Source: Thiobacillus sp.
Lineage (GTDB): Bacteria; Pseudomonadota; Gammaproteobacteria; Burkholderiales; Thiobacillaceae
Direction of reading: 5' to 3'
DNA: 47,766 nucleotides
Assembly (NCBI GenBank): GCA_018262815.1
Contig: JADFDN010000006.1
Location: 1 to 47,766, forward strand
Both the position numbers and the translations under genes were made by a program. The notes beneath the pieces were generated by a model. The model made no database searches. It worked only from the letters and a program-made list of their open reading frames with translations, and was not told the DNA's origin. This document shows, in pieces, positions 1 through 47,766 of the stretch. Within the stretch, counting starts at the first letter, position 1; the number at the start of each line of letters is the position of its first letter.

Positions 1-1
1 C

Positions 2-634
2 GGCCTGCTAGACGCCACCGACGGCGTGCTGCTGCTCGCCAACAAGGAGATCAAGGGCCCCGGCCCCGAGCGCGGCGTGGTGTTCCAGAACCATTCCCTG
101 CTGCCCTGGCTGACCGCGTTCGAGAACGTCTATCTCGCAGTGGAGAAAGTGTTCGGCGGCAGCGAATCGAAGGCGCAGCTGAAAGCGCGCACCAAGGCCG
201 CACTGGAACTGGTGGGACTGAGCCATGCGGCGGCCAAGCTGCCGGGCGAAATTTCCGGCGGCATGAAGCAGCGCGTCGGCATCGCCCGCGCGCTGGCGAT
301 GGAGCCCAAGGTGCTGCTGATGGACGAACCCTTCGGCGCATTGGATGCGCTGACCCGCGCCCACCTGCAGGACGAACTGATGAAGATCGTCGCGGCAACC
401 CGGAGCACGGTCATCATGGTCACCCACGACGTCGACGAGGCGGTGCTGCTGTCCGACCGCATCGTGATGATGACCAACGGCCCGTCCGCCACAATCGGCG
501 AAATCCTCACGGTGGACCTGGCGCGTCCGCGCGATCGCCTGCAGCTGGCGCACGATCCGAAGTATCACCAGTTGCGCAGCCAGGTGCTGGAATTCCTCTA
601 CAGCCGACAGATGCGGCCCAAGGAAGCGGCCTGA
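2..634 (+). CDS. nrtD: Nitrate ABC transporter ATP-binding protein, 3' part
   Basis: This is the C-terminal part of an ABC-type ATPase; the Walker A region lies before the window. Visible are the Q-loop (VVFQNHSLLPW), the signature EISGGMKQRVGIARALA, Walker B with its glutamate (VLLMDEPFGALDAL) and the H-loop (MVTHDVDEAV). The Q-loop wording and the spacing are typical of the NrtC/NrtD/CynD group that energises nitrate, nitrite or cyanate uptake at the inner membrane. The reading frame is open from base 2, so the true start is upstream. The nitrate-assimilation genes on the other strand (from about 9.8 kb) support nitrate as substrate. A cyanate or sulfonate ATPase is the alternative. No clear terminator follows the stop. 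Confidence 0.82.
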   Translation, partial: GLLDATDGVLLLANKEIKGPGPERGVVFQNHSLLPWLTAFENVYLAVEKVFGGSESKAQLKARTKAALELVGLSHAAAKLPGEISGGMKQRVGIARALAMEPKVLLMDEPFGALDALTRAHLQDELMKIVAATRSTVIMVTHDVDEAVLLSDRIVMMTNGPSATIGEILTVDLARPRDRLQLAHDPKYHQLRSQVLEFLYSRQMRPKEAA

Positions 635-698
635 GTCGAGACGGACGCGTGATGGATTGATTTGCCTGGCGCTCGGCGCAGCCAAGGCGGCCAGACAC

Positions 699-1991
699 TC
701 ACGACTTTTCGTCCTGCCCCATCCCCGCCGCCCGCGCCAGCAATAAAGCCCGCTCCCGTGCGTTCTGCGCCAGCTGGGCGGCGCGCGCGAATTCGGCGCG
801 CGCCTCGTCGACCCGATCGAGTTTGGCCAGCAAATCGCCGCGTACCGCCGGCAGCAGGTGATAGTCCTTGAGCGCAGGCTCGGCGGCGAGCGCCTCGACC
901 AGCTCCAGTCCCGCCGCCGGACCGAAGGCCATGCCGACGGCGACGGCACGGTTGAGCGCCACCACCGGCGAAGGCGCGACCTGCGCCAGCACATCGTAGA
1001 GCGCGGCGATGCGCGCCCAGTCGGTGTCGGCGGCAACCGACGCGCGGGCGTGGCAGGCCGCAATGGCCGCCTGCAGGGTGTAGGCGCCGAGCGGGCCCGG
1101 CAAGGCCTGCGCGCGTTCCAGCGCCGACAGCCCGCGACGGATCAGCAGACGATCCCAGCGGGCGCGGTCCTGCTCCATCAGCAACACCGGCTGGCCCGAT
1201 GCATCGACGCGCGCGGCGAGGCGCGACGCCTGGATTTCCATCAAGGCCAGCAGACCCTGCACCTCGGCCTCGTCGGGCAGGCGGCTGGCGAGCACCCGCC
1301 CCAGCCGCTGCGCCTCCTCGCACAGGCTGGGACGCATCCAGTCGTCACCGGCGGTGGCGGCGTAGCCTTCGTTGAAGATCAGGTACAGCACTTCGAGCAC
1401 CGACGGCAGGCGCGCGTGCAATTCCGCGCCGCGCGGCGTCTCGAAGGGCACGCGCGCTTCGGCCAGGCTGCGCTTGGCGCGCACGATGCGCTGCGCAATC
1501 GTTGCAGCGGGTTTCAGGTAGGCGCGTGCGATTTCCTCCACCGACAGGCCGCCGACGACCTTCAGCGTCAGCGCCGCACGGGCCTCGGGCGAGAGCAGCG
1601 GATGGCAGGCGGTGAAGACCAGCGCGAGCAGATCGTCGCCGATATCGTCGTCGAGCGCGGCGTCGACGGCTTCGGCGAAGTCGGCTTCGCGGATCGCATG
1701 CTGGGTGTCGAGTTCGACGGCGAGCTCGGCATGCTTGGGCGCCGCCTGCGTGCGGTGGCGCAGCACGTCGAGCGCGCGCCGCTTGGCCGACGTGGTCAGC
1801 CAGGCGGCGGGATTGTCCGGCATGCCCTCGGCCGGCCAGTGTTCCAGCGCCGCGACCAGCGCATCCTGCGCGCACTCCTCGGCCAGGCCCAGATCGCGCG
1901 TGAGCCGCGCGACGCTGGCCACCACGCGCGCCGACTCGATATGCCAGATCGCCGCCAGCGTGTCGGCGATTCCGCCGGCCGCTGCCGTCAT
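699..1991 (-). CDS. ECF RNA polymerase sigma factor, ECF42 type with C-terminal TPR-like extension
   Basis: The 430-residue protein has sigma region 2 near residues 15-80 (AEECAQDALVAALEHWP, then DNPAAWLTTSAKRRALDVL) and region 4 near 130-190 (LSVEEIARAYLKPAATIAQR). About 240 residues of helical TPR-like extension follow (DUF6596 region), including LPSVLEVLYLIFNEGY and SPVVALNRAVAVGMAFGP. This long tail and the linked DGPF proteins are the hallmarks of ECF group 42, which has no dedicated anti-sigma factor; the tail is thought to be needed for activity. I chose the ATG at 1991 because it overlaps the stop of the gene before it (ATGA) and starts just before the conserved region. It is the last gene of the polycistron and probably directs transcription of its own cluster. 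Confidence 0.9.
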   Translation of the reverse strand: MTAAAGGIADTLAAIWHIESARVVASVARLTRDLGLAEECAQDALVAALEHWPAEGMPDNPAAWLTTSAKRRALDVLRHRTQAAPKHAELAVELDTQHAIREADFAEAVDAALDDDIGDDLLALVFTACHPLLSPEARAALTLKVVGGLSVEEIARAYLKPAATIAQRIVRAKRSLAEARVPFETPRGAELHARLPSVLEVLYLIFNEGYAATAGDDWMRPSLCEEAQRLGRVLASRLPDEAEVQGLLALMEIQASRLAARVDASGQPVLLMEQDRARWDRLLIRRGLSALERAQALPGPLGAYTLQAAIAACHARASVAADTDWARIAALYDVLAQVAPSPVVALNRAVAVGMAFGPAAGLELVEALAAEPALKDYHLLPAVRGDLLAKLDRVDEARAEFARAAQLAQNARERALLLARAAGMGQDEKS

Positions 1992-2359
1992 CGCACCAGA
2001 CTGACCATGGGCTTGAAGCCGCCCCAGAACATGCGCTTGCCGTCGAAGGGCCAGTCCTTGGGGTCGGCGTTCACCATCGAATCCATGCGCGGATCGGCCA
2101 TCACCTTCGCGTTCACCCGGTCGCGGTCCTTGCGCGACCTGAAGACGATCCACGAAAACACCACGGTCTCGCCGTCCTTCAGCTTCACCGCCTGGGGAAA
2201 CGAGGTGTGCTTGCCGGGCTTGACGTCGTCGGCGGCACATTCGTGGAATTCGAGCGCGCCGTGTTCGATCCAGATCTTGCCCCCCTTGCGGGCGAGGCGA
2301 CGATACGCGGCGAGTTGCGCCAGCGGCACGGGCACCACGTAGCCATCGACATAGGCCAT
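1988..2359 (-). CDS. DUF1428 family protein
   Basis: The 123-residue protein begins MAYVDGYVVPVPLAQLAAY and has the DUF1428 (YbaA-like) pattern, including VVFSWIVFRSRKDRDRVN and the C-terminal GKRMFWGGFKPMV. This is a small dimeric alpha/beta fold related to the ABM/DGPF ferredoxin-like families; its biochemical role is unknown. AAGGAG stands 7 nt before the ATG. The stop codon overlaps the sigma-factor start by four bases, so the two are translationally coupled. Finding it with DGPF and glyoxalase-fold genes beside an ECF42 sigma factor is a recurrent association. Confidence 0.85.
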   Translation of the reverse strand: MAYVDGYVVPVPLAQLAAYRRLARKGGKIWIEHGALEFHECAADDVKPGKHTSFPQAVKLKDGETVVFSWIVFRSRKDRDRVNAKVMADPRMDSMVNADPKDWPFDGKRMFWGGFKPMVSLVR

Positions 2360-2360
2360 G

Positions 2361-2765
2361 TCATTCTCCTTGCTGAGGATTCATCTGGAACACCTCCCAG
2401 ACGTGTCCGTCCGGGTCCTGAAAACCGTGCTGATACATGAAGCCGTGATCCTGCGGCGCGCTGTAGGTGTTGCCGCCGGCAGCGACCGCTTCGCGCACCA
2501 TCGCGTCCACCGCTTCCCGGCTGTCGAGCGGCAGGGCCAGCAGTACCTCGGTGGCGGCGCGCGCATCGGCGGGGGGATGCGGCGCAAAGCCGGCAAAGCG
2601 TTCGCGCGTCAGCAGCATCGCGAAGATGTTCTCACCGACGATCATGCAGGTGGCGGTGTCGTCGGTGAACTGCGGATTGAAGGTGAAGCCCAGCCGCGTG
2701 AAGAAAGCGATCGATGCCTTCAGGTCCGCCACCGGCAGGTTGACGAAGATTTGCTTGACCATCAT
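2361..2765 (-). CDS. VOC (glyoxalase-fold) family protein
   Basis: The 134-residue protein is a single vicinal-oxygen-chelate unit: it opens VKQIFVNLPVADLKASIAFF and ends in the family's strand DPDGHVWEVFQMNP. It resembles the PhnB/glyoxalase-like proteins annotated as lactoylglutathione lyase relatives; the substrate cannot be read from the sequence. AAAGGAGA precedes the first of two consecutive ATG codons, which I took as start. It ends one base before the DUF1428 start codon, so the genes are cotranscribed. It is one of three VOC-type genes in this polycistron, each near a DGPF gene. Confidence 0.85.
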   Translation of the reverse strand: MMVKQIFVNLPVADLKASIAFFTRLGFTFNPQFTDDTATCMIVGENIFAMLLTRERFAGFAPHPPADARAATEVLLALPLDSREAVDAMVREAVAAGGNTYSAPQDHGFMYQHGFQDPDGHVWEVFQMNPQQGE

Positions 2766-2872
2766 GTTCAGTCTCCTTTCTCGGCCTGCGGCTTGAGTGC
2801 GGCGAGGCCCGTTTTGAAATTCAGATTTTTAATCCCATCCATGTTCACGTCGGGATCAAGACTCAAGGGGCG

Positions 2873-3247
2873 TCAGTTACCCAATCCCAGCGCACGCGTC
2901 GGCGCATCGTCCGCGATCGGCCGCACTTCCACGCAGCCGCGCTGCGCGCCGGGAATGCGGGCGGCGATTTCAAGCGCCGTGTCCATGTCCGGCGCTTCGA
3001 TCAGGTAGTAGCCGCCGAGCATTTCCCGCGTTTCGGCGAAGGGCCCGTCGGTGACGTGCGCCTGCCCATCGCGCACGCGCACGGTTTTCGCCGTGCCCGG
3101 CGGGGTCAGGCGGTTGCCGGAAATGAAATGGCCCTCGCGCTTGATCGCCTCGGTGAACGCGGCGTACTCGGCGAAATGCCCCGCCGCGTCGGCGGGTTCG
3201 AGGTGTTCCATCATCTGTTCGGCGCTAATCAGGCAAATGAATTTCAT
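2873..3247 (-). CDS. YCII-domain (DGPF) protein 1
   Basis: The 124-residue protein begins MKFICLISAEQMMEHL and carries the name-giving DGPF motif in HVTDGPFAETREMLGGYYLI. YCII proteins have a ferredoxin-like fold with a conserved His/Asp pair; no reaction is firmly assigned to the DGPF subgroup. GAGGAGA lies just before the ATG. About 110 bases further upstream is a TGTCGA-N17-CGTC element, so this gene may head a second transcript within the cluster. It shares only the core motif with the two other DGPF proteins here, so they are old paralogues and not recent duplicates. Confidence 0.88.
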   Translation of the reverse strand: MKFICLISAEQMMEHLEPADAAGHFAEYAAFTEAIKREGHFISGNRLTPPGTAKTVRVRDGQAHVTDGPFAETREMLGGYYLIEAPDMDTALEIAARIPGAQRGCVEVRPIADDAPTRALGLGN

Positions 3248-3354
3248 GGTTCTCTCCTCAAGCTATTGCCGTGCGTTCGAGCACGGCGATGTCGATTGTT
3301 TTCATCCGCACGGATGTCTCCTGCGCTGCCCGAACGCTGCGGACCCATCTCAAC

Positions 3355-3381
3355 GACGCACGGAAACAGGCGAATTCGACA
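3355..3381 (-). promoter_or_regulatory. Putative ECF42-dependent promoter before DGPF gene 1
   Basis: On the minus strand TGTCGA (3381-3376) is followed after exactly 17 bases by CGTC (3358-3355). Reported ECF42 promoters have TGTCGA at -35 and CGA/TC at -10. The same pair with the same spacing stands before the first gene of the polycistron (7309-7335). Transcription would begin near 3348, about 100 bases before the DGPF start codon. Confidence 0.6.
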
Positions 3382-3422
3382 ATGAGAGATGAATTTTCCG
3401 TGGGTTGCATCGTTCTCGCGCT

Positions 3423-3746
3423 TCAGCCGCCCGCGATGGCACCGACGATGATCAGCGGCTCGCGGCCGGCGGCGACGGCGTCGGGCAACGGCGCATCGGG
3501 CGCGGTGTTCGACAGATCGTCCTGGCAGGCATAGAAACGCACCAGCGGGCGTCGCCGGCCGGTGGCGCGGTCGCGCACGGCGCCGGCAAGCATGGGGTAA
3601 GCCGCTTCGAGCGCATCGAGCACCGCGCCGAGCGTGACCGGGCCGGCGAGCTCGAGCTCGACCTCGGTGGTGCTGCACCGCGCCAAGGTATAGAGGTGAT
3701 ACGGCAGCACGACGCGGACGGTGTGCCTGTCGGGAGCGGCGGTCAT
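3423..3746 (-). CDS. MoaD/ThiS-like ubiquitin-fold protein with C-terminal Gly-Gly
   Basis: The 107-residue protein has the beta-grasp pattern of the MoaD/ThiS family: [20 protein letters not shown] early on and a C terminus ending IIVGAIAGG. The terminal diglycine is the residue pair that is adenylated and thiocarboxylated in MoaD and ThiS. Its start lies one base after the stop of the BNR-repeat gene, so the two form a pair. No E1-like (MoeB/ThiF) partner or molybdopterin gene is adjacent, so it is unlikely to serve ordinary molybdopterin synthesis here. The ATG at 3746 was preferred over an upstream start that would overlap the neighbouring gene. Confidence 0.75.
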
Positions 3747-3747
3747 G

Positions 3748-4860
3748 TCAGGGCAGCGTCTGCACGCTGACCGAGAGCACGGCCGGCAGGTCGCGCACGA
3801 TCGCCTGCCAGTGGTCGCCCGCATCGGGCGAAACGTAGACCTGGCCGCCGGTGGTGCCGAAGTACACGCCGCAGGGATCGAGTGCGTCGACCGCCATCGC
3901 GTCGCGCAGCACGTTCACATAGCAGTGTTCCTGCGGCAGGCCGTCGGTCAACGCGTCCCAGGCGTTGCCGCCCGCCGTACTGCGGTAGACGCGCAGCTTG
4001 CCCTCGGGCGGGTAATGCTCCGAATCGCTCTTGATCGGCACCACGTAGACGGTATCCGGATCGTGCGCATGCACCGCCATCGCGAAGCCGAAATCGCTGG
4101 GCAGATTGCCGCTGACCTCGAACCACGAATCGCCGGCATCGTCGCTGCGCATCACGTCCCAGTGCTTCTGCATGAAGAGCGTCTGCGGCCGTGCCGGATG
4201 CATCGCGATGCGGTGCACGCAGTGGCCCACTTCGGCTTCCGGATCGGGGATGTATTGCGAATGCAGGCCGCGGTTGACCGGCTTCCACGTAACGCCGCCG
4301 TCGTCGCTGCGGAACGCGCCGGCCGCCGAGATGGCGACATACATCCGCGCCGGGTTCGCGGGATCGAGCAGGATGGTGTGCAGGCACATGCCGCCGGCGC
4401 CCGGCATCCATTTCGCGCCCTGCTGCTCGCGCAGGCCGGGCAGTTCCTGCCAGGTCTGTCCGCCGTCGGTCGAGCGGAACAGCGCAGCGTCCTCGACCCC
4501 GGCGTAGACCGTGTCGGGGTCGGTCGGCGAGGGTTCCAGATGCCACACCCGCTTGAACGCCCACGGTTTCGGCGTGCCGTCGTAATACAGGTGCGTGCCC
4601 GGGTCGCCGGCGTAGCTGAACTCGTTGCCGACCGGGTTCCAGGTCGCGCCGCCGTCGTCGGAGCGCTGGATCACCTGGCCGAACCAGCTGCTGGACTGCG
4701 AGGCATAGAGCCGGTCGGGGTTGGCCGGCGAGCCGGCGATATGAAAGATTTCCCAGCCGCCGAAATGCGGCCCGCTCACCTGCCAGTCGCGGCGCGCCGC
4801 GTCGGACGTCAGGATGAACGCGCCCTTGCGCGTTCCCACCAGCACACGGATACGGCTCAT
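3748..4860 (-). CDS. BNR/WD40-YVTN-like repeat protein (sialidase-fold)
   Basis: The 370-residue protein contains repeated Asp-box motifs: [36 protein letters not shown] and [12 protein letters not shown]. Such repeats form a six- or seven-bladed beta-propeller as in sialidases and photosystem II assembly factor Ycf48. It begins [17 protein letters not shown] and has no signal peptide, so it is probably cytoplasmic and not a true sialidase; the catalytic arginine triad is not evident. AAGGAG precedes the ATG. It is closely linked to the MoaD-like gene, and the pair sits within the ECF42 polycistron, suggesting a joint but unknown function. Confidence 0.8.
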
Positions 4861-4932
4861 GAATCGCTCCTTGCTGCGTCAGCGCGCCATCACGTGGCGC
4901 TTCAGCATGCTGACAATGTCAGTGTGTGAAAT

Positions 4933-5048
4933 CCCCTCTCCCCTTGGGGGAGAGGGCCAGGGAGAGGGGTGGTTTGAAATCAGGCAGTTACGATAATCTT
5001 GCAACGGCTCACCCTCTCCCCAGCCCTCCCCCCTCAAGGGGGAGGGGG
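4933..5048. repeat. Inverted pair of C/G-rich repeat units
   Basis: Two related units rich in CCCTCTCCCC and its complement face each other at 4933-4970 and 5011-5048. Each unit is itself partly palindromic (for example CTCTCCCCTTGGGGGAGAG). This resembles the short intergenic palindromic elements common in high-GC proteobacteria. The right unit runs into the 3' end of the SRPBCC gene and codes for its last residues (KPPPP). Confidence 0.65.
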
Positions 5049-5465
5049 TTTGTCAACAGTCTGGCACGCCACTAGATGGCGCGCGAAATTGTCGAGAATG
5101 GCCTGCCAGCCCGCACGCTGGTACTCGACCGGGTATGTGGTCTCGGCGTCGAAGCTGACGCGCACGCGCACGGCGTCGCCGACCGGGTCGAACTCCACCC
5201 GCGCGTTGCGATCGCCGAAGGCGTATTCGATCAGGCGCTCGGGCACGATGCGGGTGTAGGTGCCGGCGAAGTCGAAGCCTTCGCTGCCGTCCTTCGCTTC
5301 CATGCGCGAGGAGAAGGCGCCGCCTTCGCGCAGATCCACGCTGGCCGCGGTGGTGTGCCAGTCGTCCGATGCGGCGTTCCACTGCACGATGTCCGCGGGC
5401 GTCGTATAGGTGCGCCAGACGGCATCGATCGGTGCGGCGACGGTGGTTTCAACGGTCACTTTCAT
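5034..5465 (-). CDS. SRPBCC (AHSA1/START-like) family protein
   Basis: The 143-residue protein begins MKVTVETTVAAPIDAVWRTY and has the helix-grip fold pattern of AHSA1-type SRPBCC proteins, with VEFDPVGDAVRVRVSFD in the middle and a long C-terminal helix (GWQAILDNFARHL). These proteins bind hydrophobic ligands; none can be named here. I chose the ATG at 5465 with AAGGAGA just before it; a TTG one codon upstream is possible. The proline run at the C terminus is encoded by an intergenic repeat unit, so the end of the protein may have been changed by insertion of that element. It is a frequent member of ECF42/DGPF neighbourhoods. Confidence 0.86.
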   Translation of the reverse strand: MKVTVETTVAAPIDAVWRTYTTPADIVQWNAASDDWHTTAASVDLREGGAFSSRMEAKDGSEGFDFAGTYTRIVPERLIEYAFGDRNARVEFDPVGDAVRVRVSFDAETTYPVEYQRAGWQAILDNFARHLVACQTVDKPPPP

Positions 5466-5497
5466 CAAGTCTCCTTAAGAATGATGGCGCTTCGCCC

Positions 5498-5983
5498 TCA
5501 GCCGTGGCGCGCCGCCTCGATCGTCGCGATGTCGATCTTGCGCATCGTCATCATCGAATCGAACGCGCGTTTTGCGGCGGCAGGATCGGGGTCGGCGATC
5601 GCTTCCATCAGCACCCGCGGCGTGATCTGCCAGGACAATCCCCATTTGTCCTTGCACCAGCCGCACGCGCTCTCTTCGCCGCCATTGCCGACGATCGCGT
5701 TCCAGTAGCGGTCCGTTTCGGCCTGGTCATCGGTTGCGACCTGAAACGAAAACGCCTCGCTGTGCCTGAACTCCGGTCCTCCGTTGAGCCCGAGGCAGGG
5801 AATGCCCATCACGGTGAACGAGACCGTCAATACATCCCCCTGCTTCCCGGACGGGAAATCCCCCGGTGCGCGATAGACCGCGCCGACCGAAGAGTCCGGA
5901 AAGGTGACGGCGTAAAACCGTGCCGCGTCCTCGGCGGTTCCATCGAACCAGAGGCAAACCGTGTTCTTGGCGATATGGGTCAT
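5498..5983 (-). CDS. VOC protein, PhnB / 3-demethylubiquinone methyltransferase-like (PF06983)
   Basis: The 161-residue protein begins MTHIAKNTVCLWFDGTAEDA and has the PF06983 pattern, notably WCKDKWGLSWQITPRVLMEA. Despite the family name these are glyoxalase-fold proteins, not methyltransferases. The N-terminal FYAVTFPDSSVGAVYR segment is also typical. An upstream extension of the open frame was rejected because AAGGAG stands 7 nt before the ATG at 5983 and similarity starts there. It lies between a DGPF gene and the SRPBCC gene in the same polycistron. Confidence 0.85.
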   Translation of the reverse strand: MTHIAKNTVCLWFDGTAEDAARFYAVTFPDSSVGAVYRAPGDFPSGKQGDVLTVSFTVMGIPCLGLNGGPEFRHSEAFSFQVATDDQAETDRYWNAIVGNGGEESACGWCKDKWGLSWQITPRVLMEAIADPDPAAAKRAFDSMMTMRKIDIATIEAARHG

Positions 5984-5999
5984 GACATGCTCCTTCGCT

Positions 6000-6356
6000 T
6001 CACTGCACGTAGCATGGTGCGCACTCGCGCACCTCGACGGTGGCGAAGCGCGCAGCCGGGCAGGCCTGCGCAATCTTGACGGCCTCGTCGCGGCTGTCGC
6101 ACTCGATCAGGAAAAAGCCGCCGACCATTTCGCGCGCTTCGGCGAAGGGGCCGTCGACCAGGCTGGCCTGCTCGCCGCGCCGCTGGATGCGGACGCCATG
6201 ACTGTCGGGCCGCAGCGATTCGCTGGCGACGAGCTGTCCGCGCGCGGCGAGTCCCTGGCCGAATTCGACCATCTCGGCGTAGAGCGCGCGGCCCTCGTCC
6301 TCGCTGCGGGTGTCGCGCTGGCCGCGCGGTTCGACGATCAACAACATGAATTTCAT
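6000..6356 (-). CDS. YCII-domain (DGPF) protein 2
   Basis: The 118-residue protein begins MKFMLLIVEPRGQRDTRSED and has DGPF in SLVDGPFAEAREMVGGFFLI. The ferredoxin-like YCII fold is expected, with unknown reaction. GAGGAGG stands 6 nt before the ATG; the longer open frame upstream is the shadow of the neighbouring VOC gene. The C terminus holds two cysteines (VRECAPCYVQ) that are not part of the family core. Confidence 0.87.
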   Translation of the reverse strand: MKFMLLIVEPRGQRDTRSEDEGRALYAEMVEFGQGLAARGQLVASESLRPDSHGVRIQRRGEQASLVDGPFAEAREMVGGFFLIECDSRDEAVKIAQACPAARFATVEVRECAPCYVQ

Positions 6357-6406
6357 TACAGCCTCCTCGTTGGGGTTTGGCAGGGCTTTCCACCACATGG
6401 CCTGGC

Positions 6407-6787
6407 TTATTGCATCGAATGCAGGCCGACGAGATTGCCCTCGGTGTCGTGGACGAGCGCGATGTGGCCGTATTCGCCGATGGGCATTTTCGCCTTGAAG
6501 AGCGTCCCGCCGGCTTCGGCGGCGCGCTGCGCCTCGACCGCACAATCTGCGCAGGCAAAATACACCAGCGTGCCGCCACCGATCGGACGCACGCCGTCCA
6601 TCCTCACCAGCGCGCCGCCCGCCCCCACGCGGTCCATTTCCATGGGAAACGCCCACATTTCCAGCTCCCCCAGATTGTCCGGATGCTTCAGGTTTTCCAG
6701 CGTGACGCCCAGCATGCGTTCGTAAAAGGTGCGCGCACGCGGCATGTCTTCCACATAAATTTCAAACCAGATGACGGGGTTGTTCAT
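6407..6787 (-). CDS. VOC (glyoxalase/bleomycin resistance-like) family protein
   Basis: The 126-residue protein begins MNNPVIWFEIYVEDMPRART and closes with the family strand IALVHDTEGNLVGLHSM. It has the single-domain arrangement that dimerises to form the metal site; the usual final Glu ligand is not obvious, so metal catalysis is uncertain. AAAGGAGA stands before the ATG. It lies 26 bases after the DGPF gene 3 stop, consistent with one transcript. Confidence 0.85.
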   Translation of the reverse strand: MNNPVIWFEIYVEDMPRARTFYERMLGVTLENLKHPDNLGELEMWAFPMEMDRVGAGGALVRMDGVRPIGGGTLVYFACADCAVEAQRAAEAGGTLFKAKMPIGEYGHIALVHDTEGNLVGLHSMQ

Positions 6788-6813
6788 GGTGTCTCTCCTT
6801 TCGTGATCCTGGT

Positions 6814-7245
6814 TCAGGCGGCATTCCCGCCGCTCAGCGTCGTCTGCTTCAGTCGCTCGACCTCCGGCGACGACCCGAAATCATCCAGCTCGTACAGCGG
6901 CCGCACCTCGATTTCCGCCGGCTTGCCGCGCCCGGCCGGGTTGGGAAAGCGCCGCGCCCACTCCATCGCCTCCGCGCGCGACTGCACCTGGATCAGGGTG
7001 TAGCCGGCGACCAGCTCCTTCGTTTCGGCGAACGGGCCGTCGATCACGCTGCGCGTGTCGCCGTCGTAGCGAATGCGCCAGCCCTGCGAGCTGGGCCTGA
7101 GGCCCGCGCCGTCGAGCAGCACGCCGGCTTTCATCAACTGCTCATGGTAGTCGGCCATTTCGGCCAGCAACGCCGGATCGGCGTTCACCGGAGTGGTTTC
7201 GGCCTCGGTTTCCGCGCTGGCCTTGACGATGATCATGTAACGCAT
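6814..7245 (-). CDS. YCII-domain (DGPF) protein 3, first gene of the polycistron
   Basis: The 143-residue protein begins MRYMIIVKASAETEAETTPV and has DGPF in RSVIDGPFAETKELVAGYTL. This is the longest of the three DGPF proteins, with a C-terminal tail containing LYELDDFGSSPEVERLKQ, typical of the YciI-like subgroup most often found beside ECF42 factors. GAGGCGC lies just before the ATG. A good match to an ECF42 promoter lies 64-90 bases upstream, which makes this the likely first gene of the eleven-gene unit. Confidence 0.88.
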   Translation of the reverse strand: MRYMIIVKASAETEAETTPVNADPALLAEMADYHEQLMKAGVLLDGAGLRPSSQGWRIRYDGDTRSVIDGPFAETKELVAGYTLIQVQSRAEAMEWARRFPNPAGRGKPAEIEVRPLYELDDFGSSPEVERLKQTTLSGGNAA

Positions 7246-7308
7246 GCGCGCCTCCTGTATCTATATAAACGATGCAACCGCCGTGGGATTCCGGGGTGCT
7301 GTCTCCAC

Positions 7309-7335
7309 GACGAGCCAGCCCCGCCGGAATCGACA
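7309..7335 (-). promoter_or_regulatory. Putative ECF42-dependent promoter of the polycistron
   Basis: On the minus strand TGTCGA (7335-7330) is followed after 17 bases by CGTC (7312-7309). This agrees with the reported ECF42 -35 and -10 motifs and is identical in layout to the element at 3355-3381. Transcription would begin near 7302 and give a 5' leader of about 57 bases. Confidence 0.62.
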
Positions 7336-7697
7336 TGCCTGCTGAAAATAAATACGGGGGCCAATAATCGGGCGTGAGGCCAGCCCTGTTTCCCGATTCT
7401 TGCGGGCGGAACCATGCTTAAAGTGGGGTTTATGACCGCGTTCGACCCGAAGCGGTCGGTGGGATTGGCCACCAACGTAGGTCCTTTTATCGACCGGAGC
7501 GGCCCGTCTTGTCACCCTCGCATCACGTGAGCTTCTTAGCCAAGAACAGTCAGTGAAGCTAGCCCAGACGATAGAACCTTGATCAAGCAGGCGAGGGACG
7601 TTGGTCGACCCCATGAGGTTAGCTCCGCGCAGTTGAGGGAAAAAATCAGGAGCATAATCCGGTAACGTCCAGACCCATGGGCCTCTCTATTAACTGT
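7336..7697. other. Non-coding junction between the ECF42 cluster and the cassette region
   Basis: I see no convincing gene here. Short open frames on the minus strand are low in codon quality. The stretch ends in AACTGTTAGGC (7693-7703), whose GTTAGGC is a perfect integron core site (GTTRRRY). I could not find the complementary left half of an attC site within 130 bases upstream, so this end may be an attI-like or secondary insertion site. Confidence 0.4.
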
Positions 7698-8380
7698 TAG
7701 GCGTCTCAATCGCACGGCCTTTATAGTCACCGGATATGAAGATACATCGTGTTGTGTGGCAACTGATCTTGACTACCTTCGCAATTGTTGTGGCAGTGGC
7801 CCTTCTTGCTTTGTTGCCATGGAATAATTGGGGTCAAAACGAGAAGCTGGCTGCGTGGGTGCAAGCTGTCGGTTCCGTAGTTGCAATACTTGTCGCAGTT
7901 GCAATTCCGGCTCTTCAGCATCGCGCCGAGACTAGGGCCCGAGCAGACCAGGTTGCAGAGATGCGACGCACGCAGAAGACATTACTTGATACGCTTTCTA
8001 CTGAAGCCTGTGCTCTGCTTGAACGCCTCAAGCACGTTATTAATCTGGAGCGCACCTTCGGCACACGACAGGCATTTCCAGATGAGCAGATGCTCTTTTG
8101 GCGAAATTTAAGCATCAAAGTAGATTTTGCTTATATCGACGCGAATTCTGCTGAGATGCTCGGAAACTTCGCTCGTCATCTTGCCGCGGCTGAGTCTCTA
8201 TATCGTCGTAGCGACGGAGGCGTAATTGCCAATCAGGAAACGAATTCTCTTGACTCACTCATCGAGAATGCAAAATCGCTTCGAAGCACCCGAAATTAAT
8301 GAACAAACTTTCGCCCCATAGGAGACGCCTAATCCCTCATTCAAGCGGGACGCGCTAAAGCGCGCCCCTTAATTCATTCA
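7698..8380 (+). mobile_element. Putative integron gene cassette
   Basis: The segment begins TTAGGCGTCTC directly after the G of a GTTAGGC core site. Its other end holds GAGACGCCTAA (8322-8332), the exact reverse complement of that beginning. A free circular cassette requires this, since its own first bases must complete the attC stem. It contains one gene in the sense orientation followed by an attC-like site, the standard cassette layout. Base composition is clearly lower in GC than on either side. No integrase gene is in the window, so it would be a cassette without integrase. Confidence 0.68.
7736..8299 (+). CDS. Two-helix membrane protein of unknown function (cassette-borne)
   Basis: The 187-residue protein has two membrane segments (about residues 9-28, LILTTFAIVVAVALLALLP, and 41-59, WVQAVGSVVAILVAVAIP). 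A charged, probably coiled-coil cytoplasmic region follows (HRAETRARADQVAEMRRTQK). I do not recognise a family. Its codon use is less GC-rich than its neighbours and it lies inside the putative integron cassette, so it is probably acquired. The pattern of two short helices and a cytoplasmic helical tail is common in small cassette proteins and in some phage-defence effectors, but nothing here proves such a role. No strong ribosome-binding site is seen before the ATG. Confidence 0.65.
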   Translation: MKIHRVVWQLILTTFAIVVAVALLALLPWNNWGQNEKLAAWVQAVGSVVAILVAVAIPALQHRAETRARADQVAEMRRTQKTLLDTLSTEACALLERLKHVINLERTFGTRQAFPDEQMLFWRNLSIKVDFAYIDANSAEMLGNFARHLAAAESLYRRSDGGVIANQETNSLDSLIENAKSLRSTRN

Positions 8381-8386
8381 TTAGGC
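8327..8386. repeat. attC (59-base element)-like integron recombination site
   Basis: The 60-bp site has outer core elements GCCTAAT (8327-8333) and ATTAGGC (8380-8386), which are complementary. Inner arms are TCATTCAAGCGGGACGCGC and GCGCGCCCCTTAATTCATTC around a TAAA loop. Arm wording (TTCAAGCGG... CTTAATTCA) and length agree with classical attC sites. The one departure is A in place of the near-invariant G of GTTRRRY, with a matching T in the opposite core, so stem pairing is kept. Confidence 0.75.
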
Positions 8387-8393
8387 CTCTCAA

Positions 8394-9425
8394 ATGACCC
8401 TCTCTATGTCCTCCAGCGCATTCCAGTTTGAACAGTTGGTTAGGAAGATTCTTGAAGCCAACCGGTTCCAAGTTCAGGAAGCTGGGCTTGGTGGCCGCGA
8501 TGTCGGATTTGACTTTACGGCCACGCTAGGCAACGAGATTTGGGCGATCGAGGTCAAGTTCTATCGAACCGCTCGAGCCCAAGTCTCGCTGCTTCAATCG
8601 GCGGCATCGCGGCTAGCCTCTAGAGGCATCATCGCAGGTGCCTGGAAGGGCATGCTAGTAGTCTCCTGCCACCTGCCCTCTGCACTTCGCTTGGCACTCG
8701 AAGAGAAGTTCAGCATCACCTTCGTCGACCGTGCTGATCTCTTGAACTGGGCCGCAAAGGCACCCGCCTTACTCGACGAGTTGAACTCCCTCCTCGAGTC
8801 TGATCCGGCTTCAACCCCGGAAGCATCTACAAGACCGGCTGAGCCAACTCAAACGAGCAAGCGCCTACCTGCGGCAAGCCCACCGGAAGACACCAAGGGT
8901 ACTGAACTGTGCCGGGAACTCAAGGCGCTCAAACGTGGCAAGACCACTTGGTCAAACTACGAGGATCTTTGTGATCGGATCCTTCGGTACTTGTTCCCCA
9001 ATGATCTTCATGGGTGGCACCGTCAGAAGCGAACTGATGATGGATTGAACCGCTTCGACTATGTGTGCCGCATCCGGCCAACCACTGACTTCTGGCAGTT
9101 CCTCTTGCACCACTTGGACAGTAGGTATGTTCTGTTCGAGTTCAAAAACCACACCAGCAAGATCAAGCAAGGACAGATACTGACAACTGAGAAGTACCTG
9201 CTTGAACGCGGTCTTCGCAGGGTTGCGATCGTGATCAGTCGTGGTGGTGCGGAGGCTGGTGCAATTAAAATGGCGCAGGGCGCAATGCGCGAGCACGGCA
9301 AGCTGATGCTGATCATTGACGACGAGCAAGTCTGCGAGATGCTGCATATGAAAGAGCGCGGCGAAGATCCGACTGATCGTCTCTTCGAAATTGCAGACGA
9401 CTTCCTCCTCGCACTTCCGCGCTGA
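8394..9425 (+). CDS. Protein with two PD-(D/E)XK nuclease domains (restriction/defence-like)
   Basis: The 343-residue protein has an Mrr-like N-terminal domain (residues 8-125): GGRDVGFDF with the metal-binding Asp, then AIEVKFYR (E53, K55) and a following Gln. After a Pro/Ser/Thr-rich linker (about 135-168) a second nuclease-like domain follows: RFDYVCRI (D222) and VLFEFKNH (E249, K251). Both halves thus keep a D...ExK signature. The ATG lies 8 bases after the attC-like site with no ribosome-binding site, as in many cassette genes. Lower GC than its surroundings suggests transfer. A role in DNA restriction or phage defence is an inference. No methyltransferase or other partner gene is adjacent. 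Confidence 0.75.
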   Translation: MTLSMSSSAFQFEQLVRKILEANRFQVQEAGLGGRDVGFDFTATLGNEIWAIEVKFYRTARAQVSLLQSAASRLASRGIIAGAWKGMLVVSCHLPSALRLALEEKFSITFVDRADLLNWAAKAPALLDELNSLLESDPASTPEASTRPAEPTQTSKRLPAASPPEDTKGTELCRELKALKRGKTTWSNYEDLCDRILRYLFPNDLHGWHRQKRTDDGLNRFDYVCRIRPTTDFWQFLLHHLDSRYVLFEFKNHTSKIKQGQILTTEKYLLERGLRRVAIVISRGGAEAGAIKMAQGAMREHGKLMLIIDDEQVCEMLHMKERGEDPTDRLFEIADDFLLALPR

Positions 9426-9484
9426 GAAGCCCAGCCCCCGCTCATGCGGAGCGCCGACAACAGACATCAACAAAGGAATCTCTT

Positions 9485-9690
9485 GTGACGCGCGACGAAA
9501 AAGAAAACCAGCAACGGAATTAGTATCTCTGTACCTCGAGTCAGGCTTCGGTAGCCCGTCGAAACGCGAGGTCGATTTATTGCTCTTCCACCACATAACT
9601 CAAGCGCGCGAGAACAAAGGTAAATCAAACTATGAACTTGCCGCGCTTCTTGAAATTCCGGAAGCTCGAGTCAAGACTTCCGTTTTGGCG
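9485..9690 (+). pseudogene. Remnant of a small gene with an HTH-like segment
   Basis: AAGGA lies 7 bases before a GTG at 9485 that reads VTRDEKENQQRN and stops at once. In the next frame the sequence continues as TELVSLYLESGFGSPSKREV and later KSNYELAALLEIPEARVKT, which has good codon quality and a helix-turn-helix-like pattern. The reading breaks off around 9690 into unrelated GC-rich sequence. I read this as a frameshifted and 3'-truncated gene, perhaps once cotranscribed with the nuclease gene. The family is not recognised. Confidence 0.4.
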
Positions 9691-9775
9691 AGAACCGGAC
9701 AGCCGCGCCGGGACGATGGATCCGGGCTGGGCGCGGTCGTTCGAATGTGCGACTCTCCACGCCCCCATCCGCGCC

Positions 9776-9808
9776 AAAAAAAAGCCGCTGCAGGCAACCC
9801 GCAGCGGC
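9776..9808 (-). terminator. Rho-independent terminator after the globin operon
   Basis: On the minus strand the stem GCCGCTGC/GCAGCGGC (9808-9801 and 9791-9784) with a 9-base loop is followed by eight T residues. It lies 26 bases after the globin stop codon and ends the cytochrome operon. Confidence 0.9.
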
Positions 9809-9833
9809 GACGCGCGCAACACTCTCATAACGT

Positions 9834-10247
9834 TCAGGCCGGCGCGTAGGCGGCCTCCTTCATCACGCCCGCGAGCGTGCCGTAAGCAGTCGCCCAGGCG
9901 GTTTTCGTCTCGTCGGTGAAGGCCGAGCCCAGGCCCTGTTCCAGCGTCCACAGCAGCGCGGTGCCGACGGTGTCGTAGTGCTCGGCCTTGACGCCGTAGC
10001 CGACGTGGCGGCGCGCCATGTCCTGCGCGACGGGGACCAACTCGTCGAGCCGGGTGAGGCTGTTGACGATGAAGCCGAGGGCCTGCATGAGCTTCTTGCC
10101 CTGCGACTGCAGGTCGCCCTTGAACATGGGCTTGACCGCGGGATCGAGCGCGAACAGGCGTTGATAGAACAGGCCGGCGGCGGTGTCCTGGATGGGGACG
10201 ACGGATGCCCAGGAGGCCTGGATGAGGGAGATTTGCTGGGGGGTCAT
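9834..10247 (-). CDS. Single-domain globin (Vitreoscilla haemoglobin/flavohaemoglobin N-domain type)
   Basis: The 137-residue protein begins MTPQQISLIQASWASVVPIQ, the usual helix A of bacterial globins. It has FYQRLFALDPAVKPMFKGD for helices B-C and the proximal histidine in MARRHVGYGVKAEHYDTVG. There is no reductase domain, so it resembles VHb and not Hmp. Such globins bind oxygen or oxidise NO when a reductase is available. AAAGGA precedes the ATG at 10247, which overlaps the previous gene's stop (ATGA). As the last gene of a nitrate-linked cytochrome operon it may remove NO formed during nitrite reduction; this role is inferred. Confidence 0.88.
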   Translation of the reverse strand: MTPQQISLIQASWASVVPIQDTAAGLFYQRLFALDPAVKPMFKGDLQSQGKKLMQALGFIVNSLTRLDELVPVAQDMARRHVGYGVKAEHYDTVGTALLWTLEQGLGSAFTDETKTAWATAYGTLAGVMKEAAYAPA

Positions 10248-10582
10248 GGCGTATTCCTTTCGGGATTGACGGTTGAAATGATGTAGTCGACCGCAGCCAT
10301 GACTTCGGCGTCGGTCAATTCGGGTCGGCCGCCGCGCGGCGGCATTTCTTCGCCGGTGGGGCCGGTAAAGCCGTTGAGCGCACTGTGAACGAGCGCGTCG
10401 CGGCCCTTGGCGAGACGGGCCGTCCACATTGCGGGCTGCTTCAGCTGGGGGGCTTCGGACAGGTCGTTGGCGTGGCAGGCCGAGCAGACGCGGTCGACGA
10501 TGCGCTTGCCCTCAGGCGGCGCATCGGCGGCAGACCCTGCGCCTGCGACCAGACAGGCGGCGATCAAAAATGCGGCGCGCAT
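10244..10582 (-). CDS. Small periplasmic class I c-type cytochrome
   Basis: The 112-residue protein has an N-terminal signal peptide (MRAAFLIAACLVAGAGSAAD), one haem site (CSACH) and a probable methionine axial ligand in EEMPPRGGRPELTD. Size and pattern are those of a cytochrome c5/c551-type carrier. I took the ATG at 10582; a TTG three codons upstream is also possible. The stop overlaps the globin start. Its position after two multihaem or sensor-type cytochrome genes suggests that it shuttles electrons between that complex and other periplasmic partners. Confidence 0.85.
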   Translation of the reverse strand: MRAAFLIAACLVAGAGSAADAPPEGKRIVDRVCSACHANDLSEAPQLKQPAMWTARLAKGRDALVHSALNGFTGPTGEEMPPRGGRPELTDAEVMAAVDYIISTVNPERNTP

Positions 10583-10592
10583 CGCGACCAAC

Positions 10593-11153
10593 TCACTTGA
10601 CCGGCAGGCGCAGGACCACGCCGCCCATCACGTCGCCCATCTTGAAGTCCTTGCGCGGGCTGTCCTTGTGGTCGTTGTGGCAGCTGATGCATGCCTTGGC
10701 GATGGCCTTGTCGGGATAGATCGCGGTGAAGTACTTCTTGCCGCCGAGCGTTTCGGTCGTGTAGTAGGGATCGCCCTTCAGCACCGCTTCGAGGCCTGCC
10801 TTCTCGACCGGCGTCTTGGCGTTGTTCTGCTTGTTCACCGGCCACAGCGACAGCAGCGAGTAGCTGAACTTGGCGCCCTTCTCGGCCACCGCTTCCGAGC
10901 CGTAGCGGAACATCTGCGCCGGCAGCACCAGTGCCTTGTCGTCCTTCCAGTGCTCGCTCGCCTTGATCACCTTTTCCTGGTTCTGCAGGCGGTTGACGAT
11001 CAGCTTGGTGTAGACCGTCCGATCCGCCTCCATCACGCTGTGCAGCGCATCGGCGATGTCCTTGTGGTCCCAGTCCGCACCGTGCACGGGCGCGGCCAGA
11101 ACGGCGGCCACACCGGCCGCGACGAGGGGTGAAATGAGGTGAAGTTTCCGCAT
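10593..11153 (-). CDS. Monohaem cytochrome with Tll0287-like (DUF3365) domain
   Basis: The 186-residue protein has a signal peptide ending near PVHGAD and then a PAS-like DUF3365 (Tll0287) domain. The single haem site is near the C terminus (KACISCHNDHKDSPRKDF), followed by GDVMGGVVLRLPVK. This pattern is shared with free DUF3365 cytochromes and with haem-containing sensor domains. AAGGAG precedes the ATG at 11153. With a free protein and no kinase or GGDEF partner attached, an electron carrier or redox-sensing subunit are both possible. It is in the same operon as the eleven-haem cytochrome, 74 bases downstream. Confidence 0.8.
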   Translation of the reverse strand: MRKLHLISPLVAAGVAAVLAAPVHGADWDHKDIADALHSVMEADRTVYTKLIVNRLQNQEKVIKASEHWKDDKALVLPAQMFRYGSEAVAEKGAKFSYSLLSLWPVNKQNNAKTPVEKAGLEAVLKGDPYYTTETLGGKKYFTAIYPDKAIAKACISCHNDHKDSPRKDFKMGDVMGGVVLRLPVK

Positions 11154-11227
11154 GACCTGCTCCTTTTCAATGAACTGCAACACACACAAAACCCGCGATG
11201 CGGGGGATTCCTCGCCCGCAAGCGGGC

Positions 11228-12628
11228 TCATTCTTCGGCTTCATCCGGTTCGCCTGCGGCCTTGCGCGCGGTCGCGCGCTTCTCGGCTTCGAGCGCCATG
11301 CGGATGCTTTCGACCTGTTTGGCCGGAATGCCCTTGAAATTGCGCGCGACGAGCTTGCCATCGGCCAGTGCGTCGAGGCTGAACTGCAGGCCGTGGCAGT
11401 TCATGCACACGCTCCTGACCATCTTTTCGTTGGGGCGCAAGGTGTCGTTCTGGTTGTGCTGCACCAGCACGCGCGGTTCGTCTTCCGGCGTGATGATTTC
11501 GACGCGCGGCAGATGGCAGGTGGCGCACGACACGCCGCTGCCCTGGGCACCGCGGCCGCTGATTTCCTCGTGCCACAGGCTGAAGTGCGGCGAGGCCTTG
11601 TAGGCACGCGTGTGGCCGTCGTCGTGGCAAGTGAGACAGGCCTCGACCGCCGCCTTGCGCGTGTCGAAACGGTGCGAGCCGTGGCAGCTCATGCAGGTGA
11701 GCTTGGCGTGTGCGGCCGACGGTTTCATCGGCTGCTCGGCCATGCCCGGCTGCATCGGCGTCAGGCCCTGCTTCAGCCGCATGCCGTGCAGGCCGGTGAG
11801 GAAACCGTCGACTTCGGCCTGGTGGCAGCTGGTGCACGCGGTGTGGTCGGGCTTCCGGATCCAGGCCAGCGTGTCCGATTCGTCCTTGGCCTGGTGGCAG
11901 GACGAGCAGTTCACCCCGGCCTTGGCGTGCGCGGTGTGCTCCCACTCCTTCACCACCTGCGGCACCGGGCGCAACTCGGCGCGGCCGTCCATGTCGCTTG
12001 CAGTGATCGGCTCGCCATCGAGGTATTCCATGTAGACCATGAAGTCGCGCAGATGCCGCTCGGGCAGCTTGGGGTCGTTCTTGAGCTTGTCGCCCTGGCC
12101 GTGGCGGATCAGGAAGTCCTCGTACAGCGCGCGGTTGTCGTGGAAGTTGTGGCAGCCGCCGGTGGCGCAACCGGTGAACGCCATGCCCTTGTGGCTGGGG
12201 CGCTCCTTTTCGATGTCGGCATGGCAGCGCACGCAGAAGTCGTCCGGCAGCGTGACGCCGATGGGCCGCGTGATCTCGGCCTTGTGCTCGGTGTGGCAGC
12301 TCACGCACTGGCGCGCGTCGAGCTTGGCGAGCGTGTCGGCGTTGCGCGGGTCGGTGAACTTGCTGATGGGATGCGAGTCGTCCATCGCCTTCAGCTCCTT
12401 GGCGTGGCACGACAGGCAGGCGTCCTGGATGCCGGCGCCCCCCTTGAACGGCTCGGCATGGCAGGCCGCGCACTTGAGTTCGATCTGGTGGTGCGCGTGC
12501 GTCACCTTGCCGGGCATGAAGCTCGCCTGCTGCCCCGGCGTCTGGATCGCGTAGGCGAGCCAGGCGGCCAGCAGGCCGCTTGCACCCAGCCACACCAGCC
12601 ACACACGATATTGGGCGAGCCGTTTCAT
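11228..12628 (-). CDS. Membrane-anchored undecahaem c-type cytochrome
   Basis: The 466-residue protein has an uncleaved-looking N-terminal anchor (residues 9-28) and a periplasmic region with ten CXXCH motifs: CAACH, CLSCH, CVSCH, CVRCH, CSSCH, CTSCH, CMSCH, CLTCH, CATCH and CMNCH. An additional CATGGCH has four residues between the cysteines. That makes eleven likely haems. I do not recognise a named enzyme: there is no CXXCK catalytic haem as in NrfA and no P460-type signature. The C-terminal tail is charged and haem-free. The start shares one base with the stop of the preceding flavoprotein/cytochrome-b gene, so both are made together, which supports a physical complex. Role: electron transfer or an unknown reductase. 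Confidence 0.85.
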   Translation of the reverse strand: MKRLAQYRVWLVWLGASGLLAAWLAYAIQTPGQQASFMPGKVTHAHHQIELKCAACHAEPFKGGAGIQDACLSCHAKELKAMDDSHPISKFTDPRNADTLAKLDARQCVSCHTEHKAEITRPIGVTLPDDFCVRCHADIEKERPSHKGMAFTGCATGGCHNFHDNRALYEDFLIRHGQGDKLKNDPKLPERHLRDFMVYMEYLDGEPITASDMDGRAELRPVPQVVKEWEHTAHAKAGVNCSSCHQAKDESDTLAWIRKPDHTACTSCHQAEVDGFLTGLHGMRLKQGLTPMQPGMAEQPMKPSAAHAKLTCMSCHGSHRFDTRKAAVEACLTCHDDGHTRAYKASPHFSLWHEEISGRGAQGSGVSCATCHLPRVEIITPEDEPRVLVQHNQNDTLRPNEKMVRSVCMNCHGLQFSLDALADGKLVARNFKGIPAKQVESIRMALEAEKRATARKAAGEPDEAEE

Positions 12629-14574
12629 CAGTAGTAATACACCTTGAGGATGTGGAAGCCGAGCAGCACCGGCAGCGGCCACAGCAGCAGCGCGTGCAGC
12701 CATTGCAGCGCCGGCCGCAACGATGCCGCGCGCGCAAGCGCGAACCGGTGTTCACGGGTGAGGAAGAGCGCCAGCGCGATGCCGGTGAGCGAGGCGCCGA
12801 GCATGGCGAGCGCCAGCCACTGATTGAGGCCGTCGCCGCTGCGGCCACCGGTGTGCGCCCACAGCGTGGCGAGCGCGAGGCCGCCCGCCAGCGCGTGCAG
12901 CCAGCGCCAGTGCACGAAAGCCAGCCAGTCCAGTTTTTTCCAGCGCTTGCGCAGGCCGATCAGCGCAAGCAATGCCGCCAGCGCGAGCAGGCTGTAGCCG
13001 CTGACCTGCTTGATCAGGCCGTCGCGCCACAGGCGGTCCCAGTGCCAGGCGAGTTCTTCCGTGGATGCGTAGGGGATGTTGGCCGGCAAGGCGAACAGCA
13101 GCGCCAGACCCAGGGCCCACGCCGCCAGCCATCCCAGCCGCCGCGCCAGCGGCATCGGCTCGCGCGGGCCGCTGGCGCCGAGCAGGTTTTCGAGCAGCGG
13201 GCGACAGCTGCCGCATACGCCGCAGGCGCCGGTGCGCGCGGTGAGCGCACTGACGCTCTTGCATCCTCCCGCGATCGCTCCGGACAACTGGCCGCGCGTC
13301 ACGCCGGTGCAGTTGCACACCGTTGCCTCGGCCGGCCAGGTGGCGACCTGCCCGACCGCTTCGTTCCAGAGTTCGCCGCCGGCGCGAAAGCGCGCCGTCT
13401 GCCAGGGCCAGATGCGGCGCTGCTGCTGCACCGCTTCCTGCACCCGGGCCAGCTCGCGCCAGTCGCCCAGCGCCAGCGCGCCGATCAGCCGGCCGCGGCG
13501 GACGACCAGCTTGCGGTAAACGTCGTCGCTTTCATGAACATGCTCGCGCGCCAGGTCGGGGACGTCCCACGCACCGACTTCGCCCATGCTGAACACCGGC
13601 CAGTTCGCGACCTTGAGGCGGGTGGCCGAAAGCGACCCGAGATAGCGCACCGGCCGGCCGGCGCCATCGCCCGCGATGACGCGCGCCGCGACGGCGGCCT
13701 GCTCGAAGCCGGGCGCGACGAGCCCGTAGACCTGGCCGCGATGCTGGGCGCATTCGCCGACCGCATAGACATCCGGCGCACTGGTCTGCAGCGTGTCGTC
13801 GACCACGATGCCGCGCTGGAACACCAGGCCGGCGTCGCGCGCCAGCGAAATCTCGGGGCGGATCCCGGCGGCCAGCACCACCGTATCGCAATCGATTTCG
13901 CGACCGCTGCGCAGCCGCACGCCGGCGACGCGGCCCTCGCCCAGAATCGCCATCGGCCCGTCGTCGAGCACCACTTCGATCCCGCTCGCCTCGACCCGCT
14001 CGCGCATCCGCTGCGCTGCGGCCTCGTCGAGCTGGTTCGCCATCAGCCGTGGATGATGCTCGATCACCACCACTTCGGTGCGGTAGCGATGCAATGCGCG
14101 CGCCGTTTCCAGTCCCAGCAGCCCGCCGCCGATCACCGCCACCCGGCGGCAACGCGCCAGGCGCGCCTGCAGCGCCTCGGCATCGCCCAGGCCGCGGAAG
14201 TTGAACACCCCGGCCAGATCGGTGCCGGGAATTTCCGGCACGTGCGCGCGCGATCCGGTCGCCAGCACCAGCGCAGCATAGGGCTGCGCCCGGCCGTCTG
14301 CGTCGGTCACGCAATGCGCCGCCGGATCGATGGCGACGACGCGGCAGCCGAAACGCGCTTCGACGCCCTCCGGCAGCGCGAGTCCTTCGGTGAAGTCGGC
14401 CCAGTCCGCATCGCCGGCGAGCAGCGACGACAGCCGCACCCGGTTGTAGGGCTGCCAGGGCTCGTCGCCATAGAGCACGATCGGCACCTGCGGCAGGGCC
14501 TGGCGCAGCTCGACTGCCATGCGCACGCCGACCGGTCCTGCACCGACGATAACCAATGGGGCATGCGTGTGGAT
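12628..14574 (-). CDS. NasB/NasC-like FAD-NAD(P)H oxidoreductase with BFD [2Fe-2S] domain fused to a membrane cytochrome-b-like domain
   Basis: The protein has about 648 residues. Residues 8-400 are the FAD/NAD(P)H module of the NirB N-terminus and NasB/NasC: LVIVGAGPVGVRM, VAVIGGGLLGLETARAL and VYAVGECAQHRG. Residues about 418-467 are a BFD-like [2Fe-2S] domain (CNCTGVTRGQ then CGVCGSCRP). From residue 478 on there are about five membrane helices with paired histidines (HWRWLHALAGG, LWAHTGG, QWLHALLLW, GFHILKVYYY) that could bind haem b. No ATG, GTG or TTG lies between the leader terminator and the conserved fold except a TTG at 14556; AAGGGAG stands 6 bases before an ATC at 14574, which I used as a tentative start. 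The fusion would link cytoplasmic NAD(P)H with membrane haem and the co-transcribed periplasmic cytochromes. Confidence 0.8.
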   Translation of the reverse strand: MHTHAPLVIVGAGPVGVRMAVELRQALPQVPIVLYGDEPWQPYNRVRLSSLLAGDADWADFTEGLALPEGVEARFGCRVVAIDPAAHCVTDADGRAQPYAALVLATGSRAHVPEIPGTDLAGVFNFRGLGDAEALQARLARCRRVAVIGGGLLGLETARALHRYRTEVVVIEHHPRLMANQLDEAAAQRMRERVEASGIEVVLDDGPMAILGEGRVAGVRLRSGREIDCDTVVLAAGIRPEISLARDAGLVFQRGIVVDDTLQTSAPDVYAVGECAQHRGQVYGLVAPGFEQAAVAARVIAGDGAGRPVRYLGSLSATRLKVANWPVFSMGEVGAWDVPDLAREHVHESDDVYRKLVVRRGRLIGALALGDWRELARVQEAVQQQRRIWPWQTARFRAGGELWNEAVGQVATWPAEATVCNCTGVTRGQLSGAIAGGCKSVSALTARTGACGVCGSCRPLLENLLGASGPREPMPLARRLGWLAAWALGLALLFALPANIPYASTEELAWHWDRLWRDGLIKQVSGYSLLALAALLALIGLRKRWKKLDWLAFVHWRWLHALAGGLALATLWAHTGGRSGDGLNQWLALAMLGASLTGIALALFLTREHRFALARAASLRPALQWLHALLLWPLPVLLGFHILKVYYY

Positions 14575-14603
14575 CGCGCTCTCCCTTGTGCGGGTCCGAA
14601 AAC

Positions 14604-14643
14604 AAAAAAACGGTGTCCTGGCGCGTACGCCACAAGACACCGT
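14604..14643 (-). terminator. Leader terminator (attenuator) of the cytochrome operon
   Basis: On the minus strand ACGGTGTC (14643-14636) pairs with GACACCGT (14617-14610), with a further TGGCG/CGCCA inside, and is followed by seven T residues. It lies about 30 bases before the first gene of the operon, so it must be bypassed for expression. Its 5' arm overlaps the second ANTAR-type hairpin, so the two cannot form together. Confidence 0.85.
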
Positions 14644-14682
14644 TGTCCCTGTCCGCCCTGCACAGCACTGCGCAGGACGGAC
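14634..14682 (-). promoter_or_regulatory. Two-hairpin ANTAR (NasR/NasT-type) antitermination element
   Basis: Hairpin 1 (14682-14651) has a 13-bp stem and the hexaloop AGUGCU. Hairpin 2 (14649-14634) has a 5-bp stem and the hexaloop AACGGU. Both loops have A at position 1 and G at position 4, the rule known for RNAs bound by ANTAR proteins. Two pairs in stem 1 are G-U and would be A-C mismatches in the other strand, so the minus-strand RNA is the functional one. One base separates the hairpins, and hairpin 2 overlaps the terminator. NasT or NasR would stabilise the hairpins when nitrate is present. Confidence 0.8.
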
Positions 14683-14693
14683 ACTCAAGCCAA

Positions 14694-14709
14694 AGCAGAG
14701 AGCGTGCCA
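14694..14709 (-). promoter_or_regulatory. Sigma-54 promoter of the cytochrome operon
   Basis: The minus strand reads TGGCACGCTCTCTGCT, which matches TGGCACG-N4-TTGCW at all but one base and keeps the GG-N10-GC spacing. Transcription would begin near 14683, that is, at the first base of the ANTAR hairpin 1. Confidence 0.75.
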
Positions 14710-14793
14710 AGCGCATCGCAGCCCGCGAAGCCGCGTCTGCACGCGATAGCTACGCCTCGTGGTGCGCCGCCATGCTTCTCGATCGGGCACGCC

Positions 14794-14808
14794 GCACCAT
14801 GCGCGTGC
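14794..14808. promoter_or_regulatory. Possible NtrC-binding site
   Basis: GCAC-N7-GTGC (GCACCATGCGCGTGC) fits the NtrC consensus GCACC-N5-GGTGC with one mismatch. It lies about 115 bases upstream of the predicted sigma-54 start, a usual enhancer distance. The remaining bases of 14710-15036 hold no gene I can support. Confidence 0.45.
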
Positions 14809-15036
14809 GCAAGCCTCGCCCTCTCCGCAAGGCGTCAGTCTTGAATGTGCCGTTCACTGACGGGCGGGCGGCCCCCCGCAGAGGAAGCGGCTCATCGCGG
14901 TAGAGGCGCAAACGCACCCTCAGCGCGACCGCCTGCTCGAGGACGGCTCGTCGCTTCCACATGGATGGGGTTCGGTCTTTCTTGCATACGCATCGGTCGA
15001 CATGCGCCGTTCCGAGGCTGCCGCGGGTCGCGGCGA

Positions 15037-16716
15037 TCAGCTTGTCAGCAGCAGGAACAGCAGGATCAGATTCAGCGCGATCGAGACCGCGGCCACGAGC
15101 GGCCAGGCGCCGGCCGGCGAGCGTTCGATCAGCGGCGCGCGGCGGCGCAGCAGCGGGCTGGCTTCGCCGCGCTCCAGCGCGAGCAGCATTTCCTCGGCGG
15201 TCTCGAAGCGCTGCGCGGGATCGCGTGCGACGGCCTTGAGGAGGACGTTTTCCAGCCAGGGCGGCAGGTCGGGCCGGGTGCGCGCGGGCGGCACCGGCTC
15301 GCCGAACCTGGGATGCTGGAACGGCTCGATTTCGCCGTACGGGTATTTGCGCGTGAGCAGGTGATACAGGGTGGTGCCGATCGCGTAGAGGTCGGTTTGC
15401 GCATTGGCCTCGGCGCCGGCGAACAATTCGGGCGCCATGAAGCTGGGGGTGCCGGGCTGGGCGTGGTCTTCGCGCGCGTCGAGCGTGGGGCAGCGCGCGA
15501 CGCCCAGATCGAGGATGCGCAGCTTGCCCTCGTTGTCGACGTGCAGGTTGGCGGGCTTGAGGTCGCGGTGGACGATGTCGAGCCGGTGCAGCGCGGCGAT
15601 CCCCTTCAGCATGCGGATGCCGAGCGTGACGACCTCGACCGGCGAAAAGTGCTGGCCGGCATCGAGCTTGTCCTGCAGCGTGGCGCCGTCGAAATAGCGC
15701 ACCGCCAGATAGAGGAAATTGCGTCCGGGCAGCGGCAGCACCTCGGGAAAATAATGCGAGTGCACCCGCTTCAGGAACCACTCTTCGGCGAGCAGCCGGC
15801 TCGCGGCGGCGGCATCGCCCGCGAGCACCGGCTGCAGGGTCTTGAGCGCCCAGCGCTGGCCGGTGTCGGCATGGCGCGCGCGGTAGATCAGGGTGTCGCG
15901 GCTGCTGTGAAGCTCGGCTTCGATGATGAAGTCGTCGAGCCGCGCGCCGGGCTGCAGCCGGCCCGGCAGCGGCAGGTCGGTCGCGTCGACCAGCGGCGCG
16001 TCGGCCTCGCCGACGGCGACGACACGCGCGACCAGGGCGCTGGCGTTGTCCTGCCCGCCGCGCCCGTGGGCCGCTGCCACCAGGGCCTCGGCGGCGCGCT
16101 GCGGCGCGTCGTACAGCTTCAGCAGGCGGTGCAGTTCGAGCTGGCCGAGCGGCTCCCACACGCCGTCGCAGACGATGAGAAAGACGTCGCCCGCACACAG
16201 CTCGCCCTCGCCGAAATCCGGCAGCACATGCGTGTCGAGACCGAGCGCGCGCTTCAGCACGTGCGACATGCCGGGCGTTTCCCACACGTGGTCGCGGGTC
16301 AGCGCGTCGAGCGTTTCGCCGCGCAGGCGATACAGCCGGCTGTCGCCGACGTGGGCGTAGTGGTAGCGGCGGCCACGCAGCACCAGCGCGGTGAGCGTGG
16401 TTGCCATGCCGCCCGGATCGACGCGCGACGCGGTCTGCCCGTGCAGCCAGCGGTTGATGGCACCGAGCACCGTTGCCAGCGCGCGCGGAATCTCCCAGGT
16501 GTCGGGGGTGGCATAGTAATCGGCCAGCAGGTTGCGCACCGAGGATTCGGCCGCTTCGCGGCCATGCGTGCCGCCCGACACGCCGTCGGCCACCACCGCG
16601 AGCATGCCCTTGGTCGCCGCCAGTCCCGCATCCGGCTCGACGAAACCGCCGTAATCCTCGTTCCGCTCGCGCGGCCCGGTCGCGGTGGCGTAGCCGAATT
16701 GGAGGGTAAGGGGCAT
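15037..16716 (-). CDS. Bifunctional PP2C-type phosphatase / Ser-Thr protein kinase of nitrate-assimilation clusters
   Basis: The 559-residue protein joins a PP2C phosphatase (residues 5-235) to a protein kinase (about 255-510), with one C-terminal membrane helix (WPLVAAVSIALNLILLFLLL). Phosphatase motifs are RERNEDYGG, VVADGVSGGTHG, HVGDSRLYR and GQDNASALVA. Kinase motifs are the VAIK-type lysine in RWALKTL, the catalytic loop HRDLKPANL, DLGVAR in place of DFG, and APELF. The glycine-rich loop is degenerate (EAELHSSRDTLIYRA), though lysine and catalytic residues are kept. Homologues lie in nas operons of many proteobacteria, with no settled substrate. Eleven copies of a heptamer abut the start codon and no ribosome-binding site is visible. 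Confidence 0.9.
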   Translation of the reverse strand: MPLTLQFGYATATGPRERNEDYGGFVEPDAGLAATKGMLAVVADGVSGGTHGREAAESSVRNLLADYYATPDTWEIPRALATVLGAINRWLHGQTASRVDPGGMATTLTALVLRGRRYHYAHVGDSRLYRLRGETLDALTRDHVWETPGMSHVLKRALGLDTHVLPDFGEGELCAGDVFLIVCDGVWEPLGQLELHRLLKLYDAPQRAAEALVAAAHGRGGQDNASALVARVVAVGEADAPLVDATDLPLPGRLQPGARLDDFIIEAELHSSRDTLIYRARHADTGQRWALKTLQPVLAGDAAAASRLLAEEWFLKRVHSHYFPEVLPLPGRNFLYLAVRYFDGATLQDKLDAGQHFSPVEVVTLGIRMLKGIAALHRLDIVHRDLKPANLHVDNEGKLRILDLGVARCPTLDAREDHAQPGTPSFMAPELFAGAEANAQTDLYAIGTTLYHLLTRKYPYGEIEPFQHPRFGEPVPPARTRPDLPPWLENVLLKAVARDPAQRFETAEEMLLALERGEASPLLRRRAPLIERSPAGAWPLVAAVSIALNLILLFLLLTS

Positions 16717-16793
16717 GGGGTCAGGGGTCAGGGGTCAGGGGTCAGGGGTCAGGGGTCAGGGGTCAGGGGTCAGGGGTCAGGGGTCAGGGGTCA
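16717..16793. repeat. Tandem heptanucleotide repeat, 11 perfect copies
   Basis: GGGGTCA is repeated eleven times without a mismatch (minus strand TGACCCC). It ends directly at the start codon of the kinase/phosphatase gene and so replaces its normal ribosome-binding region. All three minus-strand frames meet TGA inside the array, so it cannot be translated through. A degenerate copy of the same wording follows at about 16828-16860. Confidence 0.95.
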
Positions 16794-16862
16794 GGGAAAT
16801 TATAGGGCGCGGCCTCGGCCGCTCATCCCCTGAATCCTGAATCCTTACCCCTGAATCCTTCT

Positions 16863-18074
16863 CTAAACCCTTGCCCCCGACACCGCCACCGCGCCCCAGG
16901 TGGTGCGCCAGCGGGCCTTCACCACGCTGAGGCCGGCGAGTGCGACGAAGCACAGGCCGGCGAAGATCAGCAGGCCGATCTGGTAGTCGCCGGTCTGCCC
17001 CTTGATATAGCCGAGGCTGGCGGCCAGGTAGAAGCCGCCGACGCCGCCTGCCATGCCGACCATGCCGGTCATCACGCCGATCTCCTTGCGGAAACGCTGC
17101 GGCACCAGCTGGAACACCGCACCGTTGCCGAAGCCTAGCGTGCCCATGGCGAGCATGAAGACGAAGAGCGCCAGACCCGCATTCGGCGCGCCGAAGCTGG
17201 CGACGATGAGGAACACGCCGGCGAGCGTGTACACCGTCAGCAGGGTGCGGATGCCGCCGATGCGGTCGGCGAGCATGCCGCCCATCGGGCGCACCAGCGA
17301 TCCGGCGAAGACGCAGGCGGCGGTGAAGTAGCCTGCCTGCACCGGCGCCATGCCGTACTCGTCGTTGAAGTAGATGGTGAGGCTGGAGGCCAGCCCGACG
17401 AAGCCGCCGAAGGTGACGAAGTAGAAGAACATGAACCACCAGGCATCGCGGTCCTTCAGCACCGCCATGTACTGGTGCAACGACTTCGGCGGCGGGCAGT
17501 CGGGCGCATCCTTGGCGAACATGAGATACACCAGGAAGGCCACGCCGACCGGGATCAGCGCGATGCCGAACACGTTGCCCCAGCCGAACGCGACGGCGAG
17601 ACCGGGCGCGAACAGGGCGGCGAACACGGTGCCGGAATTGCCCGCACCGGCAATACCCAATGCGGTGCCCTGGTGCTGCGGCGGATACCAGCGCGACGCC
17701 AGCGGCAGCGCGACCGCGAAGGCCGCACCGGCAAAGCCCAGCAGCACGCCGAGCACGAGCACCTCGCGGTAGCTGTGGATGCCGCCGAGCCAGGCCCAGG
17801 CGAGACCGCCGATCACCACCAGCTGGCCGATCAGTCCGGCCATTTTCGGCTTGAAATGGTCGACCAGCACGCCCATCACAATCCGCAGCAACGCACCGGC
17901 GAGCACGGGTGTGGCCACCATCATGCCCTTCTGCGCGGCGGAGAGATCAAGGGTTTGTGCGATCTGCACACCCAGGGGACCGAGCATCACCCACACCATG
18001 AAGGCGATGTCGAAGTACAGAAATGCAGATAACAGGGTAGGCGTATGCCCCGACTTCCAGAAGTCGCGTGTCAT
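16863..18074 (-). CDS. narK: Nitrate/nitrite transporter, NarK/NasA family (MFS)
   Basis: The 403-residue protein has twelve predicted membrane helices and the two nitrate signatures of the NNP family, GIAGAGNSGTVFAALF and GMVGMAGGVGGFYLA, as well as LASRWYPPQHQGTALG. It would import nitrate or exchange nitrate and nitrite across the inner membrane. It lies between nirD and the kinase/phosphatase gene and is probably cotranscribed with nirBD; a GGCAGGGC/GCCCTGCC hairpin (18091-18110) lies in the gap after nirD and may adjust mRNA stability. With the nrtD-type ABC system the organism has two nitrate uptake routes. Confidence 0.92.
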   Translation of the reverse strand: MTRDFWKSGHTPTLLSAFLYFDIAFMVWVMLGPLGVQIAQTLDLSAAQKGMMVATPVLAGALLRIVMGVLVDHFKPKMAGLIGQLVVIGGLAWAWLGGIHSYREVLVLGVLLGFAGAAFAVALPLASRWYPPQHQGTALGIAGAGNSGTVFAALFAPGLAVAFGWGNVFGIALIPVGVAFLVYLMFAKDAPDCPPPKSLHQYMAVLKDRDAWWFMFFYFVTFGGFVGLASSLTIYFNDEYGMAPVQAGYFTAACVFAGSLVRPMGGMLADRIGGIRTLLTVYTLAGVFLIVASFGAPNAGLALFVFMLAMGTLGFGNGAVFQLVPQRFRKEIGVMTGMVGMAGGVGGFYLAASLGYIKGQTGDYQIGLLIFAGLCFVALAGLSVVKARWRTTWGAVAVSGARV

Positions 18075-18140
18075 GGGTTGCTCCAGCCGAGGCAGGGCGG
18101 ATGCCCTGCCGTATCGTTCTTGTGATGCGAAGGCGATGCG

Positions 18141-18473
18141 TCAGGCCGCGGCGGCGCTGACCGAGGAAAGGTCGAGCCAAACACGCCCGCTCTCGAGCCT
18201 GACGGGAAACTCGCGCGCGCAGCCTTCGTCCGGCGCGACGGCGCAGCCGGATGCCAGCTCGACATTCCAGCCGTGCATCGGGCAGGTCACCTTCCTGCCG
18301 TGCACGATGCCCTGCGACAGGGGGCCGCCCTTGTGCGGGCAGCGGTCTTCCAGCGCGAACACTTCGTCGTCGGCGGTGCGGAACACCGCGATGTCTAGGT
18401 TGCCGTGACGCACCACGCGTGCGCCGAGTCTGGGGATGTCGTTCACATCCAGGATGTCGGTCCATTGGTTCAT
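18141..18473 (-). CDS. nirD: Assimilatory nitrite reductase small subunit, Rieske type
   Basis: The 110-residue protein contains the Rieske-like [2Fe-2S] ligands CPHKGG and CPMHGW in normal spacing, so here the cluster ligands are kept (they are lost in some NirD proteins). It begins MNQWTDILDVNDIPRLGARV. The gene follows nirB by nine bases. NirD is the small partner of NirB in NAD(P)H-dependent reduction of nitrite to ammonium in the cytoplasm. Confidence 0.94.
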   Translation of the reverse strand: MNQWTDILDVNDIPRLGARVVRHGNLDIAVFRTADDEVFALEDRCPHKGGPLSQGIVHGRKVTCPMHGWNVELASGCAVAPDEGCAREFPVRLESGRVWLDLSSVSAAAA

Positions 18474-18482
18474 GTCGGCTCC

Positions 18483-20939
18483 TTATGCGGCGACGGTTTC
18501 GAATTCATGCTTGAGCTTGCCTTCCTTGGCGCGCTCGACCCAGGGGTCGCGCTCGACCGACAGCGCGAACAGCAGGCGCTCGTACAGCGCGCGCCGGCCT
18601 TCGTTGTCGTCGAGGATTTTTTTCTTCACGTAGTCGAGGCCGACGCGCTCGAGGTAGTGGACGGTGCGGTCGAGGTAGCGCGCCTCTTCGCGGTACAGCT
18701 GCAGGAAGGCGCCGGAGTATTCCAGCACCTCGTCGGGCGTCTTCACCTTGACGAGGAACTGCGCGACCTCGGTCTTGATGCCGCCGTTGCCGCCGACGTA
18801 GATTTCCCAGCCGGAATCGACGCCGATGATGCCGACGTCCTTGATCGCGACCTCGGCGCAGTTGCGCGGGCAGCCGGATACCGCGAGCTTGACCTTGTGC
18901 GGCGCCCACATCTTGAAGAACACCTTTTCCAGGTCGATGCCCATCTGGGTCGAATCCTGGGTGCCGAAACGGCACCATTCGGAGCCGACGCAGGTCTTCA
19001 CCGTGCGCAGCGCTTTTCCGTATGCATGGCCGGAAGGCATGTCGAGGTCGGCCCACACCTTGGGCAGGTCTTCCTTCTTCACCCCGAGCAGATCGATGCG
19101 CTGACCGCCGGTGACCTTGACCGAGGGAATGGCATATTTCTCGGCGACGTCGGCGATGCGGCGCAACTCGGACGGCGTGGTCTGCCCGCCCCACATGCGC
19201 GGGATCACCGAGTAGGTGCCGTCGCGCTGGATGTTGGCATGCGCGCGCTCGTTGATGAAGCGCGACTGCGGGTCGTCCTCGGCTTCGCCCGGCCAGGTGG
19301 AGATCAGGTAGTAGTTGAGCGCCGGACGGCAACTGGCGCAGCCGTTGGGCGTGCGCCATTCCATGAAGGTCATGACCTGCGGGATCGTCAGCAGCTTGTT
19401 CTGACGGATCGCGTCGCGCACCGCTTCGTGGGTGTGGTCGGTGCAGCCGCACATCGATTTCGTCTTCGGCGCGGCGGAATAGTCGCCGCCTGCGGTGACC
19501 GCGAGGATCTGTTCGACCAGTCCCGTGCACGAGCCGCACGACGACGAGGCCTTGGTGTGCTTCCTGACATCTTCCAGCGTGAACAGGCCTTTCTCGCGGA
19601 TCGCCTTGACGATGTCGCCCTTGCACACGCCGTTGCAGCCGCACACCTCCATGTCGTCGGTCATGGTCGCGGCCTTGTTGATGCCCTGGTGGCCGAGGTT
19701 GCCGCAATGATCCTGCCCGAACATCAGATGATCGCGCAGCTCGGACACGTCCTTGCCGTCGCGCAGCAGCGAGAAATACCAGGCGCCGTCGACGGTATCG
19801 CCGTACATGACGCCGCCGACCAGCTTGTTGTCCTTGATAACGAGCTTCTTGTAGACGCCGCCGATGGGATCGGAATAGAGGATCGCCTCGGTGCCCTCGC
19901 CGCCGATGAAGTCGCCGGCCGAGAACAGGTCGATGCCGGTGACCTTGAGCTTGGTCGAGGTCACCGAGCCCTGGTAGCGGCCGATGCCGTAATGCGCCAG
20001 ATGATTGGCGCACACCTTGGCCTGCTCGAACAGCGGCGCGACCAGGCCGTAGGCGGTGCCGCGATGTGCGGCGCATTCGCCGATGGAATAGATGCGCGGA
20101 TCGAAGGTCTGCATGGTGTCGTTGACGACGATGCCGCGGTTGCAGTGCAGGCCGGCCGACTCGGCGAGTTCGGTGTTGGGGCGGATGCCGACGGCCATGA
20201 CGACCAGATCGGCCGGCGCGGAATCGCCATCCTTGAACGTGATCGCGGCCACTCTCCCGCTCTCTCCGCGCACCAGTTCCGCAGTCTGCTTCTGCAGCAG
20301 GAACTTCATGCCCTTCTCTTCCAGGCTCTTCTGCAACAGGCGCGCGGCGGGTTCGTCGAGCTGGCGCTCCATCAGCCACGGGGCGATGTGCACCACGGTC
20401 ACGTCCATGCCCCGCTTCATCAGGCCGTTGGCGGCTTCGAGGCCCAGGAGCCCGCCGCCGATGACGACCGCGTGGCGATACTGGCTGGACGCGCGGATCA
20501 TCGCGTCGACGTCGGCGATGTCGCGGAAGCTGATCACGCCATCGAGGTCGGCGCCGGGAACCGGCAGGATGAAAGGATTGGAGCCGGTAGCGAGCAGCAG
20601 GCGGTCGTATTCGGCACGGGTGCCGTCCTCGGCTTCCACGACACGCGCAGAACGGTCGATCTTCACCACCTTGCGGCCCATATGCAGGGTGATGGCATTT
20701 TCCTGGTACCAGTCGAGCGGGTTCAGCACGATGTCGTCGACCGTCTGCTCGCCGGCGAGCACCGGCGACAGGAGGATGCGGTTGTAGTTGGGGTGCGGCT
20801 CGGCGCCGAACACGGTGATGTCGTAGAGGTCGGGCGCCAGCTTCAGCAATTCCTCCAGCGTGCGCACCCCGGCCATGCCGTTGCCGATCATCACGAGATT
20901 CATCTTGGGACCCTGTCCCATGGGCGTACTCATATCCAT
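18483..20939 (-). CDS. nirB: NAD(P)H-dependent assimilatory nitrite reductase large subunit
   Basis: The 818-residue protein has the full NirB layout. It starts with an FAD/NAD-binding half (LVMIGNGMAGVRTLEELL, VVIGGGLLGLEAANGL, IYSIGECAAHRG) and a BFD-type [2Fe-2S] region near residue 430-470 (CGCNGVCKGDIV, SCGSCTGLVE). A second cysteine set (MCGCTDH, GCASCRPALNY) follows near 500-535. The sirohaem/[4Fe-4S] domain has CVGSEWCRFGT near 651 and GCPRNCAE near 690. It reduces nitrite to ammonium with six electrons. The ATG at 20939 has GGAG seven bases before it. A sigma-54 promoter lies at 21015-21030, leaving a leader of about 65 bases without ANTAR-type hairpins. Confidence 0.96.
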   Translation of the reverse strand: MDMSTPMGQGPKMNLVMIGNGMAGVRTLEELLKLAPDLYDITVFGAEPHPNYNRILLSPVLAGEQTVDDIVLNPLDWYQENAITLHMGRKVVKIDRSARVVEAEDGTRAEYDRLLLATGSNPFILPVPGADLDGVISFRDIADVDAMIRASSQYRHAVVIGGGLLGLEAANGLMKRGMDVTVVHIAPWLMERQLDEPAARLLQKSLEEKGMKFLLQKQTAELVRGESGRVAAITFKDGDSAPADLVVMAVGIRPNTELAESAGLHCNRGIVVNDTMQTFDPRIYSIGECAAHRGTAYGLVAPLFEQAKVCANHLAHYGIGRYQGSVTSTKLKVTGIDLFSAGDFIGGEGTEAILYSDPIGGVYKKLVIKDNKLVGGVMYGDTVDGAWYFSLLRDGKDVSELRDHLMFGQDHCGNLGHQGINKAATMTDDMEVCGCNGVCKGDIVKAIREKGLFTLEDVRKHTKASSSCGSCTGLVEQILAVTAGGDYSAAPKTKSMCGCTDHTHEAVRDAIRQNKLLTIPQVMTFMEWRTPNGCASCRPALNYYLISTWPGEAEDDPQSRFINERAHANIQRDGTYSVIPRMWGGQTTPSELRRIADVAEKYAIPSVKVTGGQRIDLLGVKKEDLPKVWADLDMPSGHAYGKALRTVKTCVGSEWCRFGTQDSTQMGIDLEKVFFKMWAPHKVKLAVSGCPRNCAEVAIKDVGIIGVDSGWEIYVGGNGGIKTEVAQFLVKVKTPDEVLEYSGAFLQLYREEARYLDRTVHYLERVGLDYVKKKILDDNEGRRALYERLLFALSVERDPWVERAKEGKLKHEFETVAA

Positions 20940-21014
20940 CTCACCACTCCAAACACATGACTAAAAGTGATGACCGAGATACGCCGTTGCATTCGGTCTG
21001 CTTGTCACAACCCT

Positions 21015-21030
21015 AGCAAGCGCTGTGCCA
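21015..21030 (-). promoter_or_regulatory. Sigma-54 promoter of nirB
   Basis: The minus strand reads TGGCACAGCGCTTGCT, an exact match to TGGCAC-N5-TTGCW. Predicted transcription start is near 21004. It implies that nirB-nirD-narK-kinase is switched on by NtrC under nitrogen limitation. Confidence 0.85.
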
Positions 21031-21106
21031 TGCTGACTGCGGACGGGAAACGCCTTGATTTATCAGGGTTTGCAGATTCCGCCTCTGAACAGCCCGGCGA
21101 CTCTGC

Positions 21107-21121
21107 GCACCATCGCAGTGC
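21107..21121. promoter_or_regulatory. Possible NtrC-binding site upstream of nirB
   Basis: GCACCATCGCAGTGC matches GCACC-N5-GGTGC with one mismatch. It lies about 105-115 bases upstream of the sigma-54 start, and another half-site (GTGCACC) is at about 21135-21141. Confidence 0.5.
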
Positions 21122-21145
21122 CTCGCCGCATGGCGTGCACCGAAT

Positions 21146-22111
21146 TTACGCGGCTGCGCGTCCGAACCCGTTGATGGCGGTGATGGCACGTGCCTGATTG
21201 AGATCCTCGGTATAGCCCGCCGCGTACAGGCACACCGCCAGCTGGTTGCGGATCGGCAGCGGCAAGGGCAGATGGTCGCGCATGATCTTGTCTATCCATG
21301 CGCCGGTGGCCCGGGCGTCCACCTCGGGCAGATTCGCCGGCGCGGACGCGGTCGATTGCGCCTCGTATACCGGCTGTCCCTGCCCGTCCTGCACCAGCAC
21401 CATGTCAGGCCGCTGCAGCGGGTCGGCGAACGCCTCGCCTTCGCAGCCTTGCAGCAGCAGCGCGTGCCCGCCCATGGCCTCCAGGACCTCGCGCGTCGGT
21501 GCGATCTCCGCACCTGACAACACCGGGGTGACCCGCACCGAATGCTCGCCCGCCACGTCGGCCAGCGCAGCCAGCCGCGTCACCCAGCCGTCGATGCCCA
21601 GCCGCGACCGCAGCGCCAGCAGCGAAGCCAGGCCCGGGCTCAGCAATGCCACCGGAGCAAACGCGATGCCATCGTCCAGCAACCGCGCATTGGCCTGCAC
21701 GACCGTTGCACACGGCATGATGCCGAGCTCGCGCAGCACATAGGCCGCCGCCGTACCGCCGCCCCCTTCGAGCACGCCGTGGATCAGCACCGGGATGCCG
21801 AAGCTCTTCAGCAGCAGCGCCAGCAGCGGGGTCAGATGCGGATGCGTGCGCACGCCGTGATAGGTCGGCAGCACGACGGTGCGGAAGGGGCCGGACGGTG
21901 CGACGAAACCCGGCAGCCGCTCGGCCAGCGCGGCGTGCAGGCCGAGCCAGGCATCCACCCCGGGATCGTGCTGATTGAAAGCGATCAGGAAGGCCGCGGT
22001 TTCCAGTTCCGGCACGCCGCCGTCGAGCAGCGCCGCGCCCAGCGCGCGCGCCTCGACATAGCCGAGGCCTTCGCCGGCTTCGATCTGACGGATGAGGGTC
22101 GCGTAGCTCAT
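21146..22111 (-). CDS. ybiB: YbiB/TrpD2-like protein (anthranilate phosphoribosyltransferase fold)
   Basis: The 321-residue protein has the TrpD fold pattern: an N-terminal helical domain (MSYATLIRQIEAGEGLGYVE), then HGVRTHPHLTPLLALLLKSF and the loop VLIHGVLEGGGGTAAAYVL. YbiB binds nucleic acid without sequence specificity and does not make tryptophan in E. coli. It is regularly found between nasA and nirB in beta-proteobacterial nitrate clusters. AAAGGC lies close before the ATG. It has no own sigma-54 promoter that I can see and is probably read from nasA. Its function in nitrate assimilation is unknown. Confidence 0.85.
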   Translation of the reverse strand: MSYATLIRQIEAGEGLGYVEARALGAALLDGGVPELETAAFLIAFNQHDPGVDAWLGLHAALAERLPGFVAPSGPFRTVVLPTYHGVRTHPHLTPLLALLLKSFGIPVLIHGVLEGGGGTAAAYVLRELGIMPCATVVQANARLLDDGIAFAPVALLSPGLASLLALRSRLGIDGWVTRLAALADVAGEHSVRVTPVLSGAEIAPTREVLEAMGGHALLLQGCEGEAFADPLQRPDMVLVQDGQGQPVYEAQSTASAPANLPEVDARATGAWIDKIMRDHLPLPLPIRNQLAVCLYAAGYTEDLNQARAITAINGFGRAAA

Positions 22112-22122
22112 CTGCCTTTATC

Positions 22123-22214
22123 CGCGAAGGAACGCGAAGAAAATCCCAAAGAAAAAAGCTGTACGCCGGCGGGGCCGAATTTGCTTTTACATCGCGCCCC
22201 TTCGCGCCCTTCGC
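22123..22214. repeat. Imperfect inverted repeat between nasA and ybiB
   Basis: CGCGAAGGAACGCGAAG (22123-22139) faces CTTCGCGCCCTTCGCG (22199-22214). The units themselves consist of two TTCGCG blocks, as in small intergenic palindromic elements. They could form a hairpin in the nasA-ybiB transcript. Confidence 0.6.
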
Positions 22215-22235
22215 GAACAAACAGGTTTCGCATGC

Positions 22236-24917
22236 TCATGCCGCCACCCGATTCCCGGCGATCAGCCGCTTCAGTTCCGGCACGCACGAGCCGCATTCGG
22301 TGCCGCATTTCAGCCCGGCCTGCAGCGTGGCCAGATCGGCGCCCGCTGCAATCGCGGCGACGATGTCGGGTTCGGCCACGTTCAGGCAGTTGCACACCAC
22401 GCGCCCCCGTCCGGCCCCGCCTGCCGGCGGCCGCGCCACCGGGGCCAGCATCCAGGCGCGCAGCGCGGCCGCCTCCATGCCTTCGACGATGACGTCACGC
22501 AGCCAGTCGAAGGCGGCGGTCTCGCCGGTGAGCCGCGCGGCGGTCACCTTGCCGCCATCCACCCGCACTTTCTTCGATATGCCGCGCAGCCCGTCCTGGT
22601 ATTGCATCACCGCGAGCGGATCGTCCAGTCCCAGTGCGGCGTCGAGTTCCGCCAGCAGGGATTCCGGCAGCGGCTGCGTGTGCGCCAGACGCAGCGTCAG
22701 CACGTCCCGGTCGCGCCCCGCCAGTCCGGCGGCCGCGAAGTCGCAGGCGCGCAGCAGCGGCTGCACGGCGTCGAGCAGCGCCGCACCGTCCCCCACCGCC
22801 AGCGCGGCCATATGCCAAGGCAGTTCGGCCTTCGCCACCTGTACCGCGGCGTGCTTGAGTTCGGGCTGCTTCGACACCGCGTCGAACACCGGCAGGGTCA
22901 GCGCGTTGATCCCGCGCCCGCCCATGAAGCGCGCGCCCCAGTGCATCGGCAGGAAGCACTGGCCGGGGCGTACGCTCTCGCTCGCCTCGACCGCGACGAC
23001 CACCTCGCCGCGCCGGCTTTTCACGCGCACCAGGTCGCCGGCTTTCAGCCGCCGCAATTCGAGGTCGCGCGCGTTCATCGCCAGCGCCGGCGTGTCGGCA
23101 TGGGCGAACAGTCGCGCCACGCGGCCGGTCCGGCTCATCGCGTGCCACTGGTCGCGCAGGCGTCCGGTGTTGAGATGCAAGGGATAGCGTGCATCGATCG
23201 CCTCGGCCACCGGCCGGTACGGCGCGGCATGGAAGCGCGCGCGGCCGCTGGCCGTCGGGTAGAGGCCGTCAGCATAGAGGCGCGCCTTGCCTGCCGTCTC
23301 GCCCTCGGGGAACGGCCATTGCTGCGGGCCGGCATCGAGCAGCGCATAGGAGAGCCCTGTGATGTCGAGGTCGCGCCCGCGCGTGGTCTCGCGGTGCTCG
23401 TCGAACACGGCTTCGGCGCTGGCGTAGGGAAACAGCCGCGCGCCCTTGTCCGGGTCGAGCCGCCGCGCGAAATCGCAGACGATGTTCCAGTCGGCGCGCG
23501 CCTCGCCCGGCGGCGGCACGGCGGCATGAATGCGCGAAATGCGGCGCTCGGAATTGGTCATCGTGCCTTCCTGCTCGCCCCAGCTGGCGGCGGGCAGCAG
23601 CACGTCGGCGAACGGCGCGGTTTCGGTGTCGGCAAAGGCTTCCTGCAGCACGACGCATTCGGCGGCCTGCAGTGCCTCGTGCACAAGATTCTGGTCGGGC
23701 AGCGACTGCGCGGGGTTGGTGCAGGCGATCCAGATCGCCTTGATCTCGCCGCGCCTCACCGCCTCGAACAGTTCCACCGCGGTCTTGCCCGGCGTTGCGG
23801 GCACGTCGTCCACGCCCCATAGCCGCGCGACTTCGGCGCGATGCTCGGGGTCGTTCATGTCGCGGTGCGCAGACATCAGGTTCGCCAGCCCCCCCACCTC
23901 GCGCCCGCCCATCGCGTTGGGCTGGCCGGTAAGCGAGAGCGGCGCGGCGCCGGGCTTGCCGATCTGCCCGGTGGCCAGGTGCAGGTTGATCAGGGCGGCA
24001 TTCTTGTCGACGCCGCAGCTCGATTGGTTCAGCCCCTGGCAATACAGCGACAGCGTCGGCCCGGCGGCGAACCAGCGCGCAGCCTGCACGATGTCGCCTG
24101 CCGCCACGCCGCAGATCGCCGCGGCCTTTTCCGGGGTGTAGTCGCGCACCCGGTCGCGCAGCGCTTCCCAGCCCTCGGTGTGGGCGGCGATCGTGGCGCG
24201 GTCGATCAATTCCTCCCACAGCATGACGTTGAGCATCGCGTGGAACAGCGCGACGTCAGTGCCGGGCAGGATGGCCAGATGCAGGTCGGCCTCGGCCGCG
24301 GTGTCGGTGCGACGCGGATCGACCACGACGAGCTTGAGCCCGGGGTTGGCCTTCCTCGCCGCCTCGATGCGGCGGAACAGGATGGGGTGCGCATAGGCCG
24401 TGTTCGAGCCGGCGATGAAAATCGTGCCGGCCGCCTCGATGTCGTCGTAGCAGCCCGGCGGAGAATCCGCCCCGAGGGTGGCCTTGTAGCCCGCCACGGC
24501 GGACGACATGCACAGGCGCGAATTGGTGTCGACGTTGTTGGTTCCGATCAGCCCCTTGGCGAGCTTGTTGAAGACGTAATACGCCTCGGTGGTGAGCTGG
24601 CCGGAAATGTAGAAGGCCACGGCGTCGGGGCCGTGTTCGTCGATGACCGCGCGGAACGTCCCGGCGGCATGATCGAGCGCCGCCTCCCAGCTGACGCGTT
24701 CGCGCTGCGATCCTCGCTCGGTCCGCAGCTCGGGAACCCGCGCGCGTCCGGACGCAGCCGCCGACAGATGCAGCGTCGCGCCCTTGGTGCACAGCTTGCC
24801 GCGGTTGGCCGGATGCGCAGGATCGCCGCGCACGCCGGTGATTTTCCCGGCGTCGGATTCGATCAGCACCCCGCAGCCGGTGCCGCAATAACAGCAGACA
24901 GATGAAACGACAGACAT
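22236..24917 (-). CDS. nasA: Assimilatory nitrate reductase catalytic subunit
   Basis: The 893-residue protein is a molybdopterin oxidoreductase. It has an N-terminal [4Fe-4S] site (C8, C11, C15 in VCCYCGTGCG and C43 in KLCTKG), the molybdenum cysteine near residue 133 (SRLCMSSAVAG) and a C-terminal BFD-like [2Fe-2S] domain from about residue 842 (CNCLNVAEPDI, CGTECGSCVPEL). There is no Tat signal, so it is cytoplasmic. It reduces nitrate to nitrite. The BFD tail is the electron entry site used with NasB/NasC diaphorases or ferredoxin. GAGGAG stands five bases before the ATG and a sigma-54 promoter lies just upstream. No separate NasB/NasC gene is present in the window apart from the flavoprotein fusion at 12628-14574. 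Confidence 0.95.
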   Translation of the reverse strand: MSVVSSVCCYCGTGCGVLIESDAGKITGVRGDPAHPANRGKLCTKGATLHLSAAASGRARVPELRTERGSQRERVSWEAALDHAAGTFRAVIDEHGPDAVAFYISGQLTTEAYYVFNKLAKGLIGTNNVDTNSRLCMSSAVAGYKATLGADSPPGCYDDIEAAGTIFIAGSNTAYAHPILFRRIEAARKANPGLKLVVVDPRRTDTAAEADLHLAILPGTDVALFHAMLNVMLWEELIDRATIAAHTEGWEALRDRVRDYTPEKAAAICGVAAGDIVQAARWFAAGPTLSLYCQGLNQSSCGVDKNAALINLHLATGQIGKPGAAPLSLTGQPNAMGGREVGGLANLMSAHRDMNDPEHRAEVARLWGVDDVPATPGKTAVELFEAVRRGEIKAIWIACTNPAQSLPDQNLVHEALQAAECVVLQEAFADTETAPFADVLLPAASWGEQEGTMTNSERRISRIHAAVPPPGEARADWNIVCDFARRLDPDKGARLFPYASAEAVFDEHRETTRGRDLDITGLSYALLDAGPQQWPFPEGETAGKARLYADGLYPTASGRARFHAAPYRPVAEAIDARYPLHLNTGRLRDQWHAMSRTGRVARLFAHADTPALAMNARDLELRRLKAGDLVRVKSRRGEVVVAVEASESVRPGQCFLPMHWGARFMGGRGINALTLPVFDAVSKQPELKHAAVQVAKAELPWHMAALAVGDGAALLDAVQPLLRACDFAAAGLAGRDRDVLTLRLAHTQPLPESLLAELDAALGLDDPLAVMQYQDGLRGISKKVRVDGGKVTAARLTGETAAFDWLRDVIVEGMEAAALRAWMLAPVARPPAGGAGRGRVVCNCLNVAEPDIVAAIAAGADLATLQAGLKCGTECGSCVPELKRLIAGNRVAA

Positions 24918-24940
24918 GATGGCTCCTCGCCCTGTCTGTC

Positions 24941-24956
24941 AGCAGGGTCTGTGCCA
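24941..24956 (-). promoter_or_regulatory. Sigma-54 promoter of nasA
   Basis: The minus strand reads TGGCACAGACCCTGCT, with correct GG-N10-GC spacing and one mismatch to TGGCAC-N5-TTGCW. The start would be near 24930, giving a 13-base leader that contains the ribosome-binding site. A GCACCAA half-site for NtrC is found around 25056-25062. Confidence 0.68.
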
Positions 24957-25001
24957 GGGCTGGTCAATCCAGTGAATTCAAGGGCTTGCCGGCATTGGCC
25001 T

Positions 25002-25025
25002 GGGCGCGCTCACAACAGCGCGCCC
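25002..25025 (-). terminator. GC-rich hairpin after the GGDEF gene
   Basis: GGGCGCGCT and AGCGCGCCC form a perfect 9-bp stem with a six-base loop about 50 bases after the GGDEF stop codon. There is no T run, so it may be a weak terminator or an mRNA end. Its hexaloop (GUUGUG) does not have A at position 1, so I do not count it as an ANTAR hairpin. Confidence 0.45.
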
Positions 25026-25075
25026 GACCGCAGTGCACGGACGGCACGGCGTGCTGCAATTTGGTGCGCCTTTGT

Positions 25076-26473
25076 TCAGGTCCGGTGCCGGGATGGATCC
25101 TTGTTTAGAAAGCCGGGCCTGGCACTCAGCCTGGACCGGTTGCCGCCGTCCTTTTTCGCGTCATACATCGCCTCGTCGGCATAGCGGATCAGCTGCTTGT
25201 AATCGTCGCTGTGCTCGGGATACAGCGCGACGCCGATGCTCGGCGAGATCTGCACGGTGTGGCCGGCCAGGTCGAAGGGCCGGCCCAGTGCAAGCCGGAT
25301 CTTGTCGGCAATCGACAAGGCCTGGTCCGGCTGGGCGACACCATTGAGCAGGACCAGAAACTCGTCACCGCCGACGCGCCCGACCGTGTCCGATTTGCGC
25401 ACGCATTCGCGGAGACGGCGGGCCGCCTCCTGCAGCAGGAGATCGCCGACGGGATGACCCAGGGTGTCGTTCACCTGTTTGAACCTGTCCAGATCGAGGT
25501 ACAGCAGGGCCAGCCGGGTCTGGTTCCGTTCGGCGAGATGCAGCGCGGTTTGCAGGCGGTCGTGGAACAGCTCGCGGTTGGGCAGATCGGTCAGCGGGTC
25601 GTGCTGCGCGATGTGCTGCAGCCAGACTTCCATCTGCTTGCGTTCGACCGCCGGCGCAATCTGGGCGGCGACGAACTGCAGCAGCTCGATGTCCTTTGGG
25701 GTGTAGCGCACCTCGGCACGATAGCTCTGCACCACGAGCGCGCCGACGACGCCCTTTTTTGCGTGGAGCGGGACGCCCAGCCAGTTCGACGCGCCCGGGC
25801 CGACGTCGGGCCGCCCCTGTCCGGCCAGCCCTCCATCGTCATCCGCTGCCGCCAGCAGGGGCTGTCCCGTGCGGATGACCTGCGCACTCAGCGCCGCCGA
25901 ATCCGCCTTTTGCGATGCGGGCGCCGGGTTGAATTCGTCGACGTGGTAGGGGAAGCTCAGTTCGTCCTTGCCTTCGTCGTAGAGCGCGACGAAGCAATTG
26001 GCGGCCGGCAACAGGCAGTCCAGGATGCGGTGAATCTGCTGAAACAGCACGGCCAGATCCTCGGCCGCATGCGCGGCGCCGGATATCTTGTAGAGTGCGG
26101 CCTGCATGGCGTCGGCTCGCTTGCGCTCCGTGATGTCCCGCGCCACGGCCACCCTCACCTGATCGGCCTCCGACCAGCGGGCCGTCCACATAATATGGAC
26201 GACCTGGCCGTCCTTGCGCACATAGCGGTTCTCGAAATGAAGCAGGGGCTGCCCCGCCACGACCTTGTCGGCAGCCTGCAGCGTGACCGCCCGGTCCTCG
26301 GCAAACACGAAGTCGATCATCGGCCTGCCGATCATTTCTTCCGGCGTGTAACCGAAAATCTGCTCGCACGCCGCGCTGACAAATACAAAGCGCCCCTGCA
26401 TGTCGACGACGCAGACGGCGTCGAGCAGCAGATCCATGATCCGGTCAGGAGGGGCGTAGCCGCTTGTGTTCAT
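25076..26473 (-). CDS. PAS-GAF-GGDEF diguanylate cyclase
   Basis: The 465-residue protein has a PAS domain (about 10-125, ending RVAVARDITERKRAD), a GAF domain (about 130-290) and a GGDEF domain (about 300-455). The active site RVGGDEFLVLL is intact and the product-inhibition site RKSD lies five residues before it, so a working, feedback-controlled cyclase making cyclic di-GMP is expected. No membrane segment or EAL domain is present. The GAF domain has no cysteine pattern that would name a ligand. The ATG was kept because it starts just before the PAS fold. It is divergent from hsp20 and has no visible operon partner. Confidence 0.92.
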   Translation of the reverse strand: MNTSGYAPPDRIMDLLLDAVCVVDMQGRFVFVSAACEQIFGYTPEEMIGRPMIDFVFAEDRAVTLQAADKVVAGQPLLHFENRYVRKDGQVVHIMWTARWSEADQVRVAVARDITERKRADAMQAALYKISGAAHAAEDLAVLFQQIHRILDCLLPAANCFVALYDEGKDELSFPYHVDEFNPAPASQKADSAALSAQVIRTGQPLLAAADDDGGLAGQGRPDVGPGASNWLGVPLHAKKGVVGALVVQSYRAEVRYTPKDIELLQFVAAQIAPAVERKQMEVWLQHIAQHDPLTDLPNRELFHDRLQTALHLAERNQTRLALLYLDLDRFKQVNDTLGHPVGDLLLQEAARRLRECVRKSDTVGRVGGDEFLVLLNGVAQPDQALSIADKIRLALGRPFDLAGHTVQISPSIGVALYPEHSDDYKQLIRYADEAMYDAKKDGGNRSRLSARPGFLNKDPSRHRT

Positions 26474-26676
26474 CTATTGATCTCTCGGCCCGTGGCCATG
26501 CCCGAGCCGCATGGCCACCCAGGGCAACCGGCCTATTCTAGCCCGCCGCGCCTCGAATCCGTAGCCGCGTGCCGTCAGGCACGGGTCTTGATTTATCCCC
26601 ATGCATACCTACATTGAAAACAGGGTCGCACTGCGACGAGTCCCAGTCTTCAACCTGTCATCGGGAGATACACATC

Positions 26677-27120
26677 ATGGCCAACCTCACGCGTTATGAC
26701 CCTTTCAGCCTCGCCCGCGTCGACCCGTTCGGCGACATCGATGATCTGCTCAAGGGGTTTTTCGTGCGGCCTGCGGTCTTCGAAGGCCAGCCGCAGATGC
26801 AGATCAAGATGGACCTGAAGGAAGACGACAATGCCTATACCGTGCATGCCGACATTCCCGGCGTGAAGAAAGAGGACATCCACGTCAGCATCGATGGCAA
26901 CCAGGTTTCGATCAGCGCCGAAATCAGAATGGAGAAAGAAGAGAAAGAGGGCGAAAAAGTGCTGCGTTCCGAGCGCTACAGCGGCAAGGTGGCGCGCAGC
27001 TTCACCCTGACGCACGATGTCGACGAATCCAAGGCTCAGGCGAAATACAGCGATGGCGTGCTGGAATTGACCCTACCCAAGAAAGCGGCGAGTTCGGCTA
27101 AAAAACTGGCGATCCAGTAA
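26677..27120 (+). CDS. Small heat-shock protein, Hsp20/alpha-crystallin family
   Basis: The 147-residue protein begins MANLTRYDPFSLARVDPFGD and has the alpha-crystallin domain with YTVHADIPGVKKEDIHVSI and SDGVLELTLPKKA. It acts as an ATP-independent holdase for unfolding proteins. The C-terminal anchoring motif is weak (KLAIQ). GGGAG lies nine bases before the ATG. The leader contains two small hairpins (26568-26583 and 26625-26637). I could not find a well-spaced sigma-32 promoter. A terminator follows at 27144. Confidence 0.93.
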   Translation: MANLTRYDPFSLARVDPFGDIDDLLKGFFVRPAVFEGQPQMQIKMDLKEDDNAYTVHADIPGVKKEDIHVSIDGNQVSISAEIRMEKEEKEGEKVLRSERYSGKVARSFTLTHDVDESKAQAKYSDGVLELTLPKKAASSAKKLAIQ

Positions 27121-27143
27121 GCCTGGCCTGCCCTTCCGGCTGA

Positions 27144-27176
27144 GGGCGGCTGCCTGTCAAGGGTAGCCGCCCTTTT
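27144..27176 (+). terminator. Terminator after hsp20
   Basis: GGGCGGCT (27144-27151) and AGCCGCCC (27165-27172) pair around a 13-base loop and are followed by TTTT. Confidence 0.85.
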
Positions 27177-27245
27177 CATGCCAACGTCCTGGATGCGCCG
27201 TACCCAGCCCAGCCGCCTGCCCCTCCCGTCCCTGATCGGATACCC

Positions 27246-28574
27246 ATGGAAATCCTGCTCTTGACCGCACTGATCGTGCTGAACGGCGTATTCGCCATGT
27301 CGGAAATCGCGCTGGTGACGGCGCGGCGCGCCCGCCTGGCCCGGCTGTCCGAGCAGGGCGATGCCGCCGCCACCGTGGCTCTGCGTCTGCATGACGAGCC
27401 GACCCGCTTGCTGTCGACGGTGCAGGTCGGCATCACCTCGATCGGCATCCTCAACGGCATCATCGGCGAGGCCGTGCTGGCCGAGCCGCTTGCGCTGTGG
27501 CTGCAGTCGCTGGGCGTGGAAGCCGAGGCCGGAGGCTTCGCAGCGACTGCGCTGGTGGTCATCGTCATCACCTATGTATCGATCGTGATCGGCGAGCTGG
27601 TTCCCAAGCGCATCGCACAGTTCAATCCCGAGGGCATTGCACGGCGCGTCGCACGCCCGATGAATTGGCTGGCGATTCTGGCGCGGCCGTTCGTTCGCCT
27701 GCTGTCGGTGTCGACCGACGCGCTGCTGCGTCTGATGAGCAAGCAGGCCAGCACCCAGGCCGATGTGATCGAAGAAGAAATCCACGCGCTGCTGGAAGAG
27801 GGCTCGGAATCCGGCGTGATCGAGCAGCAGGAACGCGAGATGGTACGCAACGTGTTCCGCCTCGACGAGCGGCATATCCACTCGCTGATGGTTCCGCGCG
27901 CCGACATCGTCTATCTGGATACCACCCTGCCGCTGGAGGACAACCTGCGCCGCGTGGCCGAATCGGAGCACTCGCGCTTTCCGGTCTGCAAGGACGGCCT
28001 CGACGAGGTGCTCGGCATCGTCAGCGCCAAGCAGCTGTTCACCCAGACGCTGCAGGGCGGCCGTCCCGACCTCGACGCGCAGCTGATGCCGGCGGTCTAC
28101 GTGCCGGAAAGCCTGACCGGCATGGACCTGCTGGAACAGTTCCGCGCGTCCGACGCACACATGGTGCTGGTGATCGACGAATACGGCGAGATCAACGGGC
28201 TGGTCACCATGCAGGACGTGCTGGAGGCCGTTACCGGGGAATTCATGCCGCGCAATCTGGCCGAGGCCTGGGCGGTGCAGCGCGAAGACGGTTCCTGGCT
28301 GCTCGACGGCCTGATCCCGATCCCCGAACTGAAGGACCGGCTGGAGCTGAAAAGCGTGCCGGAGGAAGATCGCGGCCGTTACCACACGCTGAGCGGGCTG
28401 GTGATGTGGCTGTCAGGACGACTGCCGCAGACCGGCGACGTGCTGGTCTGGGAAAACTGGCGCCTGGAAGTCGTCGACCTTGACGGCAAGCGCATCGATA
28501 AGGTGCTCGCCACACAACTGCCATCCCCTGAGGAGTTGCCGCCCGGCCACGCTGCGGCTGCCGGGGACGGCTGA
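27246..28574 (+). CDS. CNNM/CBS-domain membrane protein (HlyC/CorC family)
   Basis: The 442-residue protein has an N-terminal DUF21/CNNM membrane domain with about three to four helices (MEILLLTALIVLNGVFAMSE, then YVSIVIGELVPKRIAQFNPE). A pair of CBS domains follows (VPRADIVYLDTT, and VIDEYGEINGLVTMQDVLEA), then a CorC/HlyC domain that begins AEAWAVQREDGSWLLDG. Relatives are magnesium/cobalt efflux or transport-modulating proteins; the old name hemolysin is misleading. It starts 125 bases after hsp20, beyond its terminator, so it has its own promoter. The length is normal for the family. Confidence 0.92.
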   Translation: MEILLLTALIVLNGVFAMSEIALVTARRARLARLSEQGDAAATVALRLHDEPTRLLSTVQVGITSIGILNGIIGEAVLAEPLALWLQSLGVEAEAGGFAATALVVIVITYVSIVIGELVPKRIAQFNPEGIARRVARPMNWLAILARPFVRLLSVSTDALLRLMSKQASTQADVIEEEIHALLEEGSESGVIEQQEREMVRNVFRLDERHIHSLMVPRADIVYLDTTLPLEDNLRRVAESEHSRFPVCKDGLDEVLGIVSAKQLFTQTLQGGRPDLDAQLMPAVYVPESLTGMDLLEQFRASDAHMVLVIDEYGEINGLVTMQDVLEAVTGEFMPRNLAEAWAVQREDGSWLLDGLIPIPELKDRLELKSVPEEDRGRYHTLSGLVMWLSGRLPQTGDVLVWENWRLEVVDLDGKRIDKVLATQLPSPEELPPGHAAAAGDG

Positions 28575-28765
28575 TTGATTTTTCGCATGGGAATTCATGA
28601 AAACGATGTGATATATAGCTGCCGGCCTGATCGGTCCGCCCGGCCTCCGACCACGGCACAAGCGCCCGGCGAGACGTGCATTGTTCAAAAAAGCGAAGAA
28701 TGGAATTTGATGGTCCCAGGTAACCGACTGCACGATGATGTCCCACCGCGCGAGGACGTCATCCG

Positions 28766-29470
28766 ATGAAACCGAATTGCACCAACCCCGAGTGGATCGG
28801 CCGCTCGAAATGTGTGGCTTGCGACGTCCGCAATTTCGTCCTGTTCGCCGGCCTGTCCGTGAACGAACTGAACACGATCCTGCAACCGATCGACAACCTG
28901 CATGTGCCGCAGCATTCAGCGCTGTACGAACAAGGTGACCCGGCGCCGCATCTCTTCACCGTGCGGAGCGGGCTCGTCAAGCTCAAGGTCGACCTGCCTA
29001 ACGGCGGGCAGCGCATCGTGCGCCTGCTGCGACCGGGCGACGTGGCGGGCCTGGAAACCCTGGTGGGGGAACGCTACCACCACACCGCGATCGCCCTGCA
29101 CGACGCCGATGTCTGCCGCATTCCGCGTGAAGTGGTGCTGCATCTGGACCGCACCAGCCCGGCCGTGCATCAGGCGTTGCTGCAGCGCTGGCAGCGCTCG
29201 GTCGATCAAGCCGATCATTTCATTACCGCGCTCTCGACCGGCCCGGCCGAATCACGCATGGCCCGGCTGCTGCTCACGCTCGGCTGTGCCAACGCCGGCG
29301 TGGAGTTTGTGATGCCCGGCCGCGAGGACATGGGCGCGCTGCTCGGGATCACCACCGAAACCGCCAGCCGCATCATGGCCGAGTTCAGACGGCGCGGTCT
29401 GGTTCATATGGAAAAAGGTACCTACGTCGATTGCAACCACGACGGTCTGACTCGTCTCGCTTCCGCCTAG
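28766..29470 (+). CDS. FNR-like transcription regulator of the Crp/Fnr family
   Basis: The 234-residue protein has an effector domain with C5, C16, C19 and C117, then a helix-turn-helix (EDMGALLGITTETASRIMAE). The recognition helix keeps E-x-x-S-R, which in FNR reads TTGAT-N4-ATCAA. The cysteine layout C-x10-C-x2-C plus C117 resembles the four ligands of FNR, but the first spacing differs from that of E. coli, so an oxygen-labile [4Fe-4S] cluster is likely, not proven. GAGGA lies nine bases before the ATG. An FNR-type palindrome stands 31 bases after its stop, before the outer-membrane protein genes. Confidence 0.85.
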   Translation: MKPNCTNPEWIGRSKCVACDVRNFVLFAGLSVNELNTILQPIDNLHVPQHSALYEQGDPAPHLFTVRSGLVKLKVDLPNGGQRIVRLLRPGDVAGLETLVGERYHHTAIALHDADVCRIPREVVLHLDRTSPAVHQALLQRWQRSVDQADHFITALSTGPAESRMARLLLTLGCANAGVEFVMPGREDMGALLGITTETASRIMAEFRRRGLVHMEKGTYVDCNHDGLTRLASA

Positions 29471-29500
29471 ACCGCGTTGCGTAATAGTCACAGTGTCTTA

Positions 29501-29514
29501 TTGACAAAAATCAA
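29501..29514. promoter_or_regulatory. FNR-type palindrome upstream of the truncated duplicate and the triple-barrel gene
   Basis: TTGACAAAAATCAA matches TTGAT-N4-ATCAA at nine of ten bases. TAACAT at 29543-29548 could be the -10 element; the box would then be centred near -47. It lies in the gap right after the FNR-like gene. Confidence 0.6.
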
Positions 29515-29618
29515 TCGCTTCTCCGCTCCCCAAAAAATCTCGTAACATCAGACCCACAATTAATTCTTACAACCAGAACTCAAATAAGAAGGCGGGTCAT
29601 CCGTCTGCGGAGAATTTC

Positions 29619-29732
29619 ATGAAGTTCGCTTTGACTCCCCTTGCCGCGTGCTTGGCGGCTGCGTTTGGCCTGGCGCCCCTGAACGTCCTGGCTGCCCAGA
29701 CCGAGGGCGCACCCCTGACGCCTGCATCTTGA
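29619..29732 (+). pseudogene. Truncated duplicate of the triple-barrel gene's start
   Basis: The 37-residue frame begins MKFALTPLAACLAAAFGLAP and is nearly the same as the signal peptide of the next gene (MKFALKPLAACMAASFGLAT). The bases before the start codons also agree (AAATAAGAAGGCGG against AAATAAAGGCGG, each followed by GCGGAGAA). The frame stops right after the signal peptide. In the same frame, 29844-29929 reads FNPLFKYGFSYQAAANRAGT, which looks like protein-coding sequence. I read the whole as the remains of a duplicated outer-membrane protein gene with most of its body deleted. A short secreted peptide remains possible. Confidence 0.6.
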
Positions 29733-29971
29733 ACTGGCCTCTCGCGCATCTGGCGGGCATGTCGACTGTTGCCGCTTCGACACGGCCGAGGGTATTCCGT
29801 CAGCCCTTTCGTCCGCTGGCATCGCTCTGCTCAAACACAGAATTTCAACCCATTGTTCAAGTATGGCTTTTCATACCAGGCCGCCGCGAACCGGGCTGGA
29901 ACAGACTTTGCTCAAATAGACAAATAGAGTTGAACACTAAATAAAGGCGGATTACCGCCGCGGAGAACTCA

Positions 29972-32653
29972 GTGAAATTTGCTTTAAAACCCCTTGCCGC
30001 GTGCATGGCGGCTTCATTCGGCCTGGCGACTCTCAACGTCTGGGGCGCCCCGCCCACCACTCCACCCGTACAGAGCCAGAACCCCAACGCAATCCCGCAG
30101 GGTGCCGGCAGTCCAACCGCCACAGCCCCCCTCGTGTTGGCCACCCGCCCGATGACCTCGGTGTTCCCGACCCAGCCGAAAGAGTTTCCGGGTATCCCCT
30201 GGGGCTCTTTCCTGCTGTATCCGGAAGTTTCGCTGGCGGTCACCTACGACGACAACATCTACGCCGAGCGCCCGTTCCTGACCCCCGATCGCACCTATGT
30301 GACCGAGGACGTGGTCTACACCCTGTCGCCGTCGTTGGAACTGAAATCCAACTGGAGGCAGCATGCACTGAATCTCGACCTCGGCGCCGACCTCGACCGC
30401 TATCAACGGCACGACTCGGAAGACGTCGACGACTACTGGCTGGGTTTCGACGGGCACTATGATTTCAGCGCCCGCACCAACATTTTCGGCGGCGCCCGCC
30501 ACAGCCGCGACCACGAAGACCGTTCCACCCCCGGCACGCTGCTGACTCAGCTCGAGCCGACTCGCTACGACCACAAGGAAGCCCACCTCGGCGTGGCGCA
30601 TGCGTTCGGCGCCTTTCGCCTGCGCGTCGGCGGCACCTGGGACCAGTACGACTACAAGAACGGCGCACTGAGCAGCGGCGCCGTCGTGCCCAACGACTAC
30701 CGCGACCACGACCTGAGCTCGCTGGGCGCGCGTCTGGGGTATGTCCTGTCTCCCCGTTACGAAGTGTTCGGACAGTTCGCCACCGACGACCGCGAATACG
30801 ACAACCTGATCACCGGCCAGCTGTTCAACCGCGATTCCGACGGCTACCGCGTTGCGGCAGGCATGAAATTCACCCGGCAGCCGCAGCGCCTTGCCGGCGA
30901 AGTGTTCGCCGGCGTGATGCGCCAGGATTACGACCACGCCGCCTTCGGCGATCTCAGCAAGCCCTATTTCGGCGCTCTGGCGGTGTGGAAGCCCACTTCG
31001 CTGACGACCGTGACCGGTTTCATCGACCGCTCGCTGGAAGAAACCACCGTCAACGACGGCGCTGCCGACTACGCTTCCGGCTCGCTCGACACCACCTACG
31101 GCTTCGAGGTGGAGCGCCGCCTGTCCAGCAAGCTGTCGGTCAGCGGCCGCGCTGCCTACACGAAAAGCGATTTCCAGAGCTTTGACCGCAGCGACGACAT
31201 CATCGACGCCGGCGCCGGCCTGCGCTACTACGTGATGCCGACCGTGTTCGTCGGCGCCGACCTGCGCATCATCGATCGCGACTCCAGCGACCTGGGCGCC
31301 CAGTACAGCCGCAACCAGGTCATGGTCAGCGTCGGCTACACGCCGGCACGCAACCGCGATTACTCGATCATCCCCGAGCGCGAGGCCGGTGCCCCTGCCG
31401 CACCGCGCGCCAAGGGCACGTTCTCCGGCTTCTATGCCGGCGCCCAGATGGGCCACGGCGGGCTGACCACCGCCACCTTCGGTCCGCGCGACGGCGGCGG
31501 CTCCGATGACGCCGACATGGGGGCCTTCGGCGCCAGCTACGGCCTGTTCGCCGGCTGGGGCACCGAGATCAACAACTGGACGCTCGGCCTGGAGATCGAT
31601 GTCGGCGACAGCAATGCCGGCTGGTATCACAAGAAGGACAAAGCGACTGCGCCCACCATGTACGTGGACAAGGAAGACAGCCTGGGCCTGAGCGCCCGCG
31701 TCGGCTACCTGCTCGACGGCGGCATGCTCTACGGCAAGCTTGGTGCGGTGCGGACCCGCTTCCACACCTACGACACGGACAACGACAACGTCGCCGGTGC
31801 ATTCGACGACAAGCACCGCGAGACCGGCACCCGCATCGGCCTCGGCATGGAAATTCCGGCCTCGCGCAAGCTGTTCGTGCGCACCGACTACAGCTATACC
31901 CGCTACGACGACTACGGCGTGACCTACCAGCCGCTGCTCGGCGGCCCGGTCACCGAATCCTTCGAAACCAGCGACGCCGTCTTCAGCCTTGGCCTCGGCT
32001 GGCGCTTCGGCGGCGCACGTCCTGAGGTCGCCACCCGCCCGGCTACCGAGTTGCGCGGCCTCTACGCCGGCGCCCATCTCGGCCACGGCACGCTCGGTAC
32101 CGAACTGACCGGCGTGCACAACACTGTCAGCGCCCCCGCCGCATTTACCGGAGACTTCGCCAACACGGGCTTCACCGGCGGCTTCTTCGCCGGCTACGGC
32201 CACACCGTCAACCAGCTCTATGTCGGCGTGGAACTGGAGGCCGAGGCGGCCAACTTCGGCTGGGAGCACGAGCGGGTGACCGGCGGCGCTGGCGGGCGCG
32301 ACTTCGCGGTCGACAAGCGCGGCGGCTACGGCGCCAGCCTGCGCGTCGGCTACGTGCTGCCCAACGGCGGCCTGCTGTACGGCCGCGTCGGTGCGGTGCA
32401 GACCCGCTTCAATACCTTCTACGACCGCGGTGCCAGTGGCCCGATCAACGTCAGCAACACGCTGGACGGCACCCGCTTCGGCCTCGGCGCCGAAATCCCG
32501 GCCTCGCAGAATGCGTTCGTGAGGATGGATTACAGCTACACCCGCTACGGCGATGCAGTCCCCATCCTCTCCAACCCCGCGGGAGATCCGGACGACATGA
32601 ACTTCGACAACAGCGAAAGCCTGGTTCGCCTGGGTCTCGGTTTCCGCTTCTGA
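29972..32653 (+). CDS. Outer-membrane protein with three predicted beta-barrel domains
   Basis: The 893-residue protein has a signal peptide (ends near NVWGAPP) and a proline-rich stretch. A first barrel of the Omp_b-brl_2 type spans about 80-460 (PEVSLAVTYDDNIYAERPFL to NQVMVSVGYTPAR). Two related eight-stranded OmpA/porin-like barrels follow, at about 480-680 (SGFYAGAQMGHGGLTTATFG) and 690-893 (RGLYAGAHLGHGTLGTELTG). Both end in the same pattern (FVRTDYSYTRYDDYG, FVRMDYSYTRYGDAV), and the C terminus is LVRLGLGFRF, with the final Phe recognised by BamA. The start is GTG with GGAG before it. A CCGGCAGT/ACTGCCGG hairpin (32663-32685) follows. The function is unknown; the gene neighbours suggest a cell-surface system. 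Confidence 0.82.
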   Translation: MKFALKPLAACMAASFGLATLNVWGAPPTTPPVQSQNPNAIPQGAGSPTATAPLVLATRPMTSVFPTQPKEFPGIPWGSFLLYPEVSLAVTYDDNIYAERPFLTPDRTYVTEDVVYTLSPSLELKSNWRQHALNLDLGADLDRYQRHDSEDVDDYWLGFDGHYDFSARTNIFGGARHSRDHEDRSTPGTLLTQLEPTRYDHKEAHLGVAHAFGAFRLRVGGTWDQYDYKNGALSSGAVVPNDYRDHDLSSLGARLGYVLSPRYEVFGQFATDDREYDNLITGQLFNRDSDGYRVAAGMKFTRQPQRLAGEVFAGVMRQDYDHAAFGDLSKPYFGALAVWKPTSLTTVTGFIDRSLEETTVNDGAADYASGSLDTTYGFEVERRLSSKLSVSGRAAYTKSDFQSFDRSDDIIDAGAGLRYYVMPTVFVGADLRIIDRDSSDLGAQYSRNQVMVSVGYTPARNRDYSIIPEREAGAPAAPRAKGTFSGFYAGAQMGHGGLTTATFGPRDGGGSDDADMGAFGASYGLFAGWGTEINNWTLGLEIDVGDSNAGWYHKKDKATAPTMYVDKEDSLGLSARVGYLLDGGMLYGKLGAVRTRFHTYDTDNDNVAGAFDDKHRETGTRIGLGMEIPASRKLFVRTDYSYTRYDDYGVTYQPLLGGPVTESFETSDAVFSLGLGWRFGGARPEVATRPATELRGLYAGAHLGHGTLGTELTGVHNTVSAPAAFTGDFANTGFTGGFFAGYGHTVNQLYVGVELEAEAANFGWEHERVTGGAGGRDFAVDKRGGYGASLRVGYVLPNGGLLYGRVGAVQTRFNTFYDRGASGPINVSNTLDGTRFGLGAEIPASQNAFVRMDYSYTRYGDAVPILSNPAGDPDDMNFDNSESLVRLGLGFRF

Positions 32654-32688
32654 ACACGCATCCCGGCAGTTAAAAAAACTGCCGGCGA

Positions 32689-32702
32689 TTGCGAAAAATC
32701 AA
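32689..32702. promoter_or_regulatory. FNR-type palindrome before the Gly/Lys-rich secreted protein gene
   Basis: TTGCGAAAAATCAA matches TTGAT-N4-ATCAA at eight of ten bases. Exactly 22 bases after it stands TAGTCT (32725-32730), a possible -10 element, so the box would be centred at about -41.5, the classical position for FNR activation. Confidence 0.55.
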
Positions 32703-32816
32703 TGGGGCTTTTAAAAAGAGTTGCTAGTCTGAAATTGTAGTAACAATGTTTTTGGGGCTGGTTGCAAAGCCGGAAACAAAAGGTCGGATGTCAATTAATA
32801 AATTCAGGAGAGTTAC

Positions 32817-34022
32817 ATGACACACCCCGCATTCAATATCAAAAAACTGATCCTCGCCGGCAGCGCCGTATTCACCCTGCTTGCCGTGCCGATGGTCGTG
32901 AATACCGTGACCGGTCTGGATCTGGGCGTGATTTCGTCCGCTCAGGCAGCCGAAGACGGCGGCGCCAAGAAAGGCAGCGCCAACAAGGGCGGTGCCAAGA
33001 AAGGTGCAGCCAACAAAGGCGGCCAGGGCAAGGGCAGCGACAAGATTTTCCGCGCACCGGTCTCGGGCGAAGAGGAAGACAGCGACCGTCCGGTGTGGGC
33101 GGGCGTCAAGGGCGGCAAGTCGGGCGGCGGCGGCAAGCCGGCGGGCGCCGGCAGCAAGAAGGGTGACCTGTTTGGCGACATGGTCGTGATTCTGCGCGAC
33201 TCCAATGGCGCGCCAGTTCTGGATCCCGTTACCGGTCTGGTTCAGGTGATCGCGTATTACTACCCCACGGGCAGCACCACCTTGGTGCCGCTGAAGGATG
33301 CAGCAGGCAATTTGGTGGTGATTCCCTACGTGGGCGACGAGTTGGCGAAAACAGTCACCATCGGCACGACGACGTATGAAGTCTATGGCGCCGAAGTCGA
33401 CCTCGGCCGCCTGAGCGTGGCGCGTGCACCGGAAAAGGTGCTGTCGCACTCGCTGGACGAGGCGCTCACCAAACTGACCGCAACCGGTGTCGTGATCGGG
33501 CTGGACGCGGCCGGCCGTGTGACGGTGAACGGCGTCGCCATCGACTCGCCACTGGAGAACCTGGCGCTGTATGACGCATACATGACGGGAACGCTTCCGG
33601 CCGCGCTCATGACCACGCTGAGCACGATCAAGCTCAACCCCGCCGCCCTGCTTGCAGCCGCTGCGGACAAGACCGGCGACATCAGCGTCGACACCGTGGT
33701 CTACATGAACTCCATCCTGGGGATCAACGTGGATCCGACCAACTTCACCACGTACTACAACTTCGACACCTACAACTACGATCGCACGACGACGTGGAGC
33801 ACGGTGAAAGCGGAGGTTCTGGTGAAGCAGGAAGATGGTTCGTTCAAGGTTGAAGAGGTTAACGTCTATGACACCCTGTTCGACACCGACGGCGATGGCA
33901 AAGGCGACAATTGGTCGGATCCGACGCCTGCCGTCGGCGATGCGGGTGCGGACGATTTCGCCACCGCGGCGGACGACTACCTGACCGTGATCCAGTTCAT
34001 TCACGACAACGCAGTTCGTTAA
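32817..34022 (+). CDS. Secreted protein with Gly/Lys/Ala-rich repeats, function unknown
   Basis: The 401-residue protein has a long signal peptide (ends near ISSAQAAEDG), then a low-complexity region of about 35 residues with repeats such as AKKGSANKGG and AKKGAANKGG. SDKIFRAPVSGEEEDSD and a second Gly/Lys run follow. The rest (about 120-401) is a soluble domain rich in Val/Thr/Asp, with TDGDGKGDN-like acidic turn DTDGDGKGDN near residue 365 that could bind calcium. I do not recognise the family. AGGAG precedes the ATG by six bases. It is followed by a GC hairpin (34032-34051) and then the His-rich gene, so the two may be cotranscribed. Confidence 0.75.
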   Translation: MTHPAFNIKKLILAGSAVFTLLAVPMVVNTVTGLDLGVISSAQAAEDGGAKKGSANKGGAKKGAANKGGQGKGSDKIFRAPVSGEEEDSDRPVWAGVKGGKSGGGGKPAGAGSKKGDLFGDMVVILRDSNGAPVLDPVTGLVQVIAYYYPTGSTTLVPLKDAAGNLVVIPYVGDELAKTVTIGTTTYEVYGAEVDLGRLSVARAPEKVLSHSLDEALTKLTATGVVIGLDAAGRVTVNGVAIDSPLENLALYDAYMTGTLPAALMTTLSTIKLNPAALLAAAADKTGDISVDTVVYMNSILGINVDPTNFTTYYNFDTYNYDRTTTWSTVKAEVLVKQEDGSFKVEEVNVYDTLFDTDGDGKGDNWSDPTPAVGDAGADDFATAADDYLTVIQFIHDNAVR

Positions 34023-34077
34023 TCGCCAGGCCGGGCGGCTTGCCGCCCGGTGCATCACACGCACCAGGAGTATCTGC

Positions 34078-34404
34078 ATGAACGCTTACAGCAAAGGGGC
34101 AATGATCGCGTTGCTGGCTGCAGGCCTGGCAACGGGCACTGCAACCGCCTACGCGGCCGACAGCCACGACGACGGCCATTCGTCCGGCCACACCTCGGGT
34201 GGCAAGGGCAAGGGACCGAAGTACATGGGTGGCGACCGCGGCTCCAGCCACGGCAGCAGCTCGCACAAGGGCGGCAGTTCGCACCATGACGGTTCGGAAG
34301 GCGGCAGCAAGTCGGTGGAAGGCAAGATTTTCCACGGCAAGGCGGGCGGAGCCGGCGGCCACGACGATGGCGGCCATGAAGACGGCACCGAGCACATCCA
34401 TTGA
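34078..34404 (+). CDS. Small secreted His/Gly/Ser-rich protein, function unknown
   Basis: The 108-residue protein has a signal peptide (ends ATAYAAD), then a mature part made mostly of Gly, Ser, His, Lys and Asp (SHDDGHSSGHTSGGKGKGPK), and ends GGHEDGTEHIH. A KIF motif in SVEGKIFHGKAGG echoes SDKIFRAP in the preceding protein. About 17 histidines in the mature part suggest metal binding, for example nickel, copper or zinc; this is inferred from composition only. AGGAG lies before the ATG and a strong terminator follows. Confidence 0.72.
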   Translation: MNAYSKGAMIALLAAGLATGTATAYAADSHDDGHSSGHTSGGKGKGPKYMGGDRGSSHGSSSHKGGSSHHDGSEGGSKSVEGKIFHGKAGGAGGHDDGGHEDGTEHIH

Positions 34405-34429
34405 TCTAACTGTCAGGCCGTTGCACGGG

Positions 34430-34462
34430 AAAGGGGCGCACATCGTGTGCCCCTTTCTTTTT
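34430..34462 (+). terminator. Terminator after the His-rich gene
   Basis: AAAGGGGCGCAC (34430-34441) pairs with GTGTGCCCCTTT (34445-34456) around a three-base loop, with one G-U pair, and is followed by CTTTTT. Confidence 0.88.
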
Positions 34463-34656
34463 GCTGCGTCCCGACAAGCGCACCCGGGTCTTCCAGCCGG
34501 GACGAAACACACTGTCACACACCGAAACGGTCAGGACACGCCGCAGACACCCCGCTTCCCTATGATGCATCCCATCAGCGGACGCGAACGCACCGAAAGG
34601 CGAGCGCAGCACGCTGAGTAACACGCTCTGTTTACATCTTCAAAAGGAAACCGGTT

Positions 34657-34827
34657 ATGAAAAGCGTCATTCAAGTTGCAGTTCTCACCTCCCTGCTGGC
34701 CTCGTTCTCGGCATTTGCTCACCACCCTGCCGAAGACATCGTCGACGAAGACATCTACCTGATGATCGATGAGAACGTGGCCGACACGCCGCACGCCGAT
34801 CTGGATTTCTCCAGCATGGGGCGTTAA
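34657..34827 (+). CDS. Small secreted protein of 56 residues, function unknown
   Basis: The product begins MKSVIQVAVLTSLLASFSAF, a complete signal peptide likely cut after SAFA, and the mature part is about 35 acidic residues (HHPAEDIVDEDIYLMIDENV and onward to FSSMGR). AAAAGGAAA lies six bases before the ATG. A TATGAT sequence at 34561-34566 may be the -10 element. A strong terminator follows. I do not know the family. The acidic patches and two histidines would suit metal or cation binding. Confidence 0.7.
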   Translation: MKSVIQVAVLTSLLASFSAFAHHPAEDIVDEDIYLMIDENVADTPHADLDFSSMGR

Positions 34828-34884
34828 GCACAGCAGCAAAGCGGGCGGGAACGCGTTTTCCGTCCTCTCCCTGGATGCTTCGAG

Positions 34885-34915
34885 GCCGGCCATCTGCAGA
34901 TGGCCGGCTTTTTTT
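34885..34915 (+). terminator. Terminator after the 56-residue gene
   Basis: A perfect 24-base palindrome at 34885-34908 (arms GCCGGCCATCTG and CAGATGGCCGGC) is followed by seven T residues. Confidence 0.9.
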
Positions 34916-34920
34916 CTGTC

Positions 34921-35292
34921 CTACCGTCGCGAAACGGATTCGCCGCGATAGACGCAACCCGAGTCGTGCGTCTCCATCACCCTGACCTCGCTCAGGCCGG
35001 TCAGCACGGGTTTGAGCTGCCGCCACAGCCATACCGCCAGGTTCTCGCTGGTAGGGTTGGCGAGCCCGGCGATGTCGTTCAGATTGCGATGATCGAGCGC
35101 CGCATGGATCGGCTGCCAGGCCGCCTCGATGTCGGCAAAATCGAGCACCCAGCCGAGCGTGGGGTCGATGTCGCCGCTGACGGTGAGCTCGACCCTGAAC
35201 GAATGGCCGTGCAGGCGCGAGCAGGGATGGGTGTCGGGCAGCGCGGGCAGGCGCCGGGCGCATTGCAGGTGGAAGACGCGGAAGATGTCCAT
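34921..35292 (-). CDS. queD: 6-carboxy-tetrahydropterin synthase-like protein (QueD family), one zinc His replaced
   Basis: The 123-residue protein matches QueD along its whole length: CSRLHGHSFRVELTVSGDID, GWVLDFADIEAAW, LDHRNLND, NPTSENLAVWLW and the C-terminal glutamate. QueD makes 6-carboxy-tetrahydropterin for queuosine and other deazapurines. The HGH zinc pair is kept, but the first zinc histidine, normally in an AAHRL motif, is arginine here (QCARRLPALPD). No other queuosine gene is nearby. It could be a working variant with a shifted ligand (H8 is close) or a protein with another role. Confidence 0.82.
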   Translation of the reverse strand: MDIFRVFHLQCARRLPALPDTHPCSRLHGHSFRVELTVSGDIDPTLGWVLDFADIEAAWQPIHAALDHRNLNDIAGLANPTSENLAVWLWRQLKPVLTGLSEVRVMETHDSGCVYRGESVSRR

Positions 35293-35399
35293 GCGGCATT
35301 CTCGCGCAAGACGATGCGGATGACCATGCGGGATGGTGACGGAATAGTTGCGCGTGCAGATAAACTACCGGTATTCCATTCTCATTGTTCGGAGTATCC

Positions 35400-35846
35400 A
35401 TGCCTGTGCCACGCCTGTTCGTCGCGACCACAACCGCCTTGATGCTACTGTCGATCAATGCCTGTTCCCGGGACAGCGGCCCGGCGCTGGCCGCCCCCGA
35501 GGCCTTTGCGCAGGCGCAGGCCGGCAAGCTGACCCTGATCGACATACGCCGCCCCGACGAGTGGCGGCAAACCGGCGTGGCCAAGGATGCGCTGCGCATC
35601 AACATGGCCCACCCGCAAGGCGCTTCCGGATTCGCGCAGCAGGTGGCGGCCGAAGTGGGCGGCGACAGGAACACGCCGATCGGCCTGATCTGCCGCACCG
35701 GCAACCGCACCACCCACATGCAGCACGCGCTGCGCAAAGCGGGCTTCACCCAGGTCTACAACATCAAGGAAGGCATGGTCGGCAGCAGCGCCGGCCCGGG
35801 CTGGATTGCGCGCGGCCTCCCGGTGGAGCCGTGCAAGACCTGCTGA
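35400..35846 (+). CDS. Rhodanese-domain lipoprotein
   Basis: The 148-residue protein has a lipoprotein-type signal (LMLLSINACSRD, with the Cys near 22) and one rhodanese domain with the active-site loop ICRTGNRT, whose cysteine would carry the persulfide. It also has LIDIRRPDEWRQTGV at the start of the fold. It is expected in the periplasm, attached to the membrane, where it could handle sulfane sulfur. GGAG precedes the ATG at 35400. The C terminus PCKTC adds two cysteines that could bind metal or form a disulfide. It is divergent from queD. Confidence 0.85.
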   Translation: MPVPRLFVATTTALMLLSINACSRDSGPALAAPEAFAQAQAGKLTLIDIRRPDEWRQTGVAKDALRINMAHPQGASGFAQQVAAEVGGDRNTPIGLICRTGNRTTHMQHALRKAGFTQVYNIKEGMVGSSAGPGWIARGLPVEPCKTC

Positions 35847-35865
35847 AGCCGTCGCGAATAACGCT

Positions 35866-36114
35866 TCAGCCCGGGCAACAGCCGTCCGGTTTGCCGCCCG
35901 CCTGGATCGGCGGGCAAGGCACGCTGCCATACGAACAGAATACGCAGCAGTCGCCGGGTCTGGGCTGCAGCAGCGTGTGGCACGCCTCGCACTCGTAATA
36001 CCACTGGCAGGCGTCGGCGGGCATGGTCTCGGTCTTGACGTGACCGCAGGCAGGACAGGTCAGCGTGGACTCCAGCACCACCGGGCGCCCCGCCTGCCGC
36101 CCTGCCCCGCTCAT
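35866..36114 (-). CDS. Small cysteine-rich zinc-ribbon-like protein (GDCCVFCSYGS family)
   Basis: The 82-residue protein has three cysteine pairs: CPACGHVKTETMP, YYECEACHTLLQP and GDCCVFCSYGSVPCPP. This pattern is recurrent in small proteobacterial proteins annotated only as GDCCVxC domain proteins. It is probably a zinc ribbon or small metal carrier. Its ATG overlaps the stop of the rubredoxin-reductase gene by four bases, so the two are coupled. The function is unknown; the context points to redox or mercury/sulfur stress. Confidence 0.72.
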   Translation of the reverse strand: MSGAGRQAGRPVVLESTLTCPACGHVKTETMPADACQWYYECEACHTLLQPRPGDCCVFCSYGSVPCPPIQAGGKPDGCCPG

Positions 36115-37247
36115 GCGGCGAGTTCCTTGACCAGGGTATTGCGTCGGCCGGTTTCGCTGCCGGTGAGCACGAAGCCCTGCAGGCGGCCTGCTTCGTCAGT
36201 ATGCAATGCGCAGACGCCGGTATCGCTGCATTCGACCTTCCAGCCGCCGGATGCGCCGATTTTCGGCGGCAGCACCGCCACCGGATGGGCCGGCGTCTTC
36301 ACCATCACCGGCATCGCCGGATACACCACCGGCGTGGGCGTGCCGGTGAGGGTGGCGGCGAGCGCGCGCGCCTGCACCATCAGCGGTTGCACATAGGGCA
36401 GGTTGAGGCCTTCGACTTCGGCGCAGTCGCCCATCGCATAGACGTTGTTCACCCCCGTTTCGAGCAGGCGGTCGGTCTGGATGCCGCGACCGGCAGGAAT
36501 GCCGGCCGCCTGCGCCAACTGGGTGCGCGGACGCAGGCCGATTGCCGACAGCACGACATCGGCTTCGATGGCGTCGCCGTTGTCGAGCACGACCTGATAG
36601 CCGTTCGCTGTCCGCTCGACGCTTTGACCGCTGCGCCCGAAATGCCAAGTCACGCCCAGCGCGGCCAGGCTGTCGGCCAGGCGCTGCCCGGCTTCCACCG
36701 GCAGCAGCCGCTCCAGCGGCCAGGCACCCAGATGCACCACGTCGACCTTGAAGCCGGCGTGCAGCAGGTCGTTGGCGAACTCGCAGCCGATCAGGCCGCC
36801 GCCGAGCACGGTAACGCGCTGCTTACCGTCGATGGCACGGCGAAACGCCGCGTAGTCGGCGAGGTCGTTCACCGCCAGCACGTCGGCCGCGCCGCTGCCG
36901 GACAGGCCATGCGGGAACGGGTCGGCACCGAGGGCGAGCACCAGCTTGGCGTATTCCAGTTCGCCGCCGTCGGTGCGGATCCGCTGCGCCCGGGTGTCGA
37001 TCGCCGTGACGCGGGTGTGCGCAAGCACCGTGGCGTTGTGGTCCATCGCCATTTTCTCCGCAGCGGCGCTGGCCAGTGCCGCCGCCGTCCTGCCGGTGGC
37101 GAGCGCGTTGGACAGGTTGGGTTTGGAGTAGAAGGCGCCGTCGTCCGCCGTGACGAGCGTGACCGGAATTTCCGCGTCGCGCTTGCGGATCTCCTTCAGC
37201 AGGGTATAGCCGGCGAGGCCGGAACCGACAATGACGATGGGGGGCAT
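36111..37247 (-). CDS. NAD(P)H:rubredoxin reductase-like flavoprotein
   Basis: The 378-residue protein begins MPPIVIVGSGLAGYTLLKEI, the FAD-binding motif, and has the NAD(P)H motif VTVLGGGLIGCEFANDL and the second FAD motif NNVYAMGDCAEV. The length and the C-terminal domain (KTPAHPVAVLPPKIG) suit rubredoxin reductases. Rubredoxin and rubrerythrin genes lie directly upstream in the same direction, so electrons likely run from NADH to rubredoxin and then to rubrerythrin. The start at 37247 is immediately before the FAD motif. Confidence 0.9.
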   Translation of the reverse strand: MPPIVIVGSGLAGYTLLKEIRKRDAEIPVTLVTADDGAFYSKPNLSNALATGRTAAALASAAAEKMAMDHNATVLAHTRVTAIDTRAQRIRTDGGELEYAKLVLALGADPFPHGLSGSGAADVLAVNDLADYAAFRRAIDGKQRVTVLGGGLIGCEFANDLLHAGFKVDVVHLGAWPLERLLPVEAGQRLADSLAALGVTWHFGRSGQSVERTANGYQVVLDNGDAIEADVVLSAIGLRPRTQLAQAAGIPAGRGIQTDRLLETGVNNVYAMGDCAEVEGLNLPYVQPLMVQARALAATLTGTPTPVVYPAMPVMVKTPAHPVAVLPPKIGASGGWKVECSDTGVCALHTDEAGRLQGFVLTGSETGRRNTLVKELAA

Positions 37248-37304
37248 GCAATTCTCCTGGGTATGGGGGACCGCGTCAGGCGCGGCCCCGGGGTCGGGAC
37301 GAAG

Positions 37305-37478
37305 TCAGGCTGCGGTGACTTCGACCATCTCGAAATCGGCCTTGGAGACGCCGCAGTCCGGGCATTCCCAGCTCTCCGGCACGTCTTCCCAGCGGGTGCC
37401 GGGGGCGATGCCGTGCTCCGGGTCGCCTTTCGATTCGTCGTAGATGTAACCGCAAACGATACATTGCCAAGCTTTCAT
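37305..37478 (-). CDS. Rubredoxin
   Basis: The 57-residue protein has the two iron-binding pairs [11 protein letters not shown] and [11 protein letters not shown] and the usual WEDVPESW segment. It is a one-electron carrier in the cytoplasm. AAAGGA precedes the ATG at 37478. It lies between the rubrerythrin and rubredoxin-reductase genes, so it presumably connects the two. Confidence 0.96.
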
Positions 37479-37520
37479 GATGTGTCCTTTCAAGTCGTTG
37501 AGTAGTATTCAGTGATCCGC

Positions 37521-37994
37521 TCAGGCGGCAATCGCGTCCTTTTGCGCCTGATAGTGCTTCGCGTGCTTCTCTTCCACCTTGGCCAGCGCGGCGAAACGCT
37601 TGGCGGCTTTTTCCAGCACGCTCTTGAACATCTCGGCATGCCCCTTCGATTCGGCGATCTGCTCGTCCATCTCGGCCACCGCAGCGGTATTGCCCTCGAT
37701 CATCGCCTCGTGGCGGAACTTGGGGTACATCTCGGTGTATTCGTAGGTTTCACCGTCGATCGCGTACTGCAGGCACTTGGCCGGCGTCATCGTCTCGTCG
37801 GAGAACAGCAGTTCGGCGTGGCCGAAGGCGTGCAGGATTTCCTGCGCCGCGGTGTCCTCGAACACCTTGGCGGTGGCTTCGTCGCCCGCCTTGCGGCACT
37901 GGCGCGCGAACCACATGTACTTGATGTGGGCCATGGATTCGCCGGCGAAGGCGGCTTCCAGGTTCTGGATGGTCGGGGACTTCGTGTTCTGCAT
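37521..37994 (-). CDS. Rubrerythrin without rubredoxin domain
   Basis: The 157-residue protein is a ferritin-like four-helix bundle with diiron ligands in LEAAFAGESMAHIKYMWF, AAQEILHAFGHAE and KVEEKHAKHYQ. The usual C-terminal rubredoxin domain of classical rubrerythrin is missing; the separate rubredoxin gene downstream replaces it. The enzyme reduces hydrogen peroxide to water. AGGAGCG lies before the ATG. An AGATTATC inverted repeat (38050-38082) upstream may be the operator. Confidence 0.93.
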   Translation of the reverse strand: MQNTKSPTIQNLEAAFAGESMAHIKYMWFARQCRKAGDEATAKVFEDTAAQEILHAFGHAELLFSDETMTPAKCLQYAIDGETYEYTEMYPKFRHEAMIEGNTAAVAEMDEQIAESKGHAEMFKSVLEKAAKRFAALAKVEEKHAKHYQAQKDAIAA

Positions 37995-38049
37995 GATTCG
38001 CTCCTGTGTGGTTGATTTGCAATGTCAATCAAGACAGGAGCAATATTAG

Positions 38050-38082
38050 AGATTATCAATACACCGATCTAACGGATAATCT
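38050..38082. promoter_or_regulatory. Inverted repeat in the rubrerythrin promoter region
   Basis: AGATTATC (38050-38057) and GATAATCT (38075-38082) are perfect inverted copies 17 bases apart, about 60-90 bases before the rubrerythrin start. The layout suits a LysR-type or similar dimeric regulator. The protein that binds is unknown. Confidence 0.45.
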
Positions 38083-38229
38083 GGATGATATCGATTGAAG
38101 TCATCAATCAGGGATCCCATTCCCACTACAGGCTGTGCAACACTGCCACCCTACTCCGGACCCCGCCATGCCCCACCTGCCGAGCGCCTCCTCCGCTGCC
38201 ACAGCCACCCACCCGGCGGCAGGACGCTG

Positions 38230-38634
38230 ATGGACTGGACCCTGTTCGGCTCGGCACTGCTGTCGTCCACCCTGTTCCCCGGCGGCTCCGAAGCGCTGTT
38301 GATCTATCGCCTCAATCAGGGCGCCGACCCGCTCGCCAGCGTGGCCACCGCCACGGCCGGCAACGTGCTCGGCAGCCTGATCACCTATGCCATGGGACGG
38401 TTCGGCCGGCAGGCCGTGCGCCGCGGGAGCGAGAAAGCCGAGCGCCACGTCGCGCGCGCCGAGCGCTGGTTCGCCCGCTTCGGCCGCCCCAGCCTGCTGC
38501 TGGCATGGCTGCCGGTGGTCGGCGATCCGCTGTGCCTGGTCGCCGGCGTGCTGCGCGTCGGGATGGGCAGCTTCCTCGTGCTGGTGACGCTGGGCAAGTT
38601 GGCGCGCTATGCCGCGCTGGCGTGGTTCGTCTGA
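38230..38634 (+). CDS. YqaA/SNARE-associated (DedA-like) membrane protein
   Basis: The 134-residue protein begins MDWTLFGSALLSSTLFPGGS and has about three to four membrane helices with GNVLGSLITYAMGRFGR and a conserved segment LLLAWLPVVGDPLCLVAGV, typical of YqaA proteins in the DedA/VTT superfamily. Members of that superfamily help to translocate lipids or maintain the membrane; the exact role of YqaA is unknown. AGGA precedes the ATG. It converges on the RND operon. Confidence 0.85.
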   Translation: MDWTLFGSALLSSTLFPGGSEALLIYRLNQGADPLASVATATAGNVLGSLITYAMGRFGRQAVRRGSEKAERHVARAERWFARFGRPSLLLAWLPVVGDPLCLVAGVLRVGMGSFLVLVTLGKLARYAALAWFV

Positions 38635-41600
38635 TCAGGCGAAGCGCGCACGCCAGCGCACCAGCGCCGCTTCCAGGCGCGCCATGCTGACGTAGAAGGT
38701 GGGCGTGATGTAGAGCGTGAGGAACTGCGAGAACACCAGACCGCCGACCACCGCGATGCCGAGCGGGCGGCGCGCTTCGCCGCCGGCACCGAAGCCGATC
38801 GCGATCGGCAGCGTGGCGAAGATCGCAGCGAAGGTGGTCATCATGATCGGCCGCAGACGCACCTGGCAGGCCTCGACGATGGCGTCCTCGGCGCTCATGC
38901 CGGCGCGCTGCCGGGTCAGCGCGAAATCGATCATCATGATGCCGTTCTTCTTCACCAGGCCGACCAGCAGGATGATGCCGACGAAGCTGAAGATGTTGAG
39001 CTCCTCGTCCATCAGCAGCAGCACCAGCAGCGCCCCGAATCCTGCCAGCGGCAGCGCGGTGAGGATGGTCAGCGGATGGCCGAGATGCTCGTACAGCACC
39101 GCCAGCACCATGTAGATCACGATGACGGTGAACAGCAGCAAGAGCGGCAACTGCACCGTCGACTCCTGGAACTTCTGCGCGGCGCCGGTGAGCTGCAGCG
39201 CCACCTCCGCCGGCGCCACTTCCCGCGCCGCCTCCAGCGCGCTGCCCAGCGCGGCATCGAGCGAGGCGCCGGGTGCGAGGTTGAACGACAGGGTGACGGC
39301 GGGCTGCTGGCCGTAATGGTGCACCGCGATCGGGCCGACGCCCGCTTCCACCCGGGCCACCGCGTCCAGCCGCGTGAGTCCGCCCGACGCGGTTTTCAGG
39401 GGAAGCTGGCCGATGACCGCCGGGTTCAGCTGCGCTTCGGGCAGCGCCTTGATGCTCACCACATACTGGTCGCTGGCGCCGTAGATTTCGCTGATGCGGC
39501 GTCCCCCCAGTGCGTCGTACAGGGTCTGCTGCACCTGCTGCGCAGTGATGCCGAGGCGAGCCGCCTCGATCGGATCGAGGCTGACGCGCAGTTCGGGATT
39601 GCGCAATTCGAGGTTGCTGTTGACGTCCTCGATCAGCGGTACCGACTCTAGCCGCTTTTCGACCGCGGCGGAAGCCGATTTCAGCACGTCGAAATCCCCT
39701 GCGGTAAGGGTCAGCTGATAGTCGCTGCTGGACACCAGTGCGCCGACGTTGATCGATGCCGGGTTTTGATACGTGACATTGATGCCGCCGATCCTGCGCG
39801 TCGCCGCGCGCAGCTCTTCGATGACCTCGTCCGCGCCGGGCCGCGTATTTCGCGGCGTCAGGCGGATCACCAGCCGTCCGACGTTGCCGCCGGTGACGCC
39901 GCCGCCGCCCTGTCCGGCCGAGGACATCATGCCTTCGACCGCCGGGTGCTGCTGGACGATGGATGCGAGCTGCTGCTGGCGCGTCGACAGCTCTTCGAAC
40001 GGGATGCCTTCCGGATATTGCACGCTGGCGAAGATCATGCCGGAGTCGACCCGCGGGATGAAGCCCTGTTTGACCTGGCCGGCCAGCCAGACCATCGCCC
40101 CCAGCACCGCGACCGAAAACAGCAGCATGGCGCCGCGATGGCGCATCGACGCCCGCAGGGTATCGCCATAAAAGCGGCGGAAGCGGTTGAAGCCGGCGTC
40201 GAAGGCGCGCGACAGCGGATTGTTGAGCGGTTCGTGCACCAGGCCGCGCGCGCACAGCATCGGCGTGAGCGTCAGCGCCACCACGCCGGACAGCAGCACG
40301 GCGACGCCGATGCTAACCGCGAATTCCTGGAACAGCCGCCCGATCATACCGCCCATGAAAAGGATCGGCAGGAACACGGCGGCGAGCGAGATCGTCATCG
40401 ACAGCACGGTGAAGCCGATCTCCTGTGCACCGTCGAGCGCAGCCTGCAGGCGGGTCTTGCCCATGTCGAGGTGGCGCGCGATGTTCTCGATCACCACCAC
40501 CGCGTCGTCGACGACGAAACCGATCGCCAGCGTGATCGCCATCAGCGACAGGTTGTTGAGGCTGTAGCCCAGCAGGTGCATGAAGGCGAAGGTGCCGAGC
40601 AGCGAGCTCGGCAGCACCAGCGCCGCGATCAGCGTGGCACGCAGGTTGTGCAGGAAGGCGAAGATGACGAGGATCACCAGGGCCAGCGCGAGGATCAGCG
40701 TGAAATTGACTTCGTGCAGCGAATCCCGGACGAAGCGCGAGCGGTCGGAATGCACCTGCAGGGCGACGCCGTCCGGCAGTTCTTCCTCGATCTGCGGCAG
40801 CATCGCGCGGATGCGCTCGGCGACCTCGACCGTGTTCGCGCCCGGCTGGCGCTGCACCGCCAGCACGATGGCGCGGGTGCCGTTGTACCAGGTGCGGCGC
40901 TTGTCGTCCTCGACGCCGTCCTCGGCGCGGCCGAGGTCCTTCACCCGGAGCGCGGTGCCGTCGTGGTAGGCGACGATGATGTCGCCGAAATCCCTGGCGT
41001 TGGCGAGCGCCACCGGCGCCTTCACCGTGTAGGCGCGGGTGGCGCCGTCGAGCGTGCCGGACGGCAGGTTGGCGTTGGCCGTCTGCACCTTCTGGATGAC
41101 GTCGGCAAAGGTGAGCCCGCGCGCCTGCAATTTGGCGGGGTCGAGATACAGCCGCAGCGCGTATTTCTGCGAGCCGAACACCAGCACCTGCGCCACCCCG
41201 GACAGGCTGGACAGCCGCTGCGCCACGCGCGAATCGGCGATGGCGTCGAGCTCGGTCAGGGGCAGGCGCTCGGCCGACAGCGCCAGATACAGGATGGGCG
41301 AATCCGCCGGGTTGATCTTTCGCAGCTGCGGCGGGTCCATGCCCTGCGGCAGGTTGCGCGCCGCCTGCGCGATCGCGGTCTGGACGTCCTGCGCGGCGGC
41401 GTCGATGTCGCGCCCGAGTTCGAACTGCAGGGTGATGCTGGTCGAGCCCTGGCTCGACTGCGAGCTCATCGATTCGATCCCGGCCACCGTCGCCAGCTGC
41501 CGTTCCAGCGGCGTCGCCACGGTGTTGCCCATGGTTTCCGGGTTGGCACCGGGCAACGAGGCGCTGATGCGCAGCGTGGGAAAATCCACCTGCGGCAGAT

Positions 41601-41706
41601 CGTTCACCGGCAGCTGGGTGTAGGCGAGCGCGCCGAACAGCGCCATCGCCAGCACCAGCATCAGCGTGGCAACCGGGCGTTCGATGAAAAGGCGCGACAG
41701 ATTCAT
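38635..41706 (-). CDS. RND efflux permease, AcrB/MdtB-C family (HAE1)
   Basis: The 1023-residue protein is full length and begins MNLSRLFIERPVATLMLVLA. It shows twelve membrane helices and two large periplasmic loops, with the proton-relay aspartates in IGFVVDDAVVVIENIAR. The motifs place it in the hydrophobe/amphiphile efflux group, nearest to MdtB/MdtC-type pumps, not to heavy-metal CusA. It exports drugs or lipophilic compounds from periplasm or membrane by proton antiport. Its start overlaps the adaptor's stop (ATGA), so permease, adaptor and TolC-like channel form one operon. Confidence 0.94.
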   Translation of the reverse strand: MNLSRLFIERPVATLMLVLAMALFGALAYTQLPVNDLPQVDFPTLRISASLPGANPETMGNTVATPLERQLATVAGIESMSSQSSQGSTSITLQFELGRDIDAAAQDVQTAIAQAARNLPQGMDPPQLRKINPADSPILYLALSAERLPLTELDAIADSRVAQRLSSLSGVAQVLVFGSQKYALRLYLDPAKLQARGLTFADVIQKVQTANANLPSGTLDGATRAYTVKAPVALANARDFGDIIVAYHDGTALRVKDLGRAEDGVEDDKRRTWYNGTRAIVLAVQRQPGANTVEVAERIRAMLPQIEEELPDGVALQVHSDRSRFVRDSLHEVNFTLILALALVILVIFAFLHNLRATLIAALVLPSSLLGTFAFMHLLGYSLNNLSLMAITLAIGFVVDDAVVVIENIARHLDMGKTRLQAALDGAQEIGFTVLSMTISLAAVFLPILFMGGMIGRLFQEFAVSIGVAVLLSGVVALTLTPMLCARGLVHEPLNNPLSRAFDAGFNRFRRFYGDTLRASMRHRGAMLLFSVAVLGAMVWLAGQVKQGFIPRVDSGMIFASVQYPEGIPFEELSTRQQQLASIVQQHPAVEGMMSSAGQGGGGVTGGNVGRLVIRLTPRNTRPGADEVIEELRAATRRIGGINVTYQNPASINVGALVSSSDYQLTLTAGDFDVLKSASAAVEKRLESVPLIEDVNSNLELRNPELRVSLDPIEAARLGITAQQVQQTLYDALGGRRISEIYGASDQYVVSIKALPEAQLNPAVIGQLPLKTASGGLTRLDAVARVEAGVGPIAVHHYGQQPAVTLSFNLAPGASLDAALGSALEAAREVAPAEVALQLTGAAQKFQESTVQLPLLLLFTVIVIYMVLAVLYEHLGHPLTILTALPLAGFGALLVLLLMDEELNIFSFVGIILLVGLVKKNGIMMIDFALTRQRAGMSAEDAIVEACQVRLRPIMMTTFAAIFATLPIAIGFGAGGEARRPLGIAVVGGLVFSQFLTLYITPTFYVSMARLEAALVRWRARFA

Positions 41707-42818
41707 CGGCGCGCGCTTTCGAGCGTGACCGGGTTGCCCGCCTTGAGCCGCTGCGGAATCTCGACCAGCACCGGCTCGCCGGCGCGCAGGTCGCCCTCCA
41801 CCATCTGCTCGCCATCGAGGCTGCGTATCAGTTCGACTTGCTGAATCACCGCCTTGCCGTCGCGCACGACGTAAACATAAGCGCCTTCCTGCGCATGCTG
41901 CAGCGCCGCCTCGGGCACCACCCGGGCATCCGGCAGGACGCCCAGCAGCAGGCGCACCCGCACGCCCTGCCCCGACAGCAGGGCAGGCGGCGACGCCTTC
42001 AGCCGCACCTTGATCGGCACCGCGCCGGTGGCGGCGTCGATCTGAGAATCGACGAACACCAGTTCGCCCTGCGCCTGCACCGAGCGCTCCACGTCAGGGA
42101 AAACCTCGGCCGTCACCTTGCCCCGTGCACGGGCCGCCGCCAGTTCCGGCCAGTCCTGCTGCGCCACGCTGGCACGCACGTCGAGTGCGCCGGGCGCGAT
42201 CAGCGTGGTCAGCGGTTCGCCGCCCGCCTGCACCAGACTGCCCGCGCGTATATCGATGCGACCGACGCGCCCGGCGATCGGCGCGCGGATCTGCGCATAC
42301 TCCACATCGAGTCGCGCCGACTCCATCTCGGCGCGGGCCGTGCCGGCGCGCGCACGCGCGGTCTCCAGCGCCACCTGGGCGTCGTCGAATTCCTGGCGGC
42401 TGATGTAGCCCGACTGCATCAGCGGCGCCAGGCGTTCCAGTTTCTTCTCCGCCTCGGCGGTCTCGGCGCGTGCGCCGGTCAGGACGGCCTGACTCTGCGC
42501 AATGCGCGCCTGGGCAGGACGCGCATCCAGGCTGAACAGCAGCTGCCCGGCGCGCACGGCATCGCCTTCCTGCACGTGCTGCTTCAGTACCGTACCGCTC
42601 ACCTGGGCGACGACGGCGACCTGCTGGGCCGCTTCCAGCGTGCCGGGCAGATCGATCACCCGCGGAAAATCACGTACCGCCACCGGCACGGTTTTCACGC
42701 TGAGGGCGCGGTCTCCGCTGCCCTTGCGAGCATCGCCAGTCTGCTGGTTCTGGATGCGGTACACCACGCCGGCGACCAGGGCGAGCACGATGACGAGGAG
42801 AAGAATGCGCAGTTTCAT
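41703..42818 (-). CDS. RND efflux periplasmic adaptor (membrane fusion protein)
   Basis: The 371-residue protein has a single N-terminal membrane anchor (LRILLLVIVLALVAGVVYRI), then the usual lipoyl, hairpin and beta-barrel order: VAVVAQVSGTVLKQHVQEGD, a coiled coil (ARIAQSQAVLTGARAETAEA) and IRAPIAGRVGRIDIRAGSLV. No lipobox is present. It bridges the RND permease and the outer-membrane channel. Its start overlaps the channel gene's stop and its stop overlaps the permease start, so all three are translationally coupled. Confidence 0.93.
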   Translation of the reverse strand: MKLRILLLVIVLALVAGVVYRIQNQQTGDARKGSGDRALSVKTVPVAVRDFPRVIDLPGTLEAAQQVAVVAQVSGTVLKQHVQEGDAVRAGQLLFSLDARPAQARIAQSQAVLTGARAETAEAEKKLERLAPLMQSGYISRQEFDDAQVALETARARAGTARAEMESARLDVEYAQIRAPIAGRVGRIDIRAGSLVQAGGEPLTTLIAPGALDVRASVAQQDWPELAAARARGKVTAEVFPDVERSVQAQGELVFVDSQIDAATGAVPIKVRLKASPPALLSGQGVRVRLLLGVLPDARVVPEAALQHAQEGAYVYVVRDGKAVIQQVELIRSLDGEQMVEGDLRAGEPVLVEIPQRLKAGNPVTLESARR

Positions 42819-44221
42819 GGTGGGTTCGCGGACGTGACGAGGGGCAAACGGCCCAGCGCGTGATTCAAACGGGAAAATGCGGCCAGCCAGTCGCTGTCGG
42901 CCTGCGCCTGCGCCTGGCGCGCGCGCGCCAGGTCGGCCTGGGCGGTCAGCAGTTCGAGCAGGCTGCCGACGCCTGCGCCATAGCGCGCCTCGGCTGCACG
43001 CGCCGATTCGCTGGCGCTGTCGAACTGCGTCGCCACGCCTTCGCGCTGCGTCTGCGCATGGCGCACGTCGTGATACGCCTCGGCCACCGCCAGGGCCACC
43101 TGGCTACGCTGGCTGTCGGCCTCGGCCTGCAGGCGCTCGGCATCGCGCTCGGCGGCGCGCGCCTGCGCCGCCAGCCGGCCGCCGTCGAAAAGCGGCACCG
43201 ACAGGTTCACGCCCACGCTGTATGAGGTGGACGGCGTCCGTTCGTCTTCCAGAAAAAAGGTACGCCCGGTGTTGGCGGTGAGCGACAGGCTGGGCCAGCG
43301 CGCGGCGCGCGCGCGTTCGGCCTCAGAGCGGGCGCTCGCCGCCGCCGCCTGCAGCGCACGCAGATCGGGACGCTGGCGCTCGGCTTCGGCGAGCAGGTCG
43401 GCCAGCAGGACGGCGGCGTCCAGCGGGGTGGGCGGCATGCCCTCCCAGGCGAGCACCAGCGTCTGCGTCTGGGCGATTCCTGCTGCCTGCTTCAGCGTGG
43501 CCTCGGCCTTCGCCAGGTCACGCTCGGCTGCCTGGCGCGCCAGCGTCGCTTCGCTCGAGGCGGCGCGCGCACGCAATTGATCGGCGCGCGCAGCCAGCCC
43601 GCCGCGCAACCGCACCTCGACCGCATCGAGGCTGGAGCGCAAGGCGGTCTCCTGCTGTGCCTGTGCTGCCACCACTGCGCGTGCGGCGAGCACGGCGTAA
43701 TAGGCGGTCTCGACCTCGGCGATCGTATTCTGCAGGGTGCGATTGCCGTTCAGCAGGCTGGCGATGAGCTGGTAGCGCTGGGTGTCGATGCTGGCTGCAC
43801 GCGCACCGAAGTCGTACAGCACATAGGCGAGGCTCAGGCTGGGGCCGTAGCGATGCAGGGTGGGGACGGGCGAACCGGAACTCGACAAGGCACGGCTGCG
43901 GGTGAAATTGAATTGTCCGGTGAGGGAGGGCCAGTTCGCAGCGGTGGCGACATCCAGCCGTGCCGCTTCGGCCTGGATGCCGAGCCAGGCGGCACGCGAT
44001 TCCGCACGCTCGCGCAGCGCATGCTCGGTCAGCGCGGCCAGGCTGTCGAAGCGAATGGCGTCCGCCCGCTCGACCGTCGGCCGCGCCAGTTCAGGCAGCG
44101 CATCGAGCTGCAGCCAGAACGCACCGGGACGCTCAGGCAGAACGAGCGCGGCGCCATGGCCCCACGACGGCCATAGCGCAAGCGATGCGCACAACAGGAG
44201 ACGATACGGGATGGGTTTCAA
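42815..44221 (-). CDS. TolC-family outer-membrane efflux channel
   Basis: The product of about 468 residues has a signal peptide (YRLLLCASLALWPSWGHGAA) and the internal repeat of TolC-type proteins, with LAYVLYDFGARAASIDTQRY and LSVPLFDGGRLAAQARAAER. Long alanine-rich helices dominate. There is no lipobox. I chose a TTG at 44221 because no ATG or GTG lies between the in-frame upstream sequence and the signal peptide; a ribosome-binding site is not evident. It is the first gene of the RND operon. Confidence 0.85.
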   Translation of the reverse strand: MKPIPYRLLLCASLALWPSWGHGAALVLPERPGAFWLQLDALPELARPTVERADAIRFDSLAALTEHALRERAESRAAWLGIQAEAARLDVATAANWPSLTGQFNFTRSRALSSSGSPVPTLHRYGPSLSLAYVLYDFGARAASIDTQRYQLIASLLNGNRTLQNTIAEVETAYYAVLAARAVVAAQAQQETALRSSLDAVEVRLRGGLAARADQLRARAASSEATLARQAAERDLAKAEATLKQAAGIAQTQTLVLAWEGMPPTPLDAAVLLADLLAEAERQRPDLRALQAAAASARSEAERARAARWPSLSLTANTGRTFFLEDERTPSTSYSVGVNLSVPLFDGGRLAAQARAAERDAERLQAEADSQRSQVALAVAEAYHDVRHAQTQREGVATQFDSASESARAAEARYGAGVGSLLELLTAQADLARARQAQAQADSDWLAAFSRLNHALGRLPLVTSANPP

Positions 44222-44502
44222 GGTAAAGCGATTGTAAGCGAGTCTCAAATCCGACTGTGCAGCGCGTATGCGAGTTCCGGCTTCGCACGCGCCGGGAAAT
44301 TGGGCGGGCACGCCCTGTCTGGCCGGCGGCGCAGGCATGAGCTGGAAGAACCAGATATATCCTTGCTGGCTGAAATATGCATGACACAAGGGATCGATAG
44401 GATGCCTCGCGTACCGGGTCGACTGAGTGTGGCGTGGCGGGAAACCAGAAAACGCTGCCGACCGGCACAACCTCCATTCATGCTTTCAAAGGGAAAACTT
44501 CC

Positions 44503-45891
44503 ATGATGCTCAAGAAACTCTCGCTCGCAATCGGCCTGGTCCTGGCCGGCTCCACGGCCTTCGCCGGCGGCACCTCCTTCGAAGACTTCACGCCCTTGGT
44601 CGGCGACGTCGGTGCCGGCACGCTGCCCGAATCTGCGCCTTACAAACTGTCCTCGCCGCACTTCAGCCAGATGACCATCGCAGCACGCGACGTCACCCAG
44701 GCCACGCGCTTCGACAGCGGCAACTGGGACATGCACACCGTGAACGAGAACGGCCCCGAAGCCGGCCGCTTCCTGTTCACCGTGTTCGAGACCGGCCAGG
44801 CCGGCATCCAGCGCACCGATCTGCGCACCATGCAGACCGAGACCATCTGGCACAGCCCGGCCGCTTCCCCCGCGCTGGACAGCCACAAGTCCTTCGACGC
44901 CTCGCGCTGGACCCCCTGGGGCAGCTTCCTGACCGCCGAAGAGTCCTGGAGCGACCCGGCTGCCGTCCCCACGAGCCACTATGGCCGCCTGTTCGAAGTG
45001 GTCAATCCGTTGGCCGCCCCCGCCGACATCGTGATCAAGCACCGCGACATCCTGCCGCGCGTGTCGCACGAAGGCCTGGCGTTCGACAAGAAGAACAACC
45101 TGTACTTCATCGACGAGCGCAACGACAGCCACATCTTCAAGTTCACCTCGGCCAACCCGCATGCCGACAACGGCGACGACTTCTTCGCCGCCGGCCAGAC
45201 CTTCGTGCTGCGCGTGGGCGACGGCACGGTTGAAGAGGCCACCGGCGCCGCCACCTGGATTCCGCTGACCGACAACAACGGCGTGGCCCTGCCGGGCGCC
45301 GTGGTCGTCACCGACCCCAACGGCCTGACCGCGATCGACGGCCGCGCCACCCCGAACCTGCCGGCCTTCCTCGGCACCAACTTCGACCGTCCCGAAGATC
45401 TGGAGATCAAGACCCTGAAGAACGGCAAGCAGATGCTGTTCGTGGCCACCACCACCAACAACAAGGTGTTCTCGATCGACCTGCGCAGCGACACGGTCAA
45501 GCTGTTCGCCAGCCGCGACACGCTGGACATGGCCACCGGCGCGCCCGTCGGCACCCAGTTCACCAGCCCGGACAACCTGGCGATCGACGCCGACGGCAAC
45601 ATCTACATCGTCGAAGACCAGCCGGGCGGCATCGAAGACGTCTGGTTCGCCAAGGACGAGAACAATGACGGCGTCGCCGAAGCTGTCGGCAAGTGGGCGA
45701 GCCTGTCGACCGTCGGCGCGGAAAGCACCGGTCTGTACTTCGACCCCTTCAAGTCGAACACTGCCTACATCAACGTGCAGCACCCTTCCAGCAAGGTCGA
45801 TCGCACCATCATGATCACCACGCCTTGCCAGAAGACGAAGGGCGACCACGGCCACCACTACGGCCATCACAAAGGTCATGACAATGACTGA
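44503..45891 (+). CDS. PhoX-like (DUF839) secreted protein with His-rich tail
   Basis: The 462-residue protein has a Sec signal peptide (MMLKKLSLAIGLVLAGSTAF) and a PhoX/DUF839 beta-propeller, with GSFLTAEESWSDP, RVSHEGLAFDKKNNLYFID, FDRPEDLEIKTLKNGKQ and FTSPDNLAIDADGNIYIVED. PhoX enzymes are calcium/iron alkaline phosphatases, usually exported by Tat. Here there is no twin-arginine motif, and the protein ends in a His-rich tail (GHHYGHHKGHDND). It is shorter than standard PhoX, so phosphatase activity is uncertain. AAAGGG precedes the ATG. Two hairpins follow the gene, the second a good terminator. Confidence 0.85.
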   Translation: MMLKKLSLAIGLVLAGSTAFAGGTSFEDFTPLVGDVGAGTLPESAPYKLSSPHFSQMTIAARDVTQATRFDSGNWDMHTVNENGPEAGRFLFTVFETGQAGIQRTDLRTMQTETIWHSPAASPALDSHKSFDASRWTPWGSFLTAEESWSDPAAVPTSHYGRLFEVVNPLAAPADIVIKHRDILPRVSHEGLAFDKKNNLYFIDERNDSHIFKFTSANPHADNGDDFFAAGQTFVLRVGDGTVEEATGAATWIPLTDNNGVALPGAVVVTDPNGLTAIDGRATPNLPAFLGTNFDRPEDLEIKTLKNGKQMLFVATTTNNKVFSIDLRSDTVKLFASRDTLDMATGAPVGTQFTSPDNLAIDADGNIYIVEDQPGGIEDVWFAKDENNDGVAEAVGKWASLSTVGAESTGLYFDPFKSNTAYINVQHPSSKVDRTIMITTPCQKTKGDHGHHYGHHKGHDND

Positions 45892-45917
45892 ATGAGGCGG
45901 TCCTGACAGGGACTCCA

Positions 45918-45981
45918 CCCGCCGTCGTCAGCTGGACGGCGGGAAATCGAGCCCCGCTGGCGTAAGCCGGCGGGGCTTTTT
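45918..45981 (+). terminator. Double hairpin terminator after the PhoX-like gene
   Basis: The first stem is CCCGCCGTC/GACGGCGGG (45918-45926, 45935-45943). The second is AGCCCCGCTGG/CCGGCGGGGCT (45950-45960, 45967-45977), with a six-base loop and a run of T. Confidence 0.88.
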
Positions 45982-46037
45982 CATGCCTGCGACCTGACCT
46001 CAATCCGGGCTCAAAACGCGCGAAAAGGCGCCGCGAA

Positions 46038-46403
46038 TCAGAGCTCGGAAAACAGGTACGCCAGCAGCGCGATACCCAGCACGACAACCGACAGATTCAT
46101 CGCGATGCCCGGCCAGGTGCAATAGCGCGCGGGGATTTCGACGGGCTTGAGCGTCTTCAGCACGCGCCGGAACTGTACGATGGAAAAGCCGATGACCAAC
46201 AGGGCCAGGGCGATGAACGCGATGCCGATCCAGAACGACAGGTCGCGTCCCGCATGAGTGGGATCCTGACGCAGCACATGCAGAAACAGGCCAAAGCGTT
46301 CCAGCACGAAACCAAAGGCCATCAGCGTGAGACCGGTGCGGTTCCACGCCATCAATGTGCGCTCGGCGGCGAAAAAGACGCGCGGGTCGTTGAGATCGGA
46401 CAT
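46038..46403 (-). CDS. DUF202 (YidH-like) membrane protein
   Basis: The 121-residue protein begins MSDLNDPRVFFAAERTLMAW, the DUF202 signature region (AERTLMAWNRTGLTLMAFGF), and has three membrane helices ending in SVVVLGIALLAYLFSEL. The function is unknown. Its ATG shares one base with the stop of oxyR, so it is made with OxyR and possibly belongs to the peroxide response. Confidence 0.88.
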   Translation of the reverse strand: MSDLNDPRVFFAAERTLMAWNRTGLTLMAFGFVLERFGLFLHVLRQDPTHAGRDLSFWIGIAFIALALLVIGFSIVQFRRVLKTLKPVEIPARYCTWPGIAMNLSVVVLGIALLAYLFSEL

Positions 46404-47308
46404 CAGACGGGCTCCACCTCGCTGGGCAGAGTGCTTTTCAGCGTCTGTGCCAGGTGCTCGAAGGTTTCGGGAAACGGTGCACGCTTGCGCCACACCAGGG
46501 CGATGGTGCGCCCGGGCGCCGGCGCCTTGAAGGGCCGGATTTCGACTGCCTTCTTGTTCGCGCGCGGGGCCGCGTCCACCGCCAGCGCCGGCAGCAGCGT
46601 CAGCCCCAGCCCCATGGCGACCATCTGGCGCAGCGTTTCCAGGCTGGTGGCACGCACCTCCTCGCGGCCGCGCGAGCCGCTCCCGCAGACGTCGAGCGCC
46701 TGGTCGCGCAGGCAGTGGCCTTCATCCAGCAGCAGCAGTTTCTCGGCCATGATGTCGGAGACCTTCAGCGTGTCGCGGCTGGCCAGCGCATGCCCGGCCG
46801 GCAGCGCAGCGAAAAACGGTTCGTAGAACAGCGGCTCGACGCGCAGGCTGTCGTCGGCGACAGGCAACGCCAGCAGGCCGGCATCGAGCTTGCCGTCGGT
46901 CAGGTGTTCGAGGATTTGCGGCGTCATTTCCTCGCGCAGCAGCAGACGCAGGTCGGGATGTTTCCTGTGCACCAGGGTCAGGGCATGCGGCAGATAGTAG
47001 GGACCGAGAGTGGGGATCACGCCGAGATGGAGCGTGCGGGCCATTGGATCCTGCGCGTGCTTGGCCAGCTCCCGGATGCGCTCGGCCTCTTCGACGATGT
47101 TGCGCGCCGCCTGCAGGATTTCCTTGCCGATGGGGGTCGGGGTGACCCGTTTCAGGCTGCGGTCGAACAGCGTCACGCCGAGGAAATCCTCCAGCTTCTT
47201 GATCTGGGTCGACAGCGTCGACTGGGTGATGAAGCAGGCCTCGGCCGCGCGGCCGAAGTGACCGTGATCCGCCAGTGCCACCAGATATTTCAGTTCCTGC
47301 AGGGTCAT
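46403..47308 (-). CDS. oxyR: Hydrogen-peroxide-responsive LysR regulator
   Basis: The 301-residue protein has an N-terminal winged helix (FGRAAEACFITQSTLSTQIK) and a LysR effector domain with the OxyR redox pair in GHCLRDQALDVCG, where the two cysteines are eight residues apart as C199 and C208 of E. coli OxyR. Oxidation by peroxide to a disulfide turns on its targets. It is divergent from katA, the expected target, and shares the gap at 47309-47427, where an inverted repeat lies. Confidence 0.94.
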   Translation of the reverse strand: MTLQELKYLVALADHGHFGRAAEACFITQSTLSTQIKKLEDFLGVTLFDRSLKRVTPTPIGKEILQAARNIVEEAERIRELAKHAQDPMARTLHLGVIPTLGPYYLPHALTLVHRKHPDLRLLLREEMTPQILEHLTDGKLDAGLLALPVADDSLRVEPLFYEPFFAALPAGHALASRDTLKVSDIMAEKLLLLDEGHCLRDQALDVCGSGSRGREEVRATSLETLRQMVAMGLGLTLLPALAVDAAPRANKKAVEIRPFKAPAPGRTIALVWRKRAPFPETFEHLAQTLKSTLPSEVEPV

Positions 47309-47324
47309 GTCTGCTCGGTAGATT

Positions 47325-47361
47325 TTATCAATTGATTCATTCTAAACAATTCATTGGATAA
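47325..47361. promoter_or_regulatory. Inverted repeat between oxyR and katA
   Basis: TTATCAATTGA (47325-47335) faces TCATTGGATAA (47351-47361), with nine of eleven bases complementary. The location between oxyR and katA makes it a candidate OxyR operator. Its spacing does not follow the E. coli four-site ATAG consensus strictly. Confidence 0.5.
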
Positions 47362-47427
47362 ATAAACGATGGTGGCCTTAAATGCATTCATTGCGCCGCC
47401 CGGGCGCGCCATCCAAGGAGAAACGAA

Positions 47428-47766
47428 ATGTCTGACGCCTGCCCCTTCATGACCACCGCCGCCGGCAATGTGGTCGCCGACAATCAGAATTCGATGACCG
47501 CCGGCCCGCGTGGCCCGGTGCTGATGCAGGACCATCATCTGATGGAGAAAATGGCGCACTTCAACCGCGAGCGCGTTCCCGAACGCGTCGTCCATGCCAA
47601 GGGCGCAGGCGCCTACGGTACGTTCAAGGTAACCGGCGACATTTCGAAATACACCCGCGCCAGGCTCTTCTCCAAAGTCGGCAACAGCTGCGATCTCTTC
47701 GCGCGCTTTTCCACCGTGGCGGGCGAACTCGGCTCTGCGGATACGGCACGCGACCCGCGCGGCTTC
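47428..47766 (+). CDS. katA: Catalase, 5' part
   Basis: The first 113 residues of a monofunctional haem catalase are present: the frame begins [20 protein letters not shown] and has [23 protein letters not shown], which includes the catalytic histidine, and [19 protein letters not shown]. The frame is open at the window end. AAGGAG lies eight bases before the ATG. It converts hydrogen peroxide to water and oxygen and is probably controlled by the adjacent OxyR. Confidence 0.95.

Follow-up and report, generated by a model that had tools for sequence, protein, structure and literature searches.

A nitrate-linked gene set in a Thiobacillus genome joining a putative flavocytochrome b to an eleven-haem cytochrome

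The window, a 47,766-nucleotide stretch of a Thiobacillus sp. contig, contains five genes on the minus strand (9834-14556) coding for a flavoprotein fused to a putative cytochrome b domain, an eleven-haem cytochrome, a Tll0287-type haem protein, a small cytochrome c, and a globin. The architecture of this set is strongly supported. A promoter-like element and a structured leader precede the first gene, and the window also includes NasA- and NarK-like genes that are co-directional. The features are as follows.

14695-14710, minus: sigma54-type -24/-12 promoter element, TTGGCACGCTCTCTGC, aligning with the like element of the Rfam P11 consensus
14651-14682, minus: P1 hairpin with hexaloop AGUGCU (A at position 1, G at position 4), an ANTAR-type recognition loop
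14634-14649, minus: P2 hairpin (hexaloop AACGGU), which shares bases with the 5' arm of the terminator
14604-14644, minus: intrinsic terminator, a stem then seven U (-22.8 kcal/mol), mutually exclusive with P2
12628-14556, minus: flavocytochrome fusion (NirB-like FAD/NAD(P)H module, BFD [2Fe-2S] domain, C-terminal five-helix domain)
12628-13155, minus: five-helix putative dihaem cytochrome b domain of the fusion (AlphaFold model, invariant histidines)
11228-12628, minus: membrane-anchored eleven-haem c-type cytochrome
10593-11153, minus: stand-alone Tll0287-like (DUF3365, sCache_heme) single-haem c protein
10244-10582, minus: small monohaem cytochrome c
9834-10247, minus: single-domain globin, nearest solved chain 3wfw (E 2e-36)
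15037-16716, minus: PP2C phosphatase/Ser-Thr kinase fusion
16863-18074, minus: NarK-type nitrate/nitrite transporter (285 bits, model cut-off 312)
18141-18473, minus: NirD
18483-20939, minus: NirB
21146-22111, minus: YbiB-like protein
22236-24917, minus: NasA-like molybdopterin enzyme with its own C-terminal BFD [2Fe-2S] domain

A sequence-only reading of this DNA had described five same-strand genes, mostly overlapping. All five are present on the minus strand, and two of the four junctions overlap (by 1 and 4 bases), the other two being gaps of 74 and 10 bases. The same reading held that the window has no other gene with such a flavoprotein module, and this does not stand: NirB has the same module, and a NorW-like flavoprotein is encoded at 36111-37247. 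On the window enzyme at 22236-24917 no NCBIfam nitrate-reductase model reaches its cut-off, and the slightly better score of a formate dehydrogenase model is below cut-off as well; we therefore call it NasA-like from its context and its BFD domain.

Two start codons are candidates for the fusion: a TTG at 14556 and, at 14574, the non-standard ATC. The ATC was the earlier choice and, judged by eye, has the better-spaced ribosome-binding sequence. Pfam matches are to Pyr_redox_2 (E 5e-61), Rubredoxin_C, and Fer2_BFD, the flavodomain is of the ferredoxin-reductase (BphA4/NirB) and not the FNR class, and the [2Fe-2S] cysteines are invariant in homologues. NirB is the closest NCBIfam model, matched below cut-off and over model positions 1-469 of 794 only, and neither Pfam nor NCBIfam searches found the sirohaem/4Fe-4S reductase domain of NirB. 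An AlphaFold model has five C-terminal helices (mean pLDDT 91.5), two of which each carry two histidines 14 apart, and these residues (His 561/575 and 628/642) are invariant in 59/59 homologues. Pfam domains, predicted helices, and invariant histidines thus agree with the proposed joining of an FAD/NAD(P)H/[2Fe-2S] module to a histidine-bearing five-helix domain, and the candidate haem ligands, whose loss in homologues would have spoken against it, are retained throughout. The five-helix domain of the window copy matches no Pfam family at E <= 1; Ferric_reduct (PF01794) has no match in the window fusion, and one relative, L077, reaches E 0.07. The best 50 of 1607 matches in a structural search of the fusion are all flavoproteins, so the cytochrome b domain is without a structural match among those listed. 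The NOX and ferric-reductase flavocytochromes b move electrons from NAD(P)H through FAD to a pair of b haems, bound on paired helices that carry His-X13-His twice, and the fusion would work in like manner.

The second gene had been read as a membrane-anchored cytochrome with eleven haem motifs, and we find ten CXXCH motifs, one CX4CH (residues 154-160), and one N-terminal hydrophobic helix. All eleven motifs are invariant in 67/67 homologues. They use all 22 cysteines of the protein, such that the active-site CXXCK haem typical of NrfA and octahaem nitrite reductase is not found in the sequence. No catalytic site is recognisable in the protein, and twelve further conserved histidines beyond the motifs could ligate every haem on both sides; both points count against the NO/nitrite-handling role proposed below. 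Profile searches against the PDB give weak partial similarity to octahaem nitrite reductase, NrfA, and hydroxylamine oxidoreductase (E 2e-5), and Foldseek gives weak fold similarity over part of the protein (6t5e, E 8e-4), with TM-scores <= 0.30.

The Tll0287-like protein has both a PF11845 match and a CXXCH motif, the cysteines of which are kept in 79/79 relatives. These two are the only cysteines in the window copy, which therefore has no axial cysteine; the only other cysteine frequent among relatives (58/79) is in the signal-peptide region and has the look of a lipobox. A profile of this protein has no match in the PDB.

The gene set was followed through 80 loci from about eight phyla, among which L031/L032, L038/L039, L088/L089, L098/L103, and L100/L102 are near-duplicates. 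The fusion or its membrane part is present in 79/80 and the Tll0287 gene in 78/80. The globin appears tied to the set as had been proposed, being of the window type in 55/80 loci and replaced by a truncated haemoglobin in 8 of the remaining 25, i.e. one of the two families in 63/80; the other 17 have no globin of either kind, and several of these contigs end early. Neither the haem motifs nor the helix histidines vary, and the genes stay together in the same order in different phyla, so the set is more than a chance assembly. Pairwise identities between genes of the set are moderately correlated (0.36 to 0.75), which is no proof of joint descent. The eleven-haem gene is not rare, being found in 27/369 genomes from the window's class (window genome included), and carriers include, going by record titles, Thiobacillus-type and biocathode MAGs as well as Alcanivorax and Spongiibacter.

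No relative was found in viral contigs or plasmids, and a phage or plasmid origin was set aside. Individual loci depart from the common plan. In L044 the usual globin place is taken by a CoxB-like protein and a divergent haem-copper oxidase subunit, and a superoxide dismutase follows the cluster in L098 and, judging from the reading frame, also in L103. Locus L077 has a stand-alone cytochrome b and the eleven-haem gene, lacking the flavoprotein part, after a NasA-like gene, NarK, and a DmsB/DmsC-like protein.

The leader of the window operon fits the ANTAR (NasT/NasR) pattern, with two hexaloops of the A1/G4 type, the second overlapping the terminator; the A1/G4 loop rule is that of PMC3369931. 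A sigma54-type element precedes the fusion gene in 23/75 leaders and in 8/1498 shuffles, and a terminator with an AnnGnn hexaloop is present in 19/75 leaders and 2/749 shuffles, the window being counted in both the 23 and the 19 and both screens having been designed after the window leader and the P11 alignment were viewed. The remaining 56/75 leaders have no attenuator by the screening rule used, and L088 (Alcanivorax sp. DSM 26293) shows none either. When applied to 516 other genes the leader screen returned 14 matches, 12 of them of the nrtA/nasS cluster, an internal positive control.

No Rfam family matches the window at gathering level. P11 (gathering threshold 70 bits), which we take to be the NalA leader, has a full-length sub-threshold match at the window leader (29.6 bits), and full-length sub-threshold matches at the fusion leader in 3/6 relatives searched (31.7, 26.2, and 25.7 bits), two of which also have P11 matches just before an nrtA-type gene. 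It is unmatched in the other three, where a leader is present, and also in the leaders of L038, L049, and L079. An ANTAR gene lies near the cluster in 6/6 relatives searched; the ANTAR protein search had no match in the window genome (82% complete), nor in any of 14 control genomes. Control of the operon by sigma54 and a NasT/NasR-type ANTAR protein is therefore likely, on sequence grounds, in the window and in part of the family.

A link of the gene set to nitrate assimilation is well supported by the NasT/NasR-type leader, the nrt/nasT neighbours, and co-occurrence with NasA, and the set is apparently switched on with nitrate use. The NasA link was judged from other genomes instead of from chance proximity in the window. 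With a line at E 1e-115 dividing NasA-like from formate-dehydrogenase-like matches, set after the lists had been viewed, a NasA-like gene is present in 46/50 carriers (4/50 have no NasA match), and within the class sample, where 59/143 genomes have one, in 12/14 carriers versus 47/129 others. By a strict rule a nitrate-assimilation gene lies within about 9 kb in only 32/80 loci, and NirB is near the cluster in 5 of 80.

The sequence-only reading had suggested that the fusion replaces NasB/NasC, supplying cytoplasmic NasA with electrons from NAD(P)H or from the periplasm, and the NasB-like module with its BFD domain, the co-occurrence with NasA, the shared direction of NasA and NarK in the window, and the placement of the L077 genes after a NasA-like gene would all accord with this. 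However, orthologous NasA is present in 40/56 genomes of the window's genus, and 34 of these 40 have neither the eleven-haem gene nor the fusion. In five carriers (G126, G143, G152, G153, and G154) NasA has a distinct NasB-like flavoprotein as its immediate neighbour, and in another (G160) one is encoded about 19 kb away. A BFD domain is already part of the window NasA, and eleven periplasmic haems would be left unexplained. We thus consider it unlikely that the fusion is the NasA donor.

Our tentative proposal, which we place just short of an even chance, is that the set assists nitrate assimilation as a redox module spanning the membrane, an outward conduit from NAD(P)H to the periplasm that handles NO/nitrite by-products. 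When nitrogen is limiting, transcription would start from the sigma54 promoter. In the window and in some of the family, the leader terminator would then be passed only if a NasT/NasR-type ANTAR protein binds the two hexaloops, nitrate being present. From the domains we infer that the most likely electron path leads from NAD(P)H through FAD and the [2Fe-2S] cluster to two b haems, which would carry electrons across the membrane to the periplasmic eleven-haem cytochrome; the Tll0287-type protein and the small cytochrome would receive them next. Context suggests the NO/nitrite role: the cytoplasmic globin would act as an NO dioxygenase on NO escaping nitrate assimilation, and the cytochrome side would be either a periplasmic reductase of NO/nitrite or a feeder of one.

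The small cytochrome c could instead belong to a valve that, when nitrogen limits growth, relieves the cell of excess NAD(P)H by sending its electrons to a pool of periplasmic cytochromes and a terminal oxidase, as the oxidase genes following the cluster in L044 and the superoxide dismutase in L098 (apparently also L103) might suggest. A haem-copper oxidase is found in just one of the 80 loci, though, and the globin link would be unexplained, making such a valve decidedly unlikely. Dihaem b domains could conduct both ways, and flow could be inward, from periplasmic cytochromes through the b haems to NAD(P)H or a cytoplasmic partner, sparing lithoautotrophs costly NADH. Some carriers are Thiobacillus-type or biocathode MAGs, but the heterotrophs Alcanivorax and Spongiibacter are also carriers, and NirB-type modules normally oxidise NAD(P)H, such that inward flow is improbable. 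Extracellular electron transfer to metals or electrodes in the porin-cytochrome style would account for eleven haems, and undecahaem cytochromes are known from Uet complexes (PMC5371394, PMC10734462). It is highly improbable here, as the commonest flanking clusters include no porin or outer-membrane cytochrome apart from a porin-like cluster near 8/80 loci, and leaders and neighbours indicate nitrate assimilation.

The outward-conduit reading has a wider form, to which we give somewhat less than an even chance: an undescribed inner-membrane complex, spread over about eight phyla, of a NirB-type flavoprotein, a new cytochrome b family, an eleven-haem cytochrome, and an exchangeable globin. Under NasT/sigma54 control, this complex would be dedicated to nitrate assimilation and would move electrons from NAD(P)H to the periplasm. 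Nitrate assimilation is regarded as a cytoplasmic pathway, and to our knowledge no nas system has its own transmembrane respiratory branch. If the reading holds, assimilatory nitrate reduction has one dedicated to it. A conserved set tied to nitrate assimilation by leader type, neighbours, and co-occurrence, yet with eleven haems outside the membrane coupled to NAD(P)H, would point to an unrecognised electron branch, probably for NO/nitrite by-products. No description of the five-gene set was found in the open-licence full-text literature, subscription papers lying outside the scope of the search.

The fusion shares with NasB/NasC and the N-terminal module of NirB an FAD/NAD(P)H fold and BFD [2Fe-2S] cysteines, but those modules are free or joined to a sirohaem domain whereas this one is fused to a membrane cytochrome b. 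NasB/NasC are soluble and have no membrane helices, unlike the fusion with its five, and by its distribution (absent from 34/40 NasA-bearing congeners) the fusion is probably not needed by NasA as they are. It differs from NOX and ferric reductases in lacking PF01794 and an FNR-type flavodomain and in having a multihaem cytochrome as neighbour. That cytochrome differs from octahaem nitrite reductase, NrfA, and hydroxylamine oxidoreductase in its eleven haems, its membrane anchor, and its lack of a CXXCK haem. An undecahaem cytochrome within an electron-transfer gene set recalls the Uet and Mtr porin-cytochrome complexes, but here the conserved set has no porin, the partner is an inner-membrane flavocytochrome, and the leader is of nitrate type. 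The window Tll0287-like protein is of the stand-alone CXXCH Cache type, and such sCache_heme proteins are assigned redox roles in PMC12889525; the window copy lacks the axial cysteine that Tll0287 and the P. putida protein have, as does the NO-binding class described there. In the Bradyrhizobium narK-bjgb-flp-nasC operon, which is NasT-controlled, a single-domain globin and an NAD(P)H flavoprotein counter NO (PMC4724949), a similar pairing within a nitrate-assimilation operon; Flp, however, is described as of the cytoplasmic NAD(P)H-dependent type, and the available part of that account mentions no cytochrome b domain, eleven-haem cytochrome, or Tll0287 protein. The NalA leader of Pseudomonas nirBD likewise combines a sigma54 promoter with a NasT antitermination leader, but it precedes nirBD (PMC3973561, PMC12830290), whereas the window leader precedes the flavocytochrome operon. 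New here is a sigma54-type promoter with a two-hexaloop leader overlapping a terminator in front of such an operon.

The five-gene set lies on a 47.8 kb contig of a draft genome (G000; 2.5 Mb, 82% complete), where it follows on the minus strand, in transcription order, genes for a NasA-like enzyme, YbiB, NirB, NirD, NarK and a PP2C/kinase fusion, the last separated from it by a gap of ~480 bases. The NasA-like enzyme scores 500 and 475 bits against NasA/NasC models and 551 bits against formate dehydrogenase alpha, all under cut-offs, and is named NasA because of its genomic context and C-terminal BFD domain. Gene 1 matches Pyr_redox_2, Rubredoxin_C and Fer2_BFD in Pfam and only positions 1–469 of the 794 in the NirB model, with a score under cut-off. 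No Pfam family covers its last 175 residues at E ≤ 1; in three relatives this part matches DUF4405, Ferric_reduct or Ni_hydr_CYTB at E 0.005 to 0.15, below cut-off and at a level similar to that of unrelated families (Cation_ATPase_C 0.002, COX7C 0.06). Gene 2 encodes one N-terminal helix, ten CXXCH motifs and one CX4CH motif, with no CXXCK haem, and genes 3–5 correspond in Pfam to a Tll0287-like haem protein, a cytochrome c and a globin. The successive junctions are a 1-base overlap, gaps of 74 and 10 bases, and a 4-base overlap. By eye, a short GC hairpin followed by TTTT, a possible partial terminator, is seen at 11187–11204 between the eleven-haem and Tll0287 genes.

The set is conserved well beyond the genus, together with its candidate haem and iron-sulphur ligands. 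Among 120 genomes including G000, the eleven-haem protein has matches in 12 at E ≤ 1e-3, four of them weak multihaem matches and eight real: seven members of the genus including G000, and G118 of another family. The five genes are in identical order in all eight, with a broken copy in G008 (locus L026, G008:C42), a fragmented congener assembly in which the fusion and eleven-haem genes are frameshifted through either assembly error or decay. In an even sample of 369 genomes of the class, G000 among them, 27 have the eleven-haem gene. When 84,980 species genomes were scanned by pattern, 197 relatives were found, 80 of which form our locus set; these span eight phyla as read from record titles, which name Proteobacteria (three classes), Poribacteria, Verrucomicrobia, Nitrospirota, Myxococcales, Dadabacteria, two acidobacterial groups and Planctomycetes. 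Of the 80 loci, 79 have all or the C-terminal part of the fusion, 78 have Tll0287 and 36 have the cytochrome c; the fusion and eleven-haem genes are on one strand less than 200 bases apart in 76 of the 78 measured. For alignment, sequences were picked by length, freedom from stops and redundancy (the window's plus 58 of 79 fusion homologues and 66 of 80 eleven-haem homologues, two of 68 eligible eleven-haem proteins being left out). Helix histidines 561, 575, 628 and 642, spaced by 14 on each of two helices, are invariant in all 59 fusions, as are the four [2Fe-2S] cysteines; in the 67 eleven-haem proteins all haem motifs and ten further histidines are invariant, and two more histidines are conserved at ≥90%.

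Several loci vary in architecture. The cytochrome b part stands alone in L064 and L077; at L077:3128-10952 the flavoprotein part is missing, and the cytochrome b and eleven-haem genes are preceded by those for a DmsB/DmsC-like fusion, a NasA-like enzyme and NarK. In a Polyangium locus (L101:5071-8964) the [2Fe-2S] and cytochrome b domains share a single open frame but are set apart by a long low-complexity insert. At L044:11481-13476 the usual place of the globin, after the cytochrome c gene, is taken by a CoxB-like protein and a divergent haem-copper oxidase subunit I (PF00115); at E 1e-4 neither has a match in any other of the 80 loci. An Fe/Mn superoxide dismutase gene lies directly 3′ of the Tll0287 gene at L098:11018-11614, and L103 has a very similar frame.

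The surroundings of the set point to nitrate assimilation. When flanking genes of the 80 loci were clustered and one representative per cluster named by profile, we found a nitrate-type ABC ATPase near 31 loci, an NrtA/NasS-like binding protein near 30, and an NrtB-like permease and an ANTAR response regulator near 23 each; in several loci nasT immediately precedes gene 1 or follows the globin, and nrtA comes directly after the globin. By a strict rule 32 of 80 loci have nitrate-assimilation genes within ~9 kb, many contigs being short; a NasA-like gene is in the fetched stretch of eight of the 80. In whole-genome searches (E ≤ 1e-115), 46 of 50 carriers, picked from the 80 for diversity and long contigs with congeners left out, have a NasA-like gene, compared to 59 of 143 class-sample genomes. 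Inside the class sample the counts are 12 of 14 carriers versus 47 of 129 others (Fisher p 8e-4, with kinship ignored and the 143 taken as within the 369). Among Verrucomicrobia they are six of six carriers versus 13 of 75 other genomes sampled from the class, with kinship ignored, one formate-dehydrogenase-like match excluded and carriers possibly included in the 75. The cluster and NasA share a contig, ~10 to 29 kb apart, in genomes G031, G044, G051 and G118 and are on different contigs in G023 and G038, and all six have an ANTAR gene within ~15 kb of the cluster.

The leader of gene 1 has the following features:

14710-14695, minus strand: sigma54-type element TTGGCACGCTCTCTGC
14682-14651, minus strand: hairpin P1, loop AGUGCU
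14649-14634, minus strand: hairpin P2, loop AACGGU
14644-14604, minus strand: terminator, its 5′ arm containing the P2 loop and P2 3′ arm

ANTAR proteins are described as binding two small hairpins with hexaloops that have A at position 1 and G at position 4, both present in the Klebsiella oxytoca nasF leader (NasR), the second forming at the 5′ base of the terminator (PMC3369931). The NalA leader of nirBD, described as a target of NasT, has a sigma54 promoter (PMC3973561, PMC12830290). The window leader scores 29.6 bits against the whole Rfam P11 model (gathering score 70), the aligned part including the promoter element and P2. P11 also matches just before gene 1 in three of six relatives with the leader in the searched stretch (L020, 31.7 bits; L023, 26.2; L024, 25.7), with no match there in L021, L022 and L025; two other matches (L023, L024) are just before an nrtA-type gene. 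No P11 match reaches the gathering score; E values run from 0.003 to 0.55. By our rule, a terminator with hexaloop hairpin is found at gene 1 only among 16 window genes tested. Of 75 family leaders 27 have a terminator and 19 both elements, the rule thus detecting no attenuator in the majority (56 of 75); the corresponding counts are 34 and 2 for 749 shuffled leaders and 29 and 14 for 516 other genes, 12 of these 14 in the nrtA/nasS cluster. Sigma54 elements are present in 23 of 75 family leaders, including 12 of the 19 attenuator-positive ones, versus 8 of 1498 shuffles, and in 25 of 513 other genes (19 in the nrtA/nasS cluster, two NarK, one NirB). Since nrtA/nasS genes dominate the other-gene matches, the rule detects nitrate-assimilation genes, and it detects the gene-1 operon; control of the operon by nitrate or nitrogen is strongly suggested by these motifs. 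Six of the 80 loci, five of which have verrucomicrobial record titles, have an Rrf2-type regulator nearby.

Other window genes include a PAS-GAF-GGDEF protein directly upstream of NasA (25076–26473), a Crp/Fnr-type regulator (28766–29470) and a NorW-like rubredoxin/flavorubredoxin reductase with a rubredoxin-binding domain (36111–37247; 341 bits, under the NorW cut-off of 392). According to a review, NasT binds the nirBD leader less strongly under the influence of c-di-GMP (PMC12830290).

The sequence-only reading suggested that the fusion may connect NAD(P)H, NasA and a periplasmic cytochrome chain; comparisons speak against the fusion as electron donor of NasA in place of NasB/NasC. An orthologous NasA (≥71% identity) is present in 40 of 56 genomes of the genus, 34 of which lack the eleven-haem gene and only six of which have it. 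Other flavoprotein matches in the genus that reach E ≤ 1e-50 resemble NirB in length and extent, weaker flavoproteins falling below this threshold, so NasA there works with something other than the fusion. In five carriers (G126, G143, G152, G153, G154) a separate NasB-like protein is encoded right next to NasA, and G160 has one ~19 kb from it. The module would therefore be an addition to nitrate assimilation, not its indispensable donor.

The proposed link of the globin to the set, by contrast, is supported. A single-domain globin is present in 55 of 80 loci, and a truncated-haemoglobin cluster (representative PF01152) in eight, all among the 25 without it (Fisher p 4e-5); five of the eight also have a ferredoxin-reductase-type flavoprotein. 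An unrelated globin thus takes the place of the single-domain globin, which argues for a need for a globin function in the set. In Bradyrhizobium, NO is reported as a by-product of assimilatory nitrate reduction, countered by the globin Bjgb and the flavoprotein Flp (PMC4724949). The Tll0287 family is reported in a preprint to bind c haem, with tight NO binding by a fused member that has no axial cysteine and weak NO binding by a stand-alone member that has one (PMC12889525). In the window's Tll0287-like protein CXXCH accounts for all cysteines; with no axial cysteine, NO binding is possible by analogy. In the homologues (L027–L106) the only other frequent cysteine, present in 58 of 79 aligned copies but absent from the window's, is in the signal-peptide region, and its lipoprotein-like appearance suggests that most are lipoproteins.

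AlphaFold models, which are protein only and haem-free, have a mean pLDDT of 91.5 for the fusion, with five C-terminal helices, and 83.9 for the eleven-haem protein, whose C-terminal half is well predicted and much of whose N-terminal half is less so. With Foldseek the flavoprotein part resembles a BphA4-type ferredoxin reductase. The single match of the eleven-haem protein at E ≤ 0.001 is hydroxylamine oxidoreductase 6t5e (TM 0.28/0.30), with nitrite reductases as weaker matches; this agrees with a sequence-profile search in which octahaem nitrite reductases match weakly. The gene set, its ligands and its conservation are established by the sequences. We infer that electrons would pass through the set outward, from NAD(P)H to the periplasm; a role in handling NO or nitrite by-products of nitrate assimilation is the likeliest of several, with roughly an even chance of being correct. 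Full-text searches of open-licence literature gave no description of this gene set. The complex belongs to none of the redox families tested, and the set falls within the known theme of nitrate assimilation and NO handling.
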